In this document: piece by piece, positions 1 through 64,000 of the stretch
How the letters are laid out: the number at the start of each line of letters is the position of its first letter
Position numbering within the stretch: the first letter of the stretch is position 1
DNA from: Capitulum mitella
Lineage: Eukaryota; Arthropoda; Thecostraca; Pollicipedomorpha; Pollicipedidae
Reading direction: 5' to 3'
NCBI GenBank assembly: GCA_030062745.1
Contig: CP099840.1
Span: forward strand, 8,495,432 to 8,559,431
Length of the DNA stretch: 64,000 nucleotides
Made by a program: the position numbers and the translations under genes
Notes under the pieces: generated by a model
Told to the model about the DNA's origin: nothing
What the model saw: the letters and a program-made list of their open reading frames with translations, nothing else
Database searches by the model: none

Positions 1-1611
1 TGCGCGATCTGACCTTCTTAGGACATATCCTGACCTTCCAGGTCATGTCAAGCAAAAACATTTTACTTCTTTGCATTACAAACGTAATGGCTCGTACGTT
101 GGTCTCCATCTGGCAACCGCACAGACATCCGTGGTGCTAAATCACACAGAGCAACTTCTGGTCGTTCTTATGACATGCTGTTTTACCGCCTGAGGTGAGC
201 TGGTCAGGTCAGGTCATTTCAGAAATTTCAGGTCAGGTCAGCATATGCCCTTTTAAGCAGAATCCGCTTCCGACGCTACACTGAGGGCAATTTGTTACGT
301 ATCTATGTCTGATTGTAAATCCAAACAGCTTGACGTGATTTATCGAACCAGATTCATGTACAGAGCAGAAAGATAGCAGATAATCAACCGAGGTCAAGTA
401 CCTCGTTTCGCCCTGAAGAGTACGAATTGGATATCCACTGCAAATCTCCCCTCCCCCCCCCAAAAAAAAATACAAGGCGATGTTGGACTGTGTCTCTAGC
501 GTCGAAATAACGTAACGCGCATTCACATGTCATGTGCCGCGGCGGCGGTCCGGTTCCAAATGTCACGCGTGATTGTGGCGGGCGTAACATTACCGATAGA
601 TCGACGAAATGTTAATAATAGTTATTTTAATATAAATTATTACAATAATAATAGTTATTTTCGCTTCTCACGAAGGCCTCCGCTGATGATGACTTTTAGC
701 ACCTCAGATTTTCAACGAAATATAATACTTTTCGTGACCTAATTTGACCCTGACCTTGACCATGACCTTTCGTAACATCTAAGACACATTTCCGACGCAT
801 GCGGGATGCAGCTTGCAAAGCAATCAGAAAATATGAGATGTGCGGTACACTTGACGCGTTGCTTGCACATTTCACAATACACCGCGCCTTCGGGTTGCCA
901 CAGGCCCTCTTAAATAAGGTCATATCTAGCAAACCAAAGGTCAGAGAAACTTAAAATTTTTGGGGAACCCGCAGAAACGACAAAAAACAGCTACTGAAGA
1001 AACCAGATCTCTGTTTTTAATAGCTTGGCGTGTATCGACAAAAAAACACGGGGGGGAGTGGTAGCCACCCCCCATGTGCGGGCGAGGGTTGAGACCAAAC
1101 CCAATTTCATTACAAACAAAGCTTCGTGTCGAACACGAGCCACATTGTCCAATTAGAATTCGATATCCTGTCTGGTCCTGCTCCAAACTCATAACTCCAA
1201 GCGCTCTCCTTTTTTAGATAAAGTGCGCTCGATGCGCCAATAGTATACCACGTGCCGCTAACCTATTGGGAATTCATATCTGGCCGTCACCTAACGTACA
1301 ATCTAATCATAAAGCAGGTTCATTTCCCGCAGGACCAATAGGGTCTCGAAGCGGGAGCTGCAGTGCAATCTGAGCTGGACTCGCGCGGTCCAGTGACCGG
1401 TCACACCTGGCATTTGGCGTCCGATTGTCGCGGCGCGTCGCCGGCCGTCTCGGCGACCGGCCTAGCTCATGCTGAGAGCCGCCCGCCCCACCGGCCGTCG
1501 GACCGCCGGACCGAATCGATGCAGCCGACGCGGCGACCATCTCCAGACCTCTGGCCCGCCGACAGACGTCAGCTGCTGCATCTGGACAATGTCAGCGGCA
1601 CGGCATGCTCT

Positions 1612-1640
1612 TGTCTAGGGGCGAGACACACCCCTAGACA
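1612..1640. repeat. Perfect 10-bp inverted repeat (hairpin)
   Basis: TGTCTAGGGG at 1612-1621 is followed after a 9-base loop by its exact reverse complement at 1631-1640. No transposon ends or gene boundary are visible around it, so its role is unknown. Confidence 0.75.
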
Positions 1641-2375
1641 GGAGTCCAGGAGCGCGTGGCGGAGGCTGTCATTCACAGGGCACGTTCCTGTCCAAGGTAG
1701 CGTTGCAGGGTGTCATGAACAGTTTGCAGCCCTGAAGTCCCTCCGTTCGCCACCACAACGACCTGACCTTGAAAGGTCCGTACCGAATCGATAGTCTCCG
1801 TAACGCACATCACCACAACCAGTGTTAAATGTTCGATTGTCGCCCGGGCAATGGGCGCTGCATGAAATCCAAACATAGCCGTGGTCATTGGTGCATGCGA
1901 CCACAGAAACCAAGTATCGGCTAATATCACAGGAAGGCAATTTCTGGGAGCGTCGCTCGAATACAGCAATGGACCTACACATCTAAAGACGGCATGGATG
2001 ACTGACGGACCAAACAACGGCTACCCGAAATAGTGGGAAATCAATGCCCATGACGAGAGACAACGCAATGACCAATATTTTTCGGGTAAATAATACGCCT
2101 TCAGCACAGTCATGTACCTGGATGTTCTCCAGAGCAGTCAACTGGTCATTCCGAGGGCCAATATTTTTCATGTTCCTTGTGTGGATGGTGTTTGAGCACC
2201 AACATATTGTACGTTTTCAACCTCCTGAACCAACACTTTACGAAACGAATCGCTAACATACTACTTCAGGATGTCAATGAGTAACCAGAGCATCACAGTA
2301 AAACACACAGAACATCATGTGTAAACAAAACATCTTTTTATATCTGGAGTTTGCCATTCCATCAGAAGAAGTATT

Positions 2376-2423
2376 CGATATATATATGCATATATATATA
2401 TATATATATAAATGGAATATAAA

Positions 2424-2455
<32 letters not shown>
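2376..2455. repeat. AT-dinucleotide microsatellite
   Basis: Runs of TA/AT interrupted by short AAATGAAT-like segments. Confidence 0.9.
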
Positions 2456-2457
<2 letters not shown>

Positions 2458-2983
2458 CCACTTTTCCAAAAAAAAACAAAATAAAAATCCCTAAAATTCC
2501 TGTCTCACAGAAAGTGTTAGTTGAGTCGCAGAACGAACTTTTGATTCTGAGGACGTCCTTCGCCCGTCACCGTCATGAAATAAGAACCGTGACATGAAAC
2601 AATCAACAGCATACACCGCCTCCCTTTGCTACAACACAGCGAGCACTGAGGCAGCAGAACATTTTCGGGTGCCAGACGGCTGCACGGGCTCTGCAGCGTT
2701 ATCACGCGCAACAGCGACGCAGCAAAATGCTCTCGCCCAACAGATGGTTGCGCGGAAGCAGGATGGCTCACGGACATGATTTTGATTCTCTTCGGAGTGG
2801 CGGAGCACATTTCAATACCTCTCCGCTGTCCTCCGAGCTGGCAGCAGACCTGAGCTGGCGCCACCGTTGGACCGGGGAGTCTGTCGGCGGTCCCCAGGGC
2901 GGCCTGCGGCGGTGGGTCTGGAGCTCGGCTGGCGTGGAACAGCGGCCCAGTGGGTCCAGTGGGCCAGCAAGGGTGTCGGACGC

Positions 2984-3195
2984 CCCTGTCAGAGGCCTCT
3001 GACCAGGCCTGATGGCTGAGGCCGGCCGGGGAGTACGGTCCTGAGGTTTCCGGGCCTGGGGGTTAGGCCGGCGGTCTGCCGGGCCTGGGCCCGGGTCGGT
3101 CCTGTCAGGCCGGTCCTGGGGTTGCGGGGAGTACGGTCCTGTCAGAGGTGTCTGACCAGGCCTGATGGCTGAGGCCGAACGGGCATGCCGAGACA
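2984..3195. repeat. GC-rich tandem duplication, period about 153 bp
   Basis: The segment reading GTCAGAGG...CTGACCAGGCCTGATGG near 2988 recurs near 3141, separated by short GGGCCTGG/CCCGGG internal repeats. Open frames across it on both strands are low-complexity and are not taken as genes. Confidence 0.7.
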
Positions 3196-3589
3196 CCAGC
3201 GCACGGTCTGCGGTCCCGGCCAGCGATGGTCCTCTCATTTGAAGCAGGTTCGATCGCGAGGGTAGCAGACTGCGCTAAATACGCCCAAACCTTCCCATAC
3301 AACTGATGGTGGGATTTTTGCATATGGTTCAAACTAGGTATACCCTTCCCCATTCAAATAAAAATACCGCACCGCAATCATCTTCTGACCGGTATTCCAT
3401 GATCACGCTCAGCATATCATTATCCTCCTCAATCATTTTGATAGCACGCAAATTTGACACAATGGAGAACACCGACCCAGACGCTACCCTTGACTGTGAC
3501 TTCGTTCGTCCAGGCGACAGTCTGCTCTGCCGGGTCTGCAAACCACCGACAAGCAGGAAGCCACGAGGCCCAAGCGCGAGGCCGAGAAA

Positions 3590-3643
3590 ATGGCGGCCAA
3601 TATCAGCCGCCTCTTCACCAGCCTGGCCGAGGACGACATCGAG
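3590..3643 (+). CDS. Candidate short first coding exon, function unknown
   Basis: A good start context (AAAATGGCGG) opens an 18-codon peptide, MAANISRLFTSLAEDDIE, that ends exactly at a consensus donor GAG|GTGAGC in phase 0. The same frame is open upstream to 3500, so this could instead be the 3' part of an internal exon beginning near an AG at 3513 or 3520. I do not recognise the family, and no second exon was identified downstream. The codon pattern and donor make it more than a random open frame, but it remains a candidate only. Confidence 0.3.
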
Positions 3644-4710
3644 GTGAGCTGTTGAAACACGTGGCAAAGGACGATTCCTGGCGCTCAGACGTTCATTTAA
3701 AAAGACCATGAACACCTCCTCCTAGGAGAGCCATTTTTCCGTCACGATCGGGAGATATTTCTGGCAAAGCCTAGCTGCAGTGATGACAGCTTCCTGTTCG
3801 ACAAACACGAAGTCTATTTGATGTCCAGTGGATGTGGTCCTGGATGAGCGACACAACCGGGGTCCTTTGACATGAACATAGCAGAAGAGACGGGTCGACC
3901 TGGGCCTTCAAGGGAATGAGATTGCAGACAGCGAAACACTTGGTGACCTCAAATCCTGGTGGAGATGCCAAAAGGTGTAAGCTTGCGAAAACCAAGACAG
4001 AAAACGCGTGTATGCCACAGAGGTAAACGCAAAGCCCTAATAAACGTATCTCCGGGCAGTGCCTCCGATCACCTGGGCCTTTTTTAATGTTTAACGTGTA
4101 TAATTTACATGCTGATGCTGATAATTTATGTGGTCTCAGGATTCGAGCTTCATCTCCAGATCTTAGGCTTCGAGTTTGTCAGAATCAGCCTTAGGCAAAT
4201 ACCGCATTTGTAACGTCCTTGCACGAGCGGCCGAGCTACAAAATTTTCCTCACCGTATTAAGCCAACACTGCCGCTACGCATCGGAATAGAGAAATTCGC
4301 CCCTAAGTTTCAAACTCTGTGCGGGCGCCTCAAGAAACTTGGTTCTGATTAGGCCGACGTTCCATTGCGTCGTTTCCTCTGGGCCGGGTCAGAGTTGAGT
4401 TTTTCGGGCGATTTTTTTTAAGTGGGGAGGGCGGCCTCCAATTCGCAACATAACTGGCACACTGTGGCCTCCAAATCGTCATGGACAGTTGTGCCGGAAC
4501 ACCCCATGGTTTACGACAGCAGACGTTTTTTGTCTTTGTTTTGTTTGTTTTTATTCAGAGGTCGCCGCCCTCTGCAGTCGGCGCGCATCTCTCACGTATG
4601 ACGGGTGGACGACGACGTTGTTAGCTAACGACGTCGCCGTTCGCCGATACGCCGACCAACGGACGCGTGCCGAGCTCGAGACGTACCCACGTTGACGTCT
4701 GCGCCCGCAG

Positions 4711-4801
4711 GAATGTCGCTCACTGACGGAGACCGAGCAGTTCACCCAGGCCCAATGTCCGTGGACCGACCACACTGCAATCTGCCTCACCATCTCCCGT
4801 G
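4711..4801 (+). CDS. Ly6/three-finger protein, internal exon
   Basis: The exon follows an acceptor GCGCCCGCAG and ends at donor G|GTAAGAGAG, giving 30 codons plus one base. The peptide starts ECRSLTETEQF and includes QCPWTDHTAICLTISR; its three cysteines and the hydrophobic strand before the splice match the middle loop of Ly6/uPAR (three-finger) domains such as the insect Sleepless/Boudin/Crooked group. The phase-1 end joins exactly to the exon at 5121, completing an Asp codon. Upstream exons, which should carry a signal peptide and the first Cys pair, were not found; a possible acceptor at the TTTTTATTCAG near 4558 was examined, but its exon lacks the expected cysteines. Confidence 0.72.
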
Positions 4802-5120
4802 GTAAGAGAGCGGCTGGGCCAACTGACCAGCGCTTTCGACCGAAATCGTCTCCCAGTCTCAGTAGGCGACGACGTGCGCCTGTAATGGCGTTCGCCCCCC
4901 GGCGACTGGCGGCAGCTGATGCCTGCTGCTGTGACCTGTGCCGAGGCGCAACGACGGGGACACAGCGCCGATACTGCACCCCGTAACAGGGGGTTCGGGC
5001 CGCGCAGACATCCACTGCGCTGTGACTTGTGACGGGGCCGTGTTCCAGGGCAAGTGCCGTCGGCGCTGTGAGCCGTAACCGGCACTCTGCGGCGCTGACA
5101 GGTCGCGTATGTGCCGGCAG

Positions 5121-5317
5121 ACGAGTGGACGGCGCGCACCTGCGGCCGGTTAGACTTGGAAGAAAGCATGGAGTGCAAAACGTGCTGCGGCGGCGCCACG
5201 GTCTGCGGCTGTACGAGCGACCTGTGCAATAAGGACGGCCAGGACGCGGTCGCGCCGACCGCCCTGCTGGTCGTCCTGCTGCCGGCCGCCGTGATCGCCG
5301 CCGCCGCCGGCTGGTAA
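5121..5317 (+). CDS. Ly6/three-finger protein, terminal exon with GPI signal
   Basis: This exon follows acceptor GTGCCGGCAG and encodes 64 residues and a TAA stop. It contains RTCGRLD, then a Cys cluster MECKTCC, VCGCTSDLCN (the CxCxxDxCN signature closing a Ly6 domain), a short polar spacer KDGQD, and a C-terminal hydrophobic tail ALLVVLLPAAVIAAAAGW with no residues after it. That layout is the classic GPI-attachment signal, with cleavage likely at the N/D/G residues after the last Cys. Proteins of this family sit on the outer face of the plasma membrane; arthropod members organise septate junctions or modulate ion channels. Which member this is cannot be told without the N-terminal exons. 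Confidence 0.8.
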
Positions 5318-6371
5318 CTGACCGCCGCGGCGGCCGGCGGGGTTCAAGCGCCGCCAGTTGCGACGGCGGCGGCGGCCGGAGCGGCGCGGCCGGCGCCGGC
5401 CGTCACACCGGGTTACCAGAGGGCAGCGCGACCGGGCGCCGCCGCAGCGGCCGCCGCCGCCAGCCGGCCTCCGACCCCACCCCGACTACAAGAGAGAACA
5501 GCGCACTCGGACCCGATCTCAGCCCAACGAGCGCCGGGGCGAACGGCATGATCCGCACTCAGAAACACAGCACTGTAACGTTTCATCGGCCTAAATTACA
5601 GCCAAAATGTGTTCAAAACGATTTGGCAGCGGCGATAATCGGGATCCTGGAGAGATTTTCGATGGTGGTGGAAACAGCCCTTTTCCTACGCTTTTCCGCT
5701 TATTTCATAACTGACAGGAAAAGGGCTGATTTCTCCACACCATCAGTATGATCGCATGGTGTGTTAAAATGAGAACATTATGACAACCTTTTCCAACTGC
5801 TTCCTATTTTGGCAATAAAGTTCCGGCATCCGCTCCGTGTTTCGCTGGGCGTCAGCACCAGAACACTCTCAATATCAGATCCCGAAAACAGCTTGTCAGC
5901 AGCAGTCAGCAGTCTTGAGGAAAACAACTTGGCCATGGTCCTTCGCAAGAGTCATTTCATTCCGCACAGCATAAGAGCATGGCTGTCACGCAAAGAACAG
6001 TTCGTAGCACCTGTTTTTGTGAAGGGCACTAACGGTCTGACTGCTCCATGCATTCAGATCTGGGGCGCAGGGGCGTAAGACCCGCGCCGCTTCATCACCT
6101 GCGGACCCATCGTTGCCATTTCGCCATTTCGAGGTGCTCCCCCTAGAGGCGCATTGGACGCCGTGCAGTGCCGGCCGCGCTGTTGCCAACAACTGCACCC
6201 AGTTGGCCGCCGAGCGGCCATCACAGTAAAAGCCTGGATCGCCGCGGCGGCACGGGCAAACGTCACCATCGGATGCGTGACGTCACTGGCGTCAGGTGGG
6301 CCGGGAGGGCGGGGTACGAGGCGGGGCCGAGGGCCGGTCACGGCAGACCGACACGGCTCTCCGGGTCCCGG
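5318..6371. other. 3' flank of Ly6 gene and unassigned sequence
   Basis: 5318-5480 is extremely CG-rich with CGGCGG/GCCGCC runs, probably 3' UTR of the Ly6 gene. The rest is unassigned. Near 5640-5750 the string GGAAAAGGGCTG and its complement CAGCCCTTTTCC form a loose inverted repeat. Confidence 0.4.
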
Positions 6372-6519
6372 ATGGAGTCGCTGTCGGACCGGAAGGGTCG
6401 GGCCGAGGCACGACCCGGGCCAGGGGTGCGCCGGGCAGCTGAGAACGCACGGACACCTGCCGATCTTGAGAGCCGTTTGTCGGACACGCCGTTTGACAGG
6501 AGATCCCGTCGCTTGCCAG
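6372..6519 (+). CDS. Candidate first coding exon in a CpG-rich patch
   Basis: In a CG-rich island (about 6230-6520), an ATG opens MESLSDRKGRAEARPGPGV and runs 49 codons to a consensus donor CCAG|GTATAAGT. The peptide is polar, with RSRR-type basic stretches, and has no domain I know. The frame is also open upstream of the ATG. No downstream exon was recognised, so it is only a candidate promoter-proximal exon. Confidence 0.22.
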
Positions 6520-7848
6520 GTATAAGTCCGACTGATCTTAGTGGCTCACACAGCACATCTGATAGCTCCCATTCTTGTAAACCGCATGCACACAGTTCCA
6601 TTCTTCAATTCATGCACTGCTACTGGCGTATGCAAAGCGCTGGGGCACAACATTAAACATTCACGGGCTCAGAGCCATTTGTGCATCAACCCTTTCTTCA
6701 ATGTTTCAATCTCAACGTTTCACAGACATATATAAGTCTGCGAAAGATCTGTGAAATGCAGCCAACAGAGACATAAAGAACTCAGACCAGGTTTATGCGT
6801 TTCCCATTTAATATCACTCACCATTTGTATCAACATCAACATCACTGACTTGCATCGGTACTACTAACCCGCATCAGAACGGCCTATCAGACGCAGTCAA
6901 AAAAAGTATTTCCGTTCACTTAATTACACTTATTTTTGCCACACGGGTGATGTCCCATTGGTATCCAGTTCCCAAATAGCAGCTTCTCATCCCTCGGCAA
7001 GTAGAAGCGATTGCAAACGTGTTCACATCCAAGATAAATGTTCGAAGTTAAATGCAGTCGCATGCATAGCTTCCCTTAAATCTCACCAGCAATCGCCATC
7101 TATTCACCTTCGACAGTATAGGAGTCTGGTACAGCACCCAGTCATTTCCTAGTCTGTCATTTGGTGGCCGTGCGGAAAAAAATTTTTTTTTTTTTTTTTT
7201 TGGTTTTTTTTGTTGAAGATTGTGAGCAGTGAGGTGGTGGCCTGTGTGTGTGCGGTGTTTTCGAAAGCGTACAAAAAGCTATAGGCAGACGCGAAAAACG
7301 AGTGTGCTGCTGGACCTTTTGGCTGAACGATGACCCCACGTTTGACCCTGTACAAGCACGCAGGGACCTCAACTATTTCAAAGGACATCATGTCAGCGAA
7401 TTTTGGTCTCCACTTGATCCTGTGGAACGTAACCAGTAGGGCGTTTTTCACGGCTCCCGACGATTCCTGACAATGGATAAGGAGTGGTGCTACGCTACTA
7501 CGTAAATGAGCGCTTCCGGTTACTTCACGATCCATCTGACATAAATCAAAGGTCAAAAAAGATTACCGATCTCAACTCATGATTTTAATAGCTTTAATTA
7601 ACTTTAATAGCTCAGAGCAGGACGGAGCAGCACGTCAGAAGGCAAGATCTGAGAAGTACAGCACACAGATAGCCGCGAATACGTCACAGTAGAGCAGTCG
7701 GTCGAGACTGTGACTCCCCAGATCGACTAGCCAGCCTTGGGACACTGAAGCCACATCAGTACAACAGCGCGGTGTCCGGAACCGCAGAGTCCCAGTGACG
7801 CCAGAGTTCGCACCGACAGCGTCCCAGTCAAGGTCACGTTTACAGCCT
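6520..7848. other. No recognisable gene
   Basis: Mixed-composition sequence with a poly-T run at about 7176-7210. Short open frames show no domains or paired splice sites. Confidence 0.5.
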
Positions 7849-9113
7849 GACAGAGTCCCTGCCAAGGTCGCGTTCAGAGCCCGGCAGTGTTCCTGTCAAG
7901 GCCGCGTTCAGAGCCCGGCAGTGTTCCTGTCAAGGCCGCGTTCAGAGCCCGACAGGCCTGTGTCCTGCCACAGGTTCCTGTCAGGCGTTCAGAGCCCGAC
8001 AGTGTTCCTGTCAAGGCCGCGTTCAGAGCCCGACAGTGTTCCTGTCAAGGTCGCGTTCAGAGCCCGACAGTGTTCCTGTCAAGGTCGCGTTCAGAGCCCG
8101 ACAGTGTTCCTGTCAGGGTCGCGTTCAGAGCCCGACAGTGTTCCTGTCAAGGCCGCGTTCAGAGCCCGACAGTGTTCCTGTCAAGGTCGCGTTCAGAGCC
8201 CGACAGTGTTCCTGTCAAGGTCGCGTTCAGAGCCCGGCAGTGTTCCTGTCAAGGTCGCGTTCAGAGCCCGACAGTGTTCCTGTCAAGGCCGCGTTCAGAG
8301 GCGTCCCAGTCTGGGCTGGATTTAGAGCCCAACAGCGTCACCGTCAAAATCGTGCTTAGAGCCCGACAAAGTCCTTGCCGCGGCCGCGTTTAGAGCCCGA
8401 CAGAATCAACGCCGGGATCGCGTTTAGAGTCCGACAGTGTCCCTGTCACGAGCGTGTTGTGCTATACTGGTGTACCGTAACTCGTACTATACTGGTGTCA
8501 AAACTCGACAACGTCCCTGTAAGGGCCGCGTTTAGAGCCGACAGTGTCCATGTCAGGGTCGCGTTTAGAGCTCGACAGTGTCCATGTCAGGGCCGCGTTT
8601 AGAGCTCGACAGTGTCATGTCAGGGTCGCGTTTAGAGCCGATGTATGTCAGGGCCGCGTTTCGAGCTCGACAGTGTCATGTAGGGTGCGTTTAGAGCGAA
8701 GTGTCCATGTCAGGGCCGCGTTTAGAGCTCGACAGTGTCCATGTCAGGCCGCTTTAGAGCCGAGTGTCCATGTCAGGGCCGCGTTTAGAGCGAGTGTATG
8801 TCGGGCCGCGTTTAGAGCGTGTCATGTCGGGCCGCGTTTGCTCGAAGTGTCCATGTGGGCGCGTTTGGCGACAGTGTCCATGTCAGGGCCGTTTGAGCTC
8901 GACAGTGTCCATGTCAGGGCCGCGTTTAGAGCCGACAGTGTCCATGTCAGGGCCGCGTTTAGAGCTCGACAGTGTCCATGTCAGGGCCGCGTTTAGAGCC
9001 GACAGTGTCCATGTCAGGGCCGCGTTTAGAGCTCGACAGTGTCCATGTCAGGGCCGCGTTTAGAGCTCGACAGTGTCCATGTCAGGGCCGCGTTTAGAGC
9101 TCGACAGTGCCGC
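7849..9113. repeat. 34-bp minisatellite, about 37 units, in two sub-families
   Basis: The unit reads roughly GTTCCTGTCAAGGTCGCG + TTCAGAGCCCGACAGT from 7849 to about 8320, and GTTTAGAGCTCGACAGTG + TCCATGTCAGGGCCGC from about 8500 to 9113. Because 34 is not a multiple of three and the unit lacks stop codons, all forward frames stay open and give Ser/Arg/Pro/Val-rich pseudo-proteins. Units between about 8620 and 8890 have lost many single bases. Confidence 0.92.
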
Positions 9114-10806
9114 AGTCCAGGCAGCGTCCCGCTCGATCTGAACTGGTCGTGGACTCTATGGCTTGATTGGGAATCGTTTTAACCGGGTGGAGGTCTGTCT
9201 CTTAAATACAACGAAATTACTGAACATATAACCGCCATCGCATTAAAACTTGCCTCCTGCTTCAAACAAGCAGACTGTCCTAAAGCGATTTCACATAGCT
9301 GGTGGAAACGCACCCGTATGATTTCACCTTCGACATTTTGGTGACATGTACCTTGAATTAATGAAGCAAAATCCCGCATTCAAAGTAAAACTGGGCACGC
9401 AGTTCCTCATAAACGTCCACGACTCCCTTTCACTGCCACAAACCATTAAATGGTTGAACTGTGCTGCATAGTCAACATACCGACCGGCGAACAAGTCCAA
9501 ACGTGTCTCTCGCGAAATATGACAGCTTCGAACAAATACAGAAGGATTCTCTACCGGACAATGGAGAGGCCCCAGGTGTCCATCAAATATCACTCACAGT
9601 CCCTTCGCTATGAGACACAAAGATGACGGTTATTTGTTTACTACGTAGGTCTGAGCTGCCTTGCCATGTTCGAAAACGCACACCCTTTTGTTGCGTGCCT
9701 GTGTATTAATCCTCTCGCCAATTCCGTGGAAAACATGCCTGGTGGTCAGAAGCTTACGCAGGGATACCATCTATGAATAACACGTGAGATAAGTGAATCC
9801 TCCGCCAAACCAGCGGTCTAGGCAACGTATCGGCCACTTCACAGCTTAGAAAGGCCTTTGACCGTCCAATCTGTGTCATACAGACCAAGATTAAGCTGCA
9901 GGGAATGAAATCAGTTCAGAGTGGTTCAGCCTTGGCGCCACTGTACTCGACGAGGAGCCTATACCAAGAGATGTCGCGCCATTACAGATGCATTTCAAAC
10001 GTATCATTCCACGCCATGTCTTACTCAGCCTCCGCGAATCATCGCCGTTGTCCAAAATTTTTATTAACTGTTCCTTAAACTAAGACTGTAGCTAAGTTCT
10101 TCATGCATCTCCTGCCAAGCTACGAAAACGTTCCCATTGTAACATTACGGCCCGATCAGCTTAGCGTAAAACTTCCTGTCGGGAAACCCAAACATGAACG
10201 GAGTTTTGCAAACTTTGGTCTTTGTGTACACACAGGAGCTATCTCACGAACTAAATCACTAAACCAAGCCATTTCCTTCTCATGCCCAAATCGCAACTTC
10301 TTCACTCAGACTTGTCCATTGAAACGCATTTGGAATCCGTTTGCCTCAGATCACAGTAATCATCTGAAACTTTTCGCGATCGAGATAACATAAGAATCAA
10401 ACTCAAGATCGCAAACGTAAAACCTAAGAACTGTACCTTCCCCAGAACCAAATTACGACGAATCGACGAGGAAAGCTGTTCAAGAGGCAACAGCAGACCA
10501 AGGAAGGCACCAGCAGATCGGAGCTATCACCTCCCATCCCTATCGGAGACATCATCTCCGCCAGCCACGTCATTTCATCTCGAGCACGGCCGATGGCGGA
10601 CGGTACGGTGACGAGCGGGAGTGAGGGAAGAAGGGGAGGTGAGTGGGGGGGGGGGGCGCTCAGTCTCACAACCAGTCACGGCCGGCTGCTCTATGCAGGG
10701 TCGCCCGCGAGCGCGGCGCAGCTTCCGACTCCGCGACTCAGACTTCTTGCCCAGGAAAATGTGCCGTCACGGCCGGCGGCCTCTGACACCGGCGGCAGCC
10801 ACTCAC
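9114..10806. other. No recognisable gene
   Basis: Ordinary unique-looking sequence. I looked here on the minus strand for the next CCDC174 exon (the family's VGYFAF-type block) and did not find it. A G-run lies at 10645-10655. Confidence 0.5.
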
Positions 10807-10924
10807 CGTCGAACAGGACGTCCTGGTAGTGGATGTCGCGTTTGGCTGCGTTCTGCCGCTCCTGGTGCTCCCAGTGCTGCCGCAGCTGCTGACGGAGGCC
10901 ATCCTCAGGAGCCGTCTCAGAAGC
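10807..10924 (-). CDS. CCDC174 ortholog, coding exon 5
   Basis: On the minus strand the exon starts after acceptor TTGCCCGACAG and ends at donor G|GTGAGTGG, giving 39 codons plus one base. It begins ASETAPEDGLRQQLRQHWEH and ends RDIHYQDVLFD. The LRQQLRQ.WE run and the HYQD motif align with the conserved block of CCDC174 in which a glutamine/glutamate-rich helix leads to VHYEDI. The family continues with a GVGYFAF block and a basic coiled coil; that part is not found between here and the left end, so it is probably outside the window. Phase 0 at the 5' side agrees with exon 4. Confidence 0.88.
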
Positions 10925-12394
10925 CTGTCGGGCAAGGTGACGTCACGGCACCGACAGACACGCAACCTGGCCGACGAGTCTCAGGATACGGGAAGTCACA
11001 GGCCCAACTGACAGACACACACACACACACACTGATTCAAGGGTTTGCGGGGCACGGACACTCACACGGACACTGGTCCTGGTGGACAAACACACGAACA
11101 GACAGACTTTTTAATGGATATGCGGAACACGGAATCACGGTCCCGACAGACAAAAACAGACACACAGACAGACTGACACGCGCGCGAAAAGGCAAAACAA
11201 ACATAAGGCGCAATGTCCGAGAGACAAGCACATGGGCTTACAGACTGACGGAAACGCTGATTCCCATACCGGCCGACCTGAATGACACACGAGACAGCAG
11301 AAGACCAACGACGGTTTGAGAAGAGCACACTAACGAGGTGACAGACCTTGTAAGAGGTGACAGACATTGGCCTTGTAATACAACATATGCCACGGATGAC
11401 CTTATGTTTGTATTAAAACAGCGGAAGGATAAACTTACCAGCTCCCATCAATGAAGGGCGCCTAAGCCTTCTTTGCACAGTTAGCGTTTCTTTCTTACTG
11501 ATTCGGATTAATACCTATACCCTACTGAAATGCTTTAAGGTACTCCTCCAAACTCTGTGTTATGCTCTAAACCTTCCATTTCTTTGCATTATACAGAATT
11601 TGTCTACCAAAAGTTCATTTTCAGGCAGCATTGTTCTGAGTAAACATCACGCAAGACGCAATCATCAGTACCGGGGACCTTCTCAAACCAACATATCAGC
11701 CAACTAATAACAGAATGACTAAAATAATAATGGACTTTTCACCACCAGGGGATTCCATTCAATGTATGTGCAATAAGAGACTGACGTTGCTCACGACAAA
11801 TGATACGAACACACCACAAACAGCGTCCAAAACGCGCGATACAGTAGCGCACTATAAAACAACCACCCGAAAGCAGTCAGACGCCAGAAACAACTGCAAT
11901 GTCACAGCAGTCACTTCCCACGCTGCGAGAGGTTGGTGCACGTTTTTCGCGAAAGAAGTCAAAAGACAAGTTCATTCATTGTAAAAGTAAGGAAAATATG
12001 ACCCCTTAACTCGGCGAGATTTGACAGCTTTGACTGAAAAAAAAAGGTCACAGCACATGGCATCATAAGGTGTTTGCCAGAGCAAACATTACAGGCAAAC
12101 AAACGACGACTTGTTTACCAATGACTTGCTACTATGACAAAACAATGCTAAACAAAAGAACTCGTAGTACTCGTAGAGAACCTTGCCAGTATTCTCGTTT
12201 GGTCACCTTCGACAGCGCAAGACAAAGTGCTGGTACAATCCTTCATCAATTTCCAAACCTGGCAGGATAAAGCGCCGAGATAAAAAACGAAAGTGTAAAC
12301 TGGTCATTTAGCCACGACGAAGATACCCGATCTGACCACTTTTAAGTCAAACAGTGACCTTGCAAGCGACCTCAGAGGGGGTCATGTCAATGGA

Positions 12395-12650
<256 letters not shown>

Positions 12651-12961
12651 TAGATACATACACCGCTTTAAACTTTATTCTTTACTTCCTGCCCATCTCT
12701 TATCAATTGCGGTCGATTTTCCGCTACTATTACTCATTTCCCTTCAAAACCGGCAAAAAATATTGGGTGGGCCCAAACCAACATTGGGTGGGCCCAAATA
12801 AACACTGGGTAAAAAGAATATAAATCGAAAGCCCTAGATTCAGGTCTACATTGGATGCCGTGGACATATCGGGTGCTTTTCAGTGGTCCAGAACGATTTC
12901 TGACGATGAATAAGAGCCAAAACTACTGCTCATATGTGCACCAGTGCTCTCGAATACTTAA

Positions 12962-14161
12962 CCCGCGTCCAACCGTGGGTCGGCGGCGATCACGCTCGAC
13001 TAGGGGGAGGGGCGGTCGACCGCCCCCTCCAACTCACGAACGATTGGTCGCACGATAAAAATAAGCACACCGTTGGAAAGCTCGTGACAAGTGGAGTTCG
13101 AAACTGGTCTCAATTTTAGTTTTGGATAATATGTAAACCATTTAGGTCCTACATACGTTTTCTCATAGCCGACTGCATCAGCCCGAGAAACGGCCTCAAT
13201 CCACGCATAGGTTAAAGGCACCAACGCACGGGTAAAGGACCGCAGATGCCGATACACATCTAATTTCTCACATTTGTTCAATATATCAGCCGAAACGTTG
13301 AGCTAAAGATACGACAATTTTCACACCGGTTGTCGGCGGGCGCCACGGCGGTACGCAGTAAGAAATTAACGGGATCTAATTTTAGCGTTCCTTTATTTTC
13401 GCGACACAAACCTATCCATGTAAATTTTATTGATCTTCGTGGTTCTTGTGATGGTTTCTCTTGCTCAAATTTTGGAAAAATTTATTAGTTACCAATCTAC
13501 ACAACTGGCGGAGCTTTATTCGTGAGAGCCGGTTTGTTTCCAAAATATGCATTTTTTTGAAACTTTTTGAGGTTCTTGGTATTACCTGCGTCTGTGCAGG
13601 CCAGTTCTGCAATTTTCTACCAATTCTGAGTAATTCATCGCTGATTTTGACCGTGGTACATTTTGACTCACAACAGTTATTCGTGCCTGACCTCAAGTCA
13701 ACGGCTGGAAGTCATTGATACTTTGCCCAATGACGGCAACTAGATGTCTGCATCACTCCACACCTAAAAATGTTATGAAAAATTCGGCCAATTTCCCAAA
13801 AAAACGGCAACATGTCCTAAAAATAGGCCTGACATTAGGTCAATGACCCATAAAATTCCGAAAATCTGAGATAGCAGATTTATGGCATCTATTAAGATCT
13901 CTATTTCATGACAGTGTTGTTGTGATATCTTGTTTTCAGAAAAAGTTGCCGGGTGCCTAACATTTTCGGACATAGGTCCGTTTGACCTGGCCTAGGTCAG
14001 ACACCTGACTCGACCTGAGGCCAAAACTTTGAGACAAGGTGTAAAAATGATTAAGCAAAAGGTACACAAAGTTTCGTGGACCTGCATTTGTTTGTTCTCT
14101 CGTAATCCTAGAAAACCCTCAGGGGGACGGTCAACCACCCCCACCCCCAGTCGGGGGCGGG
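12962..14161 (+). mobile_element. TTAA-flanked non-autonomous element, family 2, copy A
   Basis: A 1200-bp element with CCCGC... and ...GGCGGG ends sits between TTAA at 12958-12961 and TTAA at 14162-14165. The opposite-facing copy at 50992-52211 matches it along its length. It has no significant coding capacity. TTAA duplication and CCC-type termini point to mobilisation by a piggyBac-like (or Kolobok) transposase. Near both ends are C-runs embedded in GTCGACCGCC/GGTCAACCAC, and near the right end a GGCCTAGGTCA everted half-site pair. Confidence 0.8.
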
Positions 14162-14704
14162 TTAAAGGCTCCTTCGAGGTCAATAAAAGGCCAAAAGCGG
14201 CCAGCGGCCTCCATGCATAATTCTGATCTCGAAGACCTTCAGCCTCGTCAGGACCAAAGTGCGAATGCCACTGATGCCATGGGTGACACCCATGCATATG
14301 AACGAAAAAGACTGAACATCGTAAAATACTTGGAATGTTTGCTATGTAATGAAGACCGTTGCCGTATCAGGATTTCCCCATGGCATGCACTCGAAAAAGA
14401 GAACATCGACTAGTATCCTGTCAAGGTACTGACCTAAAATTTTCAGGAACTACATAACGTGTTTTGCAAATCAGCTAAGGACAACTTCCGAGAGATCAGA
14501 GTGGTCTTTAGCGGTCAACTTGCGAAAAACCTCACGAGAGGGTTGCACCAAACCAACATGTATTGGCCATCCTTAACGCAATGTAAACGACGACGCAGCC
14601 CTTTTCGCAGTGAACTGAAACATGATACGGACAAAACCATTTACCGCTGTACTATTACTGTGGTCCATGCATGATCCCAGGTGGACGTGATGCGGGCAGC
14701 GCAC

Positions 14705-14819
14705 CTGAGCACCTTCCTGACCGGCGGTCGCATCCCTCTCCAGGTCGCGCCGCTTGTATTCAGCCAGGTCCTTCTTCATGACGGTCCGAGAGCGGCCCAG
14801 CGAATCAGTGTACTCCACC
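14705..14819 (-). CDS. CCDC174 ortholog, coding exon 4
   Basis: The exon is 115 bases: one base completing a Trp codon, then 38 codons starting VEYTDSLGRSRTVMKKDLAE and ending ATAGQEGAQ. The (E/D)W-V-(E/D)Y-x-DSLGRSR-x-x-x-KKDL block is the most diagnostic motif of CCDC174. The acceptor is TGGTCTGACAG and the donor CAG|GTGCGC, the latter weak. Phases fit exon 3 (phase 2) and exon 5 (phase 0). CCDC174 is a nuclear coiled-coil protein reported to associate with the exon junction complex helicase EIF4A3. The acceptor and first 12 exon bases are the last unit of the 47-bp minisatellite that lies immediately upstream. Confidence 0.93.
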
Positions 14820-14984
14820 CTGTCAGACCACAGCAATACACAGCGTCAGTTACAGTGTACTCCACCCTGTCGGACCACAGCAATACACAGCGTCAGTTAC
14901 AGTGTACTCCACCCTGTCAGACCACAGCAATACACAGCGTCAGTTACAGTGTACTCCACCCTGTCGGACCACAGCAATACACAG
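14809..14984. repeat. 47-bp minisatellite, exon-side block (about 3.7 units)
   Basis: Units of 47 bp begin with GTGTACTCCACCCTGTC on the plus strand. On the minus strand each reads TCTGACAG followed by GGTGGAGTACAC, that is, the exon-4 acceptor and the first 12 exon bases. The first unit overlaps the real exon 4. The block ends where a transposon has inserted. Confidence 0.95.
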
Positions 14985-15689
14985 TAGGGTGGATCGAAAA
15001 TACATTTTTTGTCACAAAACAACTTCTTAGGGGTCAAAACACGTGCGCGTGGATCTGAAAACACGGAAAATAAGGAGTAAAAAGATATTAAAAATATTCT
15101 AGAAAGGGCGCACGAAGCGTCTTTGAAGTGAGTTTCGCCGTTCTCCAGCATTAAAGTCTCCATTGGTTTAGCATTACGCATAGCAAGATAGCACCTCGGT
15201 CACCATCCACCGTAGCTGTGCGTAGCTTTGCGGGCCTTTTAGTGTCTGTAGTTTACGGATAGGTGATGAGCATGGATTTGAGCAAATAACAGGAGACTAC
15301 CAGGTAAAATAAAGTGGTAGACAGACAGTAGCCCTTACGAGCTAAGACCGCGCACCAGTGAGCCTCACGACCTGCGATAGATGCGGACTACAGAGTCCGA
15401 GTAGAATTCGTGGGCCTCCCACACATATCGTTGCCCACGCTGCTCATCTCTGAGGACGCTCTTGGAAACCTTGATCGGTGCCGGTAAACGATACCTCGCA
15501 GCGAAGAGCTTTGTTGTCATCAGGGAGCGGTCGAATCAGACAGACACGTCAGAAGAGTAGCGCGCTGGTCCCTGGACTGTGGCGTGGTGACCAGAGATTT
15601 AGTACTCGGGTGTGTTCCGTCAGCATGCGGATCGCAGGGGGTGACATTCTGTGACATTCTGTGACAGTGACATTCTGAACTGAGCTAAA

Positions 15690-16373
15690 ATGAGTAATCC
15701 ACGACCATCAACAAGACAGAGAACGAAACACCCTCTGCTGCAAACAGGTCCGGACGCTCTTCCCATAAACCAGCTACCGTGGAAAAGAAAAGTGTATGCC
15801 TTTTACGTGAAGACACGGAGTGAAAGGACAACGCCTTCTGGAAAGAAGCGGACAAAACGAGAAATAGCAAAAGCAGTCAAGGACGCCATAGTAGACATCT
15901 GGGACAGAGCCAGTCTTATTACGTGGATACCAGTGGACGACGGAGAGGCGTCCCAAATGGGTGACACGTCGGGTAAGACCGAGAGAGAGATGTCAAATGT
16001 TATTTCGGAGAACAGGGTAACACAGAACGTAGAAAGACTGGCCATAACGGGGAGAACCTCATGAAATGGTCTTCGAAACGCGAACGGGGCAAGGGTCGAA
16101 AGTTCGTGAATATGCAGCGAGAGTACGATGGCTTATTTGGCATCATGTGATGCCGATGCGATCTTGCTGATGTCCCCTGTGGCACGTGCCCAGCTTCTAA
16201 AAGGGTGCAAGCTCAAGAAGCAGCTGTCCTCAAAGACCACCGAAGAGAGAAAAAGCTCTACATAGGCGGCGTTGACCGGAAGACAACCGAGGAAAATGTC
16301 CGAAGGCAGAAGAGAAGGGGGAAAAGAATGAAACTAGCGGGAGAGACAGAAGAGGGACAGGCAGCACGATTCT
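15690..16373 (+). pseudogene. N-terminal part of transposase-like protein, broken frames
   Basis: A first frame from ATG 15690 runs 124 codons (starts MSNPRPSTRQR; contains PWKRKVYAFYVKTRSE and KRTKREIAKAVKDAIVDIWD) and stops at 16062. A second frame, open before and through 16061-16373, carries QREYDGLFGIM, an in-frame TGA at 16148, then CRCDLADVPCGTC and KKLYIGGVDRKTT. The clustered CxC...CxxC pattern looks like a zinc-binding module. A GTAAGA...GAG segment at 15973-16010 could restore the first junction as a 38-bp intron, but the internal TGA and a second shift before 16373 have no such explanation, so this copy is probably decayed at its 5' end. Confidence 0.7.
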
Positions 16374-17951
16374 GAGGAAAGGGAACTGACCGAAGAGGAT
16401 GCAGATGACGACGATGATAGCAGTGAAAAGTGTCAGACGGGTGATACGGAGGCAGCTGATGCAAGCCGCTCTTATTCACCTAGTTTCGATGATGACGCGG
16501 ACGATGTCGCCATACAGAACCGACATCAGCTTCCGAATTTTTCGCGGATGTGTCATCGGTACGGTATCTCTGATCGCTCCGCGGCTTGCTTGCTGAACGC
16601 AGCTTTGGTTGATTATGGGATAATCACAGAGCACAACAAGGGTGAGCTGACAGACCGCAGCAAAATCCAGCGACAGAGAGACAAATGGGGTAAAGAAGAG
16701 GTGGTTGAAAGCCCATTGCAAAACCGACGTGACCGCTTAGCAGGATTCTATTACGACGGTAGGGAGGGCAAGACGCTGCAGAAAGTTGGTAAGAAATTGG
16801 CGTTTGCCAAAGAACTGCACGAGATAGTGGTTACTGAGTCCGGCCATCGGTATGTCGATCACGTGTCTCCAAATAGCGGAAGTGCTGCAGATATCGCGAA
16901 GGAGTTGCTGGATGTGATACGGAACAACGATGCGCATCCAGTGGTGCTTGGATCAGACGGCATAGCGGTAAATACCGGCCGCAACAGTGGTGTGAACAAG
17001 CGAATCGAACTGGGTGTAGGCCGTCCGCTCCAGCAAGCTATATGCGTCATCCACATCAACGAACTGACGCTGAGACATGTGTTCAAGGATGCTGATGGTG
17101 GAACGGGTGGTCTAGCATCCTTCCACGGACCAGTTGGCAAAACCTTTCAGAGAGATCTGACCACACTGCCTTTGGCTAAGTTTGAGCCAGTGCCGGGACT
17201 AGTTCCTTCAATTCCGGTAGAAGTTCGAAATGAGATGAGCAAAGATCAGCAATACCTGCATGACATGTGTAGGGCCGTCCCGGCAGGACCAGAAGGTGTT
17301 ACCCAGTGCTTGTTGGCCTTAGAACCAGGGGCCATCCATCAAGCCCGTTGGGTTACACTTGCAAATAGAGTACTCAAACTGTACCTGTCCACAGAGGCTC
17401 CAGCACCGGCGCTTGTACGGCTAGTACATTTTATACTAAACCAGAACGGCCCCGGATGGTTCAGATACAGACTTCATTCAAATATCAGCGACGGAGTAAA
17501 GAACCTGTTCTTTCTGATATCGCTGTCAAGAAAGCTGCCGGAGAGAGACCGTAACATCACGCAAAAGCTGCTTCGGCGCAACGGGTTCTGGGCCCACAGT
17601 GAGCATGTCCTGATCGCTATGCTGGCCGACGATCAGCAGGAGAACAGGATGCTGGCGGTAGAGCGCATAAGGAGATGTCGAACCAGAAGATGCCAGGACC
17701 AGGATCCAGATGGCATACGCCAGTTCGTTATCCCTGACATCAGCTTCCATGCCGAGGAGTACCACCACATGATTGACTGGCAAGATACAACGGAACCACC
17801 CTTCGTCATGGAAATGTTAGACGAGACCATCGCAGCTGTTGTGGAAACACCAATGGACTTCAGTGACTTTCCCTGCCACTACCAAGGGGTCGAACGATGG
17901 GTGAAAGCAGTCACACAAACGGCAGAGAAGAAGGCGGACGTCATGCACTGA
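16338..17951 (+). CDS. Transposase-like core protein, RNase H-like (putative)
   Basis: One frame is open from 16338 to TGA at 17951, with a Met at 16548 beginning 467 residues. An acidic stretch (EEDADDDDDSSEK) leads into the core. Counting from that Met, notable motifs are FYYDGREGKTL (about 68-78), VVLGSDGIAVNTG (132-144), a VIHINELTLRHVF block (167-179), FHGPVGKTF (192-200), ARWVTLANRVLKLYL, RRNGFWAHSEHVLIAMLADD, and near the C-terminus DFPCHYQGVERWVK. The D70 and D137 motifs plus the conserved RW and the late acidic positions suggest a DDE/RNase H-type integrase. I recognise a similar, unnamed family in aphids and cnidarians only from memory, so the superfamily call is open. Confidence 0.72.
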   Translation, partial: RERQKRDRQHDSEERELTEEDADDDDDSSEKCQTGDTEAADASRSYSPSFDDDADDVAIQNRHQLPNFSRMCHRYGISDRSAACLLNAALVDYGIITEHNKGELTDRSKIQRQRDKWGKEEVVESPLQNRRDRLAGFYYDGREGKTLQKVGKKLAFAKELHEIVVTESGHRYVDHVSPNSGSAADIAKELLDVIRNNDAHPVVLGSDGIAVNTGRNSGVNKRIELGVGRPLQQAICVIHINELTLRHVFKDADGGTGGLASFHGPVGKTFQRDLTTLPLAKFEPVPGLVPSIPVEVRNEMSKDQQYLHDMCRAVPAGPEGVTQCLLALEPGAIHQARWVTLANRVLKLYLSTEAPAPALVRLVHFILNQNGPGWFRYRLHSNISDGVKNLFFLISLSRKLPERDRNITQKLLRRNGFWAHSEHVLIAMLADDQQENRMLAVERIRRCRTRRCQDQDPDGIRQFVIPDISFHAEEYHHMIDWQDTTEPPFVMEMLDETIAAVVETPMDFSDFPCHYQGVERWVKAVTQTAEKKADVMH

Positions 17952-18158
17952 TACTGGCAAAAGCCCGGTCCAGGACTGATCTGCCAGTCACGGACACGAG
18001 GAGGGACTTCTATGACGGGCTTCGAGTGACAAGTGACCGCTGAAGCTGGTTTATTAGTGTCAGCGGAGTTTGTTGTGGAATGTCATTCATCACAAATAAA
18101 TAGTCCTGGTTTAACGTTGTGTCTGGGATGGCGTTTCATGAATGGTGAAGATAATAAT

Positions 18159-18160
18159 GA

Positions 18161-18191
<31 letters not shown>

Positions 18192-18211
18192 GATGAAGAT
18201 GACAATTATAT
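18159..18211. repeat. (GAT)n trinucleotide repeat
   Basis: An imperfect GAT/GAC run lies between the transposase stop and the right inverted end of the transposon. Confidence 0.9.
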
Positions 18212-18508
18212 GTTTCGATGGTTGCCGACATGCCGCAAACAGCGTTTGTTCGGCGCATGCGCTAAACGCCGAAAATTATCACTCACAGGATTCACATAGA
18301 CTTATGAAGGGTTACCTTCTTGTGCAAAATGTTTAAAGCAATGGAAACTTCAACGCCTAGAAGGCGTATTCCTGGTCCCAAAAATGTTTCGTGCGCCCTA
18401 TCTAAAATATTTTAAATATTTTTTTGGTCCTCATTTTTCTTGTTTCCACATTCGCGCGCACGCGTTTTGACCCCTAAGAAGTTGATTTATTTTTTTCGAT
18501 CCACCCTA

Positions 18509-19423
18509 ATACACAGCGTCAGTTACAGTGTACTCCACCCTGTCAGACCACAGCAATACACAGCGTCAGTTACAGTGTACTCCACCCTGTCAGACCACGG
18601 CAATACACAGCGTCAGTTACAGTGTACTCCACCCTGTCAGACCACAGCAATACACAGCGTCAGTTACAGTGTACTCCAGCCTGTCGGACCACAGCAATAC
18701 ACAGCGTCAGTTACAGTGTACTCCACCCTGTCAGACCACAGCAATATACAGCGTCAGTTACAGTGTACTCCACCCAGTCGGACCACAGCAATACACAGCG
18801 TCAGTTACAGTGTACTCCACCCTGTCAGACCACAGCAATACACAGCGTCAGTTACAGTGTACTCCAACCTGTCGGACCACAGCAATACACAGCGTCAGTT
18901 ACAGTGTACTCCACCCTGTCAGACCACAGCAATATATAGGGTCAGTTACAGTGTACTCCACCCAGTCGGACCACAGCAATACACAGCGTCAGTTACAGTG
19001 TACTCCACCCTGTCAGACCACAGCAATATATAGGGTCAGTTACAGTGTACTCCACCCAGTCGGACCACAGCAATACACAGCGTCAGTTACAGTGTACTCC
19101 ACCCTGTCAGACCACAGCAAGTACACGGCGTCAGTTACAGTGCACTCCACCCTGTCAGACCACAGCAATACACAGCGTCAGTTACAGTGTACTCCACCCT
19201 GTCGGACCACAGCAATACACGGCGTCAGTTACAGTGTACTCCACCCTGTAAGACCACAGCAATACACAGCGTCAGTTACAGTGTACTTCACCCTGTCGGA
19301 CCACAGCAATACACAGCGCCAGTTACAGTGTACTCCACCCCGTAAGACCACAGCAATACACAGCGTCAGTTACAGTGTACTCCACCCTGTAAGACCACAG
19401 CAATGCACAGCGTCAGTTGTAGT
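18509..19423. repeat. 47-bp minisatellite, distal block (about 19 units)
   Basis: Continues the block at 14809-14984 beyond the inserted transposon, with the same period and phase. Variants include TGTCAG/TGTCGG/CAGTCGG and AATACACAGC/AATATATAGG. All three forward frames lack stops, giving a 47-residue pseudo-repeat that is not a protein. It ends in a degraded unit at about 19423. Confidence 0.95.
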
Positions 19424-19647
19424 GTGCCACATCCTTCCGAGCCACAGCTGGGACTTCTTAAGTGAAGGTATGCATGCTCATCAACATGGTGAGTATGATC
19501 CCATTATTCAGAAATCCCATTTTAAGTCACACGAATCAATTGCATAGACATTTACATTACGTAAACACTAAAATCCGGAACACCGAACTGCAGCAAATTT
19601 GGTTTCAACTGCAACATTAAGGTTCGTAATATCACACATATCATCAC

Positions 19648-19716
19648 TGATATTACGAACTGTGATATTACGAATTGTGATATTACGAAATGTGATATTA
19701 CGAACTGTGATATTAC
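19648..19716. repeat. 15-bp tandem repeat
   Basis: About 4.6 copies of TGATATTACGAACTG with single-base variants. Confidence 0.92.
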
Positions 19717-20581
19717 AACTAATATATAGCACACATATCATACATAGCACGCGTTAAAAGGTATCAGGAGTTCAGGAGAAATCTACAGCACTAAACACAT
19801 CAAAACAGGGACCGAACGAATATAATTAAGCCATGTGGCAGTCTAATTCTTGCTTTGTTCCTATTCATCCCATTTGTATGGTGGGCCGCATAAATTTGTA
19901 TTTCGTACCATACTGGATTTTATTTCACTCACACCGGTTTCCACCTGACGCCCCATCTGTATCAGCCGTGCGTAGTACAGTATCCAACCTTGTCCGCAGG
20001 GGCAATTCTGCGTTCATGACATAGACGTAAGGTACTCAAACAACAAAACTGGGAAAGGCGAAAATGTGTTTGCATGTAAATCTAACAGCGCCTTGAAGCC
20101 GACGGGTCACGCAAAATAATGTGCATCGCTATGAGACAAATGTCATAGCACCAGCGTTGATATGTGAGGTATTTCAGACACAATAACATGCCATACTTCC
20201 ACACACGTAACTTGAGCTGTAGCGCGCATAAATGACTCGCCAAAAGCAAACGACTCGCTGTAGGTCCAGAGCTTGGGCTGAGGGGGCAAATAAATTTTAA
20301 AAACATTTCTCACTGCGCAACACACTTACAAATAAATTCTGCAACAAACTGAGAGGAAGAAGCCCCCATCTTCGTCGTCACGCGGCCCTGGCTCAAAGCC
20401 TTCGCGGAAGCCAACCTTCCACCATGAGAACGTTTCTTGCGGGCATATATGCCGTAGACAGCAATCCTGAGCACAAGCGAAGGACGCAGCAATCCGGGCA
20501 AGCTTGCTTACAATGAGCAGCATTCCTTCCGATCTTTTCAGATCTCCGATCGGTTTGCCGCCCAGCCAGCGGAGGTTCCTG

Positions 20582-20764
20582 ATGGTCCAGGACCAGACAG
20601 TCCAGGGGCCGGACGGTCCAGGGGTCAGACGGTCCAGGAGCCGGACGGTCCAGGGGCCAGACGGTCCAGGGCCCAGGGGTCAGACGGTCCAGGGGCCGGA
20701 CGGTCCAGGGGTCAGACGGTCCAGGGGTCAGACGGTCCAGGGGCCGGACGGCCCAGGGGCCGGA
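20582..20764. repeat. 16-bp GC-rich minisatellite
   Basis: Alternating GGTCCAGGGGCCGGAC and GGTCCAGGGGTCAGAC units, about 11 copies. Open frames across it are compositional artefacts. Confidence 0.93.
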
Positions 20765-23700
20765 TGGCAGGACGATCCGTGGAGGGACAGTCCAGGGCCG
20801 AACGGTGCGCGGGCCGGCGGGCGGCCGTTCCTGTACCGGAGTCGTTATCGAGCGGCCGGCCGGCCCGCCAACGTCACGTTCTGCACGCCACGCCGCGCCG
20901 CGCCGCGCTGCGCTGCAGACAACAGAGGCTGGCCATCGGCCGCCCACGGCCGCGGCCGCGGCCCGCGCACCGCTCGCTGCACAGCGAACGCGTTATTTCC
21001 GCCCGCTTCACGTCATCAAACGGCCCTCCACCACCGACTTCGGTCCCCGGCGAGGGTACAGAGCTGGACATCAGGCTCGCGCCACGCTAGATGCATGAAA
21101 AGCACTGTTCGTCAACGTGCCATGGTGAGGGCTCACTTGCGCGGCTGCAGGCTACAGCTGCACAAATGCCCTATTTGGCCGTATGAGCTTTACAACAGGA
21201 CGATCTACAAACGCTCCAAAACTGTACGTTTCGCGCCACAAGGGTGTAAACATGCATGCAAGTGACGCACTGATGTGCTGAGACGCCAGAAACCAAACAA
21301 GACGACTACCACAAGCCGCATAATTGTCAATCTTCCACAGGACGTGACACTGTGCCGAGCTCCCACACTACGTACGTACACACACTGTAACGAACGAAGT
21401 TAATAACAAAGTTAGTAACAAACGGCCACAGTCCGTGATATACTATCAGACGTGCACAATACGCGATACAGTGTCAAACGCCCAGTCGGTGGTACGGTAC
21501 CAAACACGCACCTCCAATGATACAGTGTCAAACATCCATAGTCGTGATACCGTACCAGCACCTAGTCAGTGAACCAGTGCTGAACAGACACAGTCAATCA
21601 CAGTCAATGCCGCTAAAATCCGTTGTCACATCGTTGCCCGTACACCAGATTCAGACGCTGGTGTTTCTTTGCACCCGTCCCGGTGTGTCATTCCCTTCAC
21701 GCGATGCACAATGGGCGAGCTTTCACGAACCAAATTAGTAAAGCTCAATAGTCCCATAGCTGTTTGGTCCAATTTTTGGTGAGCTTTGGCGACGGACTTG
21801 TTTTTACTACAACAGACAAAATTTATGGCGACAAAACGTAGTGATACTGGTTTAACACTACCGAATGATACGAATTTATGTTCTTTTTTCTAATGGCTTT
21901 GGATTTTAGTTCAACGGCACATACCAACTAAACACCGGAAACATAACGCATGAACAAACTTTCCCTCGTTCGCTGCAGCGGTACCACCGTTACGGGAGGT
22001 CAAAGGGATCACCAGTGGAAGCCAGCCTGTAATGTCAACTGCTATTCACAAATTACGTAGTTTTGTTGACGAGTACCTGATTGGTCGCTGGCATTACCGG
22101 AATGTCATCGTGCACTGAACCACATGGGTCAGCCAGTGCATTCAACCTCCCTCACTCGGTGAGGCGGACAGTTTGAAACAGTCCAATGGGGCGGGTCTAG
22201 AAAACGAACACTCAAAAGGAAATCACGAAACAGAATACAAGGCAATGAATACATCTGCCCATTTATGTCCTCCCCTAATTTCCATCATCCGTTGTGCGAA
22301 ACATTTATCCATCTGACTTTTTGCTCGAGTGTCGTTATGGAAACGGGCAATATGCTGACTGGCAGGCACAGCATTTAATGGACACAAAATACAACGGACA
22401 GCTCATTGAGCATTTATGGACATTACGACTGTAATACCAATCACGATGAAGTAAAGAAGACCCTAGCGTACACACATGTCTTCAGCGTCATACGCATGCA
22501 TATATGTTACGTGTTGGGAAGCGCCGCACCGACCGGCCCGCCGCCGGGCCCGGTCCTGCAGCGGCCACCTGGCCGATCCCTGCGCCGGCTGCGCCGCAAT
22601 ACTGCGTCGCGGATGCCGGTGTCCCGCGGCTGTGGCCGGGACGTGGCATAAGCGACCGTGTTTTGCAACTGTTGTCAAAAGGCACACGGCATCAGGACGT
22701 GGTGTAAGAAAAACTTCAACCTCGCTAGCCAACAAACTAACTTCACAGACGGACTTTAACTGCGCGCCACATCCGGCCAGGGACGTCGCCAAGAGGCCGG
22801 TACTGGAAGGACGGAGCCCCGAAGTGTGACGATCCCGCGCTTTACACATCACTTCGTCATATGTACTGTTACTATGCTATTGCCCACCGTGCTGCTTCTG
22901 CCTATGGCCGACCATCGCGGTCCCCACAAGCGAAATCCCAACCACCTCTGCATGGCTAATTCGAATCGTTCTAACCTCCTCCCCTGCCTCCGAGTTCACC
23001 ATTCGACTGACGTTCCCAGGACGACAGGCGTCGGCAGCAGCCGGTGAGCGGTCGCCGGCGCTCAGTGTGGCCGTCCGTTCTGAGCCCCCCGCCAGAGCGG
23101 CTGCGCCCCGAGCACGCCGATGGCTCGGCCGGTCCGCCGATGGCCGGGCGGAGCCGGGGGAACGCCCGGCCGGATGCCGGGTATTAGCCTCGCCGCGCCG
23201 GCGCCGGCGCGGACGCACTGCCCCGCCGTCGGGTCCGATGCCGCACGCGCCGTGTGCAGTAACACTGTCCGACGGTCGGCGGAATGCCACGGACCGGCAG
23301 GCCGGCCGCATTCCGAGCTAGCGTGCCGCACATACTCGCCCTGCGCAATCGACCCATGAATGCCCGACACCCAAAATGGCTCCCTCAAGTGAGTCGGTTA
23401 CTGTTTCAAAATGAGACATTAAGCTTTGGCGCCGGTGTCATGTTGTTTGCGCCGCGATGTTTCAAGCACTCAAAGTTCATTGCGGGGGCCGAAACAGGAA
23501 CGGGAGCAGACCGTCTGATCACGCCAACCCGTCACACTTCCAGCAGGGCACGGCGTGTGGAGTATTCGGAGCGGACGGCCTGAAATGCCAGCGACACTTT
23601 CAAAGTCCGCAATGTTCCGCATTTTGCTAGTCGGCTTTGATACCGGCAGACGTCTGACTCGTGCCTCTAGGCCAGGTGATAGCAATACTCTTCAGCAGGA

Positions 23701-25796
23701 CGAGGTCGACAGGGAGCTCGCAACGCGGACAGCTCTGCCCCGATTCGCTGTCATCTCGGCCTACTGGCTACCTGACTGAGTGCTGTCACCCGGACAGCGG
23801 AGCAACATTGATGAGGCTGTAAGACAAACAGACGTCGTTTCCACTCCTTTTCAAACACACAGCGCGCTGAACAGGCGAGGCATCGCTCAACTCTTGCTGG
23901 CGTACGCTTAGATCAAATTGTGCGCTGCGGCGGCACACCGTGCAATTGCGCTCTCGCACCAGTCCCTCCAGGCACACTGTGCACACGGCGACTGGCGACT
24001 CTTGGAGCGTACATGGAGCCCTTCCGTCAGCCTGCTACGCTTGCACTATGCAGTTAACAACACTGACTCACATCATGTAGTCCCGCACAAAAGAAGCCTC
24101 AGCTGAATTCAAAGAACTTATTTCGTCGTGCTTGCGTACTAACGGGGGTCACGATCATCCACTCTCCTCAGGTTTTATACCTCGCCCGGAGAGTGGACCT
24201 TACAGCCCGCCCCCCGGATTTTACCTGAAAACTCGTGTTTGATTTGACACATCATGCTGTAATATTCTTTAGCTGAATTCTGAACATTTTTATACCATAT
24301 GGGAGTCTCAACATTTTTCGTCCGGCCGTTTTTTGAGAAATTACTTGTCCGCTGAAAAAGTTACAAATGGTCTGATACGAAAGGTCAAAGACTATTTTTC
24401 AGGACAGAGTTAAGGTGTCCTTAATAAAACAAGATGTCCTTAGTCATGAAGCTATGGTTTGCAATGCCCGTTTTACGTGTATCATGTTCACGTTCATAAA
24501 ATGCACGTGGATGCGCATGATGCGCGCGTGGACGCGCGCACTGGTGTCTGCACTGTACACACCGGTATACAACGTACAGTAACACGGTACTGTCAAACAC
24601 TGCACATCATAAACGAAGCCATGGGGGGGAGCGAAGGTGGCGGCGGCCCCCTCCTGGGGAAAAACGGAGGCCCGGGAGGGGCCCCATTTTAACCTTCGGG
24701 ACTCTTGACTCCTTCGAGAACTTACAGGATTATCAAATGTGGCCCCTGAGGCTATAGCGGGCCCTCCAGGTTGCTAAAAGGAGGTCCACGGGACACCCCT
24801 TGACGCTACAAAAGGCCCCCTTGATGCAATAAGAGTAGGAAGCCCCGTTCCGGAGGATCCGTTCCCCCCCACCCCCACCCCGGCTGATTCCTGGTTACGT
24901 GCCTGCACGGCATTACATGAAGTTGCAAAAAGGGGACAAAACAATGATGACACGAAAAAGCTCATTACCAAGACAAAGACTGCACACGCGAGTTAAAAAG
25001 TAACATGTGTAGCAAATCAACGGAAGTTGCAAGTATTGCATAAACGACACACGTCACGTTTCGATATTGAGCACTGAAGCACAATTTACGTTACCTCATT
25101 ACATTTTAGTGACGTATACCCAGCGGAATACATTTCTGAACCCATGGAACATAAAATAACAAAAACGCACTCATTCTGACCAACTGCGGTGCGCTTGCAA
25201 CATTCGGCTCCGGAGACGGCAGCCGTCCTCAGTTCGGCCACCCGTGTGCCCGCGGGAATACGGCGCCGCGGCCACGTGACGCCCGCCCTGCAGTCCCTCA
25301 ACCACTGACAGACCAGGATCAACCAGAGGGACGGCGCAACAATCCGTAGAGCTCTAGACAGCCGGGTTCCTGCCCCCGTAGGGCCATGCTCTGCGAGAAC
25401 GGCAATCAGCTCTGGTGCGCCCGAGCCACTGCCTCCGGGCAGCTGCAGATCCCGCGCTGCCGACTCACAGCAGCACGAGAATTCCCTCACCGAGCTGTCA
25501 GCGCCTGCAGCTGGCCGACTCGGGACACCAGGGCTTCTGTCACCTCCCTCTAAGCCGGTTTTTCCTAATCACTCCTTACCAGCATAGATATTTACACTTT
25601 ACTTTTACATAGCTTTTACGCTTATATCTCATTTTTAATTTCAATAGATACCTTCCGACTTCAGAATTCAGACATATACCGAACCCATCCGCAATAGGCT
25701 CACGGCTATTATGGCCTCACGTCAAAAGAAAAGTGGTTGACGTACCATGCCCATCGTGAATCACGTCTGTGCATGCGTGTGTACCATCATGCAGGG

Positions 25797-25990
25797 ACGT
25801 CGATTTCCGTAAATGATTGGGGGCGGGGGGCGAGCCGAGGGCCCAACGACCTAACCTTTCTCCAGATGTGTTTCTTAATGGATTTAGCCCACTTTGTTTT
25901 GCCCAAAGTTCGGAAATTTATCAGTTTTTTTTTGCTGCTATTTATCAAATAATCAGCTGCATTTATCTCCATGTATATAGGTACATACAG
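25797..25990. mobile_element. Fragment of the GTCGATTTCTGTAAATGATT repeat family
   Basis: Matches 12395-12535 and the left part of the element at 58928-59547. The shared order is GTCGATTTCCGTAAATGATT, CCGAGGGCCCAACGACC, TTTAGCCCACTTTG, then an AT-rich stretch. Its ends are not defined. Confidence 0.5.
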
Positions 25991-27286
25991 CCTTTTACAT
26001 ACAATAACGTTTTGAAAATTTCAAAATTTTCTTAGAGGCGGAGTCCGGAAGTCAAAATTGGGGTAACTGCTGGCAAACGTGCTCAACTCACGGTGTGGCC
26101 ATATTTACAGTATGGTTGCGGTCCTCTGATCACAAAAGGGCGCGTTCAGACGTTTTCGACATTGTTAAAGTCATATAAAACCAAAAAACCAAAGTTTTGG
26201 ATCTTGGATATCTAAATTTCGGATTTTGAAACGAAAAGAAATGCGTATGAAACATAAACCTGCATTTTTTGTCTTCATAATTTTACATCCTCGAACTTGT
26301 TAAGCTGACTAACTGAATACCCTTTTGGAATGTGCTAGATTTCCTTTAACCCCACTTAAAAACAACTGTATGCGTCCTAGACATGCTTCTAAATCCGATC
26401 GTGTGAAATAGCATTACCTGATATCATAATACAAGACTGTTGTGCTTTGTTTCTGAATTTTTCTGAAAGCGTCAAAACATGACTCCCTAAAACACCCTCT
26501 GTTTTTATTGTGGCGAGCTTGACCAAGAAAAAAATTTCCAAAAACAATCAAAATGTTCCAAAAAATGACCAACAAAACAAGACAATAAAGCTTCTCGTCT
26601 TTATCTCAAACGGTTTATAATGAATTGGCGAAAACCTAAAGGCGGGTGGGGGGGGGGGTGGGGGTAATCTGTCCCTTCACAGAAGTAAGGTTTAATGTGT
26701 ATGACGCTAGGCAGTAAAAACCACACATGCATGCATACGTACAGAATGACCTGTCAGAGGTCATATAAATCACATGGCTTGACATGATATTAATCTGCGG
26801 GACCAGGCCTACTCAATGTCGTTTTCCGATTTTATTGTCGTCTTTCATTCCCGAACTAACGGAGGGGTACTTTGAAGCCCCCTAGCAAAGCAAACGACAA
26901 GAATAATATACCTTATACCTTTTAATATCTGGATAATAATTTTAGTATGTTTTTTGGGGGGAGGGAGGGAGCAAAGTGAAGTGGGCGGCGTCGGGATGCT
27001 ATGTCATGTCCATGCCGGGCAGAGGCTGGTGCCAGACGGTGATCCTGCCACCCATTCTTCAGGCAAAATGTCGTCAGTTTCCGATGCGGACATCCAAGAA
27101 ACCAATCTCCCGTCGCATCTCGAGACGGCAGTCGAGGTCCCCTCAGTGGTCTGGTATATGCGCAGTCTAGGCACGCGCACGCTTAACCGTTCTGCGCTGA
27201 AACAACAGTGAACCGCAAATCGTCCTCCGACAAGGACGAACAAGAGCCGTCTACCGAACGCGCAAGACCAACGGCTCGTCTCCGGG

Positions 27287-27434
27287 CCCGACCAGACCAA
27301 GACAGCCACTGGGTTCGACCAGACCGAGACCGTCACTGGGTCCGACCAGACCAAGACAGCCAGTGCGTCCGACCAGACCAAGACGGCCACTGGGCCTCGT
27401 CACTGGGTCCGATCAAACCGAGACCGTCACTGGC
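27287..27434. repeat. 27-bp minisatellite
   Basis: About five units of GACCAGACCAAGACAGCCAC + TGGGTCC. The period is a multiple of three, so one frame reads RPDQDSHWV repeated, but the frame has no start context, signal or family match, and I do not call it a gene. Confidence 0.85.
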
Positions 27435-27789
27435 CATAGGCTGCAAACAGGTCGCACATGAACGGACCGCGGCCTGACCCGAACATGGCACCAAAAGCTG
27501 TCTCTCAACTACAAGAGGTCACACGAGACTCTGCTGCCGGCCATGTCAGGACGTTAACCGCAGTGAACAGCGGAAGCGCTGTCAAAACGGAAAGCTTTCG
27601 GACAACCTGCATGCTGATGACGTGGCCTCTACCGTTGCTCATCACGGGTGAACATGATATTCTCACCTGTTCGTGGGCAGCCAGCGGTATGTAACTGCAG
27701 AGACGGCAAACGCTGTATCCTCCAGGCCCGTTTGGCACCAATGTACCCATGCGACGCGAGGTCGTTTCCAAGCCAAATCACAATGCCAT

Positions 27790-28185
27790 AGTTCACAATG
27801 GTGCACCATTGAGGTGGTCTGAAGTGCACGAAGTTACTCCAATACAACGAGAACGGAATTTTCCCATTACCGTTGGAAGAGCTTTCCAAACTGGTGCGAC
27901 ACAACATTATTTTGAGCAGCTTTCATCTCGCCGCGAATCAATTAAAGTTCTGCTATATCTGACGTCCCTGCCGACGCCACGTTTTTGCGCGCGCGCTTGC
28001 GACGCCATGCTCTGACTGGCTGTTGTGCGCAGATGTGAAGTTTAGCTGCCAGGAGATCGCCGCTGTGACACACGCCATCTAAAGCACTTTACCTACAGTC
28101 GCCGGCGGAGAGCAAGACGACTATGATAACTCACTTCTCAGCTGCAGAACGCGCGGAACGGGACCGACTATTTTCACCGCAACTG
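27790..28185 (+). repeat. Dispersed ~400-bp repeat, copy 1
   Basis: The sequence is the reverse complement of 31955-32345 with interspersed mismatches. A shared anchor is TTTAGCTGCCAGGAGATCGC at about 28041, and ATGATAACTCACTTCTCAG follows. There are no clear coding remnants. It looks like two opposite copies of a short dispersed element. Confidence 0.7.
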
Positions 28186-29189
28186 CATGAACAAGAGCCG
28201 TACAAGGGTTTGGAATCGACAGGGGTTTCGACTTCTATCGATCAGAGAAAAAATTTTGCCCTTGTTTTGCGATGATCAATAAATTTATCCATAAAGTGCA
28301 GTTTATGACAGATTGCACATCACATGTTTGGAGATCGGTGAGGATGGAAAAGGCAAAGCAAGGGCACATGGAGAAACACGGGTTTTCCAAACTTCATCAC
28401 CGACGCTCCTTCAGAAGTCACAGCAACAATGCCACTATCCATGGACGGCCTGAATTCCAACAGAACTCTTCACGACTTCCACAGCTATTTTGACATCCAT
28501 ATTATCTGTGTCTCTTACCATACCCAAGTTCCAATGCTGGTTCTGTTCGTAAACATAAATGTTCATTTGTCATTTGTTCCTCTCACCGATAGTACACTCA
28601 TCAAAGGACAAGAAAAATCGCTACCGGTCCTCAACTATATTTAAGCACAAGCTGGGTCAAAGATTTATGATACTTAGGCACAACGAAACCTCAGTCTGCT
28701 ACCGCACACCGAATAAAGCAGCTGTTTACAACAGTGTTGAAACAAACGTCGTCTAAAGCCAAGAGTTTTGCCAGCATTTCCCCCCATGTTTTTTTTTCCT
28801 TAGGAATGATTCCATTTTTGGCCGGCCGCTTCTTATCTTCGCTTTTTTTTAACTTGGCGCGCCTGCGTCAGTATCAAAGGCCAAACGTGAAAGATAATTA
28901 TGAAGTGCAAAAACACTACTACGGGACTCCGTTATCATCTGCAGAGCAAAGCAAAAATTTATGTCGGTGATACGGACACCGATCAAAACGTGCAAGATAA
29001 TTACCAAGAACAAAACACTACTAAATGGCTCCGTTATCATCCGCGGAGAGTAAGGATCAGATCCGTGATACAGACACAGAGGGGGCAAGCTCCAAGGAAG
29101 CAAAGATGAACAGCGGCCAGCCAAAGACAGAAGCATTCTTAAGGAAAGAAAATGGGCAAAACTCGTGGCTTTACACAATCTTGGATTGG

Positions 29190-31566
29190 ATCGGACCGGA
29201 TCTCCCGAGGTCTCGAGAACTAAACTTCTGATTTCATCGCATTAAACCGCAATCAATTTGCCATGATGTAAACTACATTTTTATAAAAAAGAAGATTTCA
29301 GAACTTGGAAGGGGTGGACACTAGAGGGCAAAAAAGCCAAAATGGGGAATGCTTCTGTGCTTGTTATAACTCTGTTGTTCATGGACCGATTTTGATGAGA
29401 TTGACATGAATCGAGAGATTATGAATGGGACTTTTACCACTGGTCCATGCGTTTGAAATTTTAGGAAAATTCATAGGTCGTCACAGGATTTCGAAAATGG
29501 GAAGATTATTTATTCAAAAACTGGATTAAAAAGGCAAAAACTTTTTTTGGCTTTTACTTGTCATCTTATGTTTAAGAAGTACAAATCGTATTACACTTTT
29601 AGTAAAATGTTGGCATAGGCGGTGCCAGGGATATGAAAAAGGGGGGACTGTCATGGTCACATGTTCATCAGGTCAACTTACGCCCATTGACCTTAACCCT
29701 ATTCCCAGCGGGGAGGGGGGGGGGCTGAATCCGTCCCCCTCCGCTTTTTTTTTGCTTGAGAATTCCAGGGTTTTTGACGCAGCTTCACGAAACCTGGTCA
29801 TTTTTGCCTAGCTATTCTTTCTACGTGTCGTAACAAAATTTCGTCATTTTATTTTGCTCAGGGGCGGAGCCAGGCGACGTTTTTGGGAGTACACTCAGGC
29901 CCTTTTTGACCTTAAAGAAGATAACAGAAAAATGGCTGCCAAAAATAGAGTTTTTAAGACAGAACTTAAAACTTTGTCAGGATGTGTAGGTAAATAGTTG
30001 GGCAGCATACAAATACAGTTTCGTTCGTCTGAGGCCACTTCACAAGATCAGGTGAAGGTAAAAGGCAAAATTCGGTTCCACAGTAATAATTTTGGCGCTA
30101 TTTTTTTAAATGCCAAACACAGAATACACATGACGTAGAATGGTGCCCCCTATTTGTGCACCAAGTTTCACGTTGATATCTGGTCGAGTCAAGGAGCTAT
30201 GACCTAAAATGTCAGTGCGCGCATCCTATATCACAACAGCCGTAAAACGGAATTTTAGAAACAGAGTAATAGCAGATGACTGGAAACGTTTTCAAAGAAC
30301 ATGAAATACACACAATATGATTCCAAGTGACTCTCAGGCCACTGGAGTTCACTGAAGGCCAAAGGTCGTGAGCTGATCTGACAAACATGTGACCATGACA
30401 GTTCCCCTTTTTCATGTCCCTGACAACGCCTATGCTCGCATTGTACAAACATTGTAATACGATTTGTGCTTCTTCAGCATGACATGACTAGTGGAAACCA
30501 AAAAGGTGTTTTTAACTTTGTTGTTAATCCTTTTTTGAAAAAAAAAATGATCTTCTTATTTTTGAAACCCTGTGAATGCCTATGAAATTTCTCAAAATTT
30601 GAAATGTATGGACTAATAGTAAAAGTTCCATCTATAATGTTTCGATTCATGCCAATTTCACTAAAATCGGTCCATAAACAACGGAGTTATAACAAGTCCA
30701 AAACATCCCCCATTTTGACTTCTTTGTCCCTCTGTATCCACCCCTTTCAAAATTCTGAAAGCATCTTTTTATGAAAATGTACATAGTTTACATCATGGTA
30801 AATCGACTACCGTTTGTTGCGATGAAACTGGATGTGTAATTCTCGAGATCTCAGAGGGGGGAGGCGAATCCGCCCCTGCCGGGAAACGGCAGTACCGTCT
30901 AGCCCTCTGGGAATAGGGTTAAAAGACCTCCAATGACCTTAGAGTCACTTAATATGATTTTGGGTGCATATCAAACTGTCTGAAAACGTTTCCAATCATC
31001 TGAATTAAATCTATTTCTAAAATTCCATTTTACGGCTGTTGCGATTATAAGGCTGTACCCACTGACATTTTAGGTCATAGTTCCGGGACACGACCTGATA
31101 TCAACCTGAACCTTGGTACACAAGTAGAGGGTACTCTTCTGTGTCATATATACTGGAGATCGGCATTTAAAAAAGAACAGCGCCAAAATTATTACTACAA
31201 AGCCAAAGTCTGACTTTTGACCTTTATTTGACCTCAAGTGGCCTCGATTGACAAAATTATATTTGGACACTTTCCCAACTATTTACCTATACACCTATAC
31301 AAAGTGTTAAGTCCTATCTTAAAAACGCCATTTTCGGAAGCGATTTTCCTTTTAACCTCAAAAGGGCCAAAAATGGCCTGAGGTACCTTCCAAAAACGTT
31401 GCCTGGCTCCGCCCCTCAGCAAAAAATAATTACGAAATTTTATTACAGTACGTCAAAGAATAGGAAGGGAAAGTGACCAAGTTTCGTGAAGCTGCGTCAA
31501 AAATCCTGGAATTGGCCAGCAAAAAACCCGAGGGGGAGGATTCAGCCTCCCTCGACCGGAATAGGG
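29190..31566 (+). mobile_element. TTAA-type element family 1, outer (interrupted) copy
   Basis: The left half (29190-29696) and right half (30919-31566) together match the copy at 39201-40663. They are separated by a full opposite-facing copy of the same family. The right end is GGAATAGGG followed by TTAA at 31567-31570. The left end lacks the terminal ~70 bp seen in the other copies. It is non-coding, and relics of old divergence are visible. Confidence 0.82.
29697..30918 (-). mobile_element. TTAA-type element family 1, inner copy inserted into its own kind
   Basis: A 1222-bp element with ends CCCTATTCCC and GGGAATAGGG lies exactly between TTAA at 29693-29696 and TTAA at 30919-30922. In the intact copy at 39201-40663 the corresponding position reads GGCC-TTAA-ATGAACTCC, so insertion duplicated that single TTAA. 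CCC termini with TTAA duplication are the hallmark of piggyBac-type MITEs. Confidence 0.88.
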
Positions 31567-31954
31567 TTAAGGTATAATGTCCATTGATGACGATGATGAC
31601 GATGACGGCGAACTGAAGTTTATGAAGCACCGTAATTACCTACTATCTCATGCAACAAGTCTATCTCCTATCTGCCCAATAAACCTGACAAATTTTCCCT
31701 CCCTCCCCTCATATTTGTGTCCTTCTCCCCAGTTCAATCACCTTCACTGCGACGAGTACGTTATAGCTTGGATGTACGATGATGTACTTGAGTGTCAGTA
31801 CTATACGATACTATGGAAAAATCTTTAATACACCCCAGTTTATCGACCAATTTACTGAAAATGTTTAAGAGGGTAAAATCATATCCGTTACCAACAGAAA
31901 TCAAAGCATGTATCAATTTCCAACCCTAGTACGGCCTCTGTTGATGCCATTGCG

Positions 31955-32345
31955 GTGATAATGCACGGCCCCGTTCCGCAAGGTCTACAACTGAGAAGTG
32001 AGTTATCATCACTCTCCTAATCCGTCAACGACTCCAGGTCTTAGTGCCGATGGCGCTAATCACAGCGGCGATCTCCTGGCAGCTAAACCCAGCATTTGTC
32101 CATAACAGTCAATCAGAGCACGGTGTTGCTAGCGCACGGGAAAATGTAGTGACGGCGGGAGCTTTGTATCCCAGAATTTCAAAAGATTTACAGCAACGTG
32201 GAAGCTATTCAAAATATGTTGTGCCGCACCAATTTAGAAAGCTCTCACAGAGGACAATGAGAAAAACCCCGCTCCCGTTACAATGGAGCAACGTCTTAGG
32301 GTGGTGCATTTCGCACCACCCTAGTGCATCATGGTCCAACGTAGC
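31955..32345 (-). repeat. Dispersed ~400-bp repeat, copy 2, with terminal hairpin
   Basis: Reverse-complement partner of 27790-28185. Near its right end is a perfect stem-loop at 32297-32323: TAGGGTGGTGC, a 5-base loop ATTTC, then GCACCACCCTA. Confidence 0.75.
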
Positions 32346-32984
32346 AAGCAGCTGAGAAAAATATTGTACATAAGGTGTTCGCTTAAGGACTAGTGGCTCA
32401 GAAAACTTTCCCCACAGGCATCAACAACAAACAGTCATGTCAGAATCCTAAAGATCTTAATGAGGTGCACACACAAAAGATGCGCACGTTACAAATGCAG
32501 CAATATACAATGAAAAAGGGACCAGTTAACTGGGAGTATATGCATAGATATATATCGAAACAATGCCCTTCAGCCTGACAAACAAAAACGTTACTTTTGG
32601 CACCAACATCGGTATTCCAGAATCGTAAACATACAGATAACTTTCCTGCACAAATTGCCATGTTTACAAACGAAAAGAAAGCAACTACGCACACGCAGGG
32701 CGATGCCGTTGTGTCGCTTTGGAAAAGGCCTGATCCTTACAGGGCCTACAGATTCCTGGTCAGAATGCCCTCAACCAAATGGCTTGAATAAGAACATATA
32801 TCGATTCTTCAAGATACAACGACCAAGCGGTGCAGTACATGTCTCGTCAGGTAGGTGGACCTTTATACCATTTCCAAGCTAAAGAACGAGGCAATAAGCG
32901 CTTGTGAAATGAGCCTAGTTCGAATGGGTATATGGCTCTCTGAAATACTGATGCAATAATAATAGATAAGCACACCACGTGACC

Positions 32985-33187
32985 TAACGACTTTATTTGA
33001 GATCTCTTGCAAACGGAATGGTATTCCCATCATCACAATGTATGACTGTTGCGTCTGTAACGGGCTTGCGGACGGACTTATTTGAGTTGACTGACGACTT
33101 TATTTTAGATCCCCTGCAAACGGAACGGTATTCCCATCATCACAGTGTATGACTGTTACGCCTGTAACGGACTTGCGGACGGACTTT
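32985..33187. repeat. Two-copy tandem duplication, period about 107 bp
   Basis: Both copies include GACTTTATTT, GCAAACGGAA, GGTATTCCCATCATCACA, GTATGACTGTT and CTTGCGGACGGACTT in the same order, with about 10% difference. Confidence 0.85.
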
Positions 33188-35512
33188 AATTAAAGTGAAA
33201 ATAAACTTTAATTGCGACGATATTTCAGCTTCCTATCAGCGAAAAAGCCACCCAAGCAAATCCTTTTTTCCTCCCCTCAATTTCAGTCCACAAAATTTCC
33301 AATTCGCGTGCGCCCATTCTCGTGCTCAACTATTCCCGCAACCTGTCGTTAGGGCACGACGTATCATCATCCAATTATCACAATGAGAGACTAATCTTGT
33401 TGACTTATAAGAGACTAAACTTGTTGATTTGTAAGTCCATAAAAACTAGAGAATTTAAAACACAGTTGCTGCAACGTTCAGTGCCAGGCACATACTGCTC
33501 CAAATGCCCGCTAACTTAACACACCGCTTCAAATGTCAGCTAACTTGTGGCGACTTCACCGCACGTTAAAGTGAAAACGTCTTGGCTTGGATGGCTTAGA
33601 CAAGATCACGTCGAAGTGCCAGTTCAAGCTGTCTCACATCAAAGCGTCCATACGGGTGCAATGGACTCAGGTCGACGCGTAAGGCAGGTTCAAGTCGGCC
33701 TTGGCTGGCTGGGATGTTAGGACGCGCCGACAGAGAAGGCCGTGTGGCTCCCGTTACAAAAACCAGAAACCTTCTGCAGTGAGTGAAGACGTCAGGTATC
33801 ATAGACTCGACGATACACTCCATCAGTGCATGCATTTCACAGTGGATACCAGCAAATCAGATGCACGAACCCTATAAAGGTAAAGCTGCAGATGATCTAG
33901 TGAATAATCACAGACGCGTCAAACAGTAAAGTAACGAAAAGAGAGGGGAAATCTGCCGCCGAGGCCTGAACCATAAGGGGCCGGGCTACACAGTCCAGCT
34001 CGTGGCAGACACTAGATACGAGTCCCACAACAGCCCCTGTTATTAGCCCCAGACCCAAAGGGCCAGACGTTCATGGGCCGGCAGTATCGTCCAGTTGCAC
34101 GGCACGATAAAAACCCTCCAGCACCATCTGGTTCGGTGCCTCGGGCGCAATAATTCTGTACTTAGGATCATTCGGGTCGCGAGGTCGTGGTCCAGCAACA
34201 GGTTCGGCTTTGAATGAACTCCGTTCGCAACACTACCCACGTTAATAGGTTTGAGGTAATCCATAAAAATGCACTTATTATTCGCGGAGGCCATTTTGAC
34301 ACAAGGATTTCTGTGATTCCGTTGATTCTGATGAGTGACTAAGTTTTCCGAAGTGCACGCAAGTAAAAGGGCCGTCTTTAACAAAATGCCCAAACATTTC
34401 GACACAACTTCGCCTTCGTCAGTGGCATCAGTCACTGGCCATGTTGTGCCGATTTATTTGGCACTTTTATAACGAGTCTTTGGAGTTTTAATCCTAACCT
34501 GGTCGGCCTCAAGAGCCAACTTCGCCGAGCCGGAGGCTCATGAGAACCCCACCCTATAAGATCTCGATGACCATAAGTGCAACATAAAAAGTAGGAACAC
34601 CGATGGAGCGCCCATGGCGAGACAAAAAGGAAGCGCTCAGACTTTTCTAGCCACATCAATACCAGGGTCACTAGAGGTCATCTACCGGACAACAGTCACG
34701 TTTTTCTGAATGTATGCGACTGTGTTTTGGTTCAGACATGCGGCGTGTTTGCGACACTTGGAGTATCGAACGCACTCTAAATGTGCCTGGAACGTAATAG
34801 GAGTCTGACTCTGCGCCTGTCTCATTAAGGTTAAAGAAGGTAAACATAGGTCCGAATTTCGAATTCAGCAGATCCGGCGTACATGACTTCTGTCGCAATA
34901 TCTACTGCGTTTCCATTGATGAGATACGAAACGGCACATAATTCGTAAATATTAAATCTATAAACGTAATTATTTTCCCTTGAAGGCCGGCACGGAACTG
35001 TGGCATGGTCCTGCGCATTATGTCCGGACCATCCTGGGCGCCGTGTAATGATCTGACAGCGTGTGTCAGCCCCCGTATAGGAGAACTGGCTTTGTCAGAC
35101 AAATATTCAGAGGTTAAAATCAGTCGGAGACGCTTCCCTGCGAGCTAAATGCAGCAAAAACGTGGCAATTTCGCCACGACATAGTTACGTCAATACATGC
35201 CGTATTCAGTGAGCAGCCTCTGACGGGTACGAGGCCTCGCGGCTTCTGATTCCAAGAACAAGCAAGCACACCACTGAATGGCCAGAAATTCATCTACACC
35301 AGAGACGACATCGACTACGTGTTCTGGCCAGGCCAAAAATTACATAACCTTCCCAGGAGCAGCATTTCGCCTCGTGAATGACGTGAATTACAGGCCATGG
35401 CGCGCTTAATGCCTACCTCGCGTTCACCGTAGTGCAAACACCACAGTGTCGTAGTGCTCAATGTCTGATATGCCTGTGTTCTGCCCCGAATGGTCTCTAC
35501 ATTCCGCCGAAC

Positions 35513-35785
35513 GAAGGTCGGTTCAGGTCAGGTCAGGTCAGAGCATCAGGCGGGTTCACGTCAACTCAAGTCGCAGCGTCAGGCGGGTTCAGGCGATCTC
35601 AGGTCAGGTCACGTCAGGGCAGGGCATTAGTCGGGCTCAGGTTGGCTTGCATAAGAGCGGCCGGCGGGCTCAGGTCAACCCAGGCCAGGTCAGGTCAGCC
35701 TTCAGGGCATCATGCGAGTTCAGGTTGGTTCAGGTCGGAGCGTCAGGCAGGTTCTGGTCAGTTCAGGTCAAGGCGTCCGAATGCA
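35513..35785. repeat. Dense cluster of AGGTCA-type half-sites
   Basis: Degenerate GGTTCAGGTCAGGTCAGG-like units of irregular spacing, with more than a dozen (A/C)AGGTCA matches in one orientation. It is probably a short-period tandem repeat; open frames through it are artefacts. Confidence 0.75.
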
Positions 35786-36113
35786 CAAGGAAGTCAGGTC
35801 CGCCCGAGGTCGAGGCAATTCGAATAATTACAAACTTGTCATACCCGCACGTGCGCTATGACGGTCAAGCCCACGCAATGGCCAGCAATGTGGGCCTCCA
35901 TGGCACCCTCTAACAAGATTCCGATACCGTGTTCTGCTGTAGTGTCAGTTCTCGGAGCACGGGGCACTCGAGGCACAGAGGCGCACCGCCGCCTGCTCGG
36001 GACGTCCCGAACGAAACAAGAGGTCCGGAGAGCGCCCCTGTATCGTCCCCAGCGGCCATCACACGCCCACTCGTCTGCCGGCGAGGGGTGACCGACCAGC
36101 TGGTGACACGTAC

Positions 36114-36323
36114 CACTCGTCGCCTGGAGTCAGGGCAGCCGGCGGCGCCTCACTGGCAGCTGCCAGCTCCGCCTCCTGGCGGAGCTGGCGGCGCCGCGTG
36201 ACGTCATCGATCGTCTTCTGTTGGAAGTTCACCAGGAAGCGCTCGTTGGTGGCATCGTCTTCTAGCGCTTCGGTGCCGGTTTGCAGCTTTTCGTACAGCT
36301 GCGACTTCGCCTCTAGCGCCGCC
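36114..36323 (-). CDS. CCDC174 ortholog, coding exon 3
   Basis: This exon has 210 bases: one base completing an Arg codon, 69 codons, then TG that completes Trp with exon 4. It starts AALEAKSQLYEKLQTGTEAL and includes NERFLVNFQQKTIDDVTRRR, ending in a Pro/Ala linker and GDE(W). The LYEK, E(D/E)(D/E), FLV-F-QK and the acidic lead-in to W-V-Y align with the coiled-coil N-half of CCDC174. The acceptor is GCGCCTGCCGCAG and the donor GTACGT. Splice phases agree on both sides, which excludes a chance frame. Confidence 0.93.
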
Positions 36324-36720
36324 CTGCGGCAGGCGCAAGAAACACGATGTCAGTGGGCTTACCCATACATACAGAAGGGGTCCACGACTGCTTAGTGCAA
36401 AAACGAGGACCATGAAATATGGGGACGGACAATACACGAGAAGCTAGGCTTCCATCCTAGATGGTTAATTTAGGACCCAAAAGGTATTCCATTCATCAAA
36501 CATCGTGAGAACGATCAGTGGTGTAGCCAGGATTTTTTTCCGGTGGGAGGTCCTAGATGATGAGGGGACCCCATGGCCAGGGATGTTGTTTTGTGTAGCT
36601 GATTTGGGGGAGGGGCGGATCGATGGGCCTCACAACTTGACCTCCCCCCAAACGTGGGCTTCCCAACAGATTTAGGGCACTTCGTTTTGACGACGGAAGT
36701 TGACCCACAAAATATTTAAG

Positions 36721-36721
<1 letters not shown>

Positions 36722-36778
<57 letters not shown>

Positions 36779-36792
36779 AATATATATATATA
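36722..36792. repeat. (TA)n microsatellite
   Basis: About 52 bases of pure TA, a short AAAGAA break, then a further TA run. Confidence 0.95.
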
Positions 36793-37639
36793 GCAAGGTT
36801 AGACAGCACATCGATACAGAGCACAGATACAGATCGATACAGATATCGATATCGATATCATTACGGACAGCAGAACGTATACATTGTTTGTTAAAAATTG
36901 CAGCGGACTTGGCAATGATGATCTTCTTTGATGTGGCTTCGATTGTTTGTATACGTCGTCTCCTTCCCAATGAATGTTCATTAAAAACAATGACAATGTT
37001 CATTATAATATAAACAACAAGCAGAAAATCATATTTTATTATAGATCTGACGCTTCCTCGACACATGAAAAATCTTTAGACACAAGATCTGGTTTAAATT
37101 CACAAAACAAAACACACGGTTAGAAAAGACAAGTATCTCCTGGTTCGCACACATTACTGAACAACGACACACACGACATACACGAAAGATCAGTACAGCA
37201 CCTATTCACATATTCATAGTGTGGGCCCTAGTGGCGGCCCTCCAAACAACTGCAAGGTCCCACGCGCTTTAACCTGGCGTTTCATTAGTGGGTCCATATC
37301 CCGAATGAATATATCTCCGACAGCCTCTAGGCTCCGTTCATCCGTTGCCTTCGTCAGGATCTTTATGTTCGAGGTGATCATGCGACGAGTCAAGTGGTCA
37401 TGGCGGTGTGGTTCTGTGTGGGTATATATCACACTTATCCAAAGCGTCATTAGCGTTGTTGTGGTGCCATCAAGGAGAGGGCCTTTGGTGTTTCCAGAAA
37501 ATCCCTAAGCATTCAGGAAAAATTACGTAAATAAAGTTAAACCACGCCGGGGCACTGTTAAGAATTACTCTGAAAATACGATGATCAGCTCATTCAGCGA
37601 GTTAAAGACCCAGTAAACTCTAATGGGCCCTCTAAATAA

Positions 37640-39105
37640 AGTCAAGATGGAGCGTTCCCCCTGGTCCTAAAGGTTCTCTTGAATTCATCTCGAGGGCTCA
37701 TGGGAATTTTGTCGTGGAACCCTCAAGCTTTTTTGAGAGGCCTTTGGTATCTTCAGGGGGCTCACAAACATTCCCTTGTCCGGCTTAAAACTTCGCTCCT
37801 GAATGTGGGCTCCCTGAAGGTACTGAAGGCCCTCTCAAAGGTTTAAGGGGTCCACAGACATTTCCATGGGTCCTATAGATGAATTCACATACACTTCAGG
37901 GAGTGCCGCTCCTTGAATTTATACAACGCGTCCATTAGACTTTTCGTGGGCCTATAAACCTTTTAGGGGTGCCCTTGGTATTTTCAGAGGGCCCATGAAA
38001 CATTCGTTCGCCCAGTTCACCTTTCCCAGAATATATGAGGTGCCTCTAAAAATATCAAGGGCATTTCGAACAAATTTAAGGAGTGGCCATCGAACACCAC
38101 GAAGGTCTCTTCCTTTCTTTGAGACGCATCGAGCTTATGTGGGACCTCAAGCCTTTTGAGGGGCCCCTTAATGTTTTCGGAGGGCGCCTCAGACATTTTC
38201 TCATCCGATTAGAAATTCCTATCATGAATGTTCCAGAAACCCTTCGAAATACCAGAGCCTCTCAAATGTTCCAGGGCCGGACGAAAACCCCAATGAGCCA
38301 TCGAGAGGAGCTCAGTGAGGGTCCCTTTGGTTCTAGGGGGCCACTCCTTGGATTCATGTAAAGGGCCCTTAGAGTTTTTCTGTGGGGCTGTTGATCTTTT
38401 CAGGGAGTCCTTGATACTTTCAAACAAGCCTCAAGCATTTCCTCGTCCGGTGTATACTTTTTGTACCTGAGGTGCCCTCTAAAAATGTCAAGGTCCTGCA
38501 AATGCATTCAAGGATTTCGTTGCAATGAAATTGAAGGAATTTTAGTTCAAAGGAATTCTTCAGGCCTTAGGGAGAGGACCGTCCTTGAACTAGTTTAAAG
38601 GCCGTTTGACATTTTGTGCGTCCTCAAGCGTTTCGACAGACCCCTTGATACATTCAGAAGGTCTCTCAAATAATGCCTCGTCCGGTTCAAGACCCCCTTT
38701 CTGAATGTTTGGAGCATCTAAAAAAACTGGGGGTGTCACAAGAAATAAGTGTACTCGAGATGAATTCAAAAGGGAACTTTCAGGCATGGGATACGGTCAT
38801 TCCTCCAATTCATCCAATGGGCCCAGCAGTGTTTTTCTAGACCCCTCGACTCTCTCAAACATTTTCTCAGGGGCCCCTCAACCATTTCCTCGTTGACTTA
38901 CAAATCCTGTTCTAACTGTTCGAAGGCGTCTCTAAGAATGTTTCAGGAGGAGCCCTAAAACCGGAGTAAACCCCACAGGATTCTTCTAAATGATCGCCTT
39001 GAATTCATCTAGAGGGTCCATGAAATATGCTGTTGGGCTCTCGAGGTTTTGAGGGTGCTCTCACTATTTTTGGAAAGCCCCCGAAACTTCCAGGAGAGGA
39101 TTGTC
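37640..39105. repeat. Degenerate short-period array rich in GGGCC/TTGA motifs
   Basis: Irregular units of about 30-40 bases alternate AGGGGCCC/GGGCTC, CTTTTGAGG or CATTTC, and CCTTGA/TGAATT. Divergence is high, so the period is only approximate. No coding signal was seen. Confidence 0.55.
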
Positions 39106-39200
39106 TTAGCCAGACGGGGAAATCTTTCCGTAACTTGAATATCCTAACTGACTAGAGTACCGCCTTTTGAAAAACTTGCAGAATATTTCATCAAATTTAA

Positions 39201-40663
39201 ACCCATTCCCGGAGGGCTAGCGGTATGGCCGATTCCCGGCAGGGGCGGGGGCGGATTCGCCACCCCTTGAGATCTCGAGAACTACTCGTCCAATTTCATT
39301 GCAAGAAACGGCATTCGATTTGCCATGACGTAAATTACATTTTTATACAAAGACATTCTCAAAATTTTGAAAGGGGTGGATAAGATATGGATACAAAATT
39401 TTGAAAGGGGGCAAAAAACTCAAAATGGGGACATTTTTGGACTCCCTTGTTTATGGATCGATTTTCATGAAACCGGCATAAATCGAGAGATCATAGATGG
39501 GACTTTTACCACTGGTCCATACATTTGAAATTTTGAGATAATTCATCGGCGTTCACAGGGTTTTGAACATAGGAGGACCAGTTTCTCAAAAACTGATTTA
39601 TTAAATGAAAAAAGTATATTTTTATAATTATTAATATATAAAAATTGCATAATAATAATTAATTATCTTATTAATCTATATTCTTAATATAATAATTAAT
39701 ATATATTATACAATAATATACTGTATTATTAAATTATTAATTATATTAATAATTAATATAATTATTAGTATAAAGTATAATTATTTTAATATATTTATTA
39801 AATCAAAAAAGTTAAAAGCGCTTTTTTGGCTTCTTCTAGTCATGTTATGCTGAAGAAGTACAAATCGTACCATAATGTTTGTATAATATTAACATAGCCG
39901 ATGCCTGGGACATGAAAAAGGGGGACTGTCATGGTCACGTTCTTCAGATCAGCTATGACCTTTGGCCTTAAATGAACTCCAGTGACCTTAGAATCACTTG
40001 AAATAATCTTGTGTGCACCTAATATTATCTGAAAACGTTTCCAACCATTCGAATTCCCTCTACTTCTGAGATTTCATTTTACGACTGTTGTGATATAGGG
40101 TACGCGCACCGACGTTTTAGGTCATACCTCCGTGACCCGACCTGATATCGGGCTGAAATCTGGTACACAGGTAGGGGGCACCCTTTACGTCATGTCTATT
40201 CCGAGTTCGGCATTTGAAAAAAATAGCGCCAAAATATTTCCTACAAAACCAAATTTTGACTTTTGACCTTCGCTTGAACTTGTGAAGTGACCTAACATGA
40301 ACAAAATTGTATCTACACATTGCCCAACTATTAAGCTATACATCCATATAAAATTCTAAGTTCTATCTTGAAAACGCTACTTTTGACAGTCATTTTCCTT
40401 TCACCCTCAACAGGGCCAAAAATGGCTTGAGGTGCTTCCCAAAAACGTTGCCTGACTCCGCCCCTGAGCAAAATAGAAATATGAAATTTTGTCACAGTAC
40501 GTAGAAAGATTAGCTAGGAAAAATGACCAAGTTTCGTGAAGCTGCATCAAAAACCATGGAACTGGCAAGCCAAAAACCCGAACGGGGGAGGATTCAGTCC
40601 CCTTTCGGGTCTAGGGTTATAAACGCGAAGGGGGGGGGGGTTCAGCCCCCTTCGGGAATAGGG
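39201..40663 (+). mobile_element. TTAA-type element family 1, near-complete copy
   Basis: It lies between TTAA at 39197-39200 and TTAA at 40664-40667. The right end is GGGAATAGGG, and the left end has drifted to ACCCATTCCC. It carries an AT-rich expansion at about 39600-39805 absent from the other copies, and a duplicated right end (two GGTTCAGCCCC/GGATTCAGTCCCC segments). It is non-coding. Confidence 0.85.
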
Positions 40664-41088
40664 TTAAATGTCTTTTGAATCATGGGCCGCGGCATACCAA
40701 TGTGGGCTGTGGGCTTCAAGACTGTGGGGGGCTGAAATCATCATAGGGGGTGAAGTCAACAATGAGGGGAGGTACGCGCACACCCTCAAAGGATTTAAAA
40801 TGAAGTCCCTACCCATGGTTAGAACACTAAGGATATTTGGCAAGAGCCTGTTTTCTTTCCAATAATAACCACGCTTTCTATTAAGAAAGCTGGCCTGGGT
40901 TATCTGTGTTTACTGCTCTGGCCACTGGGGCCCCATTAACGGTAGAACTCCCACTTTTTCTGGATCAAAATGGTCAGGCAGCCTGCCAGGCGTCAACATG
41001 TCTACATTTCCACTGAAATACTTTGATGATCGCCTAGTTACGCCGTTACGATGCCCGGCTTTAGCATCCGGCAGCCATTCCAGGACAG

Positions 41089-41184
41089 AGATACCTTACC
41101 TGCCAGGAGCTGCCGGGCAGGAAAGGTATCTTGGAAAGGCCCCAATGTCCAGTGACCTTTCCAGGTCAGTGGACATTGGAGCCC
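41089..41184. repeat. Two adjacent imperfect hairpins
   Basis: AGATACCTTACCTGCC pairs with GGCAGGAAAGGTATCT (41089-41131), and GCCCCAATGTCCAGTGACCT pairs with AGGTCAGTGGACATTGGAGC (41139-41184, 4-base loop, two mismatches). They follow a smaller GCTTTCT/AAGAAAGC hairpin near 40871. Confidence 0.75.
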
Positions 41185-41329
41185 CTAAGCACATGCTAAG
41201 GACCCCGCCCGGGGGATTTCCTTTCCCTCCCAAAAATTTCTAGAATTGGGATGATAGGATCCCTAGGTCCTTTGGCTTGCGTTACGCCATTGGGGCTCCC
41301 CTCACGAAACACCTACACTATTCATGGCA

Positions 41330-41780
41330 GGGGGACCTTTGCTGGCCGGCAGTTCCTTTGCAGAGCGTCCTTTCCTGTCCTCACATATGCTTTCTGGCAG
41401 ATATATGCCGCGGGGGGTCCACTTACCTTTCACAGAGGCACTGTTCACGGGACACCCCGCTACCTGCCAAAGGGGTCTTTGCCTGGGGCCTGGGGGTCCT
41501 TTGCGGTGGAGTGGAATTGCCTTTTCCAGCCAGGGGCCCTTCGTGGGCCCTTCCCGACACCATCCCAAGGCAGGAGGACCTTTCGCGGCTGGTGGCTCCT
41601 TTGCAGGTGAGCATCCTGTCCGGTACTCGCCTTTTGGATAGGTACATGCCGGGGTACCTATTTACCTTTCCCGGTCAGAAGGCATCCCGCAGTCTGCCAG
41701 AGAGGTCTTTGCCTGGGGTCTGAGGGCCCTTTGCGAAGGAGTGGATTTGTCTCTCCCGGCCAGGGAAGCCTCTTTAGGCC
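41330..41780. repeat. Two-copy tandem duplication, period about 235 bp
   Basis: GGTCTTTGCCTGGGG...GGAGTGGA...CCAGGG at about 41471 recurs at about 41702, and GACCTTT.GC...CTCCTTTGCAG at about 41331 recurs at about 41571. The copies are diverged. Confidence 0.65.
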
Positions 41781-42768
41781 AATGCGGGAGAACCCCTCGA
41801 ATACGCTACTGAGAAGAATCCTTTATGAAACTGGTAAGCCAACGTGCTTTAATAAACACCGATAAAAAGTGCGAAAAAAACGCGCATGATGGCGAATTCT
41901 GTGGTTGCGTACACGAACGACAACGGCCAACATGCGCGCCCGCGCCCGGCTGACATCACCGGCCACGGGATGCCAAGTGTCAACATATTCTGAAGGCATA
42001 CATGGGACATTAGAGGACAAACTGACCGGGCACCTACCAAAATTAACACACCATAGACCTAAATTTTGACAAAATTTGGTCCGGTGGGTAATCTGTGGCT
42101 GAGATTTGATTTCTTCCCTTCTTAGCTCGGTCGGACAAGCGGTTTTTGTGCTACAGCAATTTGATATTTTGAGTTTTGATGACTTTTGGTCGAACCCTTG
42201 GTGAAATAATGTGTATTATTTCAGCCACCAATGAACACATTTTTTAAAAATGGGTATTGTTGTGATAAGCGCAAAAAACTGCATGTTTTTGCTATTCGCA
42301 TTTCCAAAATATATGTTGCTTTTATGTCATCTTCAAACCAATTTTCAAGGCCAAATTCTGAAGATGTGGCCAGTGATTCCGAACGAAATCTTTCACTGGT
42401 AAAATGTCCTCCAAGAATTCTCATTTGCCTTAAACTGACATAAGTTCCCCATTTTACTTTTAATGTTACAAACTGCACTTCGAATTCGCGATGCTATTAC
42501 CGACAACGTCCTTACCGGAAAATTCCGCCCTGGACGGGCAATAAGTAGTATGAACAATAGGCGAAAGCGGTTCTGAATACCCAAGGTCATTGTTTTCTCT
42601 CATGTGTAAGCAACAAATTCCGTAATCTCATTATATTTATTGTCATCTCTCGCCCGCTGCGAGGATGTAGTGGCATTTTTCTCCACGGTAGATGGTCGTG
42701 CCACATGGCCTTGGCCCACATTACACACCACAGGGAAGTGCGTGGCGGGGGGAGGTAAAGCGTTAAAA

Positions 42769-42805
42769 TTAGGTTAGGTTAGGTTAGGTTAAGTTAGGTT
42801 AGGTT
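42769..42805 (+). repeat. Interstitial telomere-like (TTAGG)n block
   Basis: Seven consecutive TTAGG units, one of them TTAAG. TTAGG is the canonical telomere repeat of most arthropods, so this supports the taxonomic guess. Confidence 0.9.
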
Positions 42806-42889
42806 CAGTGTACACCAAAGGTTATCCTTCGCGGACTCGACCGACGCGGACTCGACGGACGAACTGAATGACGCCACCCAGATTTCGAT

Positions 42890-43266
42890 CACGTGACACA
42901 AGCAAAAACAACGACATGTATTAGAAATGGGCTTGACCTTAGGTCAATAACCCAGAGAATTCCCAAAAATCTGTGACGGCAGATTTGTTGCATCCATCAA
43001 GATCACTAATCCCTGAAGGTATTAGTGTGATATCCTGTTTTCCGAAAAAAAGTTAGGCGCTAAATTTTTTTGGATATAGGTCTGTTTGACCTGACCTAGG
43101 TCGGATATCTGACTTGACCTGAGGTCAAAACTTTGACACAAGATGTAAAAATGGTCAAACAAAAGGCACACGAGTTTCGTGGCGCTGTTTGTTCGTTCTC
43201 TCGCAATCCCAGAAAAACCTCAGGGGGGAGGGGAGCGGTCAACCGCCCCTCCCAGTCGGGGGCAGC
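42890..43266 (+). mobile_element. Family-2 TTAA element, 5'-truncated copy
   Basis: It matches the right third of the copy at 12962-14161: GACCTTAGGTCAATAACCC, GATATCCTGTTTTCCGAAAA, GACCTGACCTAGGTC and CCTCAGGGGG...CAGTCGGGGG, ending at TTAA 43267-43270. Confidence 0.75.
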
Positions 43267-43270
43267 TTAA

Positions 43271-43384
43271 CGAAAAACTGGACGACCAGTTATTTCTTGG
43301 GGGGAAGAAGGTAACCGAAATGAGGTCGGCCGTTGATCCGATAGAGCTTGCCCCCCCCCCCCAGCCGAAAATGTAATCCGCCGT
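43271..43384 (+). mobile_element. Short MITE-like repeat, copy 1
   Basis: It begins CGAAAAACTGGAC after TTAA and contains TGAGGTCGGCCGTTGATCCG and AGCCGAAAATG. The opposite-facing copy is at about 49795-49932, which ends GTTTTTCG-TTAA. Confidence 0.65.
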
Positions 43385-43603
43385 CAATGAGCTGAGGACC
43401 GGAAATCTGACGTCCCAGACACAGATTACCACAGGGAAAAAATTCATTGCAATTTGAGACTATGATGAGTTATCCCCTGGTCGTTCTCAAGTGGAACGCC
43501 CGGCATATAAGTCCTACTCTTGCCGCATGATCAAGAACACTTTGAACGGGAAGTCGCCCGATTCAGCTCATCCGACAGGCCTTAGACGACACAAATCGCC
43601 AGC

Positions 43604-43675
43604 GACTCCGTGGCGCAACGGTAGCGCGTCTGACTCCAGATCAGAAGGTTGCGTGTTCAAATCACGTCGGGGTCA
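43604..43675 (+). tRNA. tRNA-Trp (anticodon CCA)
   Basis: A 72-base intron-less tRNA. The acceptor stem is GACTCCG paired with CGGGGTC plus discriminator A, the D-arm is GCGC/GCGC, the anticodon stem is TCTGA/TCAGA with loop CTCCAGA (CCA at 43636-43638), and the T-arm is GCGTG-TTCAAAT-CACGT. The internal A box (TGGCGCAACGG) and B box (GTTCAAATC) are intact. It lies within CCDC174 intron 2 on the opposite strand. All stems pair, so it should be functional. Confidence 0.96.
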
Positions 43676-45559
43676 AGCCTTTTCGAATACAAAGCTACAT
43701 GTTCACTTCAGTGCGCCATTCGAGTGCCATAACATGAATGCCCCTAGAATGACGCAACACGTCAAAAACAAGAAGGCGTGGGTGGTGAGAGGGGGTGGTA
43801 TGACCAACTACACGCAATGCCTAAAATCGTCCCGTGCCTCTGGTTCCAACGTTCATGCACATATATTTAAACATATCAAGACAAATCTTTGTCATGATTC
43901 TCAATACAGCCCGCAAGTATCACTTAAAATCAGTGGCACTATCAAAGGCGTAGCCAGGATTTCGCCAAGGAAGGATTTAGGAAAACCTAACTCACCCTCA
44001 ACACTAGAAACTCCTCGGATTTCGGGCACCTCATTTTTAAGTTCCAGATTTTTTTTCATTTTTGGTTCATTAAGAAAAGTTAAATCTGCAACCCCCAGCG
44101 GAACGATGTCACAGCTGTTAAGAACCCCCTTGGCTACGTACCTGCACAGTGCTATGTAATATGTACGTGTTATATGTTATATGAGTCGTTCCACGTCAAA
44201 ACACATAAAAGTTGCCCCGACCCCTTCCGATTTTGATGATATTTGGTAATCACGTAGCACCTATAAAAAAAACAGACACCCACCAATTTTTACCCCTAAG
44301 CGACCTCTGAGGTCAAAGTAACAGGTCATCAAAGGTCATCCGTTTTTACAGACAATGAATCAAATGTCCATAACCCGGCAACAGACCGCCACAGCAAAGT
44401 GCAATTAGCGCATTTGGATGCAGAAATATTCCAGCTTGCAGAAATGGATCAATTTTTCCGTTGACTTCACCATGACCTTTGAGATGACTATGAGAAATTA
44501 GGCATTTTCGGGTTTCACCATATTTTGCCCCTCCCCCATCTTCGTGAAAGTGCTGCATAGCAGGTGCCATAGTATCTGCAACAAGCGTGACAAAAAACAT
44601 TCCTGGGCAAATTCCAGCTTCTTTGGACACCTCAACTTATGTAATCCGGAGTCGTGCTTGATAAATACGCCCTGATGCTATCTGACGAATTTGGTAGATT
44701 TTGTACCTTCCGTTTGTCTGATTATGCTACGATTTGGCGTGAACAATGCCCTCATTGTGTACCATACATCTGTTCAACCTTAAATTACTTCATCTAAAAG
44801 GTCGTCAGTCACAGACTATGACACCTCATCACCAGTCGACCCTCTGCGATCCAGATCTGACATGTAACTGTTCTCCGTTTTTTAACGAGAGTGAATTTAT
44901 CCAATGTTATTGATCCTACAGCCAACTAAGAACTAAGTAAGACCATCTTAGCCATGATTCGGGATCATTTCAAGGTCAACTGAGATCACGGGCCTTGACT
45001 GGCCTTGGACGAGCTTTCACGGCCATGGATTTCACTTCTAGGGCACTCATTTCGGATTTCACATATATTCACATGAATGCAATGCTGCGACACCTCTTTC
45101 TTGAAAATCAGGAGCTGTTGTAGAAAATGGCGGTGTGCGCAAATACACCGACGTGTTTGCTGACATACGGATTCAATGAATAACGTCAGTACTACAAGGT
45201 TAACGCCCTCTAGGGAACATGGAAGAAATTTGCGATACGTGGATATTGTGATGAGTGAAAAATACATCAGAAATTCGGATTTGGTGCCCTAAAAATTTAA
45301 AGCTTGACAAAGACATGGTTTCAAGATTTTTAGGGTAGTGATTTCGAACTTCTTATATATTTTCCACAATCACATCATCCACATATCGCAAATTTCTTCC
45401 CTGCCCCTTCTATCCCGTTTACTTTTAGTAATGAGATCATTCCTTGAATGACGCATTATTTGCATATTCATATTCATATTCACGCACATATTCAATTTGC
45501 AGAAGCATCAATTAAATGCATCGAATCTCCGCACAAACAACTACATCGTGATGCAGTTT

Positions 45560-46330
45560 TGTCGCAAGTCCCAGTGGCGCACGCAGGGGGTAGGAGTCAG
45601 TTGACCCCAAAAATTTCGGAGGAACCCACAAGTAAGTGGGGCCACTTAGTCGGGAAACAAAGTCAAGCGACCCAGAGGCCCGCATGCGTGAGTGGCCTGC
45701 AGCCAAAGCGCTAGTTGGTAATGGATCAGTAGCCCTGGGGTCACAAGCCAAAGGGGTCCGTGTGCCAGGGACCCGTCAGCCATGGAACCCGCTGAAGTTC
45801 TCGCCTATCAATGCAACGAGTCCGTACTCTAGGGGCCCTCAGTCGCGCAGGGTCCGCGGACCAGGGGCCCGTATGCAAGAGGAGCCCGCAGGCTAGAGGC
45901 CCGTAGTCCACGAGGCCCGTTGGTTAAGGGCCAATGGTTATGGGTCCGTAAGTCAGAGGACCAAAGGACAAGCATGAAACAATGGTCCGTCCGAAAGCAA
46001 GGAGGTTCGTTTGCTGAGGCTCATGGCTAGGGGTCCGTAGGTCAGGGGTTCACATGCTTGAGGGGCCTGCAAGCTCCATGTCCGTAAACCACGAGCCGGC
46101 AGCCCACAGCTCCACATGCCAGAGCAGCATGTGGGCCAGTGGTCCGTAAGCCAGGAGTCTGTTGGTTAGGGCAGTAATCCAGGGCCAGGGGGCATTCGTT
46201 AGGGGCCCGGCTAGGAGCCCACGGACCATGGCCCACAAGTCAAGCAGGGGTCCGTCGGCCAGGGGCCCCGTGTGCCGGATGGGCCCGCAGGTCAGGGGCC
46301 CGTAGGTTAGGCTCGTTGATTGGGGCCCGT
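45560..46330. repeat. Degenerate GGGGCCCGTAGG-type short-period array
   Basis: Repeated AGGGGCCCGTA(G/A)(G/C)CCA-like units of about 20-30 bases with high divergence. The frames through it are compositional artefacts. Confidence 0.6.
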
Positions 46331-47066
46331 CTCAGTCTCCCGCCCTTGTCACGCACCTTTTTTTGTATTATCCATTCCTGGAGAATTGCCCGGGCTTTTC
46401 AGATACTGTAGGCACTCAATAGAAAATGGTGTTTGTTTCTACTATCTTTTTTTTGGGGGGGGGTTAAAAAGAAGTGACTGAAAATCAAGAAGTTCAGATG
46501 CAGAAAGTGAGGGGGCTTGCTCCACTACCCTTCTTTACCTCCCCAAAATAAAATACCGCGTGCGCCCCTGGCATGTCGTATTCAGAATCATACGTAGCAA
46601 GTCCCGTGAGACTGAGAGGATTCTGTCTGATTCGCTGGATACTGACTTCATCACTCAAGTGGCATCATTTCTGGCAAACAGCATGCCCTTTCAAAGCTTT
46701 GGAGTCCCAATCCAGGCAAACCGTTTTGTTCTGCACCTGTAGCATCCAAGCATATGATATTCCATCATGACGATCTCTTGCTGGCAATGAAATTCATCAA
46801 CAGTCCCCAGCCCCATCCACAAATATAATGCTCCTGGACACTTTCTGTTCATTTGGGTACTGTTCTCTTCTTCCCAGAGACAATCAAGAAACACACAGCA
46901 TGTCTAACAAACTTGTGTGAATGGACTCCCTCAAAGAAAACAATCACACAAATCACACACACAAAAAATCCATGCATGGACAATCAGCCCCTAGCTTAAT
47001 AACTTTAAGCCCCATGCCACTGGTAGTGCGGCGGCCGAGCACCGGCCGGCGCTGCCGGCTGCTGAC

Positions 47067-47257
47067 CTGGATCGGTCAAGGCTCTGGACCTCTGCAGCCT
47101 CCTCCTCCCTATCGCGCTCATCGCGGCGCTCAACGCCGGCGTTGGCCTTAGACCAGATTTTGGACTTGGAGGCAGACCTCTGGGGCAGGTCACACCGCAC
47201 ACGCAGTGCCTGTGACTCCTGCTGCTTCCTGTGCAGCTCAGCCTTCAGGTCGACCAG
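47067..47257 (-). CDS. CCDC174 ortholog, coding exon 2
   Basis: This exon is 191 bases: 63 codons plus two bases that complete Arg with exon 3. It starts LVDLKAELHRKQQES and contains SKSKIWSKANAGVERRDERD. The SLVDLKAEL-RKQ start and IWSK-N-GV block match the conserved N-terminal part of CCDC174. The acceptor is TATCGCTGCAG and the donor GTCAGC. Degenerate copies of the acceptor plus exon start lie just upstream in intron 1. Confidence 0.95.
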
Positions 47258-47500
47258 CTGCAGCGATACAACAACACCGGACTCAGGTCAGTCAGGGGTG
47301 TTTCAGGGGCTTTGGCCAGCCCAGCCTTCAGGTTGGCCAGCTGCACTGACAATGGCTGAAGGCCTGGGAGTTGCCATTTCAATAGGTTCAATCAGCCCAG
47401 AACTTGAGGTTCAGCAGCTGCAACAATACAACCACCACCAGCCCCAAGTTATAGGGGTGTTACAATGGCTATGGTCTGCCCTGCCTTCTTAGGTTAACTT
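47234..47500. repeat. Degenerate ~80-bp tandem repeat of the exon-2 acceptor region
   Basis: Units starting near 47234, 47317, 47393 and 47477 each contain, on the minus strand, a TGCAG acceptor followed by CTGnnnAACCTGAAGG-like exon sequence. The first is the real exon-2 start. The others would read LANLKAGLA, LLNLKFWA and QVNLRRQG. Confidence 0.75.
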
Positions 47501-47972
47501 GCTGCAGTAGCATAATGTCTGACACATCCAGGTCATGTCAGTGCTTCAGTGGGAGTAGGTAGTCCATGTCAGGTGATGTGCACATCAGTGCCTATGCACA
47601 GATATTCACTAATGAATAACAAAAATTGAAACATAGGAGGACAACTATACCAGCTTTCTGGTTCTACTCCTGAACTGGCTTCATGCAGAGTGGGCTGGAT
47701 TTCAGGGATCCCATTGTTACACATCAAAATTTATCAAAGCAGAATACAGTTTACTCCCAGAAAATGTTACAATGCACTAAAAAAAAAACACTTTTTCTGG
47801 GCTCAAAAACATCTAAAGTTGGAATAGTAATGGCAAATCTAGTGAAGATCTCAATTGTGGCTAAATGCTGGATTTGATTAAGATGCACCTTTAAAGAGAA
47901 CAGAGCACATAATAACTCCTGGCAAAATGTCTACCACAAATGATAATAAAAAATGACTGGTATTACACTTAC

Positions 47973-48011
47973 AGAAGATGAACCAACATCAATCTTCTTG
48001 TCCTTATTCAT
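47973..48011 (-). CDS. CCDC174 ortholog, coding exon 1 (start)
   Basis: MNKDKKIDVGSSS ends at a perfect donor TCT|GTAAGT in phase 0, so it joins exon 2 as ...GSSS-LVDLKAEL, which matches the family N-terminus (M-basic stretch-DV-x-x-SS-LVDLKAEL). The frame is open further upstream to a second in-frame ATG at 48074, so a 21-residue longer start is possible. I prefer 48011 because the alignment with the family begins there. Together exons 1-5 cover roughly the N-terminal half of the protein. Confidence 0.85.
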
Positions 48012-48074
48012 TGTGATGTATTTAGCAGCTTTGTTGGCTTCAGCACTATCCCAAAAACCTGAAGATGGATGCAT

Positions 48075-50987
48075 ACCTTTAAATGTTTGCCAAACCATGC
48101 CATAATGTCAATGATTGCATTACAGAATGATGACACAGCTGGAAGATGCACAGCAGAAGATGCAAGATGGAAGATGCATTGCACGAAGATCCTATAAATG
48201 ATTTAATAATTGATGATGATCCCATGATTAGAAGCAAGGGAGTCACAACATATAAAACACACTTGAACAGCCTGAAACACAAAATTAATCATAGCCATCT
48301 CAAATCAAATGTTTCTTTTTAATAAATCTGGCCTGAGCAAACTGAAGTGGGTAGCATTAGGATCACATTTCACACCAAGCTCAGGGTGCTGCATGGGCCC
48401 TGATACTGATAGTCAAGCATGCCCGAATATGGAGCAATTTTGCTCTGTGCAGCAATAAGATGCTGTTGGGGATCTTTATCATGTGTTATGACATGGCAAC
48501 CTGTGAACTGGGACACATCTAACACAGAACCCCATAATAGGACTTGGACCCAATGGCTGCCATGCACCAGACTTTGACATATGGCTCCTTATCTGTCATG
48601 CCATACTAATTGTTTTACTTTGTATAGCATGCCAAGTCAGCTTAGTCTAGCCTAGTCCTTCCATTACATCGCAGTGCACACCCAGTTTGTGCTTGATAGT
48701 AGTTCAAGCTTCAGCAGTGAATGAGACAATGTTGGTTACCATTTTTTTATCAAATAGTACACAGAGTAGTCTCTCAAGTAATAGTTTCATTCATACATTA
48801 CCCCCAACATCTTATTCAACCAGTAAAAAATGTTTCTTAATATTTTTTTTCATTCCATCCAATCACCTGAAGAAGGGACAGTCAGCATTTCACAACCCAC
48901 TTTGAATGCAGTTGCCTCTATGACATACTTCTTTTCAGGCTTGAACACTAAGTGTGAATTTAGTTACACTAGTAGGTCAAGACATTAAGTTAATAAATGT
49001 TGCATCGATAACAACACATTTCCGGTTTAATTCCAACTTTTACAAAACATAACATTACTGCCTCCTCACATCAAATCTCAAAAAACGTTTATGGTGCCCC
49101 CAAAATGGCTTAAGCATGACAGTGTAGAACGGCGATTCTCAGCCTGCCAAAATAAAGGACACACATAAAACGAAGATCAGTCCAGAAACAATTCTTAAGA
49201 AAACTTAAGTTCCCGCGACCCACGCACAGATTATCACCAGTACACATAACACCACTGTGATCCAAGCACGGGAAGCGAGCGAGCAGCGAGGAAGCCACTG
49301 CAGTTTCATACTTCGCGCAGCTAAGACAAAATATCAAAATATCGACAGCTAAATTGTAAAGCGCAAGGTAATAAAGCAGTACTGAATACTGTCAAGCCAT
49401 TTTCAAAAAAAAAAAATGATAACAATCAAGCACTTGCAAAGATCCAAAATGGGTTCGAATGTTTTTATTGATCCACACTCAGCACAAGGAAAGTTAGAAA
49501 TTTGCGCAATATGCCAAGCATGTCTTATTCTTTTATTATGCGAAACCGGCTTGTTGCTGAAAAATAACATTTATCTTCGTATAAAAATATAGCATACGTC
49601 TTTATCATTCAACATCAGTTACACTGCACGACGAAGTATTGCACATGAAGTATTTCGGCATCTAGTCATCATTATTGACTAAAGTATTTTATCATTATTG
49701 TCTAAAGCAGTGTCACCCACAGTGTTATTCGATATTTCCCTGTGTTATCAACAACCATTTTGAAGCGCAAGACCATAGCCAGGTCCAATGGGCAGGGACG
49801 GCGGATTGCATTTTCGGCTGGGGGGCAAGCTCTATCGGATCAACGGCCGACCTCATTTGGGTTACATTCTTCCGCCTCCCAAAAAAATAACCGAATCTCG
49901 TTCTTTTTACTACTGTCCAGTTTTTCGTTAAATAAACAAACCGTATTCTCAGGCTTTGGCGGTGGTGTACACTTGTGTTTTCTAAAATGCGTGGATTTTT
50001 TTAATTCAGGTCTCTACTCAGTGACGTTTTGCAGGTCTTTGCCCTTGGGCATTCATCTCCGTAATGGCGAATGATGCAGACTTCTGTCTCTCATGTTGTT
50101 TGCGTTTACAACACAAATTCAACATTATTATGACGTAGGGGAAACTGCCCAATTTGCGCCAACTTTTGAAAAAAACGGGCATTATGACTACGGTATGGTA
50201 AGCATCGTCCTATTTCTTTATCATATGCCTTCTCTGGTCTTTTGATCACGATAATGTCCCATGTTTTAAAGCTTTAGTCTTTCCCTTCTATTAGTTATTT
50301 AATTTCTAGCAAGACACTGCAAAAGATGCAGTTAGGGCACCGCTGCCGTATTTGCGCCACATGATGTTTAATTGTACCACCATAGAAGTGACACGTAGTT
50401 CCAGGTATTTTGCGGCGGCAAAGGTATAATAAACCAATATCTGGTATACTGTGAATCGTTTTACTTTTATTCTTTTTGCCAATACTTGCAAACAGGTCGG
50501 GAGAGGTGTTCGTATCCCGACAAGATGGTGGGCAGCCTCATGGAGATACATAGGTGCAGCAAATGGGTTTGGAGTCCATACCCCTCTTGTGATCCGAAAA
50601 TGTTTCCCTAAACCCGAAAATACTTAGTGCTGCATTTCCTAAATGTCCAAGCAAGGTCACCGAAATCAAAAGGGTTTTGGGGTATGTAAAGAGTGCATTC
50701 CATCTTTCAGGGGTCATTTCAGCATGTCAGGGAGTTAAATGGGTCCCAGAATCGTATAAAACACTGGAGCAAACATCACTACACCGTTAGCTGGTCCTGA
50801 CCAGGAGCGTAGCCGAGGGAGGGGGCAAATGGGCCATGGCCCCCTGGAGGCCAAGCGGGCCCTCTGGCAGCCGAGCGGGTCCCCCTGGGGCCGTAGGCTC
50901 CAGTTCTTTGGATAGCGTGAGGCACCCGCAGGGCGTCTTGCACTGTACGAAACAGAAAATTAAGACAAAATAGAGATATTTTAAGCA
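48075..50987. other. Intergenic; likely CCDC174 5' UTR/promoter side
   Basis: Head-to-tail interval between CCDC174 (transcribed leftward from about 48 kb) and MEGF8. There is no CpG island or TATA-like motif that I would commit to. It holds the short MITE copy at 49795-49932, and otherwise nothing that I recognise. Confidence 0.5.
49795..49932 (-). mobile_element. Short MITE-like repeat, copy 2
   Basis: Reverse-complement match of 43271-43384, including GGCTGGGG.CAAGCTC, TATCGGATCAACGGCCGACC and GTTTTTCG-TTAA. It is AT-expanded in the middle. Confidence 0.65.
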
Positions 50988-50991
50988 TTAA

Positions 50992-52211
50992 CCCGTCCCC
51001 GACTGGGGGGGCAGTTGACTGCCCCCCCTGAGGTTTTTCTGGGATTGCGAGAGAACCAACAAACACAGAGTCACGAAACTTTGTGTACCTTTTGCTCCAC
51101 CAATTTTATGTCTCTTGTCAAAATTTTGACCTCAGGTCACGTCAGGTGCCTGACCTAGGTCAGGTCAAACAGACCTATGTCAAAAAAGGTTTAGCGCCCT
51201 ATAACGTTTTTGCAAAACGAGGTGTCTCAATAATACTTTCAGGTATTAGTGATCGTGATAGATGCAACAAATCTGCTATCTCAGATTTTTCGGAATCTTC
51301 CGGGTCATTGACCTAAGGTCAAGCCCATTTTTAAGACATATCGCCATTTTTGCGGAAATTGACGGAATATTCCATAACATTTTTAATGTGGAATGAAGCA
51401 GACATCTAATTACTGTCATTGGGCAAAGTATCAGTGACTTCCAGCCATTGACCTGAGGTCAGGTCACGAATAACTGTAGTGGGCCAAAATGTACCACCGT
51501 CAAAATCGACGATGAATTACTCAGAATGGGTAAAAAATGGCAGAAATAACTTGCACAGACGTAATTAATACCAGGAACCTCAAAAAGTTTGAAAAAGAAG
51601 CATGTTTTGGAAATAAACAGGCTCTCGCGAATAAAGCTCCGCCAACTTTGTAGACTGGCAAGTAATCAATTTTTCCACAATTTAAGCATGAGAAACCATC
51701 ACAAGAACCACAAAGATCAATGAAATTGACATAGATCGTCTTTTTTCGCGAAAATAAAGGAACGCCAAAATTAGTTCCCGTCAATTCGGTACCGCATACA
51801 GCAGCGGCGCACAGGGACGGCTGACGGGAGAATTACGGTGTCTTTAACTCAACGTTTCGGCGTATATATTGAACAAACCTGGGGAAATTAGACGTGTATC
51901 GGTATCCGTGGACATTTACTTGTGCGCTGGTGCCTTTACCTATGCGTTATTAGTCACAGCCCTTGAGATTCAGGCCATTTCTCGGTCTCATGCAGTCGGC
52001 TATGAGAAAACATATATAGGGCGTAAATTGGCTTACATATTATCTAAAACTAGAAATGAGACCAGTTTCGAGCTCTAATCGTTACAGGCTTTCCAACGGT
52101 ATGCTTATTTTTATCGTGCGACCAACCGTTCGTGAGTTAGAGAGAGGGGCAGTCAACTGCCCCCCCCCCCCAGTCGCCGATGTTCGGGACGGACCGACGG
52201 TCGTGCGCGGG
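50992..52211 (-). mobile_element. TTAA-flanked element, family 2, copy B
   Basis: A 1220-bp element between TTAA at 50988-50991 and TTAA at 52212-52215, with ends CCCGTCCCC and TGCGCGGG. It is the opposite orientation of the copy at 12962-14161. It carries TGACCTAGGTCA (everted AGGTCA pair) near 51150 and GACCTAAGGTCA near 51310. It is non-coding. Confidence 0.85.
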
Positions 52212-52249
52212 TTAAGGATGGCTGACGGTATTTGGGTTTTATGGGACGC

Positions 52250-53040
52250 TGGACGGCCAGAGGGTCCTCGAGTGTAATAAGCGGGCTCCTGGCATGGGCA
52301 AGGTCCCCCTGAGACTGCTAGTGAGGCCCCTGAAGCGCCAACAAAAGCCCCTTGTTACGGCTAGAGGGGCCCTAAAAGATTGTCAGATATGCCTCACGCA
52401 ACAGAGGAAGACCCCTGATACAGCTATGGGGACCGCCGGAGACGTTCAGAAGGCCCATGACACTGCACAGGGGCCCTGAAAGGGTCTTTTGTAACTGCCA
52501 GAGGACCCCTGAGATAGCGATAAGAGGGGTGCCCAGGACCACAGGTGGTTCACTGAGACCGCCAGAGAGGGACATTTGAGATTGCTAACTAGAAGTTCCT
52601 AGGAATAGGGGCCCTTGAGACGACCAGAGGGGCCCTTGAAACTACTAGACCTTGGGACGTCCAGACTGCTCCTGAAACGGCCAAAGGACCTACAGGATTG
52701 GCAGAGGTGCCTCTGTCACGGCGCAGAGACTTATAGAGGGCTTTTTTAGTGCCTGAGGGGCTCCTTAGACGACAAAAACGTCCCAGGGACGACAGGAGGA
52801 AACCCGAGATGGCTTAATCGTCCCTGAAACTGCCAGATGGGTCACTGAGACTGCCCGAAGTGCCTCTGAAACTGCCAAAGGAGCGCCTGAGACGTCCCGC
52901 GGGACACGTGAAATTGTAAAAGGAACCTGAGACCACTAGAGGGTCCTGGTACGACCGTCGGCTCGGGACCACCAAAAGTGCCCCTGTAACTGCAAAAGGG
53001 AACCTAAATTAAACTGGCAAAAAAAAAAACAAAATCCCCG
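52250..53040. repeat. Degenerate ~30-bp array rich in GGCCCCTGAGAC/TGCCAGAGG
   Basis: Repeated AGGGGCCCCTGAGACTGCCA-like units, strongly diverged. It resembles in style, but not in exact sequence, the arrays at 37.6-39.1 and 45.6-46.3 kb. Confidence 0.6.
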
Positions 53041-54568
53041 CAAGTTACGGGATGGAGCGGGAGGGGAGATACAGACGGGCTCCTAGACCAGATACAAACA
53101 CGACATTTGAAATGGAGGGAGGGACGGAACCGCCTAAGTTCTCACCGTTTTTGTCATATTTCGGCCACTTTGTTCGGGAACAAAACAAAATTTTCTTAAA
53201 TAAGGTGGCGCATTTGAATTTTTCGTTGCTATTATTTTGTGCGGTAATGAAGCAAAATAACGTCATTTTTCACATCTGAAGGGCAAGAAAATGGTGCCCC
53301 GCGTTGACCATTCGCCCCCATCCCTCTCCCGCCTTGGCAAAATCCTGGATCCGCCCTTGGCGAGGGTCCCCATTGGTTACGAGGGCCCCCTTGATCCAAT
53401 TTGTCTCCCCCCGGTGGAATCCTGGCTACGCCCCTGGTCCTGCCTCGATTGTGGTATTGACGCAATGAGGCCTGGCAACTGGTGGCGCAAAAAGGGCAAT
53501 GACTGTATCATGACAAGATTAGCCGCGGATAAAAAACGCGCGAACGTATCATCGCTACTCTGGTCAAATGGGAAGGGTAATTCCACAACGGAGGTACTGT
53601 ATAGGAACAGTTTTCCTTCGCGGTATTAGTAACACAGTAATACACAGGTAACACAAGCCAGAAAATTAATTCAAACTCTACTGAAACTTCACGGACCCAC
53701 CATACGTCTGTACCGCTGACAGAGAGGAAAAGAAAGGGGTCAAATACGCAGCTATGCTGTCTCTCCCAGAAAATATCCTTCATCTGCCAATCAACTGTCT
53801 CAGTTAGGAGATAATGAGAGGTGGCGCAATCAAACAGAGGGGCGCCCAATGGGCAGCCTCCATATATTTGTAAACGGTTGAATGACAGTTTCCTGGCACA
53901 ACATTAAATTATAATTCGAAGCTCAGTAACAAAGCTTCTACAGACTATCCCACGACAACGCAATCATTATCTCAGGCACTTGCCAAAGCAGCTTGGGCTG
54001 TCCCCCCACACAGATAATGTAGACACGCGCGCGCACTTCGTGCCAGACACGCGTTTTCACACACCACCGACCCGCACTTGCACCAGCCGGCGACGCCAGA
54101 CCTCCCAGCTTCCCGTTCATGACTCGGTCCACTGGCGAGATCTCCTCTCAACAGACACAACAAGGCTACCTCTACTGCACCGCCTGCCACACGGTCGTTA
54201 CGTGCAACCCGGTTGGCTGATTAGCGTTCACCGTAGAGCAGCTTCGGCAGATCGCACGAAGGAGAGGAAATACTTACAGTTAACTCTCAAAGGTTATATT
54301 AAGAAGCGAACATGTACATCAAAGTGATGCGGACGAACACATATGATGAACTATGATTTACACCAAGCTCAATGCGCAACATAGGGAAAATCCCGGCCCC
54401 AAAACTCCGCTACCCTCTTTAGCCCTATACCCGCAGGACCCACCCCAAGGAAGCCACGGTGCGAACTGCCTCGACGGGCGGGCTACACACGCAGACATCA
54501 CCTGGCGGCCGCAACGACGGGACACAGCCCTTGCCGCCTCCTGGCGGCCGCACAGGCCGCGGCTCAAC
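53041..54568. other. Unassigned intergenic sequence
   Basis: It contains a CCTGGCTACGCCCCTGG motif near 53430, typical of ends of dispersed repeats. A frame at about 54170-54215 reads QQGYLYCTACHTVVTCNPVG, which faintly resembles a chitin-binding cysteine pattern but lacks splice sites. Two CCTGGCGGCCGCA repeats precede the foldback element. Confidence 0.4.
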
Positions 54569-57262
54569 ATGTCCGTCAAGACAGCCCATATTCAGCCCAG
54601 ATTCAGCCCATATTCGGGACGCCTCAGATCGCAATGAAACTTGCAACCAACAAAGTTCGTAGCACTAGTAGTCGATGGCCTAAGTCATTCAGTGGCATTC
54701 CTAACCGTTTGACCTCTAGAGGTCAACAAAGGTGACATTGCCGAAATTTGCACAGCAGATTGTGGCCCACCCAGCAGAGCTACGGCGCTCAAAATGACAC
54801 CAAACGACTCGCCCAGACCTGGTCTTACTTTCCCAATACAAATTTGACCTCTCAATGTCATACAATGACCTAAGGTCATTTACGGGTCACGTTGGATATA
54901 CAATTGCACAGCATACCTCGAACATACCAATAGGCCAAATTGAGATCAAAAGTACATCATCGTCTAGCCCGTAAAGCGAAGTAACTTTTCCTGAAAGTCA
55001 TTTGCGCATGCGTGACCTCGTTTGACCTAGGCGAGACAAAATGCACCGAAAACCGACGGCGTATAGGGTGCAGCCCGGATGGAGCCCAGATTCGGGACGC
55101 CTCAGACCGCAGCCAAACTAGCACACAACATAGGTCGAAGCACTAGTAGTCGGTGGTCTAGGCCATTCAGCGGCACTCCTAACCGTTTGACCTCCAAAGG
55201 CCAACAAAGGTCACATTGCCGAAATTTGCACAGCAGATTGTGGCCCACCCAGCAGAGCTACGGCGCTCAAAATGACACCAAACGACTCGCCCAGACCTGG
55301 TCTTACTTTCCCAATACAAATTTGACCTCTCAATGTCATACAATGACCTAAGGTCATTTACGGGTCACGTTGGATATACAATTGCACAGCATATCTCGAA
55401 CATACCAATAGGCCAAATTGAGATCAAAAGTACATCATCGTCTAGCCCGTAAAGCGAAGTAACTTTTCCTGAAAGTCATTTGCGCATGCGTGACCTCGTT
55501 TGACCTAGGCGAGACAAAATGCACCGAAAACCGACGGCGTATAGGGTGCAGCCCGGATGGAGCCCAGATTCGGGACGCCTCAGACCGCAGCGAAACTAGC
55601 ACACAACATAGGTCGAAGCACTAGTAGTCGGTGGTCTAGGCCATTCAGCGGCACTCCTAACCGTTTGACCTCCAAAGGCCAACAAAGGTCACATTGCCGA
55701 AATTTGCACAGCAGATTGTGGCCCACCCAGCAGAGCTACGGCGCTCAAAATGACACCAAACGACTCGCCCAGACCTAGTCTTACTTTCCCAATACAAATT
55801 TGACCTCTCAATGTCACACAATGACCTAAGGTCATTTACGGGTCACGTTGGAAATACAATTGCACAGCATATCTTTAAGATACCAGTAGGTCAAATTGAG
55901 ATAAAAAGAACACCATTGTGTATTAATTTTTTCAATACCTCCATTGATGTGATTTTTAGTGAAGTTTACTAATGATCTTTTATATATATTTTTTTGGTTA
56001 ATAAAAAATAGGAAGTAGTTGTGACTAAAATTTGCAGCGTTTTAATATACTTTTGGTATTTGTTCTTCTTTTCGTCACAACTGCGTAGGAAATGATGTGA
56101 TGTTTGGTACTACGGCGGCGGCAATGTGATTTCGGCAATGTGACCTTTGTTGGCCTTTGGAGGTCAAACGGTTAGGAGTGCCGCTGAATGGCCTAGACCA
56201 CCGACTACTAGTGCTTCGACCTATGTTGTGTGCTAGTTTCGCTGCGGTCTGAGGCGTCCCGAATCTGGGCTCCATCCGGGCTGCACCTATACGCCGTCGG
56301 TTTTCGGTGCATTTTGTCTCGCCTAGGTCAAACGAGGTCACGCATGCGCAAATGACTTTCAGGAAAAGTTACTTCGCTTTACGGGCTAGACGATGATGTA
56401 CTTTTGATCTCAATTTGGCCTATTGGTATGTTCGAGATATGCTGTGCAATTGTATATCCAACGTGACCCGTAAATGACCTTAGGTCATTGTATGACGTTA
56501 AGAGGTCAAATTTGTATTGGGAAAGTAAGACCAGGTCTGGGCGAGTCGTTTGGTGTCATTTTGAGCGCCGTAGCTCTGCTGGGTGGGCCACAATCTGCTG
56601 TGCAAATTTCGGCAATGTGACCTTTGTTGACCTTTGGAGGTCAAACGGTTAGGAGTGCCGCTGAATGGCCTAGACCACCGACTACTAGTGCTTCGACCTA
56701 TGTTGTGTGCTAGTTTCGCTGCGGTCTGAGGCGTCCCGAATCTGGGCTCCATCCGGGCTGCACCCTATACGCCGTCGGTTTTCGGTGCATTTTGTCTCGC
56801 CTAGGTCAAACGAGGTCACGTATGCGCAAATGACTTTCAGGAAAAGTTACTTCGCCTTACGGGCTAGACGATGATGTACTTTTGATCTCAATTTGGCCTA
56901 TTGGTATGTTCGAGATATGCTGTGCAATTGTATATCCAACGTGACCCGTAAATGACCTTAGGTCATTGTGTGTCATTGAGAGGTCAAATTTGTATTGGGA
57001 AAGTAAGACCAGGTCTGGGCGAGTCGTTTGGTGTCATTTTGAGCGCCGTAGCTCTGCTGGGTGGGCCACAATCTGCTGTGCAAATTTCGGCAATGTCACC
57101 TTTGTTGACCTCTAGAGGTCAAACGGTTAGGAATGCCACTGAATGACTTAGGCCATCGACTACTAGTGCTACGAACTTTGTTGGTTGCAAGTTTCATTGC
57201 GATCTGAGGCGTCCCGAATATGGGCTGAATCTGGGCTGAATATGGGCTGTTTTGACGGACAT
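54569..57262. mobile_element. Foldback-type element with tandem-repeat arms
   Basis: Two inverted arms, about 1.35 kb (left) and 1.13 kb (right), begin ATGTCCGTCAARACAGCCC and meet around a unique AT-rich spacer (about 55915-56130). Each arm is made of 478-bp tandem units (unit starts at 55073 and 55551 on the left; mirrored near 56288 and 56766 on the right). The outermost unit is diverged and the inner ones are nearly identical. The 9 bp CGGCTCAAC at 54560-54568 recur exactly at 57263-57271. Foldback elements of the Mutator-like group have just this architecture and a 9-bp duplication. It has no coding capacity; the repeated short frames in the units are artefacts. Confidence 0.92.
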
Positions 57263-57271
57263 CGGCTCAAC

Positions 57272-58253
57272 CTGCCCCCTAGCGGCGGCGCTCCGAGACG
57301 GTTGTGTGTGCGGCCGGAGCCGCGCACGGCACCGTGGCCTTATTATTCTTTACAATAATGTAATGATGGCAGCAACAAACCTCTGACATAATGGACACAA
57401 CCATCTTGCCAGAGCGCTAAAGGGATTAACAGTCAGTACCATGCCCAGCACCCCTATGTATGGAATTCAAAAAAGAGTCTCAGAAATATCGAGCTGAGTG
57501 ACGCCAAAAACACGTAGGGCTACTATAAAACAAATATAATACAATTTTCCCCGTGGGGGTAATGTTAAATTTCTAGAAAGTGGGGACCATGGCCCAGCTC
57601 TCCCTCTTCCCCCTGTTCCTACGTCCATGTGTCAATGCCCACAACAGCGGTTATATTTCTCTCTGTTGACGTCACGTTTGTTACAAAAGGCTGCCGCGTA
57701 CATTTGTGCTGATCAGTCCTGACATCATCGCCAGAATCGTTGCGGCTTGTAATGGGCGCCGAGTGCCATCAAATTTCATGACTACCCTATCTGAGAAACC
57801 TTCGGATTTGTACTAAATTTCACGAAAACAGTTATCGTCTATCGCCGAGGCTCCCACAATCATTTCTTTTTTTTTAACAGAATAAGGTGGATTTTTTACT
57901 ATTTTACTTAGTGCAGTGAGCGAAATTTCTGATGGGTAAAACATAGTTTTGCCCCCCCCCCAGCCTGACGGCTGGAGGGTAACCGCCCCTCCTGCCCCCC
58001 CCCTTTTCCGCTGTCGCTGCCAATGGACGTCTCCGGTCAGGCCCCCAGTACAATTCGGAATGGTTGCAAGACATGTAGCAAACCGTTAAAAACGTCATAT
58101 TTCGTTTTCAGTTGTGACATGACCTTATGCGATCTCTTCATTCTTCATTGTTTGTACGAAAAAACCGAAACCCAGGAGCACTCCTTTTAGTGACCTTACA
58201 TTCAATCACCTGATATTCCAAACCTGCAATGTCTCAAAACAGGCGGAACTGAA
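57272..58253. other. No recognisable gene
   Basis: Unassigned sequence with C-runs near 57952 and 57987. Nothing else stands out. Confidence 0.5.
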
Positions 58254-60070
58254 CCCGTCCCCTACTGGGGGGAGGGGGACGGTTGGCCGCCCCGCTGGTT
58301 TTTCCAAGACTGCGAAAGAACCAACGAATGCAGTGCCATGGAACTTTGTGCACCTTACGCTTCCTCATTCTTATACCCCGTGTCAAAGTCTTGACCTCAG
58401 GTCAAGTCAAAGGTCTGACCTAGGTCAGGTCAAATGGACATATGTCCAAAAGACTTATCGTCCTACAACGTTTTCGGAAAACATAAGATCACGATAAAAC
58501 TTTTAGGGATGACAGATCTTAACAGATGCAAGAAATATGCTATCTCAGTTTTTCGGGAACATATTGGTCATTGACCTAAGGTCATTGCATTTCAAGGACG
58601 TCTTTTCCGGAAAATGACAAAACTTTTGGTAATATTTTTAGTGTGGGGTGATGCAAACATCCCTTCACCGCCAATAGGCAAAGGATTAATGGCTTCCAGC
58701 CATTGATCTGAGGTCAGGTCACGAATAACTGTTTGAGTCAAAATGCGCCGCCGTCAAAATCGGTGATGAATTACTCATAACGGGTAGAAAATGGCAGAAC
58801 TGGCTCCCACAGTTGCGAAGAGTACCAAGAAGTTCAAAAAGTTTAAAAAACTGCAGATTTGGGAATAAACAGGCTCTCGAGAATAAAGCTCTGCCAGTTG
58901 TGTAGACTGAAAACTGCAGACTTTTCCCAGGGGCGTCGATTTCTGTAAATGATTGGTGGGCCAAGCCGAGGGTCCGACAACCTAACCTGCCCCCAAATGT
59001 GGGTTTCTCAACGGAATTAGCCCACTTTATTTTGACCAGCAGCAGTTTATAAGTTTTTGTTACCATTTATCGAATGAAAAGTTGCATTTATCCCACTTAT
59101 ATAAATATATATTAGGCACGTTCCCAGGATTTTCCTTGGGGGGGGGGGCGCCAAACGTCAAAATAAAATTGTCAAATGTCAAGTCAAGCAAAAAAATGTC
59201 AATATTTCATCATACGCCATAGGCATATGACATATGACAGGCACATGACAGACATATGACAGGCATATACCACAGGCATAGAAGAAAAGGCAGCAATTTT
59301 ATGCAATTTATCTCATATTTAATGCACAGAGAAACATGTAGTTTGTTTTTGCAAGATATATATGATCACTATTACGTGTTCATGCGAAATCGCCATGTAT
59401 CTAGTGTGGACCGCTTGGTTCAGGGGGGCCATGGCCCCCATTGCCCCCCCCCCCTTGGCTTCGCCCCTGGTATATATAGACAGAAGACAGAAATATAGAT
59501 AGATACGTCCTTTGGACTTCTCAAAGGAATACAAATGGACACCCCTGGATTTTTCCTCCAAAATTTCAGCATGGACAACCATCACAAGAACCACCAGGAT
59601 AAACAATATTGGACTGAAAGGCGTACGTCGCGAAATTAAAGGAACGTAAAATTAGTTCGTTCATTGCATACCGCGTTCAGCTACATCCGCCGAAAGACAG
59701 CGCGAAAATCTTCGTGTCTGGAGCTGAACGTTTCGGTGTACACATAATAAACAAATCAGCGTAATAGGTCGCGTACCGGCATCTGCGGACTTTTACCTGT
59801 CCGCTGGTGTCCTTACCTAGACCTGATTAATCACAGCCATTGAGACCCAGGCCGCTTCCACTTTTATGCAGTCGGATGTGAGAAAACAGCGTACTCGGCT
59901 TACATATTATCCAAAACTAAAAATGAGCCCAGTTCCGAGCTCCACTTGTCACGATGTTTCCAATGGTGCGCTTATTTTTATCGCGCGACCAATCGTTTGT
60001 GAGTTAGAGGGAGAGTCAATCACCCCTTCTCGTCGGGCGTGGTTTGCGCCGACTGCTACTCGGGCGCGGG
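58254..60070 (-). mobile_element. TTAA family 2, copy C, interrupted by another element
   Basis: It matches the copy at 50992-52211 in the same orientation. It starts CCCGTCCCC after a mutated TTAA (TGAA) and ends GGCGCGGG before TTAA at 60071-60074. A foreign ~620-bp segment splits it at 58928-59547. Confidence 0.8.
58928..59547. mobile_element. hAT-like non-autonomous element nested in family-2 element
   Basis: It begins CAGGGGCGTCGATTTC and ends ACACCCCTG, short CAGGGG inverted ends. It is flanked by GACTTTTCC (58919-58927) and GATTTTTCC (59548-59556), an 8-9 bp duplication with one mismatch. Removing it restores continuity with copy B. A C-run with CCTTGGCTTCGCCCCTGG lies near 59450, suggesting yet another internal repeat end. 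Confidence 0.75.
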
Positions 60071-60074
60071 TTAA

Positions 60075-60958
60075 TGCAGCTCTGCCAACCAAACTCGCCT
60101 TCAGCTGCTCTGTACCGTTCCAGAGGTAACGAGGACAATGGCATGGGGGGACGAATTATCCCGTTTCGAACGGCGTAGGTTAAACTATCTCTGCCGCGCT
60201 AAGACACGTGTATATTTTGCAGCAGATGTACCATATCCTAATCACCTTCCAAGCGGCTGTATAAGCGACTGCGACTAGGCCGAATCGCATTTTTCGGTCT
60301 GATTTTATGCATCAATCAATGGTTACAGTCAGTATGCGATTCATGGGAGGTCACACACGCATATAAAAGAAACAGACGTAAGAAAAATGACGAGCATGAA
60401 AGAATACCAACGCAAATGCCTGCGTTACATCACATGACATTCTAAACGATGTTCCACAACATGAAAGATGCCCATCACACCTATGGCACAGCAACAATCT
60501 CCAGTCCACACCACATGCGGATTTGCATAGGATGACAATGTACAGCCTGAATTACGCTTTGATGGCGTCACGTGCGGAACACGTTCCACACGGGAGCCGC
60601 GCCGTCCTGCAGTGACCCGGACGGCAGGCTGTGGGCGCCGCAGGGGTGCTCCCCGACTACCTGAGATCTCGACCGACCGGCCGTGGCCGACACCACCAAC
60701 TCACTGTAAAGATGTAGCAAAAGGCAACTTGGCGAGTCAAGCATATGTCACAATTATCACGGATAACAGCAGCGAAAGGCATTACGCCTGTCGCACCAGA
60801 CGCTCCTCTACTAGCCCGATGTGACCTAGCCGTCTCGAACGTGCTATTAGAAAACGTGATCTAGCCGCCTGCGTCTCGCCTCGGCTTGTCCGGTCGCTCT
60901 GGTCGTGCCGCCGTCAGACAGGCCTGCCAGACGGCACCGCTCCTACCCAGGCGCAGCG
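60075..60958. other. MEGF8 3' flank / probable 3' UTR
   Basis: No ORF was recognised. The part nearest the MEGF8 stop is CG-rich. I did not identify a poly(A) signal with confidence. Confidence 0.5.
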
Positions 60959-61890
60959 TCACGTGCGTCGCAGCACGGCTGGCAGCCGGGAGCTGGGCGC
61001 GCCAGCGCGGCCCAGCAGCGTCAGGCTGGAGGCTAGGCAGAGCCGGGTGGGCGCCGCCGCGCCACCCGGTAGCTGCAGGAACATGGTGGTGACGCCGGCC
61101 GCGCCGTCGGCGCACGGCTCGACGGCGGCCGGCCGGGCGGCCGCCTCCAGTCGGCGGCGGCGGCGCGCCAGCGTGGTCGCCGCCGACTCCTGCTCGTCCT
61201 CGGGCTGTAGCTGCAACGTGCAGCGAGCCACAGCGCGGCGGGCCATGCTGCGCATCTCCTCCTCGTGGAGGCGCGCCGTGCGCCGACGGCTGCTGATGCG
61301 TCGCAGCCGCCAGAGGGACATGAACAGCGCCAGGATCAGGAAGAAACACGAGAAGAACACCGAGAAGAACACTGCCATGTTCATCTTGGGCTGGTCCTGG
61401 CGGAAGAAGACGGCGCCGCGCGCCGGCCGGTCGCCGACGCTGTGCACCGCCACGTAGAAGGTGGTGCTGCGCAGGTTGTAGTGGTCCTGCGGCAGCTGTA
61501 CGGTTAGCCGGCGCCGCAGTCCATGCACCAGCAGCAGGTCGCGCCGGCCCGACAGCAGGATGAATGTGTTGATGGCGGCCGCCTTGCGCACCACCTGGCG
61601 GTACGGCTGTGGCTGCGACGCCGTGCTGTTCTCAGTCAGCTGGCGGCGTGCGCGGCCGGCCGGCGCCGGACCCGTCGTCCGGCCGTAGCGTGGGTCGAAC
61701 TCCACCTGGTGGAAGCCGTCGGAAGCGTTGGCGTGCACGCGGATGGCGTCCTCGTGCGAGGCCAGGTAGACGTCTACGGCACCCTCCACCACGTCCACCA
61801 CCAGCCGGATGTCCACATTCAGGTACTTGGGGTGGGCCGCGTAGAAGACGGTGCGGCCGACCGGCAGCGAGTTGGAGTGGCCGCAGAAAT
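60959..61890 (-). CDS. MEGF8 ortholog, terminal exon
   Basis: The exon follows acceptor CCACCGTCGGCAG. Two bases complete Asp, then 309 residues run to the stop. It begins FCGHSNSLPVGRTVFYAAHP, with an ectodomain end (RTVFYAAHPKYLNVDIRLV...) and VFFRQDQP at about 160-167. One transmembrane helix follows (about 171-193, MAVFFSVFFSCFFLILALF), then a 116-residue cytoplasmic tail with EMRSMARRAVARC (about 211-223) and AVEPCADGAAGVTTMFLQLP (255-274). FFSVFFSCFF and the tail block are shared by MEGF8, with weaker similarity to attractin. MEGF8 is a very large single-pass receptor that, in vertebrates, acts with MOSMO and the E3 ligase MGRN1 to limit surface Smoothened. Confidence 0.95.
61310..61378 (-). 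other. MEGF8 transmembrane segment
   Basis: Residues about 171-193 of the terminal exon are hydrophobic and Phe-rich, and are followed by RLRRISSRRR. The basic flank places the C-terminus in the cytosol. Confidence 0.88.
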
Positions 61891-62255
61891 CTGCCGACGG
61901 TGGGGACAGCGTGGCGTCAGAGACAGACAGGAAAACCGACACGGGATGACGTACAACGCACGGCATATGCGCTGATCGATCAACTTGACGGCGCCAGAAC
62001 CAACAATCTAACCCAAAACGAAGCAGACACCCGCACATCAAACAGACCCAATTGGTATCTGTAGGCATAAGTCACATAAAACCTTGACGTTGAGCGTTCC
62101 AGAGCTAAACTTCAGCTCTCCGAAGGTGTCAGAACCACCAGTTTAGCAGTGGGAGCCATACGACAGCGGTGACTGGGCGTGTCTAACGTCTTCAGCGGAT
62201 CCACAAACGCGGTCCACCAAACGGCGACCGGTGTCGAGGACTGGTGCGCCCTCAC
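61891..62255 (-). other. MEGF8 intron between last two exons
   Basis: 365 bp, phase 1, donor GTGAGG, acceptor GTCGGCAG. No other feature. Confidence 0.85.
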
Positions 62256-62364
62256 CGCCCGGACTCTCCGAGTCGAAGCAGAAGTCGAGGTCGACTTGCA
62301 TCTGGCGGTAGCACTGATGGCCGTCGGTCGGGTGGCCGCGATAGTTGTCGCGGCACTTGATGCA
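62256..62364 (-). CDS. MEGF8 ortholog, penultimate exon
   Basis: The exon has 36 codons plus one base, from CIKCRDNYRGHPTDGHQCYR to DSESPG. It carries the C-terminal half of a laminin-type EGF module (CxxCxxxYxGxPxxGxxCY), then VDLDFCFDS. The acceptor CCGCCTTTGCAG is strong. Phase 1 fits the terminal exon (G|AT = Asp). Confidence 0.93.
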
Positions 62365-63182
62365 CTGCAAAGGCGGCGGAACAGGGTCAGCGTGGCCTCT
62401 TAGCGGCATCACCACAGACTCATCGCAGCCGGACTGGCCGCAGGGTCAGAAGCGCCGCAGGGCCGACCACAGGGTCAGTGCAGACTCGTCGCAGCCTCCA
62501 CACAGCGGACCGCCTCCTGGTCACAGGCACAGCGGGACCGGCCGCCGGGTCACAGTTACAGCGGGACCGGCCTCGGGGTTACAGTTACAGCGGGACCGGC
62601 CTCGGGGTCACAGTTACAGTGGGACCAGCCTCGGGGTCACAGTTACAGCGGGACCGGCCTCCTCGTCACAGTTACAGTGGGACCAGCCTCGGGGTCACAG
62701 TTACAGCGGGACCGGCCTCGGGGTCACAGTAACAGCGGGACCAGCCTCGGGGTCTCAGGTACAGCGGGACCGGCCGCCGGGTCACAGTTACAGCGGGGCC
62801 GGCCGCCGGCCCGGCAGTATAAGGATAACAGACGTCATGCAGCGGCCTTCGGTTCGGCACACAGGCAGCCAAACGCATCACACTGACAATGTGTACAAGC
62901 TCTCTGGTGCACTCCGCACTAAAACAATACGCAATAAAATGACGCATCAGTAACAGCAGGCGTGTTCTTCAAATTCCAGTCTACGCGATGGTGTCAGAGC
63001 AGGCCAGGCGTTTAGTCTGGATATTCACACTATGGGACCGTGCCATGCTCTGGACGTATTAACCAAGACCACGCACACACGACGCTCCGCCCCCGACCAC
63101 TGAAGGCGGATGGCCAGGGAGGAGGGTGGGGTGAGAAGGGGGTCCGGCGGCCGGACGCCGGCCCGCAGAACACAGGGCGCAC
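62365..63182 (-). other. MEGF8 intron containing a 29-bp minisatellite
   Basis: 818 bp, phase 0, donor GTGCGC. About half of it is repeat. Confidence 0.85.
62490..62815. repeat. 29-bp GC-rich minisatellite
   Basis: About 11 units of GTTACAGCGGGACCGGCCTC + GGGGTCACA, with GCC-GCCGGG and AGCCTCGG variants. The long open frame through it (GTAGPAS/SYSGTSLGV-type repeats) is an artefact of a stop-free unit. Confidence 0.93.
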
Positions 63183-63318
63183 CTGCAGCTTCCAGCAGGA
63201 CTGGCCACGCTTGCCGGCCTCCTGCCGACAGGTGGCGTCCGACTCGGTGTTGTTGTGGCAGTCGCAGTCCTCGCCCGTCACAGGGTCACACAGCGTGCCG
63301 TGACCGTGACACAGGCAC
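63183..63318 (-). CDS. MEGF8 ortholog, laminin-EGF exon
   Basis: One base plus 45 codons, starting CLCHGHGTLCDPVTGEDCDC and ending RGQSCWKLQ. It is a laminin-type EGF module start (CxCxGHGxxCDPxTGxCxC) with an NNT glycosylation site. The acceptor is GTGTTGCAG and the donor CAG|GTGCGC. The phases fit both neighbours. Confidence 0.94.
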
Positions 63319-63566
63319 CTGCAACACAGCCGTCAAACATCAGTCACACAGCGTGCCGTGACCTTGACACAGCCACTAGTAAAAACGACATCACACACCA
63401 GTCACAATGAATGTCATGACCGCGACATCTGGAACACGCTACGGGACCGGCTCGGCACGGACTCACGACATCCAGACACACGACCTGCCGACCCCTTCAC
63501 GACCTCCGCCGCACACCATGAGAGCAGTGGTGGGGCGGCTGCCGGCCCGGCGCGGCCCACACTCAC
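63319..63566 (-). other. MEGF8 short intron
   Basis: 248 bp, phase 2, donor GTGAGT. A near-duplicate GTCACACAGCGTGCCGTGACC string occurs at about 63284 (in the exon) and 63340 (in the intron), spaced about 55 bp. Confidence 0.85.
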
Positions 63567-63730
63567 GGCGTGCAGGGTTTCTTGGCGCTGATACTGCCCC
63601 GGAAGAACCCCGGCAGACAGAGCTCGCACATGCTGCCGTTGGTGTTCTGCTTGCAGTCGAGGCAGATGGCCTCCCGGCGGGCGCCCTCCGTCACCAGCGC
63701 CTTCAGTTCGGGCCACGACATTTGCCGCAA
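63567..63730 (-). CDS. MEGF8 ortholog, upstream laminin-EGF exon
   Basis: The exon has 54 codons plus two bases, starting LRQMSWPELKALVTEGARRE and ending SISAKKPCT. It includes ICLDCKQNTNGSMCELCLPG, a laminin-type EGF signature (CxxCxxNTxGxxCExCxxGFF). The acceptor is GATGCCGTTGCAG, in phase 0. The gene continues to the right beyond the window. Confidence 0.94.
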
Positions 63731-64000
63731 CTGCAACGGCATCGGCGCCATACGTCAGCTTAGCGGTCGGGACAAGGGTCACGGCACGGGTCAGGACACG
63801 GGTAGTCATCATGGCACGCGGTGAGTTCACGGCCAAGTCAAACAAGTCACTAGTCTTTTCTCGGTTACCAAAGGAAGGGAACCATTGGACAGACGGCGGG
63901 GCTATTTGAAGGTGTTTATGGCTACTTGTTCGCATTAATGCACCCTGCTTACTAGCGCTGCTGCTCGGTCAGTAACCAACAAAACCCACAAGCGACTTCA
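63731..64000 (-). other. MEGF8 intron (partial)
   Basis: No further exon is seen before the right edge. GGTCACGGCACGGGTCAGGACACGGG-type short repeats (in pieces under 20 bases) occur near 63775-63805. Confidence 0.6.

Follow-up and report, generated by a model that had tools for sequence, protein, structure and literature searches.

The minisatellite of human IFI6 (6-16) was reportedly described by Turri in 1995 as supplying multiple splice donors. Minisatellite-like tandem duplications of exon-intron boundaries are known from amphioxus as mirages, described in Adh3 and in the globin genes BflGb6 and BflGb9 (PMC3087553) and also in TnC and PGBD5 (PMC3902484). The BflGb6 mirage is of the acceptor type, with 6 and 3 units of 150-160 bp in two haplotypes, and the BflGb9 mirage has its boundary at an exon end (PMC3087553). 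The RT-PCR results given for these arrays suggest that splicing is undisturbed (PMC3087553; PMC3902484), and a role in intron gain has been proposed for them (PMC3087553). Elsewhere, one duplication crossing an intron-exon boundary is reported to have become a new intron (PMC4974935), and internal tandem repeats at exon-intron boundaries in human segmental duplications are sometimes said to form new introns (PMC2812944). A limited search of the open-access literature yielded no arthropod case of a boundary minisatellite that we recognised; the first-pass annotation was fair in calling such arrays rarely described, although the kind already has a name in print, the amphioxus mirage.

Here we describe such an array in a 64,000-nucleotide stretch of Capitulum mitella DNA (the window, C2:8495432-8559431; the genome searched comprised 477 Mb in 16 contigs). 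An amphioxus origin of the window was rejected, since at least 150 genome matches to the cuticle family Chitin_bind_4, typical of arthropods, point to an arthropod host (150 of 627 candidates were scored). In this stretch the acceptor of CCDC174 exon 4, together with the first bases of the exon, is copied in tandem on the minus strand in 47-bp units.

The CCDC174 gene and its acceptor array

Minus-strand exons 2, 3, 4, and 5 match part of human CCDC174, and their joining at splice sites read from the DNA gives a single open frame of 211 aa. The end of exon 5 was placed at a GTGAGT donor, one base past the end used in this frame reconstruction. Exon 4 alone matches the Pfam family CCDC174_GRSR (PF25449) with an E value of 3.5e-14 from profile position 2, and when spliced to exon 3 it matches with an E value of 3.8e-15 from profile position 1; because this junction completes the domain match, the exon-4 acceptor is correctly placed at 14819. 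A single genome match to the domain bears out the identification of the gene as CCDC174, and the same strand carries the C-terminal family DUF4078 approximately 80 kb downstream. The 38-aa exon-4 peptide had no match among solved structures up to E = 10, and the 211-aa product had no NCBIfam match up to E = 1; its Pfam match to FliD_N (E 0.11) fell below the cut-off and was taken as chance. The coordinates of all features are given in Table 1.

Table 1. Features of the CCDC174 locus, in window coordinates; a slash within letters marks a splice junction
Feature	Position	Strand	Remarks
CCDC174 exon 2, coding part	47067..47257	-	
CCDC174 exon 3	36114..36323	-	donor GAGTG/GTACGT
CCDC174 intron 3, 21,294 bp	14820..36113	-	contains array
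CCDC174 exon 4, 115 nt	14705..14819	-	acceptor 14820/14819; donor CAG/GTGCGC; frame phase-matched with exons 2, 3, and 5
CCDC174 exon 5	10807..10924	-	acceptor CCGACAG/GCTTCT; end at G/GTGAGT
Exon-proximal array block	14806..14984	-	exon-overlapping end and decoys 1-3, heads 14866, 14913, 14960
Distal array block (Tandem Repeats Finder bounds)	18508..19425	-	decoys 4-22, heads 18539-19386
DNA transposon, 3,524 bp	14985..18508	.	inserted inside array; terminal inverted repeats beginning TAGGGTGGATCGAAAA
Left target-site duplication, 8 bp	14977..14984	.	ATACACAG
Right target-site duplication, 8 bp	18509..18516	.	ATACACAG
Open frame of 467 aa within transposon	16548..17951	+	

Read on the minus strand, the array units run ...TCTGACAG/GGTGGAGTACAC, with a junction consensus across the array of TGTAACTGACGCTGTGTATTGCTGTGGTCTGACAG/GGTGGAGTACAC. 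There are 23 unit heads, spaced 47-48 bp apart within blocks. The earlier count of about 23 decoys is right for the heads, whereas the decoys number 22 and the twenty-third head is the real site. With its end at 14806, beyond the 14820/14819 junction, the array spans the exon-intron boundary. The exon bases of the unit code V-E-Y, adjoining the W that begins the CCDC174_GRSR match; as these bases encode part of a conserved domain, the exon is the source of the units. The first reading, a minisatellite seeded by the gene's own 3' splice site, accordingly stands, the units carrying both the exon-4 acceptor and exon bases.

A 21-mer of the unit had 22 matches in the window (at most 3 mismatches) and none in 100 shuffles, which excludes a chance origin of the array. 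A two-unit query matched the genome at the CCDC174 array only (11 matches), and the exact 20-base junction had 10 genome matches, all inside the array, comprising nine decoys and the real site. The units are therefore not each exact, as had been claimed: 18 of the 22 decoys keep the AG (TG replaces it in three and GG in one), but the exact junction is present in only nine of the 22.

Tandem Repeats Finder resolved the array into two blocks rather than the single array first drawn from 14809 to 19423, the 3,524-bp transposon, overlooked in the first-pass annotation, lying between them and a degenerate extra unit standing at the distal edge (5' end 19433). This unit differs from the unit sequence at 8 of 47 positions, compared with 0-3 differences in the other uncut units listed; the comparison excluded a 48-bp unit and a further unit cut by the transposon. 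The interior units are thus homogenised and the distal edge unit is diverged, while the exon side has no diverged edge unit. Across 21 segments, including the real site but leaving out the transposon-flanking unit and the unit with one inserted base, 32 of 987 positions differ from the consensus. Units two apart in the distal block differ on average at 2.06 positions, compared with 3.29 for neighbours and 3.33 for units three apart, which indicates that growth proceeded partly by 94-bp dimers.

The target-site duplications of the transposon are perfect, and the insertion is in register with the 47-bp unit; it replaces the branch-point part of decoy 3. The left 216 bp of the element has at least 40 genome matches with 96-100% identity, this copy included (40 of 244 candidates were scored), and three other copies among the matches listed have the full score, so that the insertion is probably recent. 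The 467-aa open frame had no Pfam match up to E = 1.

The window contains 24 merged tandem arrays with a period of at least 12, covering 10.3% of it with the CCDC174 array included. A long 34-bp minisatellite at 7813-9109 lies downstream of exon 5 on the gene strand and touches no exon found here. At 54582-57249, two arrays with a 478-bp unit appear to face in opposite directions, with an 11-bp repeat at each outer end (CAGCCCATATT and GAATATGGGCT). A short interstitial array of TTAGG, the arthropod telomere motif, is present at 42769-42805 (7.4 copies). In the first 600 bases of three contigs, no telomere repeat was visible by eye in two, and the third consisted wholly of N.

Splice signals and consequences of decoy use

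From -20 to +3, five of the 22 decoys show no difference from the real site, and two show none from -47 to +12; CTGAC is found at branch-point distance in 20. Scored with an acceptor matrix of 53 acceptor-like sites from 56 loci of this genome (three were dropped for a low preliminary score), a small matrix whose sites were chosen by rule and not from cDNA, 13 of the 22 decoys equal or exceed the real site, with five exact ties among them. Local strength can therefore not account for which site is chosen. The real acceptor itself scores 7.74, the 34th percentile of the matrix's own source sites. Among the 1,074 AGs of intron 3, 44 reach or exceed the score of the real site, which is itself counted; 14 of these (the real site and 13 decoys) belong to the array, and 30 lie outside it, transposon included. 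The real acceptor must therefore be chosen by context in any case, and the array is less exceptional, and less of a special hazard, than first stated, given these other AGs in the same intron, the undisturbed splicing reported for amphioxus arrays, and similar copies at a few other exon edges.

Every one of the 22 decoys leads, on reading the frame, to a premature stop. As first noted, the nearest decoy adds 47 nt and runs into a stop within exon 4 proper, 88 nt in. The earlier statement that more distal decoys also reach stops holds for all 21 others: the stop lies 61 nt in for 18 decoys, at 31 nt for decoy 4 (on the array-transposon border), and at 109 and 49 nt for decoys 17 and 21. Decoys 3, 4, 7, 10, 13, 16, 17, and 20 add a multiple of three and meet a stop nonetheless. 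Premature stops upstream of further exon junctions are expected to trigger nonsense-mediated decay (NMD), and since such junctions follow downstream, decay would be expected for the decoy products.

Several other ways of viewing the array were set aside. In NAGNAG and close tandem acceptors the competing AGs are a few bases apart, and the 47-48 bp between unit heads within blocks rules these out. A donor minisatellite of the IFI6 type is ruled out as well, since the CCDC174 units copy an acceptor. The exon bases GUACAC are able to pair with GUGUAU of the unit, leaving the branch point in the loop; an RNA hairpin as discriminator was nevertheless rejected, the folding energy of the unit being ordinary (257 of 500 mononucleotide shuffles were as low or lower). 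Selection on the decoy AGs was likewise not adopted, because four losses in 22 are uninformative when substitutions occupy 32 of the 987 cells and one of the events was apparently copied.

Boundary copies at other exons

To place the array among other exon edges of this genome, 56 acceptors were sampled near matches to two domain families. The first sampling took 30 loci each for RRM_1 (145 listed) and Helicase_C (81 listed); only the 16 helicase matches starting well inside the profile were used out of these 60, the RRM loci going unused because their matches start too near the start of the profile to place the acceptor. The second comprised 40 stretches chosen by hand where the match was partial: 20 came from the 51 helicase matches still left and 20 from the 115 RRM matches still left. 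A near-identical paralogue (L061, EIF4A3-like) and a stop-ridden locus (L053) were dropped from the first set. Gene names at these loci are our reading of the translations, not the output of a tool.

Acceptor-type boundary copies, checked by stacking, were found at four of the 56 sampled acceptors: three of 16 in the first set, which had been viewed before the question took shape, and one of 40 in the second, where none of the 20 RRM stretches had a copy spanning the acceptor. L060 (EIF4A3-like) has two extra acceptor copies; L066 (DDX24-like) has six, with AG kept in three; L074 (DDX27-like) has three, with AG kept in two; and L090 (HELQ-like) has one, with AG kept, its two copies being 93% identical. 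An automatic test applied where each match begins picked out L060, L074, L085, and L090. L085 was rejected as a boundary array on inspection since its copies do not span the acceptor, and L066 fell outside this narrow test. Together with the donor-type array below, all five other loci with boundary copies are helicase loci. The copies at L060, L061, L066, and L074 are more diverged than those of the CCDC174 array, L090 being the exception.

L069 (DDX41-like) carries a donor-type array at 2128-2360, with four copies of ...GGGAG/GTGAGTCA, the real one counted. Its 66-bp units consist of the exon end and GTGAGTCA, with AACAG directly before the exon-like copies, a placement that might let a unit serve as a short exon.

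Comparable 30-bp intronic windows had copies in a mean of 2.4 of 56 loci (range 0-7), and tandem copies span 3.4% of intronic positions from -850 to -120. Set against that mean, four junctions in 56 indicate no strong exclusion of tandem arrays from exon borders. Tandem occupancy in the 56-locus survey is 8-9% from -150 to 0 compared with 0.3-2% beyond -525; this rise and the same counts would fit a preference of array formation for exon edges over random placement, a point against the by-product reading below, although the sample is too small to decide it. Small as it is, the survey suggests that copies across an exon boundary are not unusual in this genome.

Explanations and comparison with known systems

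We consider it probable that the CCDC174 array is a boundary minisatellite of the mirage kind, a by-product of tandem duplication without selected function, in which splicing would normally take the exon-proximal acceptor and any leakage would pass to NMD. The 47-bp segment is apparently a complete 3' splice-site module, with a branch-point-like CTGAC, no intervening AG, the CAG, and 12-14 exon bases. Copied in tandem from the acceptor of exon 4, this module grew in part by 94-bp dimers, and the young DNA transposon entered the array later. That the units were copied from the exon, multiplied partly as dimers, received the insertion, and lead to stops is read directly from the DNA, and the remaining steps draw on general knowledge: the exon-proximal acceptor would normally be used because exon definition, through exon 4's own donor and the exon body, would favour it. 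Decoys would then be used rarely, their products would carry a premature stop and be removed by NMD, and the array would have no selected function.

An ordinary intronic minisatellite abutting the exon by chance, without exon-derived sequence, might be expected in a window so rich in arrays, yet it is scarcely credible, as the shared exon bases that code V-E-Y inside the CCDC174_GRSR match contradict it. That the copy number or the entire array was mis-assembled is highly improbable; tandem arrays are error-prone and this one is known from an assembly, but its unit differences are structured in the dimer pattern, a transposon with target-site duplications sits in register inside it, and independent arrays of the same kind occur at other genes. 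The transposon raises another reading, in which the decoys are inert only in the transposon-bearing allele, where 19 of the 22 are set approximately 3.5 kb off, and other alleles behave differently. The recent insertion and the damage to decoy 3 speak for it, whereas decoys 1 and 2 keep complete signals near the exon and one haplotype was seen; we hold it to be very unlikely.

A regulatory use of the decoys, of the kind offered in the first-pass annotation as one of two options, by which a steady share of transcripts would pass through them to NMD and copy number would set CCDC174 output, possibly with feedback by the protein, appears very unlikely as well, if a little less so. Each of the 22 decoys leads to a stop that precedes further exon junctions, with the DUF4078 exon approximately 80 kb downstream; in mouse cells CCDC174 reportedly works together with NRDE2 at weak 5' splice sites (PMC10351895), and it is called an alternative-splicing regulator (PMC13270137). 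As CCDC174 is itself a splicing factor, feedback on its own array is a tempting idea, and one might picture a heritable, length-variable rheostat whose acceptor copies divert transcripts into NMD in a share that the protein adjusts, a picture we give little credence. Against such tuning, the published text places CCDC174 at 5' and not 3' splice sites (PMC10351895), and amphioxus arrays of the same kind are described as leaving splicing undisturbed (PMC3087553, PMC3902484). Four of the 22 decoys, moreover, have lost the AG, so that there is no sign of constraint, and three of these losses are probably one event copied along the array.

The locus offers a natural test of spliceosome choice: the 22 decoy acceptors in front of exon 4 are nearly alike, and two match the real site at all of 59 bases. 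It opposes the order of transcription to closeness to the exon and its donor. If boundary copies are not rare here, they would also form an arthropod set in which to examine how tandem duplication gives rise to introns, as has been asked for amphioxus in the mirage report (PMC3087553).

The IFI6 minisatellite resembles the CCDC174 array in that the units of both are splice sites, and differs in that its sites are donors for which alternative use is reported, whereas those here are acceptors (PMC4526556). In the intron gain by a single duplication, the acceptor, putative branch site, and exon start were copied across the intron-exon boundary, as they are here, but there one duplication gave a new intron, and here 22 copies stand with no new intron shown (PMC4974935). 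The human segmental duplications share minisatellite expansion at gene-structure borders, although the changes that the report describes concern exons or introns of paralogues and not an acceptor-seeded array of such length (PMC2812944).

The amphioxus mirages differ from the array in their host, an arthropod here, in the 6 and 3 units of BflGb6 compared with 22 decoys, in the transposon inside the array here, and in having had their splicing checked by RT-PCR, whereas the CCDC174 array is known from genome sequence. The units of both span the boundary and carry the splice signal with exon bases; interior units are homogenised and edge units diverged in both, here at the distal edge only; and the 47-bp unit falls within the 10-72 bp range given for amphioxus Adh3. 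The CCDC174 array thus joins the known mirage kind, with several relatives in this genome.
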